Shown here: one piece after another, positions 1 to 42,468 of the stretch
Position numbering within the stretch: the stretch's first letter is position 1
Layout of the letters: every line of letters starts with the position of its first letter
Virus record (IMG/VR): IMGVR_UViG_3300030104_005177
Coordinates: 1 to 42,468 of that record
Reading direction: 5' to 3' (one strand)
Source: a virus
Length of the DNA: 42,468 nt
Notes under the pieces: model-generated
What the model was told of the DNA's origin: nothing
Databases searched by the model: none
The model's input: only the letters and a program-made list of their open reading frames with translations
Position numbers and translations under genes: made by a program

Positions 1-138
1 ACGAGACAGGCAAATGCTATGAAAAAACATTCAGTTCATCATACCGCAAAACATTTAAGAATGATGGCTACAGCAATGAAAAAAGGAAAAAGTTTTGGAG
101 CTTCTCATAAAATGGCTCAGAAAAAAGTTGGAAAGTAA
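1..138 (+). CDS. Small basic phage protein, 3' part (continues from 42460)
   Basis: The frame is open at the left edge and ends at TAA 136-138. An internal ATG at 19 would give 39 aa. If the window is circular, the frame continues back to an ATG at 42460 and gives a 48-aa Lys/His-rich protein that begins MAITRQANAMKKHS. The KKHSxHHTxKHxxxM pattern and the C-terminal SHKMAQKKVGK resemble short proteins I associate with marine tailed phages; their function is unknown to me. Its stop overlaps the next start (TAATG). Confidence is good that it is coding and low for any function. Confidence 0.7.
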   Translation, partial: TRQANAMKKHSVHHTAKHLRMMATAMKKGKSFGASHKMAQKKVGK

Positions 139-260
139 TGGCTAGGCGTGTTAGTTGGAAATGGGGTGGAAAAACTTATTCTGGAACATTAATAAGAGAA
201 ACTAAAACTCATAAATTTGCTAGAACTAAAAATGGAAAAGTTAAAAAGATTAAGAAATAA
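138..260 (+). CDS. Hypothetical 40-aa basic protein
   Basis: An ATG overlaps the preceding stop in TAATG, and the frame ends at TAA 258-260, which again overlaps the next ATG. The product is 40 aa, starts MARRVSWKWGGKTYSG, and is rich in Lys, Arg and Thr with a strongly basic C-terminus. The tight stop-start overlaps on both sides argue for a translated cistron. I recognise no family. A nucleic-acid-associated or packaged basic peptide is conceivable from its charge only. Confidence 0.6.
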   Translation: MARRVSWKWGGKTYSGTLIRETKTHKFARTKNGKVKKIKK

Positions 261-490
261 TGGCTAGAAAATTTAAGAAAGTTCCTAAAACAAAAAGAGG
301 TGTTCCTAAAAAATATGTTAAGGGTTCTAAAAACAAAAAGAAATCAGAGTCTGAGATACTTAGAACTAGAAAGCTCTATAAATCTGGTAGGTTGACACCT
401 GCTATGATGGATAAAATATCAAAGCAAAGGAGTAAAAGTGGCAAGAAAACCAGCAAAAAGAAAAGCAAAGCCAAAAAGCGGAGGAAGTAA
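260..490 (+). CDS. Small basic protein, resembles N-terminal half of DUF5824-type viral proteins
   Basis: The product is 76 aa, very rich in Lys, Arg and Ser. Residues about 14-50 contain VPKKYVKGSKN and then a helix with RTRKLYKSGRLTPAMMDK. From memory this resembles the 'PKRYxxxSLSxxDxxKQxxxLxxSRxxYKKG' part of a protein family in algal giant viruses and phages (DUF5824). The following gene carries the complementary C-terminal motif, and its Shine-Dalgarno sequence and start lie inside this gene (53-bp overlap). Function is unknown. The family match is recall, not a search. Confidence 0.6.
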   Translation: MARKFKKVPKTKRGVPKKYVKGSKNKKKSESEILRTRKLYKSGRLTPAMMDKISKQRSKSGKKTSKKKSKAKKRRK

Positions 491-746
491 AGCTTCCGTT
501 GTAAGTAAGTATTCTAAAAGTTCAGGTATATCAAAGTCCACATTAAACAAAGTTTACTCTAGAGGACTTGGTGCTTTTTATTCTAGTGGTTCTAGACCCG
601 GAGTTAGTGCTCATCAATGGGCGGCAGGCAGGGTTAGAAGCTTTGCTACAGGTAAAGGTGGAGCTAGAAAAGCAGACTCAGATTTAATACGTGGTGGTAA
701 GAAAAAAGTTACCAAAAGAAAAGCTACTAGAAGAAAAAAGAAGTAG
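438..746 (+). CDS. Small basic protein with GAFYSSGSRPG motif (DUF5824 C-terminal-like)
   Basis: A GTG start at 438 is preceded by AAAGGAG at 426-432, five bases away, inside the upstream gene. The product is 102 aa. Residues about 20-85 hold YSKSSGISKSTLNKVYSRG, GAFYSSGSRPGVSAHQW and GGARKADSDL. The pattern 'L..I...G.GAYYSSGSRP.QTA.SW..AR..S...GG.A..D' is, as I recall it, the conserved block of a giant-virus and phage family. Both termini are Lys/Arg-rich. With the gene at 260 it looks like one protein split in two. Function is unknown. Confidence 0.65.
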   Translation: MARKPAKRKAKPKSGGSKASVVSKYSKSSGISKSTLNKVYSRGLGAFYSSGSRPGVSAHQWAAGRVRSFATGKGGARKADSDLIRGGKKKVTKRKATRRKKK

Positions 747-753
747 GTATCTT

Positions 754-1134
754 ATGTATAAGTTTGGAAGAAAAAGTAAGAAAAGATTGAAAGGTGTAGA
801 CCATAGGCTTATCAAAGTATTAGATGAGTTAATCAAAGTAATGGATGTTACTATCATAGAAGGTTTGCGAAGTGAAGAAAGACAAAAAGAGTTATTGGAA
901 AAGGGAGCCACGAAAGTAAAGTATTCAAGGCACATGGAGGGTAAGGCGGTAGATTTAGCTCCCTATCCAATAGACTGGGAAAACAGAGACGGATTTCATT
1001 ACATGGGTGGAATGATAAGAGGTATAGCTCATCAGCTAGGTTTAAAAATTCGTTGGGGCGGCGACTGGAATAGTGATGGGGATGTAAAAGATAATGGCTT
1101 TGACGACTTAGTTCACATAGAAATAAGAGATTAA
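754..1134 (+). CDS. M15-family peptidoglycan peptidase (endolysin)
   Basis: This is a predicted zinc D-alanyl-D-alanine carboxypeptidase or L-alanyl-D-glutamate endopeptidase that cuts cell-wall peptides at lysis. From ATG 754 the product is 126 aa. It begins MYKFGRKSKKRLKGVD, as phage M15 endolysins usually do. Zinc-binding motifs are S58-R-H60-x2-G63-x3-D67 and D118-x2-H121, and the WGGDWNSDGD segment typical of phage members is at 101-110. A longer reading from ATG 691 adds 21 residues that overlap the previous gene and do not fit the family. No signal peptide is seen, so a holin should be needed. Stop and next start abut (TAA ATG). Confidence 0.85.
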   Translation: MYKFGRKSKKRLKGVDHRLIKVLDELIKVMDVTIIEGLRSEERQKELLEKGATKVKYSRHMEGKAVDLAPYPIDWENRDGFHYMGGMIRGIAHQLGLKIRWGGDWNSDGDVKDNGFDDLVHIEIRD

Positions 1135-3942
1135 ATGCCAAAAACATATTTAAATATAAATGACTTTTCCAAAGGTATAAACAATGTCAAGAATCGCAGG
1201 GACTTATCATCTGGTGAAGCTGTTGAGATTGTAAATTTTGACTTATCTAATCGTGGGGAGTTAAAACCTAGAGGTAAGTTTGATGAATTAACAGATGGTG
1301 AAGCTTTAGACTTTGATGGTACAAGCACAGGAGTCTTTACTGCATCTGTAAATCCCGGATATGGACTGCATTACTTTGAGTATGACGATGAAACTGCAGT
1401 TGCTGGATTTAGTTTAACTGGTATATCTCCTAGTGGTAATGTAACAATAAATACACTTGGAAATGATGACGGAACATCTTCAAATTATTATATTGGTTTC
1501 TTATCAAGGTCTGATACTCAACCAAGCACTCAATTAACTTACCCTGCTTCTAGCTGGATTGCAATAAGTGCTAGCACAGGATTACTTACGCATGCTAATA
1601 ATAATTTTTTAAATGATATTTTAAATTCAAGTTTTCCTATCAAAATATCAGTTAGTGGGACTTCAAGTAACAATGGAGTTTTTACTGTTTTAGGAGTTGA
1701 CCAAACATTTGTTTCTTCTGGAACTGCAAATTTTATAGCAAACTACAATGGAGACGTTATAACAGTAAAAAGCACAGAGCATGCTTTGTTGATGAGGATA
1801 GATGAAAACTTAGCACATGAAGCTATAGAAGCTGGCACTACAGTTACATTTAAAAGAATTGGAGTACAAGACGACGTTGCTTTATTATTGGGAAACGCAG
1901 ATGATAACAAGATAGATGTATTTAGAGCTTCCACAAGTCCCGTAAAAACAGTTGACGTTATAGATATGGAAACAATAGCAACAAGCTCTACTTTTCCTAA
2001 TTGGGTTTTTTACTCTGCTAATGGAGCTACTAGAGTTGCTGATGGAAACAGGCTAAATGCCTCTAAACCTAAGTGGTATGGATATATTAAAAGAGATATG
2101 TTTTTTGCCGCTGAGTCTGGAGCATCTGGAGAAATAGACAACTTTATAAGCTACTCTGTAGAGTCTAACTTGTATGCAGAAAACAATGACTTAGCTAAGC
2201 CTACTGTAGGAGCCTACATAGCCTCTGGAAGTATAGATGGGTCTGTTGAGTTTGGGAAAACAGATGGTTTAGGTTGGAGTATATCTGTTGCAGAAAGTAC
2301 TGACTCTGGACTTTGGGAAGCTAAGACTTATGAGTTTGCTTGTACTTTTATATATGACGGTAATCAAGAATCTTTATTGCATACTATATCTAATACATTT
2401 ACAGCTACAGGTTTAAAGAAACTTCTTTTAAATGTATACGCAAATCATAACCCTTCTAGTGCATCTAGTAGATATGCAAATAGAATATCTGGAGGTAGAA
2501 TATATATAAGAGAAAGTGGCTCTAGTGATGATTGGTCTTTATTAATAGACATAAGCATTAAAGATGGTGCTAGGTCTTCTCTTCTTGGTAACTATAATCA
2601 ATGGGTTCAAGACAGCTCAACTGCTGGCCCTGCAGGAGACCATCACTTTAGAATAACAGACCCTACTAATACTACACTAGCAAACAGAGGCACTACCTAT
2701 TGGCAACTAGAATTAGAAGCTCCAAACCTAGATACATACGCTAGCTTAAATGGGTTTTCACAATCAACAAAGCAAATATCTTTTGGTCAATTAGGAGCAG
2801 GTTACTCAACAGCTGTAATAGCTAACAGAAGAGCTTTTGTTGCTAACGTTAAATACGATGAAGGTGGCTCTGGGTCTAATGATGGCTTAACAGAATTTAG
2901 TAGTTTTGGTGACAGGATAATGTTTAGTGAAATAGGAAAGTATGATACATTTCCTAATTTAAATTTTATAGAAGCATCGAAGGGAGATGCAGAAAATTAT
3001 GTAAAAATAGAATCTTTTGCAGATAGAATCCTAGCCTATAAGCAAAGAACTATGCAAGTTATAAACGTTTCCTCATCTTCTCCTGCTAGTTGGTACATAG
3101 AAGATACAGTATACTCAGCTGGTGTTAAGTATCCATATTCAGTATGCAAGGGAGAGCTTGGCATTGTATGGGCAAATAGCAATGGAGTGTATTATTACAA
3201 TGGCTCTGATACAAAAAGAGTAAATGATGGTAAAATATCTGATGAAGAGTGGGCTTCTTTTGGAGGACAGCAATTATCTTTAGGTTACATATCAGACTCT
3301 AATCAAGTGATGATAATGCAAGACGTAGATCAAGCTAGACATGCTTATATATACGATATAAGAACAGGCTCTTTTACTTACGCTAAAGACTTAGCTCCTA
3401 ACGCTTTTAATGATAGCGTTACAAACGGTTCTAGTTTTGTCCCTGTGTTAACTAATTTTGTAAACGATAGCTCAGGCAGATTGATAACAGCTTATGACGT
3501 TAAGAGTACAGACTTAGGAGGTGAAGGTAACAATGTTGTTTTATTTACTCCTTACGATATATCACCAAAAACACATAAGACTTATAAAATTGAGACTGGT
3601 GACTATGACCTAGGCACTCCTTCCTTGGTTAAGAAGTTCTACAAGCTATACATTCATTATCAGCATAGTGCTAGTACTGTAGTTCCTGCGGCTAATGTTT
3701 ACTATCAGATAAATCAAAGTGGAACTTGGGTAGCTTTTAGTACAGGTTCACTTACTCAAGCTGATGGAGTATACAAGACAGCAGTTTTTGCTCCCTCTTC
3801 TCCTGTGCAATGTCAAAGCATAGCTTTTAAAATAGATATAGCAGAAGGTACAAATGGTTGGGATACTGAAAGTAAGATATACATAAATGATATGCAGGCT
3901 CAGTATAGAATAATAGGTAATAAGGATGCGGTGGCAGGCTAA
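1135..3942 (+). CDS. Large virion structural protein, probable tail hub/nozzle (P22 gp10-like)
   Basis: The product is 935 aa, starting MPKTYLNINDFSKGINNVKN, and has few charged helices and many Ser, Thr, Gly, Asn and aromatic residues, as expected for beta-rich virion proteins. An N-terminal 'NDFSxGINxVxxxRDLxxxEAVEIxNF' block is followed after about residue 600 by repeated WYIEDTVYSAG / GIVWANSNGVYYYNG / AYIYDIRTGSFTYA strands. These look like beta-propeller blades found in packaged-DNA stabilisation or tail hub proteins. No tape measure or tail tube gene is evident, which fits a short tail. It lies between the endolysin and further structural genes. Its stop overlaps the next ATG. The exact role is inferred. 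Confidence 0.6.
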   Translation: MPKTYLNINDFSKGINNVKNRRDLSSGEAVEIVNFDLSNRGELKPRGKFDELTDGEALDFDGTSTGVFTASVNPGYGLHYFEYDDETAVAGFSLTGISPSGNVTINTLGNDDGTSSNYYIGFLSRSDTQPSTQLTYPASSWIAISASTGLLTHANNNFLNDILNSSFPIKISVSGTSSNNGVFTVLGVDQTFVSSGTANFIANYNGDVITVKSTEHALLMRIDENLAHEAIEAGTTVTFKRIGVQDDVALLLGNADDNKIDVFRASTSPVKTVDVIDMETIATSSTFPNWVFYSANGATRVADGNRLNASKPKWYGYIKRDMFFAAESGASGEIDNFISYSVESNLYAENNDLAKPTVGAYIASGSIDGSVEFGKTDGLGWSISVAESTDSGLWEAKTYEFACTFIYDGNQESLLHTISNTFTATGLKKLLLNVYANHNPSSASSRYANRISGGRIYIRESGSSDDWSLLIDISIKDGARSSLLGNYNQWVQDSSTAGPAGDHHFRITDPTNTTLANRGTTYWQLELEAPNLDTYASLNGFSQSTKQISFGQLGAGYSTAVIANRRAFVANVKYDEGGSGSNDGLTEFSSFGDRIMFSEIGKYDTFPNLNFIEASKGDAENYVKIESFADRILAYKQRTMQVINVSSSSPASWYIEDTVYSAGVKYPYSVCKGELGIVWANSNGVYYYNGSDTKRVNDGKISDEEWASFGGQQLSLGYISDSNQVMIMQDVDQARHAYIYDIRTGSFTYAKDLAPNAFNDSVTNGSSFVPVLTNFVNDSSGRLITAYDVKSTDLGGEGNNVVLFTPYDISPKTHKTYKIETGDYDLGTPSLVKKFYKLYIHYQHSASTVVPAANVYYQINQSGTWVAFSTGSLTQADGVYKTAVFAPSSPVQCQSIAFKIDIAEGTNGWDTESKIYINDMQAQYRIIGNKDAVAG

Positions 3943-4610
3943 TGTCTAGAGACATAAGAAGATTAAATAACTCTACTGAACAGTCTCAGTCTTTTTCCAC
4001 GGGAGCACCAGCCACAACATTACAAGAAGGCGGTACTTTTGTATCTATTGAGAACGGAAACTTAGCTGTATATAGAAAACATAAAGGTATTGAGTTTAAA
4101 AACTACATGACGAGAGGTGGTAATCAGTTAATAGATAAGAAGTTAACTGCAAGTGAGTTAGAGTATACAAGAAAATTTATAGACTATAGACATTTTGTGC
4201 ACAATTTTACAGATGACATAGGTACATCTGAGCACTACATACCTTGGGCAGGTACTGGAGAGCAAGCATCAATGAATGTTAGTACTACAGGTTTTTTAGC
4301 TCCATTTAATATGTCTATGCAAAAAATAATAATAAGACCTGAAACTATAACAGACGTAGATGCTTTATATACTATAAAGCTTTACAAACAAGAAAATGGT
4401 TCTACTTCCGTAGTAAACGTAGCAAGTGCAAGTACCACATCAAGGCAAGCAAGTAACACATCTTTTGAATTATCTCTTGCAGATTTTGACAACTTGCCAT
4501 CTATTGTTTCTGGAACTAAATGCGGTATTTCAATTACAGCAAATGTAGACCCTACTGGGGCAGAAGATTGGTATATAACGTCAGTATGGCGTGTAGAAGT
4601 AACAACATAG
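3942..4610 (+). CDS. Hypothetical structural protein
   Basis: The product is 222 aa and starts at the ATG in TAATG shared with the preceding stop. The N-terminal 60 residues are polar; residues about 90-222 look beta-rich (KIIIRPETITDVDALYTIKLY, then a final DWYITSVWRVEV strand). The HFVHNFTDDIGTSEHYIPW segment is a plausible conserved core. I do not recognise the family. It sits between the probable tail hub and the glycine-rich virion proteins, so a tail or baseplate component is likely. Confidence 0.55.
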   Translation: MSRDIRRLNNSTEQSQSFSTGAPATTLQEGGTFVSIENGNLAVYRKHKGIEFKNYMTRGGNQLIDKKLTASELEYTRKFIDYRHFVHNFTDDIGTSEHYIPWAGTGEQASMNVSTTGFLAPFNMSMQKIIIRPETITDVDALYTIKLYKQENGSTSVVNVASASTTSRQASNTSFELSLADFDNLPSIVSGTKCGISITANVDPTGAEDWYITSVWRVEVTT

Positions 4611-4618
4611 AGGACAAT

Positions 4619-5992
4619 ATGAAGTATAAAACAATGAAAGAATATTTAGGTGGTGGGTATATGAAACCTATGCTTTACCAGACAGGAGGTTACGTACCCG
4701 GATTGTCTAGTGCACGCTATGGTTTAGGTTTACAAAGAGATGTAACTCAAGCACAAGAAGAATTTGAAGAGCAATATAGAAAGCTGGCTAGAGAACAAAG
4801 AGGTAGAGGTTTGTTTAGTGGAGCTGGTAAAGTTTTAGGAACAGCAGTAGGAGCGGCCTTAACTCCTTTTACTGGCCCAGCTGGATTAGCAATAGGCAAA
4901 GGACTTGGCTCAGCTCTAGGTTCTGGATTAGGTGAGTTAGCTGGTAGTAAGCTGTATGACGCAGGTGATATGGAAGCTTCTAAAACAGGTTTGTTTAGAG
5001 AAGATTTTTCTAAGCTAAAAGAAATGGAAGAAGCTGGGGAAGAAGGTGTTCTTGGTAGAGCTGTAGGTGCAGGAGTTGGAACTGCTTTAGGGTCTGGGCT
5101 TGGAACAGCTATGGAGTCACTTGAAGCAATGCAACCGGGTGAGTTGTTTGGCAACGTTATGAATAAACTTAAATTTGGAACAACAGATTTAAGTGGTTCA
5201 GTTGTTGATAGAGCTGGTAGTTTAGTAGATATACCTGAAGCTGATATAGCTGGAGCAACAAGTTACTTTGGATATGAAGAAGGTGGAGCAATTGGGCCAA
5301 AGTTTTCAAGTTCTTTTGAAGAGATACCTTTACAATTAAGAAGAAGTTATGGGGGAGATAGGAGAAGTGAATCTGCAAAAAGAATGGATGCTTTAACTGA
5401 TATACTAGATCAAGAAAGAGATAGTAGGCAAACAGAGAGAGCAATGAGGTATGAAGGTTCAGGTTTATTAGCTGATATAGTACCTGACGAAATGCCATCT
5501 ATGTACGATAAAACTGAAATGGACTTCTTAGCATCTTTACCTAGAGCAAAAGAATTAGGTGAGTCAAATGAGCTTCTTGCAATGGCTAAAGAATCAATGG
5601 CTCAAGAAACAAAAATGAAAGACTTAGCTAGGAACTTAGGTATAAACATTGCATCTCAAATGGGCAAAGATATTCCCCAGTTATCACTTAGAAGAATTCC
5701 AGAATTATCTCTTCCTCCCTTAAATGCTATAGGAATGATGAAAGGAGGTAAGCTAAAAGAAGTACCAGAAGGAAACAAAGGCTTGATGAACTTACCTCAA
5801 GAGGTTAGAAACCGTATGGGGTATATGATGGAAGGAGGCATGATAGATGATTACATGGCAGGTGGCATGATGGATAATTACATGTACGGTGGTATGGCTA
5901 AGAAGAAAAAGAAGTCTGGATATATGGGTGGTGGAATGACTATGGGAAGAGGATTAATAGATATGATGCCTTTTAACAGGAGGATTTTATAA
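4619..5992 (+). CDS. Glycine-zipper-rich virion protein (possible internal/ejection protein)
   Basis: ATG 4619 follows AGAGGA with good spacing; an upstream in-frame ATG at 4520 would bury 33 residues in the preceding gene. The product is 457 aa. Residues about 60-110 hold long small-residue stretches (GKVLGTAVGAALTPFTG, GKGLGSALGSGLGELAG) and a second set near 145-170, typical of membrane-active glycine zippers. The C-terminus has GGMIDDYMAGGMMDNYMYGG-type repeats. Such segments occur in podophage internal proteins that line the channel for DNA ejection. The function is inferred from composition and place. Confidence 0.55.
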   Translation: MKYKTMKEYLGGGYMKPMLYQTGGYVPGLSSARYGLGLQRDVTQAQEEFEEQYRKLAREQRGRGLFSGAGKVLGTAVGAALTPFTGPAGLAIGKGLGSALGSGLGELAGSKLYDAGDMEASKTGLFREDFSKLKEMEEAGEEGVLGRAVGAGVGTALGSGLGTAMESLEAMQPGELFGNVMNKLKFGTTDLSGSVVDRAGSLVDIPEADIAGATSYFGYEEGGAIGPKFSSSFEEIPLQLRRSYGGDRRSESAKRMDALTDILDQERDSRQTERAMRYEGSGLLADIVPDEMPSMYDKTEMDFLASLPRAKELGESNELLAMAKESMAQETKMKDLARNLGINIASQMGKDIPQLSLRRIPELSLPPLNAIGMMKGGKLKEVPEGNKGLMNLPQEVRNRMGYMMEGGMIDDYMAGGMMDNYMYGGMAKKKKKSGYMGGGMTMGRGLIDMMPFNRRIL

Positions 5993-7110
5993 TGGCTCAA
6001 GCAGATAATGTAGGCCCAGTTATGCTTAAAAGCGGAGAGTATGTTGTTAGAAAAGAAGCTGTGGATGAATTAGGAAAAGATACAATGGACATGATAAACA
6101 ATGCAGATAGATTAGGGTATATGGGAGGAGGTTTAGTTCCTAAAGGAGGGCATGGTCACTCCGCTATAGATGAACTATTGGCATTAAATACTTTAAGTGT
6201 TCAAAGAAATACAGATATGACTAGGCAATCTTCTACGATGAATAAAGGTGGGCAGATAAAGCCAATTATGAGCAAGGAAAAAAGTACTTATTCAGTAGGT
6301 GTAACAGATGACCTTGCAAAAAGCTTAAGCTACTTTGATAATATGAATGAATTTGCAATACCTTTTAATAGAAATAGCAGAATGTTGTTAGATACTCTTG
6401 AAGAAGCTGGTGAGCTTGATACTCAGAAAGCCTTAGAAGCTCTTGATTTAATAGCCAAAAGATATTATGAAGGTACTGCTGATAAAATGGCTCAACCTAA
6501 AAAATATCAGAATGGAGGAATGATAAGCTACGGTTCTCAAACAACTTCTAATCCTACATTGGAAGAGCTGTATGCACAAGCAGGTATAACTCCTGTAGGT
6601 CAACAAAGAGAGCAGTTTGAAAGTCAATTTACATACGACCCCTCTAGAGAAGAAACTACTGTAGCTGGATATATGCAAGGGTTAGAAGGAACTAGGGCAT
6701 CTGGAACAAGTGCACTTGCTAGAACTATGAGTGGAGCACAGCAAGCTGGTGGTGGATTTGCTGGATTTGGTGCAAGAGCTGGGGCAACTCAAATGGCAAG
6801 AGAAACTGCTCAACGTGGATATGAGTCAGCTCAAGAAGGTGCTCAAAGAGGAATGTTTGAAGACATAAGGTCTCAAAGAGAACGTTATACCCAAGATGCA
6901 TTAGCACAGCTAGGTCAGTTAGAAAATGTTGGTGGAACTCAAGCTTATACTGCTCCTCCTCCTCAGGTTACTAGTTTACCCTCATCAGATCAAGGGAATG
7001 TTAGCTATAACGGAGTAGACTATGTATGGGACTCTGAGTCTGGACAATATATTACTGGAGACCAGTATGAGCAAGGTATGACTGATTACTATGATAGTGT
7101 ATACGGTTAA
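5992..7110 (+). CDS. Virion protein with tape-measure-like PVMLKSGEYVVRKEA motif
   Basis: The start overlaps the preceding stop (TAATG) and has AGGAGG at 5978-5983. The product is 372 aa. Residues 8-24 (GPVMLKSGEYVVRKEAV) match the 'xVPAMLTPGEFVVxKxAV' segment usually found at the C-terminus of tape-measure proteins, followed by GYMGGG. The middle has a helical Gln/Ala/Gly/Arg-rich stretch (about 215-300), and the tail carries a YNGVDYVWDSESGQYITGD segment. The preceding protein ends in matching GYMGGG repeats, so the two may be one ancestral protein split by a stop-start. No tail-tube gene is present; an internal protein is favoured. Confidence 0.5.
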   Translation: MAQADNVGPVMLKSGEYVVRKEAVDELGKDTMDMINNADRLGYMGGGLVPKGGHGHSAIDELLALNTLSVQRNTDMTRQSSTMNKGGQIKPIMSKEKSTYSVGVTDDLAKSLSYFDNMNEFAIPFNRNSRMLLDTLEEAGELDTQKALEALDLIAKRYYEGTADKMAQPKKYQNGGMISYGSQTTSNPTLEELYAQAGITPVGQQREQFESQFTYDPSREETTVAGYMQGLEGTRASGTSALARTMSGAQQAGGGFAGFGARAGATQMARETAQRGYESAQEGAQRGMFEDIRSQRERYTQDALAQLGQLENVGGTQAYTAPPPQVTSLPSSDQGNVSYNGVDYVWDSESGQYITGDQYEQGMTDYYDSVYG

Positions 7111-7125
7111 AATTAAGGAGTTATA

Positions 7126-8568
7126 ATGGCAATAAGATTAATTAATAGACCTTCTGTTACGCTTCAAGAACCTGAAAGCGGATTAGATGTATTTTTAAAA
7201 GAAGTATCCAAGTATGCTAGTCCAGAGTATCAGCTAAGAAGAAAAGAATCTCAAAGAGCAGATGCTAGGCTAGACCTACAACAGCAACAAGTTGATGAAA
7301 TGTCTAAAGTTAGAGAACAAAGTTTACAATCAGCTCAAGCACAAGAGATGGACAGAAAAACTAAATTTAAGCAAGAGCAAATTGATAGAAACAATAAGAA
7401 AGCTATTGATGAGTTTAGTATAATGTATGATGGTACAAGTGTGCAGGGATTAGATATGGCTGAGCAATTTCTTAAAAGTAATTTAGCTGAATCTGAAATG
7501 TATTCCGCACTACAAGGAAAGATAAGTAAAGACAGGGGGATGCTTCAAAAAAATAATGAAAAGATTGACAACTTAGCTCTTAGAATACAAGAATTAAAAC
7601 CAGATTTTGAGTACAACCCAGATACTGATAGAAACTTTATTGATAAGCAAGGTTCTTTTATTATTAAGAATCTGTTATCTCAGGGTATGTTTGGAGATGT
7701 TCCTGAAAATATAAGAGTTCAATATAGTCAAGATATGAAACAGTTAAACGAATTAACAGAGTCAGCCTTGTCACAGATTAAATCTGAAGATAGAGATAGG
7801 CTTACTAAATCTATGGTTGGCCCAGCTTATAAATCTTTTTTAGAAAAGTATAACACTTACAATTTTAGCTCTCCTGCAATAGAAGGAATGCTAACAGGAG
7901 TTGGTTATGATTTTACCACTGTAGACTTAAGTGCTTTTGATAAATTAGATGGAGTAGATATAGATGAAATAATTGGCGAGCCTAAATCAGAAGAAGCACC
8001 AGACTATATACAGCTTATAGGTATGGGAACTCCTAAATCAAAGGATATACAAAACAAATTAGGTGAAAGAGGAGAGCTTAACTTTCTTGAAGAAGCGGCT
8101 TCTCCTGAAAGTGTATTGGTTCCAGCAGGTAAAGAACTTAGAAAAGCTGTTAAGGCATCTAGAAATGACTTAGAAAAATCACTTGGTAGTATTAAATTTG
8201 CGGAAAGAAGTGTAAGAACAGGTAAAATGGATGTTTCAGATAAAGAAATGAAGGAAAGAGTTAATAGCTTTAAGAATGCAGTAGTCAATGCTGTTAATTT
8301 ATACAACAGTATAGACCCTACAGCAGGTAGGGGTGGCAAAGGAGGAGCATCTGAGAGAAAAGCAATAGCTAAGCTTCTTAATAAATATAAAGAAAGAGCA
8401 AATCAAAGTCGCTTTATGGCAAGTACCTTAAGAGACTTAGACCCATCTATAATAGAATTGTTAAATTCAATAAATTTAAATGAACCTAAACCTAGGAATA
8501 GAAGAGATTTTTTAGAAGGTTTAGGTGGCGTAATAGCTTCTCCTTCAAACCCAACTCCTCAAAAATAA
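7126..8568 (+). CDS. Helical virion protein, unknown
   Basis: The product is 480 aa and its ATG follows TAAGGAG. Residues about 35-100 are Gln/Glu/Arg/Lys-rich and predicted to form a long coiled coil (RLDLQQQQVDEMSKVREQ...). The rest is mostly helical and charged, with a Gly/Pro/Asn-rich end. There is no recognised family. Position between the glycine-zipper proteins and the 1229-aa protein supports an internal or ejection protein. Confidence 0.5.
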   Translation: MAIRLINRPSVTLQEPESGLDVFLKEVSKYASPEYQLRRKESQRADARLDLQQQQVDEMSKVREQSLQSAQAQEMDRKTKFKQEQIDRNNKKAIDEFSIMYDGTSVQGLDMAEQFLKSNLAESEMYSALQGKISKDRGMLQKNNEKIDNLALRIQELKPDFEYNPDTDRNFIDKQGSFIIKNLLSQGMFGDVPENIRVQYSQDMKQLNELTESALSQIKSEDRDRLTKSMVGPAYKSFLEKYNTYNFSSPAIEGMLTGVGYDFTTVDLSAFDKLDGVDIDEIIGEPKSEEAPDYIQLIGMGTPKSKDIQNKLGERGELNFLEEAASPESVLVPAGKELRKAVKASRNDLEKSLGSIKFAERSVRTGKMDVSDKEMKERVNSFKNAVVNAVNLYNSIDPTAGRGGKGGASERKAIAKLLNKYKERANQSRFMASTLRDLDPSIIELLNSINLNEPKPRNRRDFLEGLGGVIASPSNPTPQK

Positions 8569-8571
8569 TAT

Positions 8572-11500
8572 ATGACAAAAGAACAATTAGTATCTAGGTA
8601 TAAGCAACAATACCCTAGTCTATCAAAGTATAGTGATGATAAGCTATATGCATCATTAATACAGAAATTTCCAGAGTATAGAACTCAAATGGATGACCCT
8701 GTTAAGTATGATGCAGATAATTTATTTGACTCATTGCCTAACTTTATAAAAAAAGGTTATAACGAGTCTATACAAGGCATAGCAAGTCAGCTAATGACAG
8801 GTAATCAAAGGTTTGATTTGTCTGGATATGAGCCCGGAATACTAGAAGATATAGGTAGTGGTATAGTTAGTATGTTTGCATCTCCTGCTGATTTAGCTGT
8901 AGGTGTATTTGGAGGTGGAGTAGGTGGTGCTGTTGCCAAAAGAGTAGCAGTAAAAACAATAGCTAAAAAATTAGTTCGTAACGGAGTTAAATCTAATAGA
9001 GCTTTAGATGTAGCAAAGAGAGCATCTAGTAAGGCCTATGGTATTGGAATTGGAAAATCTACTGGTGCATTAGCTGGATACGAAGGAGTTAAAAGTGGAT
9101 TTAAACAAAGGTTAGAAACAGGCGATGTTAAGTTAGATGAAGTTGTAAAAGATACCTTATCTGGTGCAGTATTAGGAGGCGTATCTGCAGGAACAGGTGC
9201 GTACTTAACATCTAAAGGATTTAGTACAATGACTAAGGTTCTTGGGGAAACAGGAGCCTTAGGAACTACTATGCCTATAACAGAAGGAGAGATACCTACT
9301 CCTCAAGATTATATAAATGCAGGTGGAATGATTTTAGGTTTAAAAGCAGTTGGTGGAGCAGTAGGTTCTATACCTAAGTTAAAGAACCTTGTTATGGAAG
9401 GTAGGAAACCTTCATTAAAAAAAGAAAAGATAGCAGATGATTTAGCTGAAGAATTTGGTACTACTATTGGAAAGATGGATGACGTTCAAAGAAGACAATC
9501 TGAGGTCTACTTAGATAAAGATGGTGGCAAGTGGTCTGTTATTAGTGAACCGGGAGCAAAGAAAATAAAGCTTACGGACTATAAGACAGGTCAAAGAACG
9601 TTAACAGAAAATCAATTTGCAAGTACGTACAAATTGGCAGATGAGATAGATATACCTTTAAAAAATCTTAAGAAAGACAGAGTAATTAAACTTAGGTCTT
9701 TAGAATCTAATTCTAATATTAGCGATGCTATGAAGCAAACACTAAGATATTCTTCTTTAGATTTGAATACAAAGAAAGCCTTTAAAGCTGTTCAAGGAGA
9801 CTTGGATTTAAAGCTAGATTACTTAAAACCTTCTGAATTATATAGATATAGAGATGCTTTACTTAGAAGAAAATCAGTTGTAAATGCAATAGATAAATTA
9901 AAAGCAGATGGTTGGGTTACTCAAGAAGCTAAGTCTTCTATATTTAAAGAAAACTTTTTTCCTAAACCTGTTGCTAACTTACTACAAGGATTAGTTAGAA
10001 CTAAGTACAGAGGCTCTCAAAAACAACCAATAAGAAAATATTTTGCCGATGTAGGAAGGTATACTACAGATAAAGACGCTTTAACAGGAGAGTATTTAGG
10101 TAGGCTTATTAATACAGGTTTATTTAATCCATCTAAAAAAGATATAGTAAAGTTTAAAAAGTCTGGGATGTCTATGAAAGACGCAGAAAATGCCTACTAT
10201 CGAAACCTTTCAAAGGAAGTAGAACTAGGTCTTAGACCAGAGATAAATGCAGTTACTGCTTTAATAGCAAGAAGGTTTACTTCTACAGGCGGTCAAATAC
10301 CCGGATACATACAAAACTATGTTCCTCAAATGATGAACAGAGATGTTGCTGATGTTATCTTTGACGATATGTTAAATGCATTAACTAAGAAAAAAGAACT
10401 ATCTAAAATTATGAGAGACAAGTATGACGTTACTAGTACAGATAAAATACTTGTAGACATGACAGCTAATCCAGATAGGTTTATATCTAAAAACCCAGAG
10501 CTATCATCTTACCTAGACTCTTTAATAAAAAGAGCAGAACCGGGATTTAAAAATGAGACAAAAGAACTACTAAGAGCAAACTTAGAAAGTGGTTCTAACC
10601 TAGAGTATTTAAGAGCATTTAGTAGAGTTGGCAATGGTTTACAAAATGAACTCTTTAATATGTTTGGCAACCTTGAAAAGAAAAGAAGGTTTATTATACC
10701 TGAAGAATTATTAGAAAGAAATTTAAAAACATTGCTAACTAGGTACTCTACAAAAGCCGCTAATAGAACTTCTTTTGTTAGAAACTTTGGTGCAAAGTCA
10801 GAGAAGTTTCAAACTTTATTAAACAGATCAGACCAAAAAGATAAAGGTATAATGAGAGAACTTCATCATCATGTTAAGGGTGACATTGAATATCATAGCA
10901 ATTATAACTATAAGAAAAATACTAAAGACATGTGGCAACAAGTTATGGAGTATGAAACAGGTCTTAAGATAGGATTAGGATACGCCCCTGTATTAAACGT
11001 AACTCAAAGTACAATATCTACTGCACTAGAAGCAGGGTATATACCATTTTTTAGAGGTATTTTTTCTCTTACAGACAAGAAAACAAAAGAGTTAATAGAA
11101 AGGTCAGGAGTTACTAACTATTCTATGTTTAATGAAATGATAGGTGTTACTCAGTCTACTAATACTAGTGGCAAAGTAGTTGATATACTATCAAGATATA
11201 GTGGATTTAATGGTATTAATAAAATAAACCAAGTATTAGCCGCATCAACAGCTAGGGTTCTTGTAGACGATATGTTTAAGGCAGTAAAGGGTAGGGGTAT
11301 TCGTGGTAAATTTAGATTAAGTAGGCAGTTTGCTTCTAATAAACTTAGGCAACTAGATATTGACCCTAAAAAATCTAGATTAACTGATGATGATTATATA
11401 AAAGCCATGTCAAAGTTTGCTAGAAAAACACAGCTACAAAAAGATATTTTAGAAGACCCGTTAGTTTTTAATAATCCTAAGATAAAACCCTTTGTGCAGT

Positions 11501-12261
11501 TTAAAAGATTTGGCTATAGACAATTTAACTATATTAAAGACTTGTTCTACCATGATATATCTATGGGTAACATTATGCCTATACTAAGACTAGGAGTAGC
11601 AGGGGTAGCAGGTGGTACTATAGCTAATAAATCTAAAGAAATTATAAGAGCAGTTTTATCTGGAGATGGCATAGATGATTTTAACGATTTTGTTGAGTTA
11701 GTATCTGGCAATAGGTCTATAGATACAGACGCTCAACTACCTAAGGACTTTCAAGATGTAGTAGAGAATTTATCTGCTGTAGGAGCCTTTGGATTTACAG
11801 GTGATTTAATATCAGCTACAATGGAAGAGGGAAGAAGTTATGCAAACTCATTAAAGTTTTTAGCGTTTCCTCCTTTCTTATCTGATATAGATAACTTACT
11901 TACTAGGTTTATGCCTGCTGTAGAAAGAGATTTTAAAACGTATAGAGCAGATGCATTAAAAAGAATGCCGACTAGATTAGCTAGATTAAGTGGTTCTTCT
12001 TTTATAAGAGAAGCAGGTAAAAGATTTGAAACTGAAGGCATGACTATAGATAGGATAAAAAACATGAGGTCTAGAAGACTAGATAAAATTTTAACTATGC
12101 TAGAAAAAGCTAATACTCCAGAGGACTACGATAAAGCATACGAAGAATTAAATACTTGGAACACTTCTTTTTCAGAGTATCCTATACTAGCACCAGACAT
12201 AAGCTTAAAAAAGATATACAAAAGAAAAGCTAGAAGATATAAAAAGCAGGCACTTGGTTAA
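8572..12261 (+). CDS. Very large internal/ejection-type virion protein
   Basis: The product is 1229 aa, the longest gene here. The N-terminus (MTKEQLVSRYKQQYPSLSKY) resembles a small 'LVxxYKxxYPxLSxYSDxxLYxxLxxKxPEY' module that I recall at the start of giant phage virion proteins. Residues about 95-260 contain glycine/alanine-rich, possibly membrane-inserting stretches (GVFGGGVGGAVAKRV, LSGAVLGGVSAGTGAYL). The remainder is helical and basic, with a conserved-looking VLNVTQSTISTALEAGY near 805. A role comparable to T7 gp16-type channel proteins is inferred from size, composition and place, not from a visible enzyme motif. There is no lytic transglycosylase signature. No clear Shine-Dalgarno sequence precedes ATG 8572. 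Confidence 0.55.
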   Translation: MTKEQLVSRYKQQYPSLSKYSDDKLYASLIQKFPEYRTQMDDPVKYDADNLFDSLPNFIKKGYNESIQGIASQLMTGNQRFDLSGYEPGILEDIGSGIVSMFASPADLAVGVFGGGVGGAVAKRVAVKTIAKKLVRNGVKSNRALDVAKRASSKAYGIGIGKSTGALAGYEGVKSGFKQRLETGDVKLDEVVKDTLSGAVLGGVSAGTGAYLTSKGFSTMTKVLGETGALGTTMPITEGEIPTPQDYINAGGMILGLKAVGGAVGSIPKLKNLVMEGRKPSLKKEKIADDLAEEFGTTIGKMDDVQRRQSEVYLDKDGGKWSVISEPGAKKIKLTDYKTGQRTLTENQFASTYKLADEIDIPLKNLKKDRVIKLRSLESNSNISDAMKQTLRYSSLDLNTKKAFKAVQGDLDLKLDYLKPSELYRYRDALLRRKSVVNAIDKLKADGWVTQEAKSSIFKENFFPKPVANLLQGLVRTKYRGSQKQPIRKYFADVGRYTTDKDALTGEYLGRLINTGLFNPSKKDIVKFKKSGMSMKDAENAYYRNLSKEVELGLRPEINAVTALIARRFTSTGGQIPGYIQNYVPQMMNRDVADVIFDDMLNALTKKKELSKIMRDKYDVTSTDKILVDMTANPDRFISKNPELSSYLDSLIKRAEPGFKNETKELLRANLESGSNLEYLRAFSRVGNGLQNELFNMFGNLEKKRRFIIPEELLERNLKTLLTRYSTKAANRTSFVRNFGAKSEKFQTLLNRSDQKDKGIMRELHHHVKGDIEYHSNYNYKKNTKDMWQQVMEYETGLKIGLGYAPVLNVTQSTISTALEAGYIPFFRGIFSLTDKKTKELIERSGVTNYSMFNEMIGVTQSTNTSGKVVDILSRYSGFNGINKINQVLAASTARVLVDDMFKAVKGRGIRGKFRLSRQFASNKLRQLDIDPKKSRLTDDDYIKAMSKFARKTQLQKDILEDPLVFNNPKIKPFVQFKRFGYRQFNYIKDLFYHDISMGNIMPILRLGVAGVAGGTIANKSKEIIRAVLSGDGIDDFNDFVELVSGNRSIDTDAQLPKDFQDVVENLSAVGAFGFTGDLISATMEEGRSYANSLKFLAFPPFLSDIDNLLTRFMPAVERDFKTYRADALKRMPTRLARLSGSSFIREAGKRFETEGMTIDRIKNMRSRRLDKILTMLEKANTPEDYDKAYEELNTWNTSFSEYPILAPDISLKKIYKRKARRYKKQALG

Positions 12262-13106
12262 TGGCTAATACTATAAATGAATACTTTCAACCTTCATCTA
12301 CAAGCTCACATAGTAATATAGATAACTTAATATTAGAAGCTGAGCTAGATAAATTTGCACAGACAGGCTCTATACGTGAAGATAGAACTCCAAGATACAT
12401 AGGTGGAACAGACGATGTTGTAGCTAATATAGCTTTATCTCCTATAATGACTTTAAAAAGCATGGGTAATGTTGGAAGAAAGATACTAGAAAAAACTGGC
12501 TTACGCAATCCATTGTCTCACTATACTAGAGCAAGAAACATTTCCAATATATTTAAAAAAGGTAGAATAGATGGATATAAAGGAGTTTCCACTACAAGAG
12601 ACCCTTCCTTTACCAATAGAAGTCATAACACAATAGGAACGGATATTAGGCTTGTTGTAGATAGAGATGAGTTAATAAAAAAAGGCTTAAAGGTAAAACC
12701 GTATGTTGAACCCGGTGGGATGCCCGGATATTCTAAAACACTTAACGACTACAGTAGGCCTCCAATAACACTTGAAAACTATAGAAAGATACATGGGCAA
12801 TATCCAAATCAAATGAATCCTAGGTTTGAGTTTGAAGAAAGAGTAAGAAGTAATATACCTACAGAAAATATAAAACTTATAGATATACTTAAGCTACCTG
12901 AATGGTTTGGAGATACAAATTATAGGCATTCTTATAATTTAAGACAGTTTCTTAAAAATTTATCTAGCACAAAAACTCCTATTGTAAAAAGTACTTTTGC
13001 AGAAGATAGACTTAAAAACATACCTGTAAAAGATGAGGAGACTCTTGAAAATATATACAAACTAATGCAAACTCCAACATATAAATTTGATCCATTCAAA
13101 CGCTAA
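12261..13106 (+). CDS. ADP-ribosyltransferase-like protein, possibly virion-delivered
   Basis: The product is 281 aa and starts in TAATG after the 1229-aa virion gene. Residues 86-120 read SHYTRARNISNIFKKGRIDG and then STTRDPSF. Residues 128-138 hold a strand ending VVDRDELIK, and FEFEERV lies at 189-195. This order (H-Y-T, a [ST]-x-[ST]-R-D strand, a D-x-D-x-L strand, then ExEER) matches phage members of the ADP-ribosyltransferase fold. In that fold H87, the Ser110/Thr pair and Glu190 or Glu192 would bind NAD and catalyse transfer. It is the last rightward gene, so it could be packaged and injected like T4 Alt. The assignment is motif-based and unverified. Confidence 0.5.
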   Translation: MANTINEYFQPSSTSSHSNIDNLILEAELDKFAQTGSIREDRTPRYIGGTDDVVANIALSPIMTLKSMGNVGRKILEKTGLRNPLSHYTRARNISNIFKKGRIDGYKGVSTTRDPSFTNRSHNTIGTDIRLVVDRDELIKKGLKVKPYVEPGGMPGYSKTLNDYSRPPITLENYRKIHGQYPNQMNPRFEFEERVRSNIPTENIKLIDILKLPEWFGDTNYRHSYNLRQFLKNLSSTKTPIVKSTFAEDRLKNIPVKDEETLENIYKLMQTPTYKFDPFKR

Positions 13107-14434
13107 AAAGGCTTAGGTGTGCCGTTTACATCATCTCCTCTTTCTCTTGCTAATGCTACTGCCTCAGCTTCTGTATTAGTAACTAAACAACTATTACCAT
13201 GATACCCAACCTCGCAAGAGTTGGTGCTACCATATCTATTTTTAGCTACTATAAGTTCTAAGAAACAATCACTATTACCATCGTCACCATATCTAGATAC
13301 CCAAGGATAATGAGAGAATACAACTATCTCTGCATCTTGTTCCAAGTTACCAGACTCAGCTAGGTCAGATAACCTAGGCACTCTGTCTGTTCTGTGCTCC
13401 ATATTTCTATTCATCTGCGACACTAGTATTACAGACATATCTTGTGACTTAGCTAGCCATTTATAACTACGACTAACATCTCCTATCTTTAATCGTAAGT
13501 CCCTCCTATCATTTGCAGGGTGTTCTATTAAACCTATATGGTCATCTATAACTACATCTGGACTTATAGCTTTTATCTCACGAAAAGTATTCTCTATATC
13601 TCGTACATCATCGAACATAAATAACTTACCGTTATACACCTCAGATATTAAAGAAGATATATCAGATAACTCTTCCTTGTCTACATCTATATTGTTACGT
13701 AAGTTCCTGTATTGTAAGGACTTAGACTCCATTGCTATAAACTTCTTCATCATCTCTGTGTTAGGCATCTCTCTATTAAACATAGCAACCTTAAGTCCTT
13801 GGTGTACTAAGTTCCTAGCTATATTAGCTGATACAGTTGTCTTAGCATTGCCGGGTCTACCTGCTATAATAGTTATCTCACCTCTTGTCATACCTGTAAC
13901 TATTCTATCTAATGTATTGATACCTGTTTGTATCTGTGTAGTAGAATTATATATAGAGTCTTTAGTATCCTCTAATAATGAATCAATATCAAATACTTTA
14001 TTAGGCTGTAGCTTTATTATGTTACCAATAGTAGTATGTGCATCCTCTAACAAGTTAGATGTCTCAAGAGATGAGTCACCTAATCCTTTTGATATACCTG
14101 CTATTTGATTATGTAGTATTCGTCTCAAGTAATAAGAGTGCAGTCTCTTAGCATATTCTATAGAACTAGAAGGTGACACAACCCTATCCATAAAACCTGC
14201 TATTTCATAGCTAGAACTATGCCCATCTACACTATTGCCAACCTCTTCACATATGGTTACTAAATCTATCTCTTTGTTTCTTGAGTAAAGCTTATCTATT
14301 GCTGTCCAAACCTTTTGATTAAAACTAGAATAGAAGAAGTCTTTCTCTGTAATATATTGCTTAGCTGAATCTATATAAGAACTATCACTTATAAGACACC
14401 CTAAGAATGCCTGTTCTAACTCAACACTTTTCAT
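13103..14434 (-). CDS. dnaB: DnaB-type replicative helicase
   Basis: The product is 443 aa. The N-terminal DnaB domain (about 1-110) begins ELEQAFLGCLISDSS. A RecA-like motor follows: G192-R-P-G-N-A-K-T199 (Walker A), NREMPNTEMMKKF (218-232), VVIDDHIG (294-301, Walker B) and ILVSQMNRN (336-344). The usual glycine before the Walker A lysine is Ala197 here. As a ring helicase it would unwind the fork. No primase domain is attached and no phage primase or polymerase was found. It is the last gene of the leftward block, and its stop overlaps that of the convergent rightward gene by four bases. Its start overlaps the preceding gene's stop. Confidence 0.9.
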   Translation of the reverse strand: MKSVELEQAFLGCLISDSSYIDSAKQYITEKDFFYSSFNQKVWTAIDKLYSRNKEIDLVTICEEVGNSVDGHSSSYEIAGFMDRVVSPSSSIEYAKRLHSYYLRRILHNQIAGISKGLGDSSLETSNLLEDAHTTIGNIIKLQPNKVFDIDSLLEDTKDSIYNSTTQIQTGINTLDRIVTGMTRGEITIIAGRPGNAKTTVSANIARNLVHQGLKVAMFNREMPNTEMMKKFIAMESKSLQYRNLRNNIDVDKEELSDISSLISEVYNGKLFMFDDVRDIENTFREIKAISPDVVIDDHIGLIEHPANDRRDLRLKIGDVSRSYKWLAKSQDMSVILVSQMNRNMEHRTDRVPRLSDLAESGNLEQDAEIVVFSHYPWVSRYGDDGNSDCFLELIVAKNRYGSTNSCEVGYHGNSCLVTNTEAEAVALARERGDDVNGTPKPF

Positions 14435-14619
14435 CTTTTATTCCTCTCTTGTACTGTTAAAACCCTTATCATCTCATCCCACTTACTATCTCTTTCATCT
14501 CTTTTTCTTTGTATATCGGGGCCCCAACTAGACATAAACTTTTCTATTGTTTTTTCTAATTTGTCTAACCTTTTTGACAGTTCGTCTATTTCGTAATAAG
14601 TTCCCTTTCTTTGCTTCAC
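14431..14619 (-). CDS. Small coiled-coil protein upstream of helicase
   Basis: The product is 62 aa, highly charged, with a heptad-like stretch ELSKRLDKLEKTIEKFM at about 12-28. It overlaps both neighbours by four bases, which indicates translational coupling with the helicase. The function is unknown; a helicase accessory or loader role is only a contextual guess. Confidence 0.55.
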   Translation of the reverse strand: MKQRKGTYYEIDELSKRLDKLEKTIEKFMSSWGPDIQRKRDERDSKWDEMIRVLTVQERNKR

Positions 14620-14987
14620 TTTATATCCTTTAATTTTGGAGGTATTCTATCTAGGTTTTTTCTTTCGTACTCTTCTCTAATAGCTATTCTCTTGCTCTCA
14701 TTTTTTATCATACCTGACAAGTACTTAAGACCGTAACCTTTTTGTATACTACCTCTACTATCAAATCTTTTTATTGATTCTATTATTACATTATTATTAA
14801 CACCATCTATATCTGCTAAGAAACTAGCCTCAAGCACCTCATCTATCTTCCAATATCTAGACATCTTTTTTATCTGGTCATCTATTAAATGTAGAACCTT
14901 ACTAGGCCTAGATAATCTAAGAGACTTCAACCTAATACCAGCTTTCTTAGCAGTTATATTGCTGTCACATAGAGGGCACTTAGGCAT
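14616..14987 (-). CDS. Protein with N-terminal CPLC motif, unknown
   Basis: From ATG 14987, preceded by GGAAG, the product is 123 aa and begins MPKCPLCDSNITAKK. A longer reading from 15029 lacks a Shine-Dalgarno sequence and overlaps the upstream gene more. The CPLCD could be half of a zinc ribbon, but no second CxxC pair is present. The rest is helical and basic (LHLIDDQIKKMSRYWKIDEV, then KGYGLKYLSGMIKNE). The C-terminal 'GY..KYL..MIKN' pattern resembles ends of some phage replication accessory proteins. A replication or helicase-loading role is inferred from context. Confidence 0.55.
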   Translation of the reverse strand: MPKCPLCDSNITAKKAGIRLKSLRLSRPSKVLHLIDDQIKKMSRYWKIDEVLEASFLADIDGVNNNVIIESIKRFDSRGSIQKGYGLKYLSGMIKNESKRIAIREEYERKNLDRIPPKLKDIK

Positions 14988-15402
14988 TGCAATCTTCCAG
15001 CCCACATTCTCCTCTGTATAAAGGGACATTATTAAACAAGCTATGTCTTATAACAGTATTACCTATAGACTTATCAGCAAGTCCTAAGGTTTTAGTTTGA
15101 TAGACTTTGCCACAATCAGAGCATTTTAATACTGTGCTATTGACACTATTCTGACTACCTGTTCTACTTGCTTTAGTTACTTCTACTTTTGTACAGTCCC
15201 AGTCTATCCAATCACTCCCTAAGTAGTATTCTAATGATTGTATCTTAGCTATTGTTTTTGCTTTGTAAGCTGACGGAGTGTCTTGATTTCTGATATTAAC
15301 TCCATTAGACTCTTCATTGACATTATAGCGTATATTTGTCCTCTTGATTCCTTTACTAATTGAAGGTGTAATTCCCCTATTTCCTCCGAAGGTTTCAGCC
15401 AT
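14980..15402 (-). CDS. Putative zinc-ribbon protein overlapping the resolvase gene
   Basis: The product is 140 aa. ATG 15402 is preceded by AAAAAGGATAGCAAC, a good ribosome binding site, although the start lies inside the upstream nuclease gene (154-bp overlap). There is no later in-frame ATG, GTG or TTG that would avoid the overlap. Residues 93-97 (CSDCG) and 133-138 (CGLEDC) form a CxxC...CxxxxC pair suggesting a zinc ribbon. The SLEYYLGSDWIDWDC segment (about 55-69) is acidic and aromatic. The family is unknown; a DNA-binding accessory protein is plausible. Confidence 0.55.
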   Translation of the reverse strand: MAETFGGNRGITPSISKGIKRTNIRYNVNEESNGVNIRNQDTPSAYKAKTIAKIQSLEYYLGSDWIDWDCTKVEVTKASRTGSQNSVNSTVLKCSDCGKVYQTKTLGLADKSIGNTVIRHSLFNNVPLYRGECGLEDCNA

Positions 15403-15590
15403 GTTGCTATCCTTTTTCTTACTTTACATTGAACGGTATATTCTTCTATTGTCATATCTACTTCGGGGTCTAGTCCTAATGACCTACCATCAGACCCCCA
15501 AGCTCTCTTAGATTCTAACCCGTATTCCTTAGCTAGGTTTACGCACTCTCTTTCGAACCTGTTTCCTTTTGCTTTGCTTTTTGACGGCAT
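15249..15590 (-). CDS. Holliday-junction-resolvase-like PD-(D/E)XK nuclease
   Basis: The product is 113 aa. The N-terminus KAKGNRFERECVNLAKEYG (E13), then VDM (D45) and TVQCKVRKR (Q54-x-K56) reproduce the E...D...(E/Q)xK order of archaeal-type Hjc and related small nucleases. The KxKGxxFEREC opening is characteristic. It would cut branched recombination or replication intermediates before packaging. The ribosome site GAGGAG is in the end of the upstream gene. Its last 150 bp are also read in another frame by the next gene. A VRR-NUC or other restriction-like nuclease is an alternative. Confidence 0.7.
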   Translation of the reverse strand: MPSKSKAKGNRFERECVNLAKEYGLESKRAWGSDGRSLGLDPEVDMTIEEYTVQCKVRKRIATWLKPSEEIGELHLQLVKESRGQIYAIMSMKSLMELISEIKTLRQLTKQKQ

Positions 15591-15595
15591 TGTTT

Positions 15596-15844
15596 CTACT
15601 CCTCTTCTTCTTGAAGGGACTCTCTAGAAACTTCTCCATTCCCTTTGCTACTTTGTTTAAGAAGTCCATCTATTTTATCCTCCATAAATTTAGTATACTC
15701 TTTTGTATCTCCCTTCATATCTAAGTAATTGTAGAGAAATTCTCCAAGCATATCTAGTGTTTTCTTATTTGCTAAAGACATAGTAGTTACTTGATGTATC
15801 ATATCTATCATATCTTTCTTTGTTATGTTCTTTTTTCTTTTCAT
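15596..15844 (-). CDS. Hypothetical acidic-tailed protein
   Basis: The product is 82 aa: a basic N-terminus (MKRKKNITKKDM), a helical middle and an acidic end (RESLQEEEE). No Shine-Dalgarno sequence precedes ATG 15844, but TATAAT lies at 15855-15850, so a leaderless message is possible. It ends six bases before the resolvase start and supplies that gene's ribosome binding site. Function is not recognised. Confidence 0.5.
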   Translation of the reverse strand: MKRKKNITKKDMIDMIHQVTTMSLANKKTLDMLGEFLYNYLDMKGDTKEYTKFMEDKIDGLLKQSSKGNGEVSRESLQEEEE

Positions 15845-15849
15845 ATTTA

Positions 15850-15877
15850 ATTATAGCACAAGGGAGAAAGGGGCCAA
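15850..15877 (-). promoter_or_regulatory. Candidate leftward promoter before 15844
   Basis: Read leftward, TTGGCC (15877-15872) and a perfect TATAAT (15855-15850) are separated by 16 bases. Transcription would begin at about the ATG at 15844, giving a leaderless message. The -35 is weak. It could boost transcription of the resolvase-helicase segment. Confidence 0.35.
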
Positions 15878-15978
15878 CCTTTTACACAATACATTTATAT
15901 TCTTTTATAATGAGAACACTAAACAACAACCAATAATGATTATTAATTTTATTATGCATTCTCCCTTTGCTAATCCTT

Positions 15979-16116
15979 TTATAAGCTATCTAGTTTCTTT
16001 TCTATTCTATGTATTCTCCATAGAATACTTAACACTAACATCAACATCATCAACATAGAAAACTCCCAATACGGAAAGTACTCTACACTAAATAATGCTT
16101 CCCAATAATACCTCAT
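15979..16116 (-). CDS. Small membrane protein, 45 aa
   Basis: Reading the gap between 15844 and 16184 shows ATG 16116 preceded by AAAGGAGAAGTGT and ending at TAA 15979. The protein starts MRYYWEALFSVEYFPYWEFS. It has a hydrophobic segment of about 13-15 residues (MLMMLMLVLSILW, 21-33) and then a basic tail RIHRIEKKLDSL. The topology suggests one transmembrane helix with the C-terminus inside. A holin, inner-membrane inhibitor or superinfection-exclusion peptide would fit, but nothing identifies it. The remainder of the gap, 15880-15978, holds no convincing gene. Confidence 0.6.
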   Translation of the reverse strand: MRYYWEALFSVEYFPYWEFSMLMMLMLVLSILWRIHRIEKKLDSL

Positions 16117-16147
16117 ACACTTCTCCTTTATTTTCTAGTAAACCTTT

Positions 16148-16168
16148 GGGGTGTTTAAGGTACACCCC
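16148..16168 (-). terminator. Hairpin between leftward genes (weak terminator or processing site)
   Basis: GGGGTGT at 16148-16154 and ACACCCC at 16162-16168 form a seven-base-pair perfect stem with a seven-base loop. No U tract follows on either strand, so it is not a canonical terminator. It lies between the stop of the HTH gene (16184) and the small membrane gene (16116) and could stabilise or attenuate the leftward message. Confidence 0.35.
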
Positions 16169-16183
16169 GAACCTGTTAGCTTG

Positions 16184-16387
16184 TTACTTAACTGTAATGA
16201 AGTACGTAGCATAACCCTTAGTATTGTCAGTAATTATACTCATACCAAATGTAGTCCTAAGCCTATGGATAATAGACGCTAATCTATAAATACCAAACCT
16301 AGTAATTGCTGTTCTACTAGTTAACTTCTTTCCAGATGTTAAAAAGTCTCTTACTTTTGCTACTTGTGTTTTTCTTTTTCTTGCCAT
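16184..16387 (-). CDS. Helix-turn-helix protein (HTH_39-like)
   Basis: The product is 67 aa. The order QVAKVRDFLTSGKKLTSRTA, ITRFGIYRLASIIHRLR and MSIITDNTKGYATYFI matches the 'L..GK.IT..eAi..fGi.RLa.rI..LR..G..I' pattern of a small phage winged-helix family (Pfam HTH_39 as I recall). It probably binds DNA, as a transcription regulator or replication accessory. The ribosome site is AAGGAG with seven bases to ATG 16387, inside the upstream gene's end (28-bp overlap). It is a candidate reader of the repeats at 26281-26420, but that link is only inference. Confidence 0.65.
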   Translation of the reverse strand: MARKRKTQVAKVRDFLTSGKKLTSRTAITRFGIYRLASIIHRLRTTFGMSIITDNTKGYATYFITVK

Positions 16388-16575
16388 GATAACTCCTTGT
16401 TATACACTTTTCTTAGTTGTTTGATTATTCTATTGTCTTCAGATAAAGATAACTCATATACAGCTTTGCTTTTCTTTATACTACCTGCACTATCTAGCAT
16501 AAGCTCTATCCCTCTTTTCCATCCAAAGCTATCTGTGAATCTATCTTGTATCTCATTCCACTTTTTGATTGTCAT
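16360..16575 (-). CDS. Hypothetical protein
   Basis: ATG 16575 is preceded by GGAGG with eight bases of spacing and gives 71 aa. A longer reading from 16629 overlaps the upstream gene by 77 bases and lacks such a site. The product is helical and charged (MTIKKWNEIQDRFTDSFGW...). Function is not recognised. Confidence 0.55.
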   Translation of the reverse strand: MTIKKWNEIQDRFTDSFGWKRGIELMLDSAGSIKKSKAVYELSLSEDNRIIKQLRKVYNKELSWQEKEKHK

Positions 16576-16786
16576 TAGGTGTACCTCCGTACTCTGTATG
16601 TAGCCTACTAGGGTATAGTTCCTCTTCATCTGCTGTCATACCTTCTGCCATATTCTTCTCTGCTAATCTATCATATTCTTTTACTAGCTTAACCTTCAAA
16701 GGATATGCTTCTTCGGTTACTTGACTATTTGCGTAATAATCTAGTGCCCTAATGATTGTATCATATTCGCTGTTAGTTATTTTCAT
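16553..16786 (-). CDS. Hypothetical acidic protein
   Basis: The product is 77 aa. The start directly follows the stop of the SSB-like gene (TAA ATG). It begins MKITNSEYDTIIRALDYYAN, helical, with an acidic middle (MTADEEELYPS). No family is recognised. The position suggests co-translation with the single-strand binding protein. Confidence 0.55.
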   Translation of the reverse strand: MKITNSEYDTIIRALDYYANSQVTEEAYPLKVKLVKEYDRLAEKNMAEGMTADEEELYPSRLHTEYGGTPNDNQKVE

Positions 16787-17359
16787 TTAGAATGGTAAGT
16801 CAGATAGGTCTTGTTTACCATTACTCCAAGAAAATACACCTACTGCTTTGGGAGATGTTACTTCCTCACCGTCTCTATTAGTCCAGTTCTCATGCTTTAC
16901 CTTAATAATAGCTGGCATCCCTTCACAGTTAGATGGAGTAAGGACAGGTAATGCATACAATGTCTTTCCATCTATTACCTTTTCCTCTGGTTTTATACCT
17001 AGAGACTCACACAGCTCCTTAAACTCTCTATTACCTCCAGAGTTAGGCTGTAGATTCTTTTCAGAAGGACTCTTAAATCTAAAGAAACCCTTAGACCTTA
17101 TGCTCTTTCCTACAAATGCACTACCACTATGTTCACCAAAGTCTTTATCAGCATTCTCTTCTGCTAGTTTAAAGGTTATGTTGTATATATCTGCAAGGTG
17201 CTTACCTCTAATAACAACATCTTCCTTTACTGTATAGTCAGAAACGTGGGCATAGAAATCACCCTCTGGAACTATGACATTTGGCTTATCTTCAGTTGGG
17301 TCATAGAAGGACTCTCCACCCATGACATCATCAAGAACAGCGTTAATAGTATTACTCAT
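16787..17359 (-). CDS. Probable single-stranded DNA-binding protein
   Basis: The product is 190 aa. The body is a likely OB-type beta barrel: GDFYAHVSDYTVKEDVVI, ITFKLAEENADKDFGEHSG, SIRSKGFFRF, LPVLTPSNCEGMPAIIKVKH. The last residues are DLSDLPF, very like the acidic D-[DL]-[IL]-P-F tip by which SSB proteins recruit partners. It lies directly after the Rad52-like gene, with an eight-base overlap, which fits a recombination pair. Phage DUF669/DUF2815-type SSBs are alternatives for family placement. Confidence 0.7.
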   Translation of the reverse strand: MSNTINAVLDDVMGGESFYDPTEDKPNVIVPEGDFYAHVSDYTVKEDVVIRGKHLADIYNITFKLAEENADKDFGEHSGSAFVGKSIRSKGFFRFKSPSEKNLQPNSGGNREFKELCESLGIKPEEKVIDGKTLYALPVLTPSNCEGMPAIIKVKHENWTNRDGEEVTSPKAVGVFSWSNGKQDLSDLPF

Positions 17360-17993
17360 TATCTTTTCCTTTTGTTTCGTTTTTTATTAGTTCTATCTTA
17401 GCAACTACTTTATCCATATCACCTTTCTCTATGTTACCATCTTCTATTGAAAGGGATATTTTTTCTTTCCATTCCTCATTAAGTCCTTCCATCTTCTCAT
17501 ATAGGAAGTCTATATCTTCTTGACTTAATGAAGTATCTTCTACTCGGTTTCGATATACATCATCAGCTATGTTTAGATACATATTAAATGCCTTCTTAAT
17601 ACAATCTGTATTAGCTGACTTGATGTCGTTACCTACATCTACAAACTCATCAGTACCTCTTTTCTTCATTATTCTATGGGCCGCTGTCATATCTCCTTTC
17701 CTCCATATACCACCTTCAAACCACTTCAATCTACCATGCACCATAAAGGCTTCGCTACCTAGTGTCTCTGTTTTAACAATAGTCCAAGACCAGCCCGGAT
17801 AGTGCTTGTCTGCCATCTTCTTCATGTATCCTACCTCTACGTAATCAACTCCCATCTTGTTCTTAATAAAAGAACGTGGAGTATCTTCCATAGAAACTTC
17901 ATTATGTAGGTCTCTTATTACATCGAAAGTATCACTAGTTATAATCGTACCATCACTAGTAACGGTTTCCGTTAGAGCTAGTTCATTACTCAT
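17352..17993 (-). CDS. Rad52-like single-strand annealing protein
   Basis: The product is 213 aa. Residues about 50-160 read YVEVGYMKKMADKHYPGWSW, then VHGRLKWFEGG, then IKSANTDCIKKAFNMYLNIADDVY. This matches the Rad52/Sak-type pattern in which a beta sheet is followed by a helix containing K-x-A-x-[ST]-D-[AC]-[LI]-K-[RK]-A. Such proteins anneal complementary single strands during phage recombination. An acidic coiled C-terminal tail may contact the SSB-like protein encoded next. Start MSNELALTET overlaps the upstream stop by eight bases. Confidence 0.65.
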   Translation of the reverse strand: MSNELALTETVTSDGTIITSDTFDVIRDLHNEVSMEDTPRSFIKNKMGVDYVEVGYMKKMADKHYPGWSWTIVKTETLGSEAFMVHGRLKWFEGGIWRKGDMTAAHRIMKKRGTDEFVDVGNDIKSANTDCIKKAFNMYLNIADDVYRNRVEDTSLSQEDIDFLYEKMEGLNEEWKEKISLSIEDGNIEKGDMDKVVAKIELIKNETKGKDNE

Positions 17994-18318
17994 TTACACC
18001 TCTCTTTTTTTTATACTTACTTAACATAGCTACCATTAACAAAAGGTAGTTAATCATATCCTTTATACGCCCTTCTATAGGCTCTGAATATTCTCTACCG
18101 TCTTTAAAGTAATTGTTTATACTAGAGTTATGCTTCTGATAGTAAACAGATAGAACCTGCAATGGTTCCAAGTTTAGACTACTAGCAATATTCTCAAAGT
18201 TCCACAATACATTATCATTATGATTACCTTCTGTATATTCTACTCTCTTACTATCTGATAGTTTAAAAGTATCTGCTATGAACTTATCTCTTAGCTTTTT
18301 GTATTCCTTAGCTTTCAT
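17986..18318 (-). CDS. Small all-alpha protein, Nmad1/DUF6378-like
   Basis: The product is 110 aa. Residues about 35-100 show NVLWNFENIASSLNLEPLQV, YYQKHNSSINNYF and GRIKDMINYLLLMVAML. The series 'NF..iA..L...p..v....Y.KH..Si...........I.DmiNYLlLm.A' resembles small all-alpha phage families (nucleotide-modification-associated domain 1 and DUF6378), probably of the NTP-pyrophosphohydrolase type. A nucleotide-pool or DNA-modification role would follow from the family, but it is uncertain. It overlaps both neighbours. Confidence 0.5.
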   Translation of the reverse strand: MKAKEYKKLRDKFIADTFKLSDSKRVEYTEGNHNDNVLWNFENIASSLNLEPLQVLSVYYQKHNSSINNYFKDGREYSEPIEGRIKDMINYLLLMVAMLSKYKKKRGVNE

Positions 18319-18502
18319 GCCACTCCTCTTTTATTCTAATCCCTACACCTAAGCACCACGTATCTATGATTCTTTCTACCATCTCTTTAGAGTAGCCACC
18401 ATCTTCTTTTATTTCCTTTGCTACCTCTAGTAAAATGCTATCTAGCCTGTCACATTCATCTTCATATACGTTATCAAATATTACATCATTTGTATTTGTC
18501 AT
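18308..18502 (-). CDS. Hypothetical acidic protein
   Basis: The product is 64 aa, acidic and helical, starting MTNTNDVIFDNVYEDECDRL. It overlaps the upstream stop by four bases and the downstream start by eleven. No family is recognised. Confidence 0.5.
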   Translation of the reverse strand: MTNTNDVIFDNVYEDECDRLDSILLEVAKEIKEDGGYSKEMVERIIDTWCLGVGIRIKEEWHES

Positions 18503-18705
18503 GCTTCTGCTCCTTCATCATTAACTATTAAACTAAGGAAGTCTTTATCAATCTTAGACATAGACTCTGCTTTATCTAGGCTTTTCTTAAACTTAGGTAG
18601 TTCTTCTTTTTGATTAGCTACTACAAACATTAAATTCATTAGAGCAAATTCTAAGTGGTCTAATCTAAACTCTATTCTGTCTAGCTTACTCGGTTTCCTC
18701 TTCAT
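18499..18705 (-). CDS. Hypothetical helical protein
   Basis: The product is 68 aa with a basic N-terminus (MKRKPSKLDRIEFRLDHLEF), a short hydrophobic stretch ALMNLMFVVAN at about 21-31 and an acidic end. The RIEFRLDHLEFAL segment is heptad-like. No function is recognised. Confidence 0.5.
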   Translation of the reverse strand: MKRKPSKLDRIEFRLDHLEFALMNLMFVVANQKEELPKFKKSLDKAESMSKIDKDFLSLIVNDEGAEA

Positions 18706-18931
18706 TTTTTTCCTTATATGCTTTCATTAAAGTAGGTGATACATCTACTACTTTTGTTTTCTTGTTTAACCTTCTATTAAGATTAGCAGAATATATTTCT
18801 GCTTCTTCTCTAGATTCAAAGAACCTATGAGGATACTTATGAGTAATTGCATTTGTAAATGCACCTCCTCTAATCATCCACCATGTAGTTCCATCAATCT
18901 CTTCTTTGATAGTCCAACTTACTATCTTCAC
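18686..18931 (-). CDS. Hypothetical protein
   Basis: The product is 81 aa, with an N-terminal beta-type part (VSWTIKEEIDGTTWWMIRGG) followed by a helix (RFFESREEAEIYSANLNRRL). The layout resembles small 'W..RGG.....ydi..F.s.e.A..ya..lN' phage proteins of unknown role. The end overlaps the next start. Confidence 0.5.
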   Translation of the reverse strand: MKIVSWTIKEEIDGTTWWMIRGGAFTNAITHKYPHRFFESREEAEIYSANLNRRLNKKTKVVDVSPTLMKAYKEKNEEETE

Positions 18932-18932
18932 T

Positions 18933-19814
18933 TCACTCTCCTTTTGGTTTATTATATATACATACTTCTCTTACAGGACAATACGACTCACACTTCATAC
19001 CACCCCATGTTTCTGCATCTGTACATTTATCTGGCAACTCTTCTTTCTTTAACGCAGATAGAAGAGCTTCCCTTTTCGTAATATATTTTTCAATTAAGTG
19101 TTCATTATCTATATAGGGAACTTCTATCATATATATCTTACCTACTATACCACGTTCCCTAGCTATTTGTAAACCTCCATCTCTAACTGTTGCCTGTACA
19201 AACATTTTATCTACATCGTACCCATTTGTTTCTAGTAGGTATCTATAAAAGTTTATCTGCCATGACCAATCCTCTAAATCTACTTTGTTCTCATCTCTAT
19301 AGAACTCTTTTACTCTCTTAGGAGTACCTGCCTTACCCCACCTACCACTCCTCTTATACACTTCTGTAGGATGCTTGGCGTAGTAATGTGCTATCCCTAA
19401 ACACTTAGCTATTTTATATGAACCAGAAAACTTGTAATCTACAAGCGTCTTTGTTTCTGAGTCGTACAAATCTATTGTTCCTGTTATACCATGTGCTTCT
19501 AATGTTATCTCTGACTTCAACCTATCCAATAGACTTGATGACTCTTCTAATTTTAAATGATGTAGAGTCCCTGCTAATGCAAATGCATTATCTTGTGGAT
19601 GGATATTATAATCAACCGTTCTTTGTAGATAAGATTGACAAGTACCATTTAATAACTCTGTAGTAGATGGCTTTCTATCTGAAGGTCTATCTTGTGACAT
19701 ATGTAGAAGTGTTGGAAGAGATACTCCCAATCTAGATATATCTACATGACCTTTCTTGATTTCTGTTATAGGAACGATAGCACCAGTACTATCTATAAAC
19801 CCTCTCAACGGCAT
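18933..19814 (-). CDS. Cas4/RecB-like PD-(D/E)XK exonuclease with iron-sulfur cysteines
   Basis: The product is 293 aa. Motifs in order: GTLHH (82-86), GTIDLYD (112-118, D115), LVDYK (124-128), WQINFYRYLL (185-194, Q186 and Y190). Cysteines C59, C264, C275, C279 and C285 could hold a 4Fe-4S cluster in the one-plus-three arrangement of Cas4 and AddB. It would degrade or resect linear DNA to feed the Rad52-like annealing protein encoded three kilobases away. The fold and catalytic residues are visible; the end preference cannot be read from sequence. No adjacent CRISPR elements. Confidence 0.75.
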   Translation of the reverse strand: MPLRGFIDSTGAIVPITEIKKGHVDISRLGVSLPTLLHMSQDRPSDRKPSTTELLNGTCQSYLQRTVDYNIHPQDNAFALAGTLHHLKLEESSSLLDRLKSEITLEAHGITGTIDLYDSETKTLVDYKFSGSYKIAKCLGIAHYYAKHPTEVYKRSGRWGKAGTPKRVKEFYRDENKVDLEDWSWQINFYRYLLETNGYDVDKMFVQATVRDGGLQIARERGIVGKIYMIEVPYIDNEHLIEKYITKREALLSALKKEELPDKCTDAETWGGMKCESYCPVREVCIYNKPKGE

Positions 19815-20059
19815 GATTTCTCCCTGTTTTCGTGCTTTGAATTTAACTTTTCATTGTTGCATAGATCAAGAACTTTCTTGCTATCATCGTAAATAATTCT
19901 TTCTAAGTATATACCTGTTTCATTTTCAACTGCACTTAGTTCTTTCTCTATAATTCCTTCAGCATTTAATCCTTTGTGATAGTAATTATCTTCATCTACG
20001 TAAACTGCTAATTCTACTATTACTGTTTTGTAGTTATCGTTATGATTTGTACTACTCAT
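19805..20059 (-). CDS. Hypothetical protein
   Basis: The product is 84 aa and its ATG follows GGGAGGAAGAGTAA. It begins MSSTNHNDNYKTVIVELAVY with acidic and Asn-rich stretches and a basic C-terminus. It overlaps the amidoligase stop (8 bases) and the nuclease start (10 bases). No family is recognised. Confidence 0.5.
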   Translation of the reverse strand: MSSTNHNDNYKTVIVELAVYVDEDNYYHKGLNAEGIIEKELSAVENETGIYLERIIYDDSKKVLDLCNNEKLNSKHENREKSCR

Positions 20060-21218
20060 TTACTCTTCCTCCCTTGAACTTACTAGTTCTCTTGTTAATA
20101 TAATCACATAGCTCTACTCCAAAAGTACTCACCATGTGAGTAATAGGTGGTTCCTTAATCCACTTATCGTACTCATCTCCTGTGTACCTTTCTAGGTCTA
20201 TAGCCATATCTATTATACGATTTAGTATCTGTATCCAATTAAGTATCTTGGTTCTGTTTATAGTTCCAGAATGTAGACGGAACTCTAGAGAGCCATGATA
20301 GTATCTAGAATGTATGTTAAGACCACAATACCTAGCATCGTTATACTTATCTGCACTAGGACTAGATTCCATGTAGTCGTAATACATTTCTATTAACTCG
20401 TTCTCTTCTGTAATATGCCTAAGCTGTTTCTTAGGAATAGGAAAGTCCTTGCACCAATTAGAACTCTGCCTAGAGTTAGGCATCATACCTTTTAGTATCT
20501 CCTCAAAGTACCTGTATACTATTCCTACATGAGCTACCTGTCTAGCAGTTAGGTCTAATGAGTTGAAGTGTACATGTAGGCCGCAACTTCTATTAACTAT
20601 TGCACCTACATCACTAGACCATCCCATTAGATTATCTATACTTTCTAATAGCAAGTCTCCACTTGCAGGGTAGCTTACCATCTCTACACAGTCATATCCT
20701 TCTTCGCTACTAATAGAACCATCACTTGTACTAGTCCAAAAGTTAGGTGTATCTAAAGCATCGTTATATGGGAATAGACATTCTACTTCTACTCCTACAA
20801 GTCTACGAACAGGAAACTTAAACGACTCTGCTTTTCTAGAACAAGCAGGTGGTTCTTTATCATCTAAATTATATAACATATCATCTATATCGTTAGGTAC
20901 ACAATCACAACAGTAAGGGTTATCATCTCTCCAATACACCTCATCTCTATCTACAGGCTCTTCACAATCACAACAGTTCTCAAAAGTTTCATAGTAGCAA
21001 TGCTCACAGTAGGGGTTTTGATATGCAAAGTAAACCATATCAGTAGGGACACTTTCACTGCAACTGTGACATGAGTAGAAACCCTCATCATGACATGGTT
21101 CGCAATATCTATCTCCATTTACTACTATAGTATCTGTTCTATCTACAGACTCATTGCAATGACAACACTCTACTTGTTCAGGTGGTTCTACTGCTCTTTC
21201 TCTCTCTTCTACTGGCAT
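20052..21218 (-). CDS. Amidoligase (COOH-NH2 ligase) with N-terminal zinc modules, copy 1
   Basis: The product is 388 aa. Three CxxC...CxxC zinc modules fill residues 18-106 (C18/C21/C39/C42, C50/C53/C71/C74, C82/C85/C103/C106). An Amidoligase_2 domain follows: GVEVE (142-146), DGS (166-168), EMVS-P (179-184), CGLHVHFN (212-219), HGSLEFRLHSGTI (308-320). This glutamine-synthetase-like fold is predicted to use ATP to join a carboxylate to an amine, on a peptide or small molecule. The RBS is AGGAG before ATG 21218. It is a paralogue of the gene at 22549-24369 and lies next to a glutamine amidotransferase. The substrate is unknown. Confidence 0.8.
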   Translation of the reverse strand: MPVEERERAVEPPEQVECCHCNESVDRTDTIVVNGDRYCEPCHDEGFYSCHSCSESVPTDMVYFAYQNPYCEHCYYETFENCCDCEEPVDRDEVYWRDDNPYCCDCVPNDIDDMLYNLDDKEPPACSRKAESFKFPVRRLVGVEVECLFPYNDALDTPNFWTSTSDGSISSEEGYDCVEMVSYPASGDLLLESIDNLMGWSSDVGAIVNRSCGLHVHFNSLDLTARQVAHVGIVYRYFEEILKGMMPNSRQSSNWCKDFPIPKKQLRHITEENELIEMYYDYMESSPSADKYNDARYCGLNIHSRYYHGSLEFRLHSGTINRTKILNWIQILNRIIDMAIDLERYTGDEYDKWIKEPPITHMVSTFGVELCDYINKRTSKFKGGRVNE

Positions 21219-21219
21219 A

Positions 21220-21546
21220 CTAGACTCCTATGTTCGTAGCTTGTATAATACCAACTACAAAAGCGTTTATCACCTTCAACCAATTCATTTTCTTAAGAGT
21301 ATCGTATATGTCTTCTTCTAATGTATCAGAGTCTCTGTCTATCTTTGCATCAATAGAACCCATTACATCTATCTGCTTGAGTAGAAAGTCTAAGTACTCC
21401 TCATAAGAGGAACCTACTAGAAAAGGATTTTTCTTAGCTCTGTTGTACAAAGTCTCTATTACAAACTTCTTAGACTTTAGTTTAATAGGGTTAGGAAATC
21501 CTACTAGTATAACCTTCTTTTTAGAATGAGAACCATGACTTGTCAT
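21220..21546 (-). CDS. Hypothetical protein between amidotransferase and amidoligase
   Basis: The product is 108 aa. Residues about 10-20 read KKVILVGFPNP, and the rest is helical (SYEEYLDFLLKQIDV). Its start overlaps the amidotransferase stop by 26 bases, and its end is one base from the next gene, so it belongs to the same operon. No family is recognised. It could be an accessory factor of the amidoligase system. Confidence 0.55.
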   Translation of the reverse strand: MTSHGSHSKKKVILVGFPNPIKLKSKKFVIETLYNRAKKNPFLVGSSYEEYLDFLLKQIDVMGSIDAKIDRDSDTLEEDIYDTLKKMNWLKVINAFVVGIIQATNIGV

Positions 21547-22531
21547 CTTTTACCTCCCTTTCATCCTCATTGCTATAAGCGTCTTTATCTACAAAGTACT
21601 CACAATCAAAACATACTCTCTTGTTATCTGCATCTGTCCATATCTCGTCTGCACTTATCCATTCATAGCAATAGCTACACATCTCTTTTTTAGTATCGCA
21701 AGTAACAGGTAGGGCCATAGTAGCAGGACTTGAACCTCTAGTGTACTCATCTCTCCAAGACCAACCTCCGTACATAGAAGTCTTGTAGTTGTATTGAGAT
21801 AAGGTCTCAAACTGTACTTGCTCTCTGTTAGGCTTACTATTGAAATTATCTACATCATAGGTATAGATATAGTCCTCTGCCACATTCTTGATCTGTAAAA
21901 CTAGTCCAGCTCTAAGCATAGCTTCTCTCATAATCTCTTTAGTAGAAGCCCAGAACAAGACTCTAGCCTTCTTCCAATAAGCTACCACCATAGGTCTACC
22001 CGACTCTCTAGCTAGATGTACCTTTCTATTACTATCCTTTACCCATGTCAGAGCAAAGTCACCTTCTATATTCTCGAAGGCTTCATGCATCTTGTTTCTA
22101 TTAAGAGACTGAAACAATACCTGCGAGTCTACTTCGGGTACACCTTTACCCATAGACTTAGCTACTTGATTGTAGTTGTAGATGACACCATTGTGTACAC
22201 CTACTACATCTCCTACTGTAAACGGATGTGCATTAGTTACCTTTACCTTACCATGCGTAGCTAGTCTAACGTGACCCATTACAATGGTAGTGTCTCTTGT
22301 TATTCGTGATAGAATATTAGCATCAAAGTCATGCATATCTACCAAGCTAGATGAATCTACAAGCGTCTTGTAGGTATGTCTACTATCTGAATCAATAATA
22401 GAAAAACCTGTACTATCCGTACCACGGATAGAAGACTCATCTGTTAGCTCGGTGAACACATCTCTAAGAATCCTCATCTGATTGTCAGATTGTCTACCAC
22501 TAGTCTTAGCGAATCCAAAGATTCCACACAT
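21521..22531 (-). CDS. Class II glutamine amidotransferase with C-terminal zinc ribbon
   Basis: The product is 336 aa. The Ntn-type GATase domain is complete: Cys2 nucleophile (MCGIFGF), RGTDSTG (36-42), GHVRLATHG (86-94), NAHPF (100-104), HNG (113-115), VDSQ (134-137), EGDFAL (156-161). It would hydrolyse glutamine and pass ammonia to a partner. The synthetase domain of GlmS or AsnB is missing; instead the C-terminus has a zinc ribbon C285/C288...C307/C310 like those of the adjacent amidoligases. The partner is therefore probably an amidoligase. The RBS AAGGAG precedes ATG 22531. Confidence 0.85.
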   Translation of the reverse strand: MCGIFGFAKTSGRQSDNQMRILRDVFTELTDESSIRGTDSTGFSIIDSDSRHTYKTLVDSSSLVDMHDFDANILSRITRDTTIVMGHVRLATHGKVKVTNAHPFTVGDVVGVHNGVIYNYNQVAKSMGKGVPEVDSQVLFQSLNRNKMHEAFENIEGDFALTWVKDSNRKVHLARESGRPMVVAYWKKARVLFWASTKEIMREAMLRAGLVLQIKNVAEDYIYTYDVDNFNSKPNREQVQFETLSQYNYKTSMYGGWSWRDEYTRGSSPATMALPVTCDTKKEMCSYCYEWISADEIWTDADNKRVCFDCEYFVDKDAYSNEDEREVKDDKSWFSF

Positions 22532-22548
22532 ACTATTTTCTCCTTTTG

Positions 22549-24369
22549 TTAGTTGTTATCTATTCTCCTGTCTATATACTCAGCACCGAATACACCTGTT
22601 ATATCTTTAAGTATATCCATAGTTGGTATTTTGTCAGAAATAATTCTGCTACAAAGCACAGGGTCTCTTTGTAATCTTGTAGCCGTTGTCATAATTCTAT
22701 TAAGGAATTGTATCCACTCTTGAATAGGTCTAGAGTATATACTACCCTCATGGTATCTAAATTCTATTGTACCTAAGTAGAACCTAGCGTGTATATTAGT
22801 ACCAAAGTACCTAGCGTCATTGTACTTATTATCAGTAAGGTTAGTATTTGCACCTTTGTAGTATTCATTTACTAGATGAGTTAGGCTTCTCATTCTAGAT
22901 ATTTTTCTAGGACTCATAGGTATCTCTTTACAATATGTATTATCTGTTCTATTGCTAGGTAATCCTCTATAGATATAACCTTGTAATCTAGACATAATCA
23001 TTAGTAGAGATTGTATCTCTGTAAAGTTAAAGTCTAGTGCGTTCATATGTATATGTATACCACAGCTTTCATCTGCATAGTTGTCATCTTCTCTATGTGT
23101 TGTTTCTAGGTTGTCTAAAGCTTCTACTACTGTACCACCTATAATAGGTTTACTAGTTACAAACTCTACACCTCCAGAGTTTAAAGAGCCATCTTCTATT
23201 ACCTCGAAGTAATCAGTCTCACCTACTGCATCTACATAGTCTTGAGAGTCATCGTAGCAAGTTATAACCTCACTTTCTATACCTATGTATCTATTGTACT
23301 CACTCTTAGTTGCTAGTTTTATAGGTAGCCTTCTGTATCTAAAAGGACTAGCTAGATAAGACTGCAACTTTAGATCGGCACAAGAGGTGCAGTATCTACG
23401 ACCTAAAACATTATGATAGTTCTCATGGTTTCTAGTAAAGTCCATTAGTACCATTCTTCTATCAGCAGAACTTTCTGCATATCTAAGTTTGTCAAAGTCT
23501 ATTGTATCAGAACATCTACAATGTTCGCAAGAGATAATTAGGCTCTCCCAACAAGACTTACAACACCTAGTAATATCTAAGTCTAGGTATGTACTTTTAG
23601 TGTTTTTATCTTGTACGCTAAGTATACCTACTAAGTCAGTTAACTTGTAATCCGTATGACAAGCATCACATTTTTCTACTGTAGTATTGTAACAAGTGTT
23701 ACAGTACTTATCTTCATTATGTACATATGTATCATTTACTATGTCGCTACACTTAGTACAAGCATGGTAGAGTCTGTTGCTTCTAGTATTTTTTCTAATA
23801 GCTACAGCTAATATTTGTTGCCATTCACCTTGTAGATAGAATCTATTAACAGTAGGCTCACTTACATAAGTATTATCTACAAATGTTAAATCTTGTATTT
23901 TCTTATGTAGAGGTTTAACCTCACTAGTAATTCTAGTTCCAACAGGGCGTAATAGGTATTCTACCATGTCTAAACTATCTTCATATCTACTATGTAGTAT
24001 ATTGCTATAGTAGACTGACTTATAGTTTATTTCATCTACTACGTTATACTCAAATGTTAGATTGTACAATCTTCTATCTGAATATAATAGATCGGTAGCT
24101 CTACATAATATTCTATTACTACCTTTCTTAGTTTCTATTAGAACACCTAGTACATACTTAGAGTTAGAGTTATTCCAATCTTCTATCTTAGCTACGTCTA
24201 GTATCTTAGCTACTCTAGATGTTATAGTATTAAAATGATAAGACTGTAGAGTTCTATCATTAGCATAGACATCATAGTCGTAGAGTACATCTATCTCTTT
24301 GAAACTACTAGCACTAGTATACCTAGCATTAGTTGTATCTAGTAGATAGACGTCATTTGAATATAACAT
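22549..24369 (-). CDS. Amidoligase with N-terminal extension and zinc modules, copy 2
   Basis: The product is 606 aa. The first 190 residues match nothing I know. Zinc-type cysteine pairs fall at 204/207/223/226, 234/237/270/273 and 281/284 with 327/330. The ligase domain shows GIESE (363-367), DGS (393-395), EFVTSKP (402-408), CGIHIHMN (436-443) and GTIEFRYHEGSI (533-544). It has the same order as the 388-aa gene, with shared NKYNDARYxG before the last block. RBS AGGAGG lies five to six bases before ATG 24369, inside an upstream small gene. Duplicates within one operon could act as a heteromer or on two substrates. Confidence 0.8.
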   Translation of the reverse strand: MLYSNDVYLLDTTNARYTSASSFKEIDVLYDYDVYANDRTLQSYHFNTITSRVAKILDVAKIEDWNNSNSKYVLGVLIETKKGSNRILCRATDLLYSDRRLYNLTFEYNVVDEINYKSVYYSNILHSRYEDSLDMVEYLLRPVGTRITSEVKPLHKKIQDLTFVDNTYVSEPTVNRFYLQGEWQQILAVAIRKNTRSNRLYHACTKCSDIVNDTYVHNEDKYCNTCYNTTVEKCDACHTDYKLTDLVGILSVQDKNTKSTYLDLDITRCCKSCWESLIISCEHCRCSDTIDFDKLRYAESSADRRMVLMDFTRNHENYHNVLGRRYCTSCADLKLQSYLASPFRYRRLPIKLATKSEYNRYIGIESEVITCYDDSQDYVDAVGETDYFEVIEDGSLNSGGVEFVTSKPIIGGTVVEALDNLETTHREDDNYADESCGIHIHMNALDFNFTEIQSLLMIMSRLQGYIYRGLPSNRTDNTYCKEIPMSPRKISRMRSLTHLVNEYYKGANTNLTDNKYNDARYFGTNIHARFYLGTIEFRYHEGSIYSRPIQEWIQFLNRIMTTATRLQRDPVLCSRIISDKIPTMDILKDITGVFGAEYIDRRIDNN

Positions 24370-24499
24370 CTCTTACCTCCTTGAGTATTGCTACTATATA
24401 ATCTCTGTACATAATAACAACACCACTAGAAAGTATAGTCAGTAGACTGACATGACTCTCTCCACAGGAACCAAGTAGATGGTGTAGTATCTCTCTCAT
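24353..24499 (-). CDS. Small membrane protein, 48 aa
   Basis: Found in the 150-bp gap before the 606-aa gene. ATG 24499 is preceded by AAGGAG with five bases of spacing. The protein starts MREILHHLLGSCGESH, has a hydrophobic segment VSLLTILSSGVVIMY (17-31) and ends in a second amphipathic helix. Its end overlaps the amidoligase start by 17 bases, and that gene's RBS lies within it. One transmembrane helix is likely. Function is unknown. An alternative start at 24503 gives a 25-aa peptide without such a segment. Confidence 0.5.
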   Translation of the reverse strand: MREILHHLLGSCGESHVSLLTILSSGVVIMYRDYIVAILKEVRDVIFK

Positions 24500-24518
24500 A
24501 CATTCTCCTTGTTAGTTA

Positions 24519-24941
24519 TTAGATAGGCCAATAATACTCCATGTTTATTGGCTCTTGCCACTTGTACCTAGAGTAGTAATACTCTAAGTCTTTACGTAGT
24601 AGATTGCTTCTATGAGAAGCGTGTACTCTATCGTCGCCCAACCAAGAGGGCATCTCTATAGAATCTGGCACACCTACAAGTTCCATCGTATTGTTGTAAC
24701 CTCTAAGTATCCACTCTTCTATCATCTTGTTTTTGTAGAGTAGCAACGCTTCTACATAACCATCCCACATTAGAACGGCAGGATGTCTTAGCCAACCTTT
24801 GTACTTCTTACCTTGTAGAGTTGGATTATCTACTAATACATTGTATATTTGTAATGCTTCTACTCTCTGCTTACCTAGTCTACGATAGTCTAGCATACTA
24901 GCAGAGATAGAGAAATCTTTATGTGGTAGAAATGTTTGCAT
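24519..24941 (-). CDS. Pyr_excise/MSMEG_6728-like protein (putative DNA glycosylase family)
   Basis: The product is 140 aa. It begins MQTFLPHKDFSISASMLDYR and continues with RLGKQRVEALQI, GWLRHPAVLMWDGY, PSWLGDDRVHASHRSNLLRK and YYWPI. This order is characteristic of a widespread bacterial and phage family, placed in the Pyr_excise group with T4 endonuclease V and named after MSMEG_6728. An experimentally proven pyrimidine-dimer glycosylase activity is not implied. The ATG overlaps the previous stop (TAATG). Confidence 0.7.
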   Translation of the reverse strand: MQTFLPHKDFSISASMLDYRRLGKQRVEALQIYNVLVDNPTLQGKKYKGWLRHPAVLMWDGYVEALLLYKNKMIEEWILRGYNNTMELVGVPDSIEMPSWLGDDRVHASHRSNLLRKDLEYYYSRYKWQEPINMEYYWPI

Positions 24942-25135
24942 TAGAAACTACTATATCTTCTCTTAGCATCTTCTCTATCTAGTAGGTGCATACCTCCTAC
25001 TTTATAAGCATATCTCATAGCTTCAGTTGTACTAATAGCAACAAATCTAGTACCATCTATTAATCTATACTTGTTGTACCAAGTACCATTAATCATAACT
25101 CTTGAATCACATCTATTACACATATCTATATCCAT
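24941..25135 (-). CDS. Hypothetical protein with CNRC motif
   Basis: The product is 64 aa. The N-terminus is MDIDMCNRCDSRVMINGTWY, then TRFVAISTTEAMRYAYKVGG. CNRC could begin a zinc-binding turn, but no second pair exists. The start may instead be the Met at residue 5. It overlaps the small membrane gene at 25126-25227 by ten bases. Confidence 0.5.
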   Translation of the reverse strand: MDIDMCNRCDSRVMINGTWYNKYRLIDGTRFVAISTTEAMRYAYKVGGMHLLDREDAKRRYSSF

Positions 25136-25227
25136 ATTCTTAGTAGTTGTAACAATATGTAGATAGGTGCTAGTATAACTAGAACTTCTCCTACTTCTTC
25201 TATCTTCTCTATAAGTTTATCTACCAT
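25126..25227 (-). CDS. Small membrane protein, 33 aa
   Basis: ATG 25227 follows GAGGAGAAGAC inside the end of the preceding gene, with stop at 25126. The sequence runs MVDKLIEKIEEVGEVLVILAP and then YILLQLLRIWI. A charged amphipathic N-terminal helix leads into a hydrophobic segment of about 18 residues (VLVILAP...LLRIWI). It is probably a single-pass or membrane-associated peptide. It is translationally coupled to the gene upstream (7-base overlap). Function is unknown. Confidence 0.5.
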   Translation of the reverse strand: MVDKLIEKIEEVGEVLVILAPIYILLQLLRIWI

Positions 25228-25679
25228 GTCTTCTCCTCTCTTAGTATTGGTCTAACAATTCTAGGGTCTAGAAGTCTACCTTTTCTCTTATGGTAGGTAT
25301 TGTCTACTACCATTCTTCTACGAGTACTAGCCATTCTCTTAGCTTGGCGTTCTAGTGCTTCTGCTTTCTCTAGTCTACTCAATGTAGTAGCTAGGGTGAT
25401 TCTCTTGTAACTAGTTCTAGCAAACTCATCATGTACATTGACTACCTTGTTCTCTTGAAACGCTTTCTCTCTGAACATTTCTATAAGCTCCCAAGTCTGT
25501 AACATAGACTTAGACATATTAGTTAGTACAATGGGATTATCTAGTGATGAGTCATCTATATGAAGAGAATATCTACTACTGTTTTTAGAGATACGAATAT
25601 CTACTGTACCACTACTACTATATCTATATAGATCGAGTGGAGTAGGTGATTCCATATCTACTATTATATCATCTATCAT
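25221..25679 (-). CDS. Hypothetical protein
   Basis: The product is 152 aa with a beta-rich first half (GTVDIRISKNSSRYSLHIDD) and a basic helical second half (LSRLEKAEALERQAKRMAS, RRRMVVDNTYHKRKGR). Arg/Lys enrichment at the C-terminus suggests nucleic-acid contact. The gene has an unusually high density of CTAG tetramers. No family is recognised. Confidence 0.55.
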   Translation of the reverse strand: MIDDIIVDMESPTPLDLYRYSSSGTVDIRISKNSSRYSLHIDDSSLDNPIVLTNMSKSMLQTWELIEMFREKAFQENKVVNVHDEFARTSYKRITLATTLSRLEKAEALERQAKRMASTRRRMVVDNTYHKRKGRLLDPRIVRPILREEKTW

Positions 25680-25814
25680 AATTGCCTCTACGACTTTTGT
25701 TATCTATAAAATTCGCATCTACTATTTAAGCTTCTACTAGATACGAAGTCTAGAGATAAGTTTAAGCAGAAGGGACTAATATTTCTACTAGCCCCGTTCT
25801 ACTATTTAGCCGTT
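25680..25814. other. Short intergenic region without a gene
   Basis: No start codon with a usable frame is seen on either strand. GGGACTA (25772-25778) and TAGCCCC (25789-25795) could pair with one mismatch, but no U tract follows. TCTAC and CTAG words are frequent, as in the flanking genes. Confidence 0.4.
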
Positions 25815-26087
25815 CTATTTATTGCAATTTAGAGAAACCTTATTGACCTCTTGGCCAGTTGGTAGGTTATCGTTCCATTCCTCCATATTCTCTTTAGCTA
25901 TAGACTCGAATGTTTCCCAAGCCTCTTTTACTTCTTTAGGTGCAAAGTCTAGTTTGCCAACCCTTGTAGATGGACTTACTATATTGTTTGCAACGGCTGT
26001 AGCTGTCATTTTATCTATTGTATCTTTGTCTAATCCAGATGCTTCTAAACCCATTCTGAATTTTAGATTGCTGATTTTAGTACTCAT
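25815..26087 (-). CDS. First gene of the main leftward operon, hypothetical
   Basis: The product is 90 aa. ATG 26087 is preceded by AAAAGGATAATAGATAAT and by a leader hairpin (26107-26128) and promoter (26164-26191). The protein begins MSTKISNLKFRMGLEASGLD and is helical, with no recognised domain. Being first after the promoter suggests an early product, possibly an anti-host or regulatory protein, but this is positional inference. Confidence 0.55.
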   Translation of the reverse strand: MSTKISNLKFRMGLEASGLDKDTIDKMTATAVANNIVSPSTRVGKLDFAPKEVKEAWETFESIAKENMEEWNDNLPTGQEVNKVSLNCNK

Positions 26088-26106
26088 TATTATCTATTAT
26101 CCTTTT

Positions 26107-26128
26107 ATCTACTAAAAATATAGTAGAT
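26107..26128 (-). promoter_or_regulatory. Leader hairpin/operator: ATCTACTA-N6-TAGTAGAT
   Basis: A perfect eight-base inverted repeat (26107-26114 and 26121-26128) lies between the leftward promoter and the Shine-Dalgarno AAAAGGA of the 26087 gene. In RNA it would form a stable stem just upstream of the ribosome site; in DNA it could be a dimer-binding operator. Confidence 0.5.
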
Positions 26129-26163
26129 TTGGTTGTTTGATTTAAAACGTATTTTCACGCCCT

Positions 26164-26191
26164 ATAATACAAAAAAAATAGTTTATATCAA
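26164..26191 (-). promoter_or_regulatory. Leftward sigma-70-like promoter for the early/replication operon
   Basis: Read leftward: TTGATA (26191-26186), 16 bases, TATTAT (26169-26164). Both hexamers differ from consensus by one base. The -35 is embedded in a perfect inverted repeat ATAGTT-N6-AACTAT (26178-26195), a possible operator. The start point would be near 26157, giving a leader of about 70 bases. A TATAAT on the plus strand (26163-26168) overlaps but lacks a -35. Confidence 0.55.
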
Positions 26192-26195
26192 CTAT
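26178..26195. promoter_or_regulatory. Inverted repeat overlapping the -35 box
   Basis: ATAGTT (26178-26183) and AACTAT (26190-26195) form perfect six-base arms around TATATC. It coincides with the -35 of the leftward promoter, as expected of a repressor operator. Confidence 0.45.
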
Positions 26196-26280
26196 TGCAT
26201 TTGTAGTTTGTTTTTCGTAACTTCAGGCCTTTTTGCCTATTAGATAAGAATGAGACTCAATCTCAATAAGAATAAGTGGT

Positions 26281-26420
26281 GACGTATAGGTAAGGTGGCT
26301 GACGTAAACGTAAGGTAAGTAACGTAATGGTAAGTTGTATTACCTTAACGTAAGGAATCTAACGTAAAAGTGAGAAAACTAACGTAAACGTAAGATTCGC
26401 AACGGAAAACGACGGGGGGG
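26281..26420 (+). repeat. 20-bp direct repeats (iterons)
   Basis: Seven contiguous 20-bp units start at 26281, 26301, 26321, 26341, 26361, 26381 and 26401. The core is RACGTAAANGTAAG followed by six variable bases. The unit at 26381 has AACGTAAACGTAAG and the one at 26301 GACGTAAACGTAAG; the fourth is shifted or diverged (TTAACGTAAGG) and the last is degenerate and ends in seven G. Exact 20-bp phasing (about two helical turns) means bound proteins would sit on one face. Candidates are a replication origin or an upstream activator array for the promoter 90 bp to the left. Confidence 0.75.
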
Positions 26421-26439
26421 TATGACGCAAACAAAGAAG

Positions 26440-26465
26440 AGCACGCAATCTTGTGCTATTTTTTT
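26440..26465 (+). terminator. Rho-independent terminator facing right
   Basis: AGCAC (26440-26444), an eight-base loop and GTGCT (26453-26457) are followed by A and seven T (26459-26465). It stops rightward transcription only; on the other strand the A tract precedes the stem. No rightward gene ends just before it, so it may block read-through antisense to the leftward operon or end a short rightward transcript through the iterons. The stem is only five base pairs. Confidence 0.5.
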
Positions 26466-26469
26466 AGAA

Positions 26470-26496
26470 TAGGGAGTTTAAGGTAGTAAGAGTTAT
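26470..26496. repeat. Repeated element A, copy 1 (TAGGGAGTTTAAGGTAGT)
   Basis: This matches the element at 27251-27272 with small insertions: TAGGGAGTT, then AA, GTAGT and GTTAT in both. Both copies lie in non-coding gaps beside leftward genes. The rest of the 26466-26626 gap shows no convincing gene. A shared regulatory site is possible. Confidence 0.4.
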
Positions 26497-26626
26497 GCTA
26501 CGTGTGTATTTTAATAGAACTCTAGTAGTTATATTGGATATGAATGTATACCTTCATTTCTCTCTTGCACTTATAATTCTTCCTCTACTGAGTATATGTG
26601 CTTTATTAAGCCATCTACCTTTAATT

Positions 26627-26863
26627 TTAGCTACAAGGCATTAGATTACCTGTATATTCCGGTGTATCTAGTATTTCTAGCTCATCTGCGTTTTGTAGTC
26701 TACTCACTATTTCTGCTAAATCATAGCGTACTTTGCTAGATGCGTCTATAGTGTCTGTAATACTAAGGTTTTTTGCTAGTTTTATAGCTTCGTTAATATT
26801 TTTAAAGCTTGATTCTTCTCGCCAATGGTTATCCATTGCTCTTTCCATTTTTGTTTTTTTCAA
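26627..26863 (-). CDS. Hypothetical protein, probable TTG start
   Basis: The product is 78 aa. The TTG at 26863 has AAGGA five to six bases upstream, whereas the in-frame ATG codons at residues 6 and 10 have none at proper distance. The sequence is helical (NINEAIKLAKNLS, RYDLAEIVSRLQNADEL). It overlaps the upstream gene by 35 bases. No family is recognised. Confidence 0.55.
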   Translation of the reverse strand: MKKTKMERAMDNHWREESSFKNINEAIKLAKNLSITDTIDASSKVRYDLAEIVSRLQNADELEILDTPEYTGNLMPCS

Positions 26864-27161
26864 AATATTCCTTTTGGAGCATCCATATCTTGTCTCCTAG
26901 TTCTTGAGGTAGTTTATATGCTTTTAAATCATTTTTAGCTTTACTATCTGGATTTATTTCTTCTATATACATAGAAATAGTTTTTAATAATTGATCTACA
27001 ATTTGTAATTGACTCCATCCAAATGCTTCTGCTGAGTATATAGAGTTCCAGATTATCTCACTAATAACCATAGTTTCATTTTGCAGGTGTTTATTTTTAA
27101 CTTTCCATGCTAAGTCAAGGCCACCTTTGTAAGTAGGTGCATTTTTTATTGTAAATTTCAT
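26829..27161 (-). CDS. Hypothetical helical protein
   Basis: The product is 110 aa, starting MKFTIKNAPTYKGGLDLAWK, with a helical, aromatic middle (SEIIWNSIYSAEAFGWSQLQ) and a basic end. The ribosome site AAGGG is eight bases before ATG 27161, and a promoter candidate is immediately upstream (27185-27214). Function is not recognised. Confidence 0.55.
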   Translation of the reverse strand: MKFTIKNAPTYKGGLDLAWKVKNKHLQNETMVISEIIWNSIYSAEAFGWSQLQIVDQLLKTISMYIEEINPDSKAKNDLKAYKLPQELGDKIWMLQKEYFEKNKNGKSNG

Positions 27162-27184
27162 TTTTTCAACCCTTTTGTTACTTG

Positions 27185-27214
27185 AATTTACCTATAAAAA
27201 GTTGCTTAATGCAA
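27185..27214 (-). promoter_or_regulatory. Leftward promoter candidate before 27161
   Basis: Read leftward: TTGCAT (27214-27209), 18 bases, TAAATT (27190-27185). The -35 lies in CTCTTGCATT, like the CTTGCATT before the portal gene. The start point would be about 27178, leaving a short leader with AAGGG. Confidence 0.4.
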
Positions 27215-27250
27215 GAGTTTTCAAAATATATTGTAAAATAGCTGTAGAGG

Positions 27251-27272
27251 TAGGGAGTTAAAGTAGTGTTAT
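27251..27272. repeat. Repeated element A, copy 2 (TAGGGAGTTAAAGTAGT)
   Basis: Second copy of the element at 26470-26496, in the 163-bp gap between two leftward genes. Its purpose is unknown. Confidence 0.4.
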
Positions 27273-27324
27273 TTGGCGATATTTTGCCTATATACGGAGT
27301 TTTTATGCAAAAGTGGTATATATA

Positions 27325-27567
27325 CTAGGGTGTGTCTACTTTTATAGAGTTTTCCCCTGTTTTTGTATCCACTAAGTAGTAAAGGTAGTTAAGTATCTCA
27401 TCTTCTCCTTCCTTGCCCCTGACTCCAGCTACTTTTGTTACCTTCTCTACCTCATAGCCTTGGTCTAGTACATCTTGTATCTTATCCCACTTGGCTTCCT
27501 TGAATAACTTATCTAGGTCTAAGTCATCTTGTGGTAGTAATAGTAGTGATGTTAGTAATATTCCCAC
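27325..27567 (-). CDS. Small protein with hydrophobic N-terminus
   Basis: GTG 27567 starts an 80-aa protein MGILLTSLLLLPQDDLDLDK. The first 13 residues are hydrophobic but too short and uncharged for a clear signal peptide, though membrane association is possible. The rest is acidic and helical, with YLYYLVDTKTGENSIKV at the end. The start has only a weak GAAAG upstream. It is the first gene leftward from the divergent promoters, with a leader of about 78 bases. Function is unknown. Confidence 0.45.
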   Translation of the reverse strand: MGILLTSLLLLPQDDLDLDKLFKEAKWDKIQDVLDQGYEVEKVTKVAGVRGKEGEDEILNYLYYLVDTKTGENSIKVDTP

Positions 27568-27580
27568 TTTCTTTCTTTTA

Positions 27581-27598
27581 ATATTACGTTAGTAATAT
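27581..27598. promoter_or_regulatory. Inverted repeat ATATTAC-GTTA-GTAATAT in leader
   Basis: Perfect seven-base arms (27581-27587 and 27592-27598) with a four-base loop lie in the leader of the GTG 27567 gene, just upstream of its start. GTTAGTAATAT recurs at 27551-27561 within the gene. It could be an operator or an RNA hairpin controlling translation. Confidence 0.45.
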
Positions 27599-27611
27599 AT
27601 TTTCTTTCTTT

Positions 27612-27629
27612 ACTAAGTAAACTAAGTAA
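27612..27629. repeat. Tandem 9-mer ACTAAGTAA x2
   Basis: ACTAAGTAA occurs twice without spacing (27612-27620, 27621-27629) between the leftward start point and the inverted repeat at 27581. It may be part of the same regulatory region. Confidence 0.4.
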
Positions 27630-27651
27630 CTCCCGGGCTTAAGTCCCTAAT

Positions 27652-27681
27652 AATATACTAATCAAAGTATATAAAAAGCAA
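27652..27681 (-). promoter_or_regulatory. Divergent promoter, leftward arm
   Basis: Read leftward: TTGCTT (27681-27676), 18 bases, TATATT (27657-27652), with TTAGTATATTA around the -10 exactly as before the portal gene. The start would be about 27645. Confidence 0.55.
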
Positions 27682-27711
27682 GAACTATTTAAAAAAAAGA
27701 TAAAGTTCTTG
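27679..27711. promoter_or_regulatory. Operator-like inverted repeat spanning both -35 boxes
   Basis: CAAGAACT (27679-27686) and AGTTCTTG (27704-27711) are perfect inverted arms 25 bp apart centre to centre. Each arm overlaps the -35 of one of the two divergent promoters. A single regulator could therefore switch both directions, or the arms may simply be conserved -35 flanks. Confidence 0.55.
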
Positions 27712-27738
27712 ACATTGTTATAGTTATATTTATATATT
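27709..27738 (+). promoter_or_regulatory. Divergent promoter, rightward arm
   Basis: Consensus TTGACA (27709-27714), 18 bases, TATATT (27733-27738); an alternative TATATA gives a 16-base spacer. The start point would be about 27745, six bases before ATG 27751, so the first message would be nearly leaderless. Confidence 0.65.
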
Positions 27739-27750
27739 CTAGTGCGGTAT

Positions 27751-27978
27751 ATGAATAAATTACTTAACATAGCGAGAACACATTGTGCAAACTGGGATGC
27801 AGGCAAATGCATCGGTTGCGTCTTTACTAGGACAGAAAAAGGCTTATCGTTCAGAGTGTCACCAAAGTTAAGTGGAACAAAGTGCTCAGTTGAAGAAGGC
27901 TGTGAATACTTTGAAAGAATAGTTATACCGGGAATGCAGGATAAAATAACAGTAACTAAACTATTGGAGGCAAAATGA
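27751..27978 (+). CDS. Cysteine-rich small protein of marine-phage type
   Basis: From ATG 27751 the product is 75 aa; a GTG at 27742 would precede the predicted start point of transcription. Cysteines occur in HCANWDAGKCIGCVF (about 11-25) and CSVEEGCEYFERIVIPG (about 45-61). The pattern 'CANWDxGKCxG...C...x.CxYFxxxVxP' looks familiar from uncultured marine phages; its function is unknown to me. Zinc binding is plausible. It is the first gene of the rightward block and lacks a Shine-Dalgarno sequence. Confidence 0.6.
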   Translation: MNKLLNIARTHCANWDAGKCIGCVFTRTEKGLSFRVSPKLSGTKCSVEEGCEYFERIVIPGMQDKITVTKLLEAK

Positions 27979-28259
27979 TAATTGGTGGACACCATTATAA
28001 AGTAAACCTTGTTGAAGAGATGAAAGTAGAGGGTGGAATTGTGTTAGGTATGCACAATACTAAAGAATGTGTAATTAGCATTGATAAACAGCAAACACTT
28101 TCAAGGAAGAAAGAAACATTAATACATGAAACAATACATGCCATACTTACTAACGCTGGTTTTGCAGAGCAAGATGAGCATTATATTGATACATTAGCAA
28201 ATGGTTTATTCCAATTAGGAGTAGGGGACTTGCTTTGGAAAAAGATAGGTGACAAATAA
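27975..28259 (+). CDS. HExxH zinc metallopeptidase-like protein
   Basis: The product is 94 aa. Residues 48-58 read TLIHETIHAIL, with H51, E52 and H55 forming a gluzincin motif. A third ligand may be Glu65 or Glu68 in FAEQDEHYIDTLANGLFQL. Small phage proteins of this type resemble a minimal ImmA/IrrE domain and might cleave a host or phage regulator. The RBS is GGAGG in TTGGAGGCAAAATG. The ATG overlaps the previous stop. Confidence 0.65.
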   Translation: MIIGGHHYKVNLVEEMKVEGGIVLGMHNTKECVISIDKQQTLSRKKETLIHETIHAILTNAGFAEQDEHYIDTLANGLFQLGVGDLLWKKIGDK

Positions 28260-28369
28260 TGAAGACAGCTTTAATAACATTAGCAATGATTTCTGGAAAA
28301 CTATGGTTTTTCTTAGAAGGATTATTTATCATATGCCTAGTAAAGGTGCTTAAGGGAGTAATGAAGTGA
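28259..28369 (+). CDS. Small membrane protein, 36 aa
   Basis: An ATG overlapping the previous stop (TAATG) opens a 36-aa frame: MKTALITLAMISGKLWF and then a hydrophobic stretch to LFIICLVKVLKGVMK. About residues 15-29 could cross the membrane, with a basic C-terminus inside. It overlaps the GTG of the next gene by four bases. Function is unknown; a holin-like or inner-membrane role is possible. Confidence 0.55.
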   Translation: MKTALITLAMISGKLWFFLEGLFIICLVKVLKGVMK

Positions 28370-29124
28370 AAAGAGCTATAGTTACTCCCGACAAGCACTT
28401 TCCATATGAAGACAAGAAAGCAATAAAAGTATTGTGTAAGGCAATCGAGCTTGTTAAGCCAGATATATATATTGATTTAGGGGACACGGGTGAATGGGAG
28501 TCTGTGTCTCATTGGCAATGGAAGAAAAAGAAAAGACCTCCATTAGAATATCAGCTACCTTTTGTTTATAAAGAAATAGAAGAAGTCAACAAGGGCATGG
28601 ATGTTATAGATGCTTCATTGGATAAAGCTGGAACTAAACAACGTCACTTTATTGAGGGGAACCATGATGATTGGCTTAATAGATTTGCTGAGGAAAATCC
28701 ATACTTGGCTGATGATATGCTTGTTAAGAATGCACTTAAACTTAATGAGCGTGGATACAAGTACCACAAGATTGGCAAGATGCTTAAGATTGGTAAAATC
28801 AACTTCTATCACGGACATCATTTCGCTGGTGTTAGTCATACTCGTAACCATCTCCTTCGCCTTGGTGGTAATGTTATGTATGGACATCATCATGATATAC
28901 AACAGTCATCAGTTACTCATATTGACGGGGTTAAATCAGCATGGTCAATAGGGTGCTTAAAAGACATGAGAGCAGAAGCTAATGCATGGCTAGGTAATAG
29001 GCAACATAATTGGCAACATGCTTTTGCTATTGTAGACTTTCATAAGAATAGGAACTTTAATGTTACGATTCATCAGATAGTAAATGGAGTAAGCACAGTT
29101 GATGGTAAAGTTGTTAAGGCTTAG
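28366..29124 (+). CDS. Calcineurin-like metallophosphoesterase
   Basis: The product is 252 aa, with GTG start and GGGAG upstream. Motifs appear in the correct order: D9-x-H11 (PDKHFP), DLGD (37-40), GNHDDW (98-103), HGHH (near 148) and GHHHD (near 172). This is a two-metal phosphoesterase. Phage members have been proposed as nucleases or phosphatases in DNA metabolism; the substrate cannot be read. The position just before the terminase genes is common. Confidence 0.8.
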   Translation: MKRAIVTPDKHFPYEDKKAIKVLCKAIELVKPDIYIDLGDTGEWESVSHWQWKKKKRPPLEYQLPFVYKEIEEVNKGMDVIDASLDKAGTKQRHFIEGNHDDWLNRFAEENPYLADDMLVKNALKLNERGYKYHKIGKMLKIGKINFYHGHHFAGVSHTRNHLLRLGGNVMYGHHHDIQQSSVTHIDGVKSAWSIGCLKDMRAEANAWLGNRQHNWQHAFAIVDFHKNRNFNVTIHQIVNGVSTVDGKVVKA

Positions 29125-29879
29125 TGAAGATAAGAAAGATAAAGAATAAGGACTATTACTTATTTGATAATGAGACTGAGTTTCAACAATGGCATCCAAA
29201 ACAATCTTTGTTACATGATTGGCGTAATGGTGAAGAAGGTGAATGGGTTCTTTGCGATGATGGGCAAGTATGTCAAATAATAAAACGTGGTTCTTTAAAA
29301 AAATCAAATATATATGTTGATTACATCAGAACAGTTATAGGTTCTTTTGTTTGCAGTAAAACAGCTAAGATGAAAGGAGCAATGCGAAAGAATATGTATT
29401 CTTTTGGTGCTCAAGATAAAACTACTTATGAAATAGTAAAAGAAAGAAAGAACCCTACAACTAAAGAATTTTTATTTGCAAAGTATGTAGCAAAGGGTGA
29501 AGACATAGTAGAAGCTTTTATGAAGGTATATCCTGCTAAAAGCGAAAAGCATGCTAAGAAAGGTGCTAAGTTACTGATGAGTACAAAAAGGATACAAGGT
29601 TTGGTAAAGGAAGAAATAGAAAAAGTAATGAATGAGGCTGAAATAACTCCTCTTTACATACTTGAAAAAATGAAAGATATTATAGAGTCCGATGCTTCTA
29701 GAGATAGTGATAAAGTTTCTTTGCTAAAAGAACTAGTTGCTATATCTGGCATGAGAGATACTGAAAAGAAATCTGAATCTGTTACAGTATTTCAAGGATT
29801 TTCAAGTGACCAGCTTGATGCTATAAGTGGCAATAACACAAAAAAGCTAGCAGAAGCTAAAAGGGAAATAGAAAGTTGA
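29124..29879 (+). CDS. Terminase small subunit-like protein
   Basis: The GTG start overlaps the previous TAG. The product is 251 aa. Residues about 105-185 contain NPTTKEFLFAKYVAKGEDIV, EAFMKVYPAKSEKHAKKGAK, LLMSTKRIQGLV and EEIEKV, matching the DNA-recognition helix-turn-helix of TerS ('F...Yv..g....eA...vYp.......ga..Ll....i...i'). The first 100 residues are an unusual extension. The C-terminus is polar and may bind the large subunit or portal. It lies shortly before the large subunit gene. Confidence 0.7.
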   Translation: MKIRKIKNKDYYLFDNETEFQQWHPKQSLLHDWRNGEEGEWVLCDDGQVCQIIKRGSLKKSNIYVDYIRTVIGSFVCSKTAKMKGAMRKNMYSFGAQDKTTYEIVKERKNPTTKEFLFAKYVAKGEDIVEAFMKVYPAKSEKHAKKGAKLLMSTKRIQGLVKEEIEKVMNEAEITPLYILEKMKDIIESDASRDSDKVSLLKELVAISGMRDTEKKSESVTVFQGFSSDQLDAISGNNTKKLAEAKREIES

Positions 29880-30067
29880 ATCTATACGAAATATGCATTC
29901 AAGTCTTAGAACATGCTAATAATTGTAATAGAAACTTGGATAACGATATGGATGTTCAATTAATAGCAACTGAGATATATGAGTTGTTTTATGAGCACCA
30001 AATGTTTCCAATTGATGATTTACAGGAATATTGGGGTTTCAAAGAAGACTTAGATGAAAACGAATAA
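29876..30067 (+). CDS. Hypothetical acidic protein
   Basis: TTG 29876 overlaps the TerS stop in TTGA. The product is 63 aa, acidic and helical (MNLYEICIQVLEHANNCNRN). No in-frame ATG near the beginning gives a better start. Its end overlaps the next gene by 14 bases. No family is recognised. Confidence 0.45.
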   Translation: MNLYEICIQVLEHANNCNRNLDNDMDVQLIATEIYELFYEHQMFPIDDLQEYWGFKEDLDENE

Positions 30068-30425
30068 ACTAGCAGTATACGGCACATTAAGAAATGGAGA
30101 GAGAAACACATATAGTGTTAATGGTTTCTCTTTAGTATTTCCGGGTCACAGGATGTTTCCTGCGGCTATGCATGATAGGAACGCCAAGGGAATGGTTGTT
30201 GAAGTTATGGATGTTGACAGCTTTGATATAGCAAACTATGATATTTATGAAAGCATAGATACAGGTTTGTATGAAAGAAGAATAGTTAAGGTTCATGATA
30301 AAGGCAATGTTATTGATGCTTGGATGTATACTATTGGCCCTGCTTTATTGCAAGGCACTAAAGTATTTGAAAGCGTTCCAAAACAAGATTGGTTATCAAA
30401 AGAATGTCTAAACCTAAGAAAGTAA
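30054..30425 (+). CDS. Gamma-glutamylcyclotransferase-like (AIG2/GGCT fold) protein
   Basis: The product is 123 aa. The glycine-rich loop AVYGTLRNGERN (7-18) is the YGxLR signature. Glu66 in DIYESIDTGLYERRIVKV occupies the place of the catalytic glutamate in GGCT enzymes. Such enzymes open gamma-glutamyl-amine or related peptide bonds by forming 5-oxoproline. Set between terminase subunits, it seems out of place; a functional link with the amidoligases at 20-24 kb is attractive because both act on amide bonds of side-chain carboxylates. Confidence 0.75.
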   Translation: MKTNKLAVYGTLRNGERNTYSVNGFSLVFPGHRMFPAAMHDRNAKGMVVEVMDVDSFDIANYDIYESIDTGLYERRIVKVHDKGNVIDAWMYTIGPALLQGTKVFESVPKQDWLSKECLNLRK

Positions 30426-31987
30426 ACATAAACAAAAACAATGTATCTGAAAAGGAACGAGTCCTTGAGTTAGCTAAAAAAGATATTATATCATTTGGTC
30501 AGCTATTTTTACCAGACGACTTTATGAAGTCTACTCCTGCGGCATATCATTATGAATTAAATAACTTATTGTTAGATGAAACTAAAAAAAGAAACTGCAT
30601 TATACTTCCTAGAGGGCACAGTAAGTCTACGTTAGCTAAAACTGCACTACTGTATAATTTATATTTTAACCCAGAAGGTAAAAAAGAATTTATAGCTTGG
30701 GTAGCTGAGGAACAATCTCAGGCAATAGACCACATAAAATACTTACAAAATCATATAGAAATAAATCCAGCTCTTAATTATTATTTTGGAGACATACAGG
30801 GAAGCAAGTGGACTGAAAAAGAATTTACTACAAGTAAGGGAGATAGGGTTATTGCAAAGGGAACATCTCAAAGGCTACGTGGTCGTTCTCAGCTAGGGTT
30901 AAGATATACAAAAATTATACTTGATGACTTTGAGTCAGAGCTAAATACCAAAACACCAGACAGAAGAAGAGAGATTAAAGAATGGGTTATGTCAACAGTA
31001 GAGCCTGCTCTTGAGAACTCTAAAGGTAATGAAGGTTCTATATGGCTAATTGGAACAATAGTTCACTATGATTCTTTTTTACAAGGTATATATGATGGAT
31101 ACGTAGAAGCAGAAAGGGATAAGCGTAGTTACGCTTGGGATGTTATGTACCACAAGGCTATAGACTCAGATGGTACAGTCCTTTGGCCTAGTTACTTTTC
31201 AAAAGAAAAACTTTTAGATATACGCAGAAGATTTGAAGATGTTGGACTATCACATAAATTTGCACAAGAATATTTAAATGAAGCTAGAGATTTAGAAAAT
31301 GCTAAGTTTAAAACAGATAGACTTCAGTATTATGACCATGAGTTTGAAAGCAGAGATGGATACGCTTATCTTGTAAATACAAAAGATGCTATACCTGTAA
31401 ATATATACATGGGTGTTGACTTAGCTTATGAAGCTACAGAGTCAAGTGACTATCAAATTATAATGGTTATAGCTATAGATAGCGATAGAAATATATATGT
31501 TGTAGATTATATGAGAGAACATATACCTTTATATGATATGCCCGAGCAAATACTAGAATACGCTAGAGAGTTTTCTCCTGTAAAGCGAGTTAATGTTGAA
31601 CATGTGGGTGCTCAAGGTATAATAAAAGATGCTGTTAATAGCCTGTCTGGTAAGGAAAGAAAGGTAGCTCCGGGAATAGCATTAGGAGTAAGACCTCCTA
31701 GTGGCATTAAAAAAGAAGATAGGTTAGAGTCTTTGCTTGCACCTATTGTAAATAGAAAAAAAATGTTTATTAAAAGAACTCATACTAGCTTGGTAGATGA
31801 AATGTTTCAGTTTCCTAAGGGGAAGAATGACGATATACTTGACGGCTTGTGGTATGCTATAAATAAAGCTAGGCCACCTGTAAGCAAAAGATTTGATGCA
31901 TTAGATTTTCTTGAAAACAAAACAGTAAAGTCTGTATCAAGAACAACCAAAAGAGTTATATCTTGGGTTACTGGTCAAAAAATATAA
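30404..31987 (+). CDS. terL: Terminase large subunit
   Basis: The product is 527 aa from ATG 30404; a TTG at 30389 is an alternative. ATPase: LPRGHSKST (68-76, lysine 74), IILDDFES (171-178, Walker B with DD), then WLIGTIVHYDS as the coupling region. Nuclease: MGVDLAYE (336-343), SSDYQIIM and a late DDILDGLWYA. It drives DNA into the prohead and cuts it. The closed, permuted genome suggests headful packaging, but that is inference. Confidence 0.9.
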   Translation: MSKPKKVNINKNNVSEKERVLELAKKDIISFGQLFLPDDFMKSTPAAYHYELNNLLLDETKKRNCIILPRGHSKSTLAKTALLYNLYFNPEGKKEFIAWVAEEQSQAIDHIKYLQNHIEINPALNYYFGDIQGSKWTEKEFTTSKGDRVIAKGTSQRLRGRSQLGLRYTKIILDDFESELNTKTPDRRREIKEWVMSTVEPALENSKGNEGSIWLIGTIVHYDSFLQGIYDGYVEAERDKRSYAWDVMYHKAIDSDGTVLWPSYFSKEKLLDIRRRFEDVGLSHKFAQEYLNEARDLENAKFKTDRLQYYDHEFESRDGYAYLVNTKDAIPVNIYMGVDLAYEATESSDYQIIMVIAIDSDRNIYVVDYMREHIPLYDMPEQILEYAREFSPVKRVNVEHVGAQGIIKDAVNSLSGKERKVAPGIALGVRPPSGIKKEDRLESLLAPIVNRKKMFIKRTHTSLVDEMFQFPKGKNDDILDGLWYAINKARPPVSKRFDALDFLENKTVKSVSRTTKRVISWVTGQKI

Positions 31988-31995
31988 TAAAGTAC

Positions 31996-32025
31996 TTGCA
32001 TTATATAATAATAGTTTAGTATATT
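31996..32025 (+). promoter_or_regulatory. Promoter before portal-capsid genes
   Basis: TTGCAT (31996-32001), 18 bases, TATATT (32020-32025), in the only sizeable gap of the head module. The flanks AAAGTACTTGCATT and TTAGTATATTA match the divergent promoters at 27.7 kb. The start would be near 32032, and AAGGTAGG (32036-32043) could be the ribosome site. Confidence 0.55.
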
Positions 32026-32050
32026 AAACACCAAAAAGGTAGGTGTATCT

Positions 32051-34021
32051 ATTTCTAGTATACGAGAATTAGAAAAGAACGAACAACAGAAGTCCGAAGT
32101 AAATAGACAGTTGTGGAGAATGTGGAGAGATGCTAGGTCTGAATGGGATGTAGAAGCTAGGGACTCTGTAGACTTTTTTCTAGGTAATCATTATTCACAA
32201 GAAGAGTCAGATGCATTAAGAGCAGTTGGCCAAGGTGATTTTGTTATTGACCGTGTTTATGCGGCAATAGAAAAACTAAAATCATTATTGACTTCTAGGT
32301 CTCCTAAGTATAGTGCTGTAGGTAGAGAAGATTCAGACAGTAGAATATCTAATGTTTGGAGAACTATACTTGAGTACATATGGGATATATCAGATGGAGA
32401 CACTCAGTTTAAACAAGCTGTTCATGATTACGCTACTGCAGGTATGGGTTATATGTATGCTTATATTGACCCAGAAGCAGATTACGGAAGAGGTGAAGTA
32501 AAGTATACTTACTTAGACCCATTTAGAGTTTATGTAGACCCTGCATCAAGACATCGTTATGCAGATGATGCGTCTGGAATTATACTGTCTACTATATTAA
32601 CTGAAGACCAACTTGTAAACATGTATCCTCAAGTTGAACCTTTTTTAAAAGACCTAGAAACATATTACGATGAAGAAGATTATCCTGAGTCTGGAAGAAA
32701 GAATTCTTCTCAATCTTTTACTCCAGACGTTGCATATGAATCAGAATACAATAGGATTAATAAATATAGAATCTTAGAAAGATTCATGAAAGTTAAAGTT
32801 CCTTTCTATAGAATATTTAACAAGCAAGATGGTTCTGAAGTTATACTAGATGTTGAAAAGTATAATCAATTTATTGAATCAGAAAATGCTCAGTTACTAA
32901 TAAAAGCTGAGATGATAGAGATAGTAGAAGTAACTCAAACAAGAATTAAAGTTTGTGCAACTGCAGGTAATATTCTTTTGTATGAACAAATATTAAACAC
33001 AGACATATATCCGATAATTCCAGTTCCTAATATATGGACAGGAACTCCTTATCCAAAGTCTGATATATCAAAAGTTAAAGACTCACAAAGACTTTTGAAT
33101 AAGCTTTTCTCTCTCACTCTCTCGCACGCTCAAGCCTCTGCTGGACTTAAGTTAATGGTTCCAGAGGGTAGCGTAGATGATTTGGGGCAGTTAGAACAGG
33201 ATTGGGCTAGACCTAATGCTGTCATACCTTATAACCCTGAGTTCGGTGCACCTCACTTCCCTGCCCCACAATCATTGTCTGGAGAGTTTTATAATTTAAT
33301 GAGTAGAATAGAGCACTATATAGATTTAAGTTTTGGTATCCCGGAGCTAATGCAAGGTTTTAGAGAAGCGGCTCCAGAAACAGTTCGTGGTACTGCGATG
33401 CTTGCTGAGATGGGCGAGACTCGTGGTAAATCTAAACTAAGGGATATTGAAGGAAGTTTGACAAGGTTAGGTAAAAGTTTATACAACCTATCCAAGGGTC
33501 ATTATACTTACGCCAAGACTTTTAGAATCATACAACCAAATAATGATGTTACTGAATTTACAGTTAACAACATGTATGACGATAGAAGTCAGGAAGTCAA
33601 TGCCATTACAAATAACATCACGGTAGGGCATTACGACGTGAGAATCATATCTGGTTCAACTTTACCGTCAAACAGGGTCGCTGAATATCAGATGTACCTT
33701 GAGGCGTTTAAAATGAATTTGGTAGATGATGTCGAGGTTTTAAAGAAAACTGAAATCTTTGACAAAGAAGGTGTCTTACAGCGAAAGGGCCAAATGGCTC
33801 AGATGCAATCCTATATTCAACAACTCGAAAGCCAAGTTAAGAAACTTAGTGGAGACCTACAGACAGCAGAGCGTGAAACGCTTAGCTCTAGAAAGAGGGC
33901 TGAAACTGAGAAGTTCAAAAGCAGGCTTAATGAAATTCAAAATGATACCAAGTTTAAAACTAAGGTTCAGGTTGATAATCTAAAAAGAATTGTTGATTCG
34001 GAAACACAGGCTGTAAGCTAA
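32051..34021 (+). CDS. Portal protein (P22/SU10-type)
   Basis: The dodecameric portal forms the DNA entry vertex. The coding frame has no ATG before the codon at 32120; a TTG at 32111 gives 636 aa. The frame is open further up to a stop at 32012, and the residues SSIRELEKNEQQKSEVNRQ look coding. ATT 32051 lies seven bases after GGTAGG and gives 656 aa. Recognisable portal parts are WDVEARDSVDFFLGNHY, YLDPFRVYVDPASRHRYADD, and GIPELMQG with a tunnel-type helix region and an anti-parallel coiled C-terminus. It follows terminase and precedes scaffold. Confidence 0.8.
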   Translation: MSSIRELEKNEQQKSEVNRQLWRMWRDARSEWDVEARDSVDFFLGNHYSQEESDALRAVGQGDFVIDRVYAAIEKLKSLLTSRSPKYSAVGREDSDSRISNVWRTILEYIWDISDGDTQFKQAVHDYATAGMGYMYAYIDPEADYGRGEVKYTYLDPFRVYVDPASRHRYADDASGIILSTILTEDQLVNMYPQVEPFLKDLETYYDEEDYPESGRKNSSQSFTPDVAYESEYNRINKYRILERFMKVKVPFYRIFNKQDGSEVILDVEKYNQFIESENAQLLIKAEMIEIVEVTQTRIKVCATAGNILLYEQILNTDIYPIIPVPNIWTGTPYPKSDISKVKDSQRLLNKLFSLTLSHAQASAGLKLMVPEGSVDDLGQLEQDWARPNAVIPYNPEFGAPHFPAPQSLSGEFYNLMSRIEHYIDLSFGIPELMQGFREAAPETVRGTAMLAEMGETRGKSKLRDIEGSLTRLGKSLYNLSKGHYTYAKTFRIIQPNNDVTEFTVNNMYDDRSQEVNAITNNITVGHYDVRIISGSTLPSNRVAEYQMYLEAFKMNLVDDVEVLKKTEIFDKEGVLQRKGQMAQMQSYIQQLESQVKKLSGDLQTAERETLSSRKRAETEKFKSRLNEIQNDTKFKTKVQVDNLKRIVDSETQAVS

Positions 34022-34112
34022 TGAAAACAGAAGTAGTGGGAACAGTTCCCGGTTCTGCTTTTACGGACATCTTTAATTAGGTGATGCTAACTAAAAGAAA
34101 TCGAGGAATATA

Positions 34113-34868
34113 ATGGAAAACACTATGCACGAAAATGCCACAATAGAAGGTGTAGAAGGCGAAGTTTTAGAACAAGTTGTTGAGCCAGAGCAAGTAGGGG
34201 GAGCACCCCAACAAGCTACAGGAGAAGAAGTTGTAGATGAATCTAAGAAATTTCAATCAATGTATGACAAAAAATCTGCTGACTATGAAAAGCTCAATAG
34301 CGAAGTCGAGGAGCTTCGTAAGTATCAACAGTTGGGAAAAGTATTACAAGATAGACCCGATGTTGTTGAAGCTATGAGAAACACACTTAGTGGTAATGAG
34401 GCTAGTAATAAAGAAGAACCAAAGGTTACAGAAGATTCTTTTGACCCTTGGGAAGCTTATTACAAGCCCGGTTCTCCCTCTTATGAGATGAGGGTGAAAC
34501 AAGAAAAGGCTGTTGCTCAGCAAGCTGTTCAAGAACAGATGGCAGGGTTTCAGCAACAAATGGCAATTAACAACCTAAAGCAAGACCTAGCTACTAAGCA
34601 CGGCATTACAGACCCAAATATGGCTGAAGACTTTATACAATTTGCTACTACTCCTAGGGAAGAACTTCCTTTGGATATGTTAGTAGATGTGTACAGAAGA
34701 CATAAAGGTGGAGAAGAAAAAGTTTCGCCAAACTTAGAAGCTGTTCAAAAAACTAAAACTATCCCAACTACGGCTGGTGTAGTCCAAGGTTCTGCTCCTG
34801 AACAACCTAATGAATTAGAGGATGTTTGGAAGGGCGTTATGAGCATTTCAAATAGAAAACAAATATAA
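34113..34868 (+). CDS. Scaffolding protein
   Basis: The product is 251 aa, acidic at the N-terminus (GEVLEQVVEPEQVGG) and with coiled-coil-like helices about 45-75 (YEKLNSEVEELRKYQQLG) and 125-155 (Gln-rich). Position between portal and major capsid and this composition are typical of scaffolds that direct prohead assembly. The Shine-Dalgarno is GAGGA. No protease domain is visible. Confidence 0.75.
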   Translation: MENTMHENATIEGVEGEVLEQVVEPEQVGGAPQQATGEEVVDESKKFQSMYDKKSADYEKLNSEVEELRKYQQLGKVLQDRPDVVEAMRNTLSGNEASNKEEPKVTEDSFDPWEAYYKPGSPSYEMRVKQEKAVAQQAVQEQMAGFQQQMAINNLKQDLATKHGITDPNMAEDFIQFATTPREELPLDMLVDVYRRHKGGEEKVSPNLEAVQKTKTIPTTAGVVQGSAPEQPNELEDVWKGVMSISNRKQI

Positions 34869-34881
34869 CAAGGAGCCCTAA

Positions 34882-36204
34882 ATGGCAAATTACAATCAAG
34901 GAATTGTGAATGTTGGAACTCCGGGTGAAGCCGCCTCAGGTTATCACACTAGGAGACTGTTCAATTTCTCAGACCGTGTAGCGGAGTTGGCCCCAGATGA
35001 ATCACCTTTTTTCGTGTATCTCTCTAAGGTAGCTAAAGTTCCTACGGATGACCCTCAATTCCGATTTTTAGAAGATAGAACTAAAATCGCTATGACCGAT
35101 CGTTCTTTCTTAATTAACGGGGATACAACTATCCCAGCCTCTGGAAGTTCAGCAAGTTACTCTGTTGATTTATCCGGTGGAGGTTCAGTAGATTGGCTAA
35201 TAAAAGGTATGGTAGTGGCAGTAGGTCAGGAGACTGGTGCTAATGCCCCAAATACCGTTATACTTAGAATTGAATCAGCACCTCAAGATGATGGAACAAC
35301 TACATCTTTACAAATGAAAACTATTTCAGGTTCAGATGGTAGTGTTGATATTAACAATGCTAAGTGTACTGTTATTGGAACATCTTTTGGAGAAGGTTCT
35401 GGAGCACCAGATGTATTCTCTGAAGAGCTAGATAATGATTTTGGATTTACCCAAATATTTAAAACAGCTTGTGAAATGTCTAATACAGCAAGAGCAACTC
35501 GCTATCGTGGATACGCAGATGAGTTCCAAAGAATTTGGAATTTAAAACTACGTGAACATAAAGTAGATATTGAGCGTGCTATGTTGTTTGGTCAGCGTGC
35601 AAGTGTTGGAGGAGTTCAGTACTCTGAAGGTATTGCAGGACATATTATCGCTAACGGAACAGCTAATACTGGTGATACAGCATTATCTTATTCAGCAGGT
35701 GCACCTTATTTCAGGTCTTCTGAAACCTCTGAGTTAACATATGATAGGTTACTATCTGACTTTGAAGTTGTGTATGACCCTGCTCGTGGAGGTTCTGACT
35801 CAAAGCTAGCTCTTGCTAGTTTACCTGTAATTACATTTTTCAATAAGCTTGGTTCAACTTCTTTTGTTGACCAGTCTGTTGCTAACGAACTTCGTTACAA
35901 TATTGAAAAATCAACAGGTTCTTTTGGTCATACTGTATTGCAAGTTGAGACTATCCACGGTACAATGAATCTAGTAAAGGAACCTCTATTCAGAGGATTT
36001 GCTTCTGGTTTCTTATGTATGGTTGATATGGATAACGTAGCTTACAGACCATTGGTAGGTAATGGAGTTAATCGTGACACTCAAATCATGACTAATGTTC
36101 AGTCTGCTGACGAAGACCTTCGTAAAGATATGATTTTAACAGAGGCTGGATTGGAAGTTTCTCTTCCTGAAAGTCACTACTTAATCAACTTAGAAGGAGT
36201 TTAA
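34882..36204 (+). CDS. Major capsid protein (SU10/DUF5309-type HK97 fold)
   Basis: The product is 440 aa with RBS AAGGAG. The N-terminus includes FSDRVAELAPDESPFFVYL. SU10-like features follow: EIFKTA-type helix (FTQIFKTACEMSNTARATRY), LREHKVDIERAMLFGQRAS, TYDRLLSDFEVVYDPARGG, and an end NVQSADEDLRKDMILTEAGLEV. These correspond to the family of major head proteins typified by phage SU10. It should form the shell around the scaffold. Its codon usage is richer in GC-ended codons than in flanking genes, as expected for a highly expressed gene. Confidence 0.85.
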   Translation: MANYNQGIVNVGTPGEAASGYHTRRLFNFSDRVAELAPDESPFFVYLSKVAKVPTDDPQFRFLEDRTKIAMTDRSFLINGDTTIPASGSSASYSVDLSGGGSVDWLIKGMVVAVGQETGANAPNTVILRIESAPQDDGTTTSLQMKTISGSDGSVDINNAKCTVIGTSFGEGSGAPDVFSEELDNDFGFTQIFKTACEMSNTARATRYRGYADEFQRIWNLKLREHKVDIERAMLFGQRASVGGVQYSEGIAGHIIANGTANTGDTALSYSAGAPYFRSSETSELTYDRLLSDFEVVYDPARGGSDSKLALASLPVITFFNKLGSTSFVDQSVANELRYNIEKSTGSFGHTVLQVETIHGTMNLVKEPLFRGFASGFLCMVDMDNVAYRPLVGNGVNRDTQIMTNVQSADEDLRKDMILTEAGLEVSLPESHYLINLEGV

Positions 36205-36206
36205 TA

Positions 36207-36662
36207 ATGGCTAGAGCAAGTTACTTAGAACAAAATAGTGGAGCAACTTTTGCACATAAGAAAAAAGTTGTTAAGCTTGGAGCCGCATATCAGCTTTTAG
36301 AAAAAGATAGTGGTAAGATATTTATGCTTAATTCAGCTACTGAATTTGCTACTACCTTACCTGCTGTTGCTGATGCTGGTATTGGTTGGTACTGCAAGAT
36401 AGTAGTAGATGCCGCACCTGCTTCCGCTTCTTACACAGTTGTAGAAAAAGCGGCTTCTGACACCGATGTAATTATTGTAAATGGTATTAATGAGCTAGAG
36501 GTTGACACAACCGAAGATGGCCCATATAGTGCTGGTTGCACAACTATAACCTTTGCAGATGGCGTAGCTGTCCAAGGAGACTTTATAGACATTTGGTGCG
36601 ATGGTGAAAACTATTATGTTTCAGGTCAAACCAAAGCAGACGGTGGAATAAGCGTAGCGTAA
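36207..36662 (+). CDS. Putative head decoration/structural protein
   Basis: The product is 151 aa, directly after the capsid gene with RBS AAGGAG. The first 60 residues are VKLGAAYQLLEKDSGKIFML and TEFATTLPAVADAGIGWYC. The rest is beta-rich and acidic, ending ENYYVSGQTKADGG. The pattern is common in marine phages next to the capsid gene. It is probably a capsid decoration or fibre-like protein; the role is inferred. Confidence 0.55.
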   Translation: MARASYLEQNSGATFAHKKKVVKLGAAYQLLEKDSGKIFMLNSATEFATTLPAVADAGIGWYCKIVVDAAPASASYTVVEKAASDTDVIIVNGINELEVDTTEDGPYSAGCTTITFADGVAVQGDFIDIWCDGENYYVSGQTKADGGISVA

Positions 36663-36697
36663 ACTGAATAAATAAAGTTAAGCAGTAATTAGAACTG

Positions 36698-36727
36698 TGG
36701 GGGTTATCGTATAAAGGGTGGCCCCCA
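36698..36727 (+). terminator. Hairpin after the capsid unit (no U tract)
   Basis: TGGGGG (36698-36703) and CCCCCA (36722-36727) pair perfectly around an 18-base loop. The sequence after it is AATCTAAAAAGG, so it is not a typical rho-independent terminator. It may act as an attenuator or as an mRNA 3'-end stabiliser that keeps capsid mRNA in excess over downstream genes. Confidence 0.4.
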
Positions 36728-36745
36728 AATCTAAAAAGGAGTAAT

Positions 36746-36991
36746 ATGAATTGTAAACATTGTAATACACCAAACCCTGAAAGATGGTTTTACTGCAGAG
36801 CTTGTGGGAACAAAGCATCTGAAGCTAACTATACTACTAATTTATTTATGCAAAGCGAGATAGGAAAGAGAAGTGACATAGAATTTTCAACAGTTAGTAT
36901 GGATAGTCATATAGATAAAATAAATAAAGATAAAATTGCAAAGAGCAATAAGTTTTGGAAAGAAAAAGTAAGGCAGGCAGGTGTTAATTAA
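36746..36991 (+). CDS. Small zinc-ribbon protein
   Basis: The product is 81 aa and RBS is AAGGAG. The N-terminal C3-KH-C6 and C17-RA-C20 form a complete zinc ribbon (NCKHCNTPNPERWFYCRACG). The rest is polar and basic. Similar 'NCKHCxTxNPxxWFxCRxCG' proteins occur in structural regions of phage genomes. Function is unknown. The stop overlaps the next ATG. Confidence 0.6.
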   Translation: MNCKHCNTPNPERWFYCRACGNKASEANYTTNLFMQSEIGKRSDIEFSTVSMDSHIDKINKDKIAKSNKFWKEKVRQAGVN

Positions 36992-38028
36992 TGGCTAATT
37001 TTGATATTCAAATACAAGATTTAGTTGGAACTTTTTCAGACCAAACAGCTATGGATGATTTCATGACTGCAGGTGCTAAAGAAATAATTAATTCGCTTCC
37101 AAATAACTTACTATATAAGTGTGCTGATAAATCTACATTAAATAATTCCCCTTCAACTTTATCTAACATGGATACAAAAGGTAAGGTTTTAGGAGTTTTA
37201 AGATTGGATGCAGATAGTAGTGGTATACAAAGACCGTGTAGGTCTGTAAATCCATTTAAAAGAGGTAGGATACAAGACAGTTCAGATATGGAATTAGCAA
37301 CAGCAACAGACCCTGCTTATCTTGTATACGATAATACTTTAGAAGTATATCCTACTCCTACTGCAAACCAAACAGCAGAGGTTGAGTTTGTATCTTTTCC
37401 TACTGTAGATGCTAGTGCGGCTAGTACAATAGCAAATTTTCCAGATGAAGCTGAGTACTTAGTGGTGCTATATGCTTCTATAAAAGTTTTACAGCAGTTA
37501 ATGACAGAAAAGCACGGCAATACAAATATAACAACATCTTTTACTAAATTAAATGATGCATTAACAGATGCTACAGCTTCAGCTAATGCGGCTGTTAGTA
37601 AGTTTGAAAACGCAAGTAGTGAATCTGTTTTTGGAGATGAGTCTACTTTTCTCACAGATGATTCTCAGTTAACAAGAGTTAAGAATGCTTTAGATGCGGC
37701 TGAAAATGTAGTTAATAATAACCAACCTTCATCAGATACAGATGCATTTGGTGCTCAGGCAAATGAAGATGTTGAAATAGTTTCTTCAGCTTTAAATATT
37801 GCACAAACAGAAATAAGAAGAGCACAAGCTCATCTTTCAGAGTGGACTGCAATAGGAGACATGAGAGTAAAAGAAATAAACGCTTACTTGTCTACGGCTC
37901 AGGGTCATGCAAGTGAGATACAAGCTAGGTTAAATGTTGACAATACTGAGTATTCTTGGTATGAAAAGCAACAACTAAAACTGCAATCTGATTATGAAAA
38001 AGGATTAGCTAAGTTGGTAGGTGCATAA
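36991..38028 (+). CDS. Head-tail connector/adaptor candidate
   Basis: The product is 345 aa. The N-terminal half fits phage adaptor-like proteins: DDFMTAGAKEIINSLPNNLL and later DNTLEVYPTPTANQTAEVEF and FPDEAEYLVVLYASIKVLQQ. The C-terminal 150 residues are coiled-coil-rich and repeat Ala/Gln/Glu helices (LNIAQTEIRRAQAHLSEW). It is likely to sit beneath the portal, but it is not assigned by a strong signature. Overlapping start-stop (TAATG) with both neighbours. Confidence 0.55.
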   Translation: MANFDIQIQDLVGTFSDQTAMDDFMTAGAKEIINSLPNNLLYKCADKSTLNNSPSTLSNMDTKGKVLGVLRLDADSSGIQRPCRSVNPFKRGRIQDSSDMELATATDPAYLVYDNTLEVYPTPTANQTAEVEFVSFPTVDASAASTIANFPDEAEYLVVLYASIKVLQQLMTEKHGNTNITTSFTKLNDALTDATASANAAVSKFENASSESVFGDESTFLTDDSQLTRVKNALDAAENVVNNNQPSSDTDAFGAQANEDVEIVSSALNIAQTEIRRAQAHLSEWTAIGDMRVKEINAYLSTAQGHASEIQARLNVDNTEYSWYEKQQLKLQSDYEKGLAKLVGA

Positions 38029-38375
38029 TGGCAGTACATTCAATAACTGTAAAAGAATTAATAAGTAGAGTAAGATTGGTTTTCCCAGATGCTCCAGAAA
38101 CTTATATATTAAATTTAATAAACGATGCTTTAGTTGAGATAGGAACTTACAAAACAAAAGTAGTTCATGCTAAAATATCAACTGTAGCAGATAAATTGTA
38201 TTATGACTTAGCTGATGGTGCACAAGACTCTAGTAATAATAAGCTTGAAGCTAATCAAGTAACTAGAGTTTATCTAATGGACAATGAGGGTGATTATATA
38301 CAAATACCTAGATTAGTTGATAAGAATTTATTATTAATTGACTCAGATAATACTGGGGCAAGCATACCGGATTAA
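38028..38375 (+). CDS. Connector/tail accessory protein candidate
   Basis: The product is 115 aa: VKELISRVRLVFPDAPETYI, then LNLINDALVEIGTYKTKVVH, a strand KLYYDLADG and a beta end. This resembles the N-terminal helices of gp4-like adaptor proteins. It is followed two bases later by a gene with the remaining part of such a protein, so the pair may work as one unit. Confidence 0.55.
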   Translation: MAVHSITVKELISRVRLVFPDAPETYILNLINDALVEIGTYKTKVVHAKISTVADKLYYDLADGAQDSSNNKLEANQVTRVYLMDNEGDYIQIPRLVDKNLLLIDSDNTGASIPD

Positions 38376-38377
38376 AT

Positions 38378-38809
38378 ATGGCAAGTAATATAAAATTTCC
38401 AGAAAACCAAGCAATGTACTTCATCGAAGGTGATAAGCTTGCTTTGGTAACAAGGGTAGATTCTAGTGGAAACAGAAGAGCTACTGCTAGAAAACAATTT
38501 AAGGCTATATCTGAAGCGGTTACAAATGGTATACTAATACATTATTATGCAGAGCCAAATAGCGTAACTGCAATTACAGATAGCTTAGATATAGACAATA
38601 CTTTAGAGTTGGCTGTTGTTGATTATGTAAAAAAATGTTTATATATGGATAGAGCAGGTAAAGCTAGGGACGCTGGAACGTCTCAAGCCTCCATGTTAAT
38701 GGCTAATAAGCATGAAAGAAATTTTAAAGATGCCGTTCACAGATACGGTGTAAGAAAAAAAGATAAAACAGGTGGAAGTAGGGTTGTTAAAGTCCCTAAT
38801 TTAGTTTAA
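38378..38809 (+). CDS. Connector/structural protein candidate
   Basis: The product is 143 aa: PENQAMYFIEGDKLALVTRV, then LDIDNTLELAVVDYVKKCLY and FKDAVHRYGVRKKDKTGG. The DID.xLE.AVVDYVKxxLYxDRAG pattern is common in marine phage genomes just before the fibre. It is in a different frame from the preceding gene. Role inferred from order only. Confidence 0.55.
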   Translation: MASNIKFPENQAMYFIEGDKLALVTRVDSSGNRRATARKQFKAISEAVTNGILIHYYAEPNSVTAITDSLDIDNTLELAVVDYVKKCLYMDRAGKARDAGTSQASMLMANKHERNFKDAVHRYGVRKKDKTGGSRVVKVPNLV

Positions 38810-38856
38810 CCAATATAGATGCTTTTAAGCGGTGGTGGAGGAATATAGGATAGATT

Positions 38857-41622
38857 ATGGCAGATATAAATAAATTTACTACGAAAGAAGTACTAAACAA
38901 AGTACTCTTAGATTCTTCAGGAAATGCAATAGCCGCAAATTCTAGAACCTCTCAAGAAGCGTTAAACGCTGTACTTGATACTTCTAATAATAGATTGAAT
39001 GTATCCCTTGGTGGTAGTAATACTATTTCAGGTGATGTTACAATTACAGGCGATTTAACTGTGCAGGGTAATGGAACAGGTAACTATGATGAGATAGTAG
39101 AGGGTAACTTAATTTTAACTGCTGGAAGTAAACTTGGAGTTGGAACAGGAGATGTTACGCTTTCTTTACCTGCTGTTATTAAAGGGCCTAATACGGATAC
39201 AGGAGATGCTAAAGGTCAGTTGCAAATTGAAGATGATGCCGCTATTGCAAATACACCTACAATGGGAATAAGATTTCAAGGTCAATACACTTCTGGTGGT
39301 GATACTGCAACTTTTGGAGGTATAACCGTTCAAAAAGCAAATACATCAAATGGTAATTTAGCTTCTAATATGTTTTTTTCTACAAGAAACACAAGTGGAA
39401 CTCCTGTTACTGCAATTACAATAGATAAAGACCAAAATGCTACTATTGCTGGAACAGCAACTGTATCTGGTGGAATATTAACATTAGGAACTGCTGATGC
39501 ATCTTCTGGTCATATAAATGCTTTTGAGAATATGTCATTTAATATTGATACAGATAATGATGATACTAATAGATTTTTTGAGTTCAGTATTAATAGTAGT
39601 AGTGGTGCTGGTACAGAGTTGATGAGGCTAACAGAGGCTGGTCAGCTTGGTATTAATGTTCAGCCTTTAGTTGCTCTTCATGTTTCTGGCGATATTCAAT
39701 TAGACGATTCTGCTCCATTTTTATTATTTAAAGAAACAGGCGGTAATAAAGATATGCAATTTAAGTTGCAAACGGATGGTAGAATGTCTTTATTAAATGA
39801 TAATGCCTCTACAGAAGTTTTAACTGTTTTGCAGACAGGTGATGTAGGTATTGGAACTGCAACTCCAAAACATTATTCTGGAACAACTGGAACAGTTTTA
39901 TCAGTACATAGTGCAACCCATAGAGGTATTTTAGAATTAAGTGGAGCATCTAATTCAGATGATGGCATAATAGGTGCTGTAACATTTGCCAACACAGAAA
40001 ATGATGCTGATAAAGGAGCATTAGCTCAACTTTTTGCTTATGTCGAAACAAGTGATTCAAATGGAGGCAATGATAGTGGTGGGCATTTAGCATTTCTAAC
40101 TAGACCAGATGGTGGAACAATAACTGAACGCATGAGAATCACATCCGCTGGCAATGTTGGTATTGGAAATACAACTCCTTCAGATTTTGAAAGCTCTGCA
40201 AGTGATTTAGTTGTTGGCTCAACTACTGGAGATAATGGAATAACTATTGTATCTGGAACTACTAGCAAAGGTAAAATACATTTTGCAGATGGTACAAGCG
40301 GTGATGCTTCTTATCGTGGTTATATTTTTTATGACCATAATAGTGATGCTGGTATGGGTTTTGGTGTAGGAGCAAGTGATATAATGAAACTTGATGCCAA
40401 CTCCAGAATCTCACTATCTAATAATGATGCAAGTGGAGCTGTTGGAACAACGCTTTTTGGTTATAATGCTGGAAATAATGTTGCAGATACAGGTATAAAT
40501 TCAACTTTTGTTGGTCATCAAAGTGGAACAGCAGTTACAACAGCGGATTATAATACAGCGATTGGATACAGAAGTTTATTCGATATTGTTGATGGTGGCT
40601 ATAATAGTGCATTAGGTTCATTTGCATTAGGCGGTCAACATGGAACTACTGCGGATGCAAGTTCAGAAAATGTTGCGATTGGCTATTCTGCAATGGGTGG
40701 TATTTTTGACAATTCTGCTACTACAGACCAATGTGTAGCCATTGGTGCGTTAGCTATGAATGGAGCGTTAAATAATGCTGACGGAAGCGTTGCAGTGGGA
40801 TATAAGTCTCTTTTAGGCTTGACATCTGGTGGTGGTAATACAGCAGTAGGTTTTGAAGCTTTGAAAACTATTAGTACTGGTACAACAAGTACAGCAGTAG
40901 GTTTTGAAGCATTAGAACTTGCTACAGGAAGTGGCAATACAGCATTAGGCTATGGAGCTGGAAATGTTATATCAACAGGAATTGAAAACACCATTATAGG
41001 TGGGTTTTCTAATCCAAGTGCTAATAACGCTACTAATGAAACAGTTATAGGAAGTGGAACAACAGGACAAGGTAGTAACAAAGTAACACTTGGTAATTCT
41101 TCTGTAACTGATGTGTATATGGCACAAGATAGTGGTGCTACAGTTCATTGTGCTGGAATAAACTTTTCAGCTACCCAACCAGCACCAGATGCTGGGACAT
41201 CCACATCAGAGGTTCTTGATGGATACGAAGAAGGTACATGGACTCCTGTATATAGTGACGGAACAAATAATGCTACAAGCTACAATACTGACCAACAGCA
41301 AGGAAACTATACAAGAATTGGAAATATGGTTCATGTCCAAATGCAAATACAACCAGACAATATAGGTTCTGTTAGTGGTTCATTAAGAATAGAAGGACTT
41401 CCATTTACTTCTAAAAATGTAGGTGCAAGACCAGCTTTTTCAATTGGATTTGTTGCAGGAATGTCAATAACAGCAAGTGAAAGTATTCATGGTTTTATTG
41501 ATAATGGTGGAACTCATATTAGACTAAGGCAATTTGATAGCACAGGTGGCGATGGAGACTTGACAAACACAGAATTTCCAGTTAATGGAAGATTAATTGG
41601 AAGTGCAACATATTTAGTTTAA
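38857..41622 (+). CDS. Tail fibre with YadA-head-like repeats and receptor-binding C-terminus
   Basis: The product is 921 aa. A short N-terminal part (MADINKFTTKEVLNKVLLDS) would attach to the virion. Beta-helix-like repeats follow (GDVTITGDLTVQGN, MRITSAGNVGIGNTTP). Between about 525 and 760 many 14-residue-type repeats such as NTAIGYRSLF, NVAIGYSAMG, SVAVGYKSLLG, NTAVGFEALK, NTALGYGAG resemble the left-handed beta-roll of YadA heads. The last 130 residues, from GYEEGTWTPVYSDGT onward, resemble C-terminal modules of marine phage fibres. It is probably trimeric and host-range determining. RBS GGAGG or AGGA precedes ATG 38857. Confidence 0.8.
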   Translation: MADINKFTTKEVLNKVLLDSSGNAIAANSRTSQEALNAVLDTSNNRLNVSLGGSNTISGDVTITGDLTVQGNGTGNYDEIVEGNLILTAGSKLGVGTGDVTLSLPAVIKGPNTDTGDAKGQLQIEDDAAIANTPTMGIRFQGQYTSGGDTATFGGITVQKANTSNGNLASNMFFSTRNTSGTPVTAITIDKDQNATIAGTATVSGGILTLGTADASSGHINAFENMSFNIDTDNDDTNRFFEFSINSSSGAGTELMRLTEAGQLGINVQPLVALHVSGDIQLDDSAPFLLFKETGGNKDMQFKLQTDGRMSLLNDNASTEVLTVLQTGDVGIGTATPKHYSGTTGTVLSVHSATHRGILELSGASNSDDGIIGAVTFANTENDADKGALAQLFAYVETSDSNGGNDSGGHLAFLTRPDGGTITERMRITSAGNVGIGNTTPSDFESSASDLVVGSTTGDNGITIVSGTTSKGKIHFADGTSGDASYRGYIFYDHNSDAGMGFGVGASDIMKLDANSRISLSNNDASGAVGTTLFGYNAGNNVADTGINSTFVGHQSGTAVTTADYNTAIGYRSLFDIVDGGYNSALGSFALGGQHGTTADASSENVAIGYSAMGGIFDNSATTDQCVAIGALAMNGALNNADGSVAVGYKSLLGLTSGGGNTAVGFEALKTISTGTTSTAVGFEALELATGSGNTALGYGAGNVISTGIENTIIGGFSNPSANNATNETVIGSGTTGQGSNKVTLGNSSVTDVYMAQDSGATVHCAGINFSATQPAPDAGTSTSEVLDGYEEGTWTPVYSDGTNNATSYNTDQQQGNYTRIGNMVHVQMQIQPDNIGSVSGSLRIEGLPFTSKNVGARPAFSIGFVAGMSITASESIHGFIDNGGTHIRLRQFDSTGGDGDLTNTEFPVNGRLIGSATYLV

Positions 41623-41648
41623 TTGGATAATTAAAAAGGAAAAATAAT

Positions 41649-41891
41649 ATGGCGATTAGTAAAGTTTTAACAGATGATTATGAAGTAAGAGGTGAGTACA
41701 AGCATATTAATGTTCGTACGAAAACATCTATTATGGAAGATGGTGCAGAAATTTCTTACAAGTATCATAGAAAAGTATTAACACCAGATATGGATGTAAG
41801 TGGTGAAAGCGATGAATTAAAAGCACTTGCGGGTGCAATATGGACAGATGGTGTTAAGAAAGCTTACGAAGATAGCAAGAAAGAAGATTAA
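41649..41891 (+). CDS. Small protein after the fibre gene
   Basis: The product is 80 aa. The first half is beta-rich (YEVRGEYKHINVRTKTSIME), with the second half polar and acidic. It lies immediately downstream of the fibre and may be a chaperone or minor tail protein. No family is recognised. Confidence 0.5.
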   Translation: MAISKVLTDDYEVRGEYKHINVRTKTSIMEDGAEISYKYHRKVLTPDMDVSGESDELKALAGAIWTDGVKKAYEDSKKED

Positions 41892-41912
41892 TTAACAAAC
41901 AAGGAGTCTAAC

Positions 41913-42143
41913 ATGGCTAAAAAACAAAAAGAACAGAAGCCAGTCTTGACCTTAGATGATAAAGAATATATCATTGAGGATATGACTGATGAGCAAAAAG
42001 TAATGGTAAATCATCTTAATGATATACAGAACAAGCAAAGAACAAATCAATTCGTAGCTGAACAGCTAGCAGTCGGATACAATGCATTTGTCAATATGCT
42101 TAAAGAATCTTTGTCTAAAGAAGAGGAATCAGAGGACAAGTAA
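41913..42143 (+). CDS. DUF6447-like small protein
   Basis: The product is 76 aa and RBS is AAGGAG. The pattern VLTLDDKEYIIEDMTDEQKV and then MVNHLNDIQNKQ, LAVGYNAFVNML is familiar from small cyanophage and marine phage proteins assigned to DUF6447 as I recall. It is helical, with unknown function. Confidence 0.6.
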   Translation: MAKKQKEQKPVLTLDDKEYIIEDMTDEQKVMVNHLNDIQNKQRTNQFVAEQLAVGYNAFVNMLKESLSKEEESEDK

Positions 42144-42434
42144 ATGCTAATAAGGAAAAGTTCTAAGGGTCACGACCTAAAGTTGTACAGAAATACAACT
42201 CCGGGTGCGACTCGTACAAAGAAATATCCAGATGGTACAACCGAGACCCTTACTTATCCTTCTAGGTATAATTACTTTTTAGTTTACAATGGAGAAGTCA
42301 TAAAGAGAAGTAATAGTTGGGATACAATAGAAGAAGCTTATGTTGATAAATGCGATGATGAGCATGGTGGTGGAACGGGAAGAATGTTAGTAGGTAAGCA
42401 TGAGCTTGTAAATAACGTTATAACAGAGAAATGA
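42144..42434 (+). CDS. Hypothetical protein
   Basis: The product is 96 aa and its ATG starts directly after the preceding stop. It is basic at the N-terminus (LIRKSSKGHDLKLYRN) and then beta-rich with SRYNYFLVYNGEVIKRSNSW. A histidine/glycine-rich DDEHGGGTGRM segment is near residue 76. No family is recognised. Confidence 0.5.
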   Translation: MLIRKSSKGHDLKLYRNTTPGATRTKKYPDGTTETLTYPSRYNYFLVYNGEVIKRSNSWDTIEEAYVDKCDDEHGGGTGRMLVGKHELVNNVITEK

Positions 42435-42459
42435 AAAATCCTTTAGCAACATTAGTATC

Positions 42460-42468
42460 ATGGCAATA
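42460..42468 (+). CDS. 5' end of the small basic protein continuing at position 1
   Basis: ATG 42460 gives M-A-I and reaches the right edge in the same frame that is open at base 1. Joining the edges yields MAITRQANAMKKHS..., which fits the family better than the start at 19. This requires the window to be circular. No clear Shine-Dalgarno sequence is seen upstream. Confidence 0.5.

What the first reader, a model, noticed from the sequence alone, without database searches (positions are those of the whole stretch)
12261..13106. ADP-ribosyltransferase-like gene at the end of the virion protein operon
HYT, STTRD and FEFEERV motifs in order suggest an NAD-using transferase. Its place behind the ejection-type proteins makes it a candidate effector carried in the particle and delivered with DNA, analogous to T4 Alt.
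Basis: partly seen in the sequence, partly recalled or inferred. Interest (0 to 1): 0.62.

Follow-up and report, generated by a model that had tools for sequence, protein, structure and literature searches.

The report
Phage-borne NAD enzyme with swappable tag
A bacterial virus with no close isolated relative carries, at the end of its particle-protein genes, a gene whose predicted shape matches enzymes that use NAD to mark other molecules, and in related viruses its short front tag is joined to several different enzymes, which suggests an interchangeable cargo delivered with the viral DNA.

Summary
The ORF at 12261-13106 (281 aa) is real. It has 49 distinct relatives in other phage contigs. 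The motifs are conserved: H87 and T89 in 49 of 49 sequences, S110-x-T112-R113 and E190-x-E192-E193 in 50 of 50. AlphaFold2 gives a confident domain (residues 58-281). Its seven Foldseek hits under E 0.001 are all ADP-ribosyltransferase-superfamily enzymes: six DarT entries and yeast Tpt1. So the enzyme half of the reading is well supported, although no activity is shown and the protein is not in the Alt (R-S-E) clade.

Delivery is inferred. The gene starts on the stop codon of a 1229-aa virion-type protein and closes the virion operon. Going further, the first ~31 residues (TxVHNNIDNLIL.AELDK) form a tag that is joined, in related phages, to at least five different C-terminal payloads: this ART, a second ART-like class, a HEPxHG protein with an HExxH motif, and two unknown types. 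Ten of 40 resolved slots are empty. Sharp identity breakpoints separate tag, linker and enzyme.

The best reading is a short-tag, swappable virion-cargo cassette, like T4's capsid-targeting sequence with its variable internal proteins, but in P22-portal/SU10-capsid phages. Virion presence and the target are untested.

The parts
12261..13106 (+). 281-aa ORF: N-terminal tag + helical linker + ART-like domain; last gene of the virion operon
   Evidence: family of 50 members A3
12300..12353 (+). core of the N-terminal tag, residues 14-31 (TSSHSNIDNLILEAELDK); predicted disordered or isolated helix
   Evidence: shared with unrelated payloads: profile HMM i-E 1e-8 to 1e-19 in non-ART proteins; matches limited to residues 1-40 in L005, L042, L044 contigs, E 8.6e-13 to 1.8e-7; pLDDT <50 over 1-57
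12432..12509 (+). linker helices, residues 58-83 (conserved ...LSPIMTLKSMGNVGRKILEKTGLRN)
   Evidence: helices 60-67 and 70-79 in the model; conserved in A3; replaced by another linker in L008
12510..13103 (+). ART-like domain, residues 84-281
   Evidence: Foldseek/VIA matches to DarT, Tpt1, DUF952 protein CC0527
12519..12527 (+). H87-Y88-T89, motif I on strand 84-89
   Evidence: H and T 49/49; with the VIA start offset (model 82 = 7omw residue 8) H87/T89 fall on DarT H13/T15, the NAD-ribose contacts (PMC9967889)
12588..12605 (+). S110-T111-T112-R113-D114-P115, motif II at the end of strand 109-112
   Evidence: S, T112, R, P 50/50; D 49/50
12711..12818 (+). hypervariable loop, residues 151-186, just before the E-x-E motif: position of the acceptor (ARTT) loop of ARTs
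   Evidence: highest mean entropy of the domain, 2.36 bits; ARTT role from PMC9967889
12828..12842 (+). E190-F191-E192-E193-R194, motif III at strand 192-195
   Evidence: E190, E192, E193, R194 50/50
12259..12263 (+). TAATG stop/start overlap with the upstream virion-type gene (translational coupling)
   Evidence: sequence; one-base overlap also in 14 of 24 relatives measured
8572..12261 (+). 1229-aa large internal-virion-type protein upstream
   Evidence: PHROG 6958 'virion structural protein' E 5e-4; syntenic 1200-1500 aa protein in related loci
13103..14434 (-). convergent DnaB-like helicase; right border of the cargo slot, used to find the slot in other phages
   Evidence: PHROG 19 E 6e-71; 80 related loci

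Best explanation
The gene is one allele of a swappable virion-cargo cassette. A short N-terminal tag (about residues 10-31, probably a helix) is recognised during head assembly and puts the protein into the particle. A linker joins it to an ADP-ribosyltransferase-fold enzyme with H-x-T, S-x-T-R and E-x-E motifs. The protein is made by translational coupling with the large internal virion protein, travels with the DNA into the cell, and there transfers ADP-ribose from NAD+ to a host macromolecule (protein or nucleic acid), chosen by the fast-evolving loop before E190, to take over the host or blunt a defence. Shown by computation: the gene and its conservation, the predicted ART fold, the operon position, the reuse of the tag with other payloads, empty slots, mosaic breakpoints. 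Inferred: NAD use, packaging, injection, target.
For: ART fold: model with pLDDT mostly 80-96 over the domain core. All seven Foldseek PDB hits under E 0.001 are ARTs (DarT 3.7e-5 to 4.2e-4, yeast Tpt1 4.7e-4). The top 28 VIA rows are DarT, Tpt1/KptA and the DUF952 protein CC0527, Z 8.7 to 4.8. Invariant motif residues in 50 sequences. Tag: a profile of residues 10-37 finds the tag in proteins with unrelated C-termini, and a whole-family search of the L005/L042/L044 contigs matches only the first 35-40 residues at E 1e-7 to 1e-12. Payload census in close relatives: 25 ART, 2 ART + second ART-like, 2 HEPxHG, 1 other, 10 empty of 40 resolved slots. Ten empty-slot contigs have no ART elsewhere. 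Mosaic: window vs L004 92-97% nt identity over residues 1-80 then about 60%; L008 vs L006 the reverse; L161 vs L014 payload 92-97% identical in two different genomic slots with tags only 62-80%. Virion context in two lineages: behind the internal proteins, or between terminase subunits. Nearest precedent: T4 internal proteins share only a capsid-targeting sequence (PMC3012670, PMC9026906).
Against: No sequence-profile match to any known ART family above threshold and none in solved structures by sequence. The tag has never been tested as a packaging signal and could serve another purpose, for example binding the upstream protein. No virion proteomics was found for any relative. The predicted fold does not prove activity, and pocket distances could not be measured. 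Some annotation of upstream genes as virion proteins rests on weak PHROG hits (5e-4 to 1e-4).
Confidence: 0.6

Rival explanations
1. Late intracellular ART, not packaged: it is co-expressed with virion genes and acts in the producing cell, for example to block superinfection or modify a late host or phage protein; the tag binds a phage assembly partner or is a regulatory element.
For: No packaging evidence exists; T4 ModA and ModB are phage ARTs that, unlike Alt, are not injected (PMC5512222). Late position fits late action.
Against: The same tag on at least five unrelated payloads, coupled to a virion gene or placed among packaging genes, is easier to explain as an address than as part of an enzyme.
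Confidence: 0.2
2. Nucleic-acid-directed ART of DarT type (a sub-case of the best explanation on target): the injected enzyme ADP-ribosylates DNA or RNA of the host or of a competing element, rather than a protein.
For: Best Foldseek hits are DarT with NAD or DNA, E 3.7e-5. H-x-T of DarT (H13/T15) falls on H87/T89; an invariant R113 (R-D, compare DarT1 R52/D54) and invariant glutamates are available.
Against: The Pfam DarT model gives no match. No macrodomain/NADAR antidote gene next to it (neighbours are the virion protein and helicase). The residue mapping of R113 and E190 is not established.
Confidence: 0.3
3. RNA-repair enzyme of Tpt1/KptA type that removes 2'-phosphates after host tRNA cleavage.
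For: VIA Z 8.7 to yeast Tpt1 and 7.6 (2.1 A, 24% identity over 83 residues) to A. pernix Tpt1.
Against: Only the C-terminal lobe of Tpt1 aligns (chain 91-181 of 8tg4). No KptA Pfam match. Motif III is E-x-E, not the hydrophobic position of Tpt1 (H-H-h, PMC9967889). The loop before motif III is hypervariable, unlike a conserved repair enzyme.
Confidence: 0.07
4. Degenerate, structural-only ART-like domain used as a virion scaffold or plug.
For: It is an accessory gene in a virion operon; fold alone does not prove catalysis.
Against: Motif residues are the most conserved of the domain while surrounding loops vary. Replacement by a second ART-like class and an HExxH protein points to enzymes.
Confidence: 0.08

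Closest known systems
T4 internal proteins (IPI-IPIII) and Alt with the capsid-targeting sequence (CTS)
   Same: Short conserved N-terminal signal with highly diverse bodies; dispensable accessory genes; injected with DNA; one cargo (Alt) is an ART (PMC3012670, PMC9026906).
   Different: Tag sequence and length differ (about 20-30 residues, TxVHNNIDNLIL.AELDK). Different phage type (P22-like portal, SU10-like capsid). CTS cleavage by gp21 has no counterpart shown here. Alt is R-S-E, this ART is H-x-T/S-x-T-R/E-x-E.
MuF polymorphic toxins of temperate phages
   Same: A phage N-terminal region fixes delivery, C-terminal domains vary (abstracts of PMC5576092 and PMC12226406, seen).
   Different: No MuF domain; the conserved part is a short linear tag; no immunity gene seen next to it; relatives found only in viral contigs, none in bacterial genomes.
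Polyvalent proteins and N4-ART/Tox-ART-HYD2 domains of phages
   Same: Virion-gene-linked ARTs and metallopeptidases proposed to be injected (PMC5512222, PMC9503650).
   Different: Here single, short, exchangeable one-domain cargoes rather than giant multidomain proteins; active-site pattern differs from H-Y-D.
DarT (DarTG toxin)
   Same: Closest predicted fold; H-x-T on the first strand.
   Different: No DarT sequence-profile match, no partner antitoxin, virion operon setting.

Membership tests
ART superfamily (fold level) | ART fold: split beta-sheet with NAD-binding motif positions on strands 1, 2 and 5 | tested here: met
   Model; seven Foldseek hits under 1e-3, all ART; VIA top 28 rows all ART-superfamily. 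Predicted structure only.
ART superfamily (fold level) | conserved motif residues at the three positions | tested here: met
   H87-x-T89, S110-x-T112-R113, E190-x-E192 invariant in all covering sequences
ART superfamily (fold level) | NAD+ binding and ADP-ribose transfer | not testable with these tools
   needs biochemistry
Alt/VIP2 (R-S-E) clade | arginine on strand 1 | tested here: not met
   predicted strand 84-89 carries H87-x-T89, no arginine there
Tox-ART-HYD2 / polyvalent ART | H (strand 1), Y (strand 2), D (strand 5) | tested here: not met
   H present, but S/T/R and E at the other two positions (definition from PMC5512222)
Polyvalent proteins | several unrelated domains in one large polypeptide | tested here: not met
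   281 aa, one enzymatic domain; tandem fusions only in a few relatives (L007, L014)
DarT | H-x-T on strand 1 contacting the adenine-side ribose | tested here: met
   H87-x-T89, 49/49; alignment offset places them on H13/T15; contact itself not tested
DarT | catalytic Arg and Glu (R51, E160) in equivalent positions | tested here: inconclusive
   R113 and E190/E192 are invariant candidates; no residue-level structural alignment was available
DarT | match to the PF14487 profile | tested here: not met
   no match at E<=1 for the 23 members of A2 or E<=10 in the window
DarT | adjacent DarG macrodomain or NADAR antitoxin | tested here: not met
   neighbours are the 1229-aa virion-type protein and a DnaB helicase
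Tpt1/KptA | two-lobe architecture with the N-terminal RNA-binding lobe | tested here: inconclusive
   A. pernix Tpt1 aligns only over residues 91-181; no PF01885 match
T4-type CTS-tagged internal proteins | conserved N-terminal tag on otherwise unrelated proteins | tested here: met
   (works like it; the tag is not homologous to the T4 CTS as far as known)
T4-type CTS-tagged internal proteins | tag sufficient for head packaging and removed by prohead protease | not testable with these tools
   needs fusion and proteomics experiments
MuF polymorphic toxins | N-terminal MuF domain | tested here: not met
   no Pfam match of any kind in the protein at E<=1

The most novel reading that the evidence does not exclude
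Phages with P22-like portal and SU10-like capsid proteins carry a dedicated cargo slot in which a short transferable address tag loads interchangeable enzymes (two ART classes, an HExxH protein, unknown types) into the particle for injection: a second, independent invention of T4's CTS system, and a natural modular protein-delivery device.
Probability: 0.5. Interest if true: 0.78.

Novelty: new variant of a known kind. Interest (0 to 1): 0.62.

Why it matters
It would show that tag-addressed, exchangeable virion cargo is not a T4 peculiarity, would give a sequence handle (the tag) for finding unknown early effectors in uncultivated phages, and would add a DarT/Tpt1-like ART family to the candidate injected host-takeover enzymes. 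Whether a short tag loads enzymes into particles is directly testable with reporter fusions.

Tried and rejected
Pfam, PHROGs, NCBIfam and PDB-sequence searches of the protein or its family gave no usable match; a single Tox-ART-HYD1 hit at E 0.14 in one member was not used. tblastn against GenBank phages: none for this protein or the 1229-aa protein; only distant capsid (24-28%) and portal (21%) relatives. Two scans of 84,980 bacterial and archaeal genomes, with the family and with the tag, found no relative, so no host could be named. Host and habitat are therefore left open. A profile comparison with DarT was not possible because no DarT sequences could be drawn. The second ART-like class modelled poorly (pLDDT 47.6), so its ART assignment rests on nearly all listed structural matches being ARTs at weak E-values and is given as likely only.

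Full report
What was checked. The ORF 12261-13106 (+) is intact, 281 aa, and starts on the stop codon of the 1229-aa gene before it (TAATG). A search with a 23-member alignment brought further viral loci, and a 50-member alignment was built. In it H87 and T89 are identical in 49/49 covering sequences; S110, T112, R113, P115, D134, G142, P147, K159, E190, E192, E193 and R194 in 50/50; position 111 is free. Against L019 and L029, dN is about 0.2 of dS over residues 87-213, so this is a protein under selection and the motifs are not chance.

What the domain is. AlphaFold2 on that alignment gives a confident domain from residue 58 on and disorder or a lone helix before it. Foldseek against the PDB returns seven hits under E 0.001: six DarT entries (Thermus and M. 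tuberculosis; best 3.7e-5) and yeast Tpt1. VIA-align's first 28 rows are all ART superfamily: Tpt1 8.7, DarT-NAD 8.3, A. pernix Tpt1 7.6 at 2.1 A over 83 residues, and the DUF952 protein CC0527. Z values of 8 are near what unrelated models can reach, so the weight lies on the agreement of both programs and on the absence of non-ART rows at the top. The motifs sit on the strands where ARTs carry theirs. With the start offset of the DarT alignment, H87 and T89 fall on H13 and T15 of Thermus DarT, which contact the adenine-side ribose (PMC9967889). I could not measure distances or map R113 and E190/E192 onto DarT R51 and E160. The most variable part of the domain, residues 151-186 (mean entropy 2.36 bits), lies just before the E-x-E motif, where ARTs have the acceptor (ARTT) loop that selects the substrate. 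That is the pattern expected of an enzyme whose target changes.

The tag and the slot. The DnaB-like helicase next door was used to fetch 80 related loci. In 40 close relatives whose slot could be resolved, the place between the large virion protein and the helicase holds an ART protein of this family (25), an ART fused behind a second ART-like module (2), a protein with an HEPxHG (HExxH) motif (2), another protein (1), or nothing (10). The empty-slot contigs, several of 41-46 kb, have no copy elsewhere. The non-ART proteins share only the first 35-40 residues with this family (E 8.6e-13 to 1.8e-7). A profile of residues 10-37 finds the tag in further proteins with other C-termini. In all, five payload types carry it: this ART (42 distinct proteins), HEPxHG (5), a LFRG...EFDVP...GGIP class (3 alone, 2 in tandem with ART), L042, and L154/L157. 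The LFRG class models poorly, but nearly every listed structural match is an ART (pertussis, cholera, pierisin, Rhs TreX, Tpt1), so it is probably a second, R-S-E-like ART.

Mosaic structure. Window and L004 are 92-97% identical in DNA over residues 1-80 and about 60% after. L008 and L006 are the reverse. L161 and L014 carry the same LFRG payload at 92-97% DNA identity although their tags are 62-80% identical and their genes lie in different genomic slots. Tag, linker and enzyme are thus exchanged as units.

Two virion settings. In the window's lineage the cargo gene follows the large internal virion protein and is coupled to it by a one-base overlap in 14 of 24 relatives measured. In a second lineage it lies between a terminase-small-subunit-like gene and the terminase large subunit, upstream of the portal (L177 and L087 likewise). 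A tag-like HxNIDxLI motif also occurs in a neighbouring protein whose first 37 residues match a tape-measure protein, and twice in adjacent genes of L182. The regular expression for the motif hits 76 of 1193 distinct proteins against 0.45 expected after shuffling, although most of the 76 are homologous.

Mechanism proposed. The tag addresses the protein to the assembling head or its internal core; the protein leaves with the DNA and acts on a host molecule using NAD+. Shown computationally: gene, predicted fold, motif conservation, tag reuse, slot variability, mosaic exchange, virion-gene context. Inferred: NAD use, packaging, injection, target. DNA or RNA targets cannot be separated from protein targets; the DarT resemblance makes nucleic acid a serious option.

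Comparison. ARTs packaged in phage heads are a known theme: T4 Alt, MuF- and polyvalent-fused ARTs, and about 44% of phage ARTs in packaging-suggestive contexts (PMC9503650). [quoted passage not shown] What is different here is a longer tag of another sequence on single-domain, exchangeable cargoes in phages with a P22-like portal and SU10-like capsid, with no close isolate, and an ART that matches no curated family. It is not an Alt-clade, HYD2 or MuF member by the features tested. Hence: new variant of a known kind.

Noticed in passing
L007:6511-7126 (-), L014:7544-8159 (-), L160, L161, L177, L181, L182; distant forms L061, L068, L071, L073: Second payload class LFRG...[WY]xS/T...EFDVP...F.EGGIP.EYL, probably an R-S-E type ART (nearly all top structural matches are ARTs; low-confidence model).
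   Followed up: partly
L005:7332-8051 (-), L044:7332-8078 (-), L222, L224, L227: Payload with HEPxHG (HExxH) motif behind the same tag; possible zincin peptidase; no meaningful Pfam match.
   Followed up: partly
L005:8047-8421 (-): Staphylococcal-nuclease-like gene (PF00565 E 3.8e-8) inserted between the large virion protein and the tagged payload.
   Followed up: partly
L007, L008, L012, L014, L043, L117, L160, L161, L120: Recurrent [YF]QxGG motif at joints between modules and near the C-termini (GYQNGG, GFQQGGTVE, KGYQQGGVVQNLYSMI); could be a processing site or hinge.
   Followed up: no
L182:103-519 and 624-1571; L120:7037-8416; L177:6676-7785: HSAIDSLI / HSNIDNLI tag-like motif in further, different proteins next to packaging genes, twice in adjacent genes.
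   Followed up: partly
L012:4269-5648, L117:2298-3599, L160:3632-4606: Extra N-terminal module GTLPLTMxMFPE...WYLFPTMxxG...HFGVYDSYDxxMKAD inserted before the tag; unknown.
   Followed up: no
L066, L075, L077, L078, L080 (slot next to helicase): Distant relatives carry short proteins with a hydrophobic GxGEPADxxNAxxxLxxG...A.xSAL.MIPxxG segment resembling, from memory, pre-toxin regions of polymorphic toxins; no Pfam match.
   Followed up: no
window:20052-24369 (-): Two amidoligase genes (PF12224, E 1e-23 and 2e-25) and a class II glutamine amidotransferase in one block of the - strand operon: a possible modification pathway.
   Followed up: no
window:28366-29124 (+): Metallophosphoesterase (PHROG 221 E 9e-26) directly upstream of the terminase small subunit gene.
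   Followed up: no

Follow-up and report, generated by a model that had tools for sequence, protein, structure and literature searches.

A conserved viral cassette of two paralogous amidoligases, a class II glutamine amidotransferase and a small protein

Results

Gene content of the locus

The window, that is the whole stretch of DNA analysed, is the entire record IMGVR_UViG_3300030104_005177 (42,468 bases) of a virus of bacteria. The record may be incomplete, as no completeness estimate is attached to it and no terminal direct repeat was found. Replication and recombination genes stand around the cassette, whose order is AL2-GAT-m108-AL1, with AL2 as the first gene (Table 1). A sequence-only reading had described two amidoligases flanking a glutamine amidotransferase (GAT). 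The three open reading frames lie where it had put them, all on the minus strand, but GAT and AL1 are not adjacent, as the gene for a small protein, m108, stands between them. That reading listed the three enzymes and overlooked m108, the Cys4/LIM-like ribbons and a gamma-glutamyl cyclotransferase (GGCT)-like gene; with the two missed genes added, the kit probably comprises five (AL2, GAT, m108, AL1 and the GGCT-like gene).

Table 1. Positions of the cassette genes, their domains and the GGCT-like gene in the window
Feature	Positions	Strand	Basis or remark
AL1, Amidoligase_2 ligase with LIM-like ribbons, 388 aa	20052-21218	-	PF12224 E 1.4e-23, 84.4 bits (cut-off 22)
AL1 catalytic domain, GS / gamma-glutamylcysteine-ligase fold, residues 141-345	20184-20798	-	model fold matches
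AL1 LIM-like Cys4 ribbon repeats, residues 18-106	20901-21167	-	PF00412; LIM chains by sequence and fold
m108, small protein, 108 aa	21220-21546	-	shares 26 nt with the end of GAT; stops 1 nt short of AL1
GAT, free-standing class II glutamine amidotransferase, 336 aa	21521-22531	-	PF13522 E 1.1e-18, 68 bits (cut-off 27)
GAT C-terminal Cys4 ribbon motif (C285, C288, C307, C310)	21602-21679	-	invariant in 28/28 rows
AL2, Amidoligase_2 ligase, 606 aa	22549-24369	-	PF12224 E 2.2e-25, 90.4 bits (cut-off 22)
AL2 catalytic domain, residues ~362-559	22693-23286	-	PF12224 over residues 400-559; alignment with AL1
AL2 Cys-rich ribbon region, residues 204-330	23380-23760	-	Cys columns kept in 26-27/27 rows
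GGCT-like gamma-glutamyl cyclotransferase gene	30054-30425	+	PF06094 E 6.6e-12; adjoins terminase large subunit

Terminator-like sites were more numerous in the record than in its shuffles (12 vs. a mean of 5.5, sd 2.1), and promoter-like sites showed no excess (69 vs. 63.2, sd 8.4). A weak terminator-like site on the minus strand (24451-24438) lies just before AL2, so AL2 may start its own transcript. At the DNA level, no phage record matched the cassette. All 271 matches to the terminase large subunit (TerL) were below 60% identity, leaving no close named phage.

The two ligases

A six-frame PF12224 search of the whole record hit exactly two places, AL1 and AL2. GAT matched PF13522 (GATase_6), and all three matches exceeded the curated cut-offs, so the families named from sequence were the right ones. 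Profile-profile comparison of AL1 with AL2 gave an E of 1.9e-76 across 388 columns that take in the ribbon regions, and by this measure the two are paralogues, as had been claimed. For each gene we aligned the window with 26-28 of 57 loci, picked to drop near-copies and truncated genes. The ligase motifs quoted earlier were present, and their core catalytic Glu, Asp, Ser, Cys, His and Arg residues were invariant in 28/28 AL1 rows and 27/27 AL2 rows. Some AL2 rows differ at the Gly of DGS and at the Phe of EFR, and two divergent AL2 rows (L118 and L121), from a row set other than the 27-row alignment, carry F/Y at the last His column.

The AL1 model had a pLDDT of 88.9. Its catalytic domain matched YbdK (1r8g; VIA-align Z 12.3, rmsd 4.4 over 223), and the model also matched plant GCL (2gwc; Z 11.4), glutamine synthetases (Z 10-11) and the gamma-glutamylmethylamide synthetase GmaS (Z 10.5). 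A sequence-profile search of the ligase domain against the PDB found no relative. By homology with AL1, the catalytic domain of AL2 is GS-like. Neither the lack of a family match nor the loss of the active site, on which the sequence-only reading could have failed, was found at the level of sequence and AL1 fold.

The AL1 ribbons matched PF00412 in three stretches (E 7.6e-6, 26.5 bits, cut-off 22.9), with their Cys kept in 24-28 of 28 rows. AL2 has a poorly conserved N-terminal part of about 200 aa, followed by the Cys-rich region and the catalytic domain. AL2 and GAT had no PF00412 match at E 1 and carry conserved Cys4 motifs only; by profile, the AL2 ribbon region and the GAT motif nevertheless resemble the AL1 ribbons.

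GAT and m108

The Cys2 nucleophile of GAT, reported as intact, was kept in 28/28 rows together with R89, T92, H113-N114-G115 and D135. Residues 35-181 align with GlmS (1xff), an alignment that covers the R, HNG and D residues and leaves Cys2 outside. An NCBIfam search gave GlmS, AsnB, PurF and others only below cut-off, the best at 70.2 bits against a cut-off of 381 and spanning only the first 246 of 601 positions. This agrees with the earlier description of GAT as lacking a synthase domain.

The small protein m108 was found in 64 viral loci, with nine invariant columns in 29 rows, a conserved C-terminal tail and a dN/dS of 0.05-0.16. Its model had a pLDDT of 73.3, with the tail at low confidence. 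It had no match in Pfam, PHROG, PADLOC or NCBIfam and no PDB relative by sequence (best E 0.15). Nothing significant was found by fold in the PDB or BFVD (best BFVD E 0.042), which at this pLDDT is weak evidence. None was seen in genome contigs, where the scan was limited to one peptide pattern; its virus-only status is therefore provisional. Two identities were discarded. First, m108 is not the 165-208-aa protein of known cassettes (hhalign probability 0.2%, E 0.33, against six such proteins). In addition, a membrane tail was considered, because in 29/29 rows the 17-residue stretch of highest hydrophobicity lies no more than 5 residues from the C-terminus. It was dropped, as the value reaches 1.6 in only 9/29 rows and single-sequence shuffles match it in 3-60% of cases.

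Conservation of the cassette

The doubled ligase is not unique to this genome and is a fixed trait of the viral lineage. The order AL2-GAT-m108-AL1 was found in 55 of the 63 loci identified through m108, which are largely the same contigs as the 57 loci and not independent of them. Of the other eight, three are truncated where the contig stops and five are without AL2. All four genes are under purifying selection (dN/dS 0.05-0.36 in 16 gene-by-locus comparisons). We built a ligase tree from 23 two-ligase loci, 7 others, the window and 9 external proteins. The external rows join among the AL2 rows and so do not root the AL1/AL2 split. The five one-ligase loci may have lost AL2 or may never have had it; loss is suggested for one of them, L116, whose AL1 groups with those of two-ligase loci.

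The GGCT-like gene was present in all 22 loci that reach TerL (57 examined) and is likely a functional partner of the cassette, though it stands outside the operon. A phmmer search of its product against the PDB found nothing at E 0.01. Because the record may be incomplete, the following results apply to the bases at hand. A six-frame search of the whole record with PF14395, a profile that does recognise the LUZ24-like COOH-NH2 ligase, or with the KZY1 protein gave no COOH-NH2 ligase at E 1. ATP-grasp queries (RimK-type PF08443 and the KZY1 ATP-grasp protein) also gave no match at E 1, and none of the 29 proteins searched with PHROGs or the 19 searched with Pfam matched this family, but Pfam also misses the annotated ATP-grasp-type protein of phage Ab22.

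Ribbon ligases outside the lineage

We surveyed genome contigs (best 80 of 90 loci kept) and viral sequences (best 80 of at least 382 confirmed stretches). Among 69 genome-contig ligases with at least 900 bases downstream, a GAT was adjacent or fused in 30/31 ligases with at least four CxxC and in 2/35 with none (Fisher p 3.6e-15 by raw counts, leaving out three ligases with 1-3 CxxC, two of which have a GAT). Counted by independent pairs, of which there were 4-5, the sign test gave p = 1; despite the strong counts, ribbons are thus a hypothetical marker of GAT-coupled ligases. Exceptions were L200 (ribbons, no GAT) and L159 and L208 (GAT, no counted ribbons). On contig L178, ligase and GAT share one reading frame. 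GAT-linked ligases without ribbons also occur in Arthrobacter phage Salgado, LUZ24-like phages and others.

As in the window, ligases on Omnitrophica and mostly Clostridia-type gut contigs have N-terminal CxxC ribbons with GAT directly downstream. In contrast to the window, these loci mostly hold one ligase (L175 has two ligase-GAT pairs), no m108 was detected in them, and the gut-type GATs mostly lack CxxC pairs, whereas the window GAT has a Cys4 motif. One Omnitrophica pair lies beside conjugation genes (coupling-protein, TraC/TraG-like ATPases and RadC). In the 32 gut-type loci, clusters named by eye as serine-recombinase-like (14) or tyrosine-integrase-like (10) lie nearby.

Discussion

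Starting from the observed families, catalytic residues, ligase fold of the AL1 model, gene order, selection and retention of both ligases in the lineage, we tentatively explain the cassette as a glutamine-fed, ATP-dependent amidating enzyme, made early and directed at the envelope; taken whole, this has somewhat less than an even chance. Its parts differ in strength. We are confident of the chemistry: GAT would convert glutamine to glutamate and ammonia, and the GS-fold AL1 and AL2 would activate a carboxylate as an acyl phosphate to be attacked by ammonia or an amine. The cassette would probably introduce new amide bonds into a host molecule. A GAT-coupled complex is reasonably probable. In it, ammonia would pass from GAT to the ligases, the Cys4 modules on AL1, AL2 and GAT would hold the assembly together, and m108 would be an accessory or adaptor subunit; the coupling is weakened by the very few independent lineages behind the ribbon-GAT link. 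AL1 and AL2 would be non-equivalent, either as two subunits of one ligase or as two ligases for two carboxylates. We infer that the genes are probably expressed early in infection, together with the replication genes. The predicted peptidoglycan-modification genes of Pseudoalteromonas phage HP1 are described as expressed immediately after infection (PMC7082346).

An envelope substrate, proposed in published accounts of phage cassettes (PMC5498523; PMC10580990), is possible rather than probable. The modestly favoured targets would be carboxylates of host envelope peptides, such as Glu or diaminopimelate of wall precursors, the purpose being to block rival phages or to change the wall. The GGCT enzyme would clear gamma-glutamyl by-products. 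This reading is weakened because no component of the kit is specific for peptidoglycan. The whole explanation also suffers from the lack of a recognisable COOH-NH2 ligase in the record, from the position of GGCT outside the operon, and from a ligase/GAT/GGCT association that is not universal among phages. In the stretches examined, ligase and GAT occur with no annotated GGCT in Alcaligenes phage QDWS535 and in Arthrobacter phage Salgado; Bacillus phage 031MP004 has ligase and GGCT with no annotated GAT, and a Porphyromonas phage has the ligase alone, again in the stretches examined.

LIM domains are classically protein-binding. Given the LIM-type repeats on AL1 and the Cys4 motifs on AL2 and GAT, the complex might modify carboxylates on a protein of the host or the phage, either by amidation or by attaching an amino acid or amine. 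The ribbons would then dock proteins, and m108 could act as adaptor or even as substrate through its C-terminus. The strong conservation of m108, including the tail modelled at low confidence, fits such a role. We consider this reading rather unlikely, since no target is known, m108 has no recognisable fold, and the ribbons could equally just hold the complex together. A bolder form, in which the two GS-fold ligases and GAT share LIM-type docking ribbons and, with a virus-only adaptor m108, constitute a mobile-element-specific, glutamine-driven conjugating machine that modifies not the cell wall but a protein or peptide of the host, is unlikely; if true, amidoligase ribbons would mark glutamine-coupled ligases across phages and conjugative elements.

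The conjugation-type neighbours on the one Omnitrophica contig and the recombinase-like genes at many gut-type loci raise another reading, in which the pair takes part in conflicts between mobile elements by making or destroying an amide-containing metabolite (a signal, or an anti-defence or exclusion factor). Transposon Tn6164, where a putative amidoligase is described next to an AIG2/GGCT-like gene (PMC3485107), points the same way. We nevertheless judge it improbable, as PADLOC-DB profiles gave no match at E 0.01 for five proteins and no metabolite enzyme was recognised beside the cassette within the window. An auxiliary role in nitrogen or amino-acid metabolism, raising host glutamine/glutamate turnover, has been proposed for phage ZRK32, which has amidoligase, GAT, glutathione synthase and GGCT genes and which, when added to P. 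stutzeri 273 supplied with nitrate or ammonium, is reported to have improved its growth (PMC10945688). It is very unlikely here, since GAT consumes glutamine and such a role would make two divergent ligases, the ribbons and m108 superfluous. DNA hypermodification through an amide linkage, suggested by the replication and recombination genes around the cassette, is least credible, as no thymidylate-synthase-like, nucleotide-kinase or other base-modification match was found (29 proteins with PHROGs, 19 with Pfam).

Many phages have annotated Amidoligase_2 and GAT genes, and in the literature searched we found no report of a measured activity for any Amidoligase_2 protein. In the present lineage the system is compact, with three enzymes and m108, and both of its ligases remain intact and subject to purifying selection. 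The lineage also provides natural controls (five one-ligase loci vs. 55 two-ligase loci). The ribbons are a possible structural marker of GAT coupling. The occurrence of ribbon ligase-GAT pairs beside conjugation or recombination genes hints that several kinds of mobile element benefit from what they do, and this setting widens the question past cell-wall modification by lytic phages.

Comparison with known systems

At 8-12% identity, the AL1 catalytic domain shares the fold of YbdK, glutamate-cysteine ligase and GmaS-type glutamine synthetases; unlike AL1, these enzymes have neither ribbons nor a GAT partner. Doubled ligases are known from Clostridium clostridioforme prophages (phi13 alpha and epsilon), for which two amidoligase ORFs (PHROG 2443) with GGCT nearby are reported; no GAT or m108 is listed in the passages concerned (PMC11318856). 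No named phage with two ligases was recovered (150 records and 150 places with the AL1 query, 64 records and 64 places with that for AL2), in a search where a divergent partner could escape each query.

The sequence-only reading regarded ligase-GAT clusters as known, predicted systems with unproven substrates, which accords with the published phage cassettes. Ligase, GAT and GGCT occur together in the annotated cassettes of five phages. The 'peptidoglycan modification' cassettes of RIO-1/PSA-HP1, phiEco32, LUZ24-like phages and Zobellviridae combine Amidoligase_2, class II GAT and GGCT, as the window does; they belong to small tailed phages, lie near early or replication genes, and have a predicted function only. 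The window lineage differs from them in carrying two Amidoligase_2 paralogues, each with ribbon motifs, and in lacking a recognisable COOH-NH2 ligase. Its GAT, with the Cys4 motif, is 336 aa long, compared with 377-667 aa in six annotated cassette records; its GGCT gene lies outside the operon, and m108 is unrelated to the 165-208-aa protein encoded beside their Amidoligase_2 gene. Phages were already known to carry this gene set, of which the cassette is a distinctive form.

Organization of the cassette

The sequence-only reading had proposed two amidoligases with a free-standing class II glutamine amidotransferase (GAT), and this was borne out by matches well above the Pfam cut-offs for both Amidoligase_2 ligases (AL1, 388 aa; AL2, 606 aa) and for the GAT. 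The window is coextensive with a virus record of 42468 bases. A six-frame search located exactly two Amidoligase_2 places in the record, in which searches of the window proteins also identified terminase, portal and major head genes. AL2, GAT, a 108-aa protein gene (m108) and AL1 form a single run of close or overlapping genes. The gap between the AL2 end and the GAT start is 17 nt, the GAT end is overlapped by 26 nt of m108, and a gap of 1 nt leads to the AL1 start. By eye, Shine-Dalgarno-like stretches precede the starts of the cassette genes. The four genes take up about 4.3 kb of 42468 bases, in agreement with the earlier estimate of roughly a tenth of the genome. The reading was correct for the ligases and the GAT but overlooked m108, the Cys4 ribbons (LIM-like motifs) and a gamma-glutamyl-cyclotransferase-like (GGCT-like) gene.

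Positions of the cassette genes and of other genes in the window
Feature	Position	Strand	Remarks
AL2	22549-24369	-	Amidoligase_2 match above Pfam cut-off
GAT	21521-22531	-	Class II GAT domain matches above Pfam cut-offs
m108	21220-21546	-	108-aa gene
AL1	20052-21218	-	Amidoligase_2 match above Pfam cut-off
GGCT-like gene	30054-30425	+	PF06094; adjoins terminase
Pyrimidine-dimer DNA glycosylase	24519-24941	-	PF03013, E 6.8e-22; directly precedes AL2
Metallophosphoesterase	28366-29124	+	phrog_221, E 9.3e-26
DnaB-like helicase	13103-14434	-	

Window positions 12900-28500 held 12 terminator-like sites (shuffle mean 5.5, sd 2.1), one of which, a weak site on the minus strand (24451-24438), lies just ahead of AL2. 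No DNA polymerase was found among the 29 window proteins searched with PHROGs.

Fold and ribbons

The AL1 model (pLDDT 88.9) matched YbdK (Z 12.3, rmsd 4.4, 223 residues), plant glutamate-cysteine ligase (Z 11.4) and many glutamine synthetases (Z 10-11), all over about residues 109-388. Given these matches, neither of the findings that would have refuted the sequence-only reading, loss of active-site residues or lack of a family match, was seen at the level of sequence (both ligases) or of fold (AL1 model). LIM proteins were also among its Foldseek matches, and the LIM-like domain PF00412 scored above cut-off in three stretches of AL1. Three Cys4 ribbons are readable in AL1, and AL2 has comparable conserved CxxC pairs; the profile-profile alignment of the two ligases spans their whole shared length, including the ribbon regions (E 1.9e-76). 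A Cys4 motif at the GAT C-terminus is invariant in 28/28 rows. Its profile matched the AL1 ribbons (E 1.2e-6, probability 90.7%), although some score is expected between any two Cys4 ribbons. The m108 model was middling (pLDDT 73.3), and the structure search with it returned no significant match.

Conservation and selection

The GAT query recovered 57 viral loci, and the order ligase-GAT-m108-ligase was present in 52 of them. Three others (L019, L023 and L045) are truncated or of insufficient length for the full order to be seen, and two distant loci (L056 and L057) lack it. Among the same 57 loci, the GGCT-like gene was present in all 22 that reach the terminase. A profile search with m108 gave 64 viral loci; the full AL2-GAT-m108-AL1 order was found in 55 of the 63 new ones, and three (L089, L093 and L107) are truncated by contig ends. 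The remaining five (L116, L123, L124, L130 and L131) have GAT-m108-AL1 without AL2. In the last four of these, the gene ahead of the GAT begins, by eye, like the window pyrimidine-dimer glycosylase. In the genome-contig collection, searched with one peptide pattern only, no m108 relative was confirmed.

Between the window and four relatives, dN/dS was 0.25-0.36 for AL1, 0.16-0.27 for AL2, 0.12-0.18 for GAT and 0.05-0.16 for m108. The core catalytic columns were invariant in 28 AL1 rows and 27 AL2 rows. The larger set of rows used for the tree includes two divergent AL2 rows in which F or Y occupies the last His column, and six lineage rows depart from Gly in DGS. AL1 and AL2 form largely separate tree groups, with three label changes including external rows (minimum two). 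As few as three changes among AL1, AL2 and external labels occurred in 0/200 shuffles, on a tree without a settled root.

Relatives in other, probable mobile elements

Genome contigs were searched with the AL1 profile, and the best 80 of 90 loci were analyzed. The closest full-length relatives among them were on three Omnitrophica contigs (28-32% identity, ribbons included), each with a GAT bearing CxxC pairs directly downstream of the ligase. One of these (L133, 3433-16049) looks like a conjugative element, since the neighbours of the ligase and GAT are a T4SS coupling protein, TraC/TraG-like ATPases, RadC and PC4. On another of the three contigs, L135, no conjugation gene was found among the three proteins searched, which were sigma-factor-like, DUF3857/transglutaminase-like and VWA.

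Of 81 ligases from the genome-contig scan, the 69 with at least 900 bases downstream were used for GAT counts. A GAT adjoined or was fused to the ligase in 30/31 cases with at least four CxxC, in 2/3 with one to three and in 2/35 with none; this association reflects very few independent origins, and an independent-pairs test was not significant. Near the 32 gut-type ribbon loci, genes named by eye as serine-recombinase-like (14/32) or integrase-like (10/32) were often present. A 770-aa open frame at L178 (1533-3842) spans ribbon-ligase and GAT with the GAT Met-Cys start internal, and may represent a fusion or merely a missing stop. A Clostridia contig (L175, 7965-14048) carries two tandem ribbon-ligase and GAT pairs.

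Predicted chemistry

GS-fold ligases use ATP to form an acyl phosphate, which is then attacked by ammonia or an amine, and class II GATs free ammonia from glutamine. In the cassette, the GAT would supply ammonia to AL1 and AL2, which may amidate one or two carboxylates, with the ribbons as natural docking candidates. The window GGCT fits gamma-glutamyl chemistry, because GGCT enzymes cleave gamma-glutamyl amines.

Comparison with known phage cassettes

Proposals of a peptidoglycan modification cassette reportedly trace to Iyer and co-workers in 2009 and Hardies and co-workers in 2013. In several GenBank phages (LUZ24-like Ab22, Zobellviridae KZY1, Escherichia SU7 and Pseudoalteromonas HP1), a COOH-NH2 ligase, an amidoligase, a GAT-II, an ATP-grasp (or S6-modification) enzyme and a GGCT are annotated in a single cluster, where a 165-208-aa protein precedes the amidoligase. 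Partial sets occur in Alcaligenes QDWS535 (no GGCT annotated within the stretch examined), Arthrobacter Salgado (ligase and GAT), Bacillus 031MP004 (ligase and GGCT) and a Porphyromonas phage (ligase alone). PMC5498523 and PMC11945000 term the full set a predicted peptidoglycan modification cassette, with a possible role in preventing superinfection; PMC3890496 lists the LUZ24-like gene set. Amidoligase and GAT genes are reported for some phages of marine OM43 bacteria in PMC10580990, which also lists for OM43 phages a metallophosphoesterase, the kind of gene present in the window.

Given the published proposal and the expression of the predicted HP1 cassette immediately upon infection (excerpt of PMC7082346), we place the envelope first among candidate targets, with a modest probability. 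Protein or metabolite targets are serious rivals to the envelope, because the ribbon ligase-GAT pair also lies beside conjugation and recombination genes.

The window lineage shares the ligase, GAT and GGCT with the predicted peptidoglycan modification cassette. Unlike the annotated phage cassettes, the window record gave no COOH-NH2 ligase match. It also gave no match to RimK-type ATP-grasp, although Pfam likewise missed the annotated enzyme of Ab22. In the portions consulted of the openly licensed literature, we noticed no description of the ribbon ligase-GAT pair or of m108. AL2-GAT-m108-AL1 is a real, well-conserved system and a variant of an already predicted kind. Its novelty lies in a doubled ligase that is a fixed trait alongside m108, in the Cys4 ribbons common to the enzymes, in a GGCT detached from the cassette and in its relation to further kinds of mobile element.
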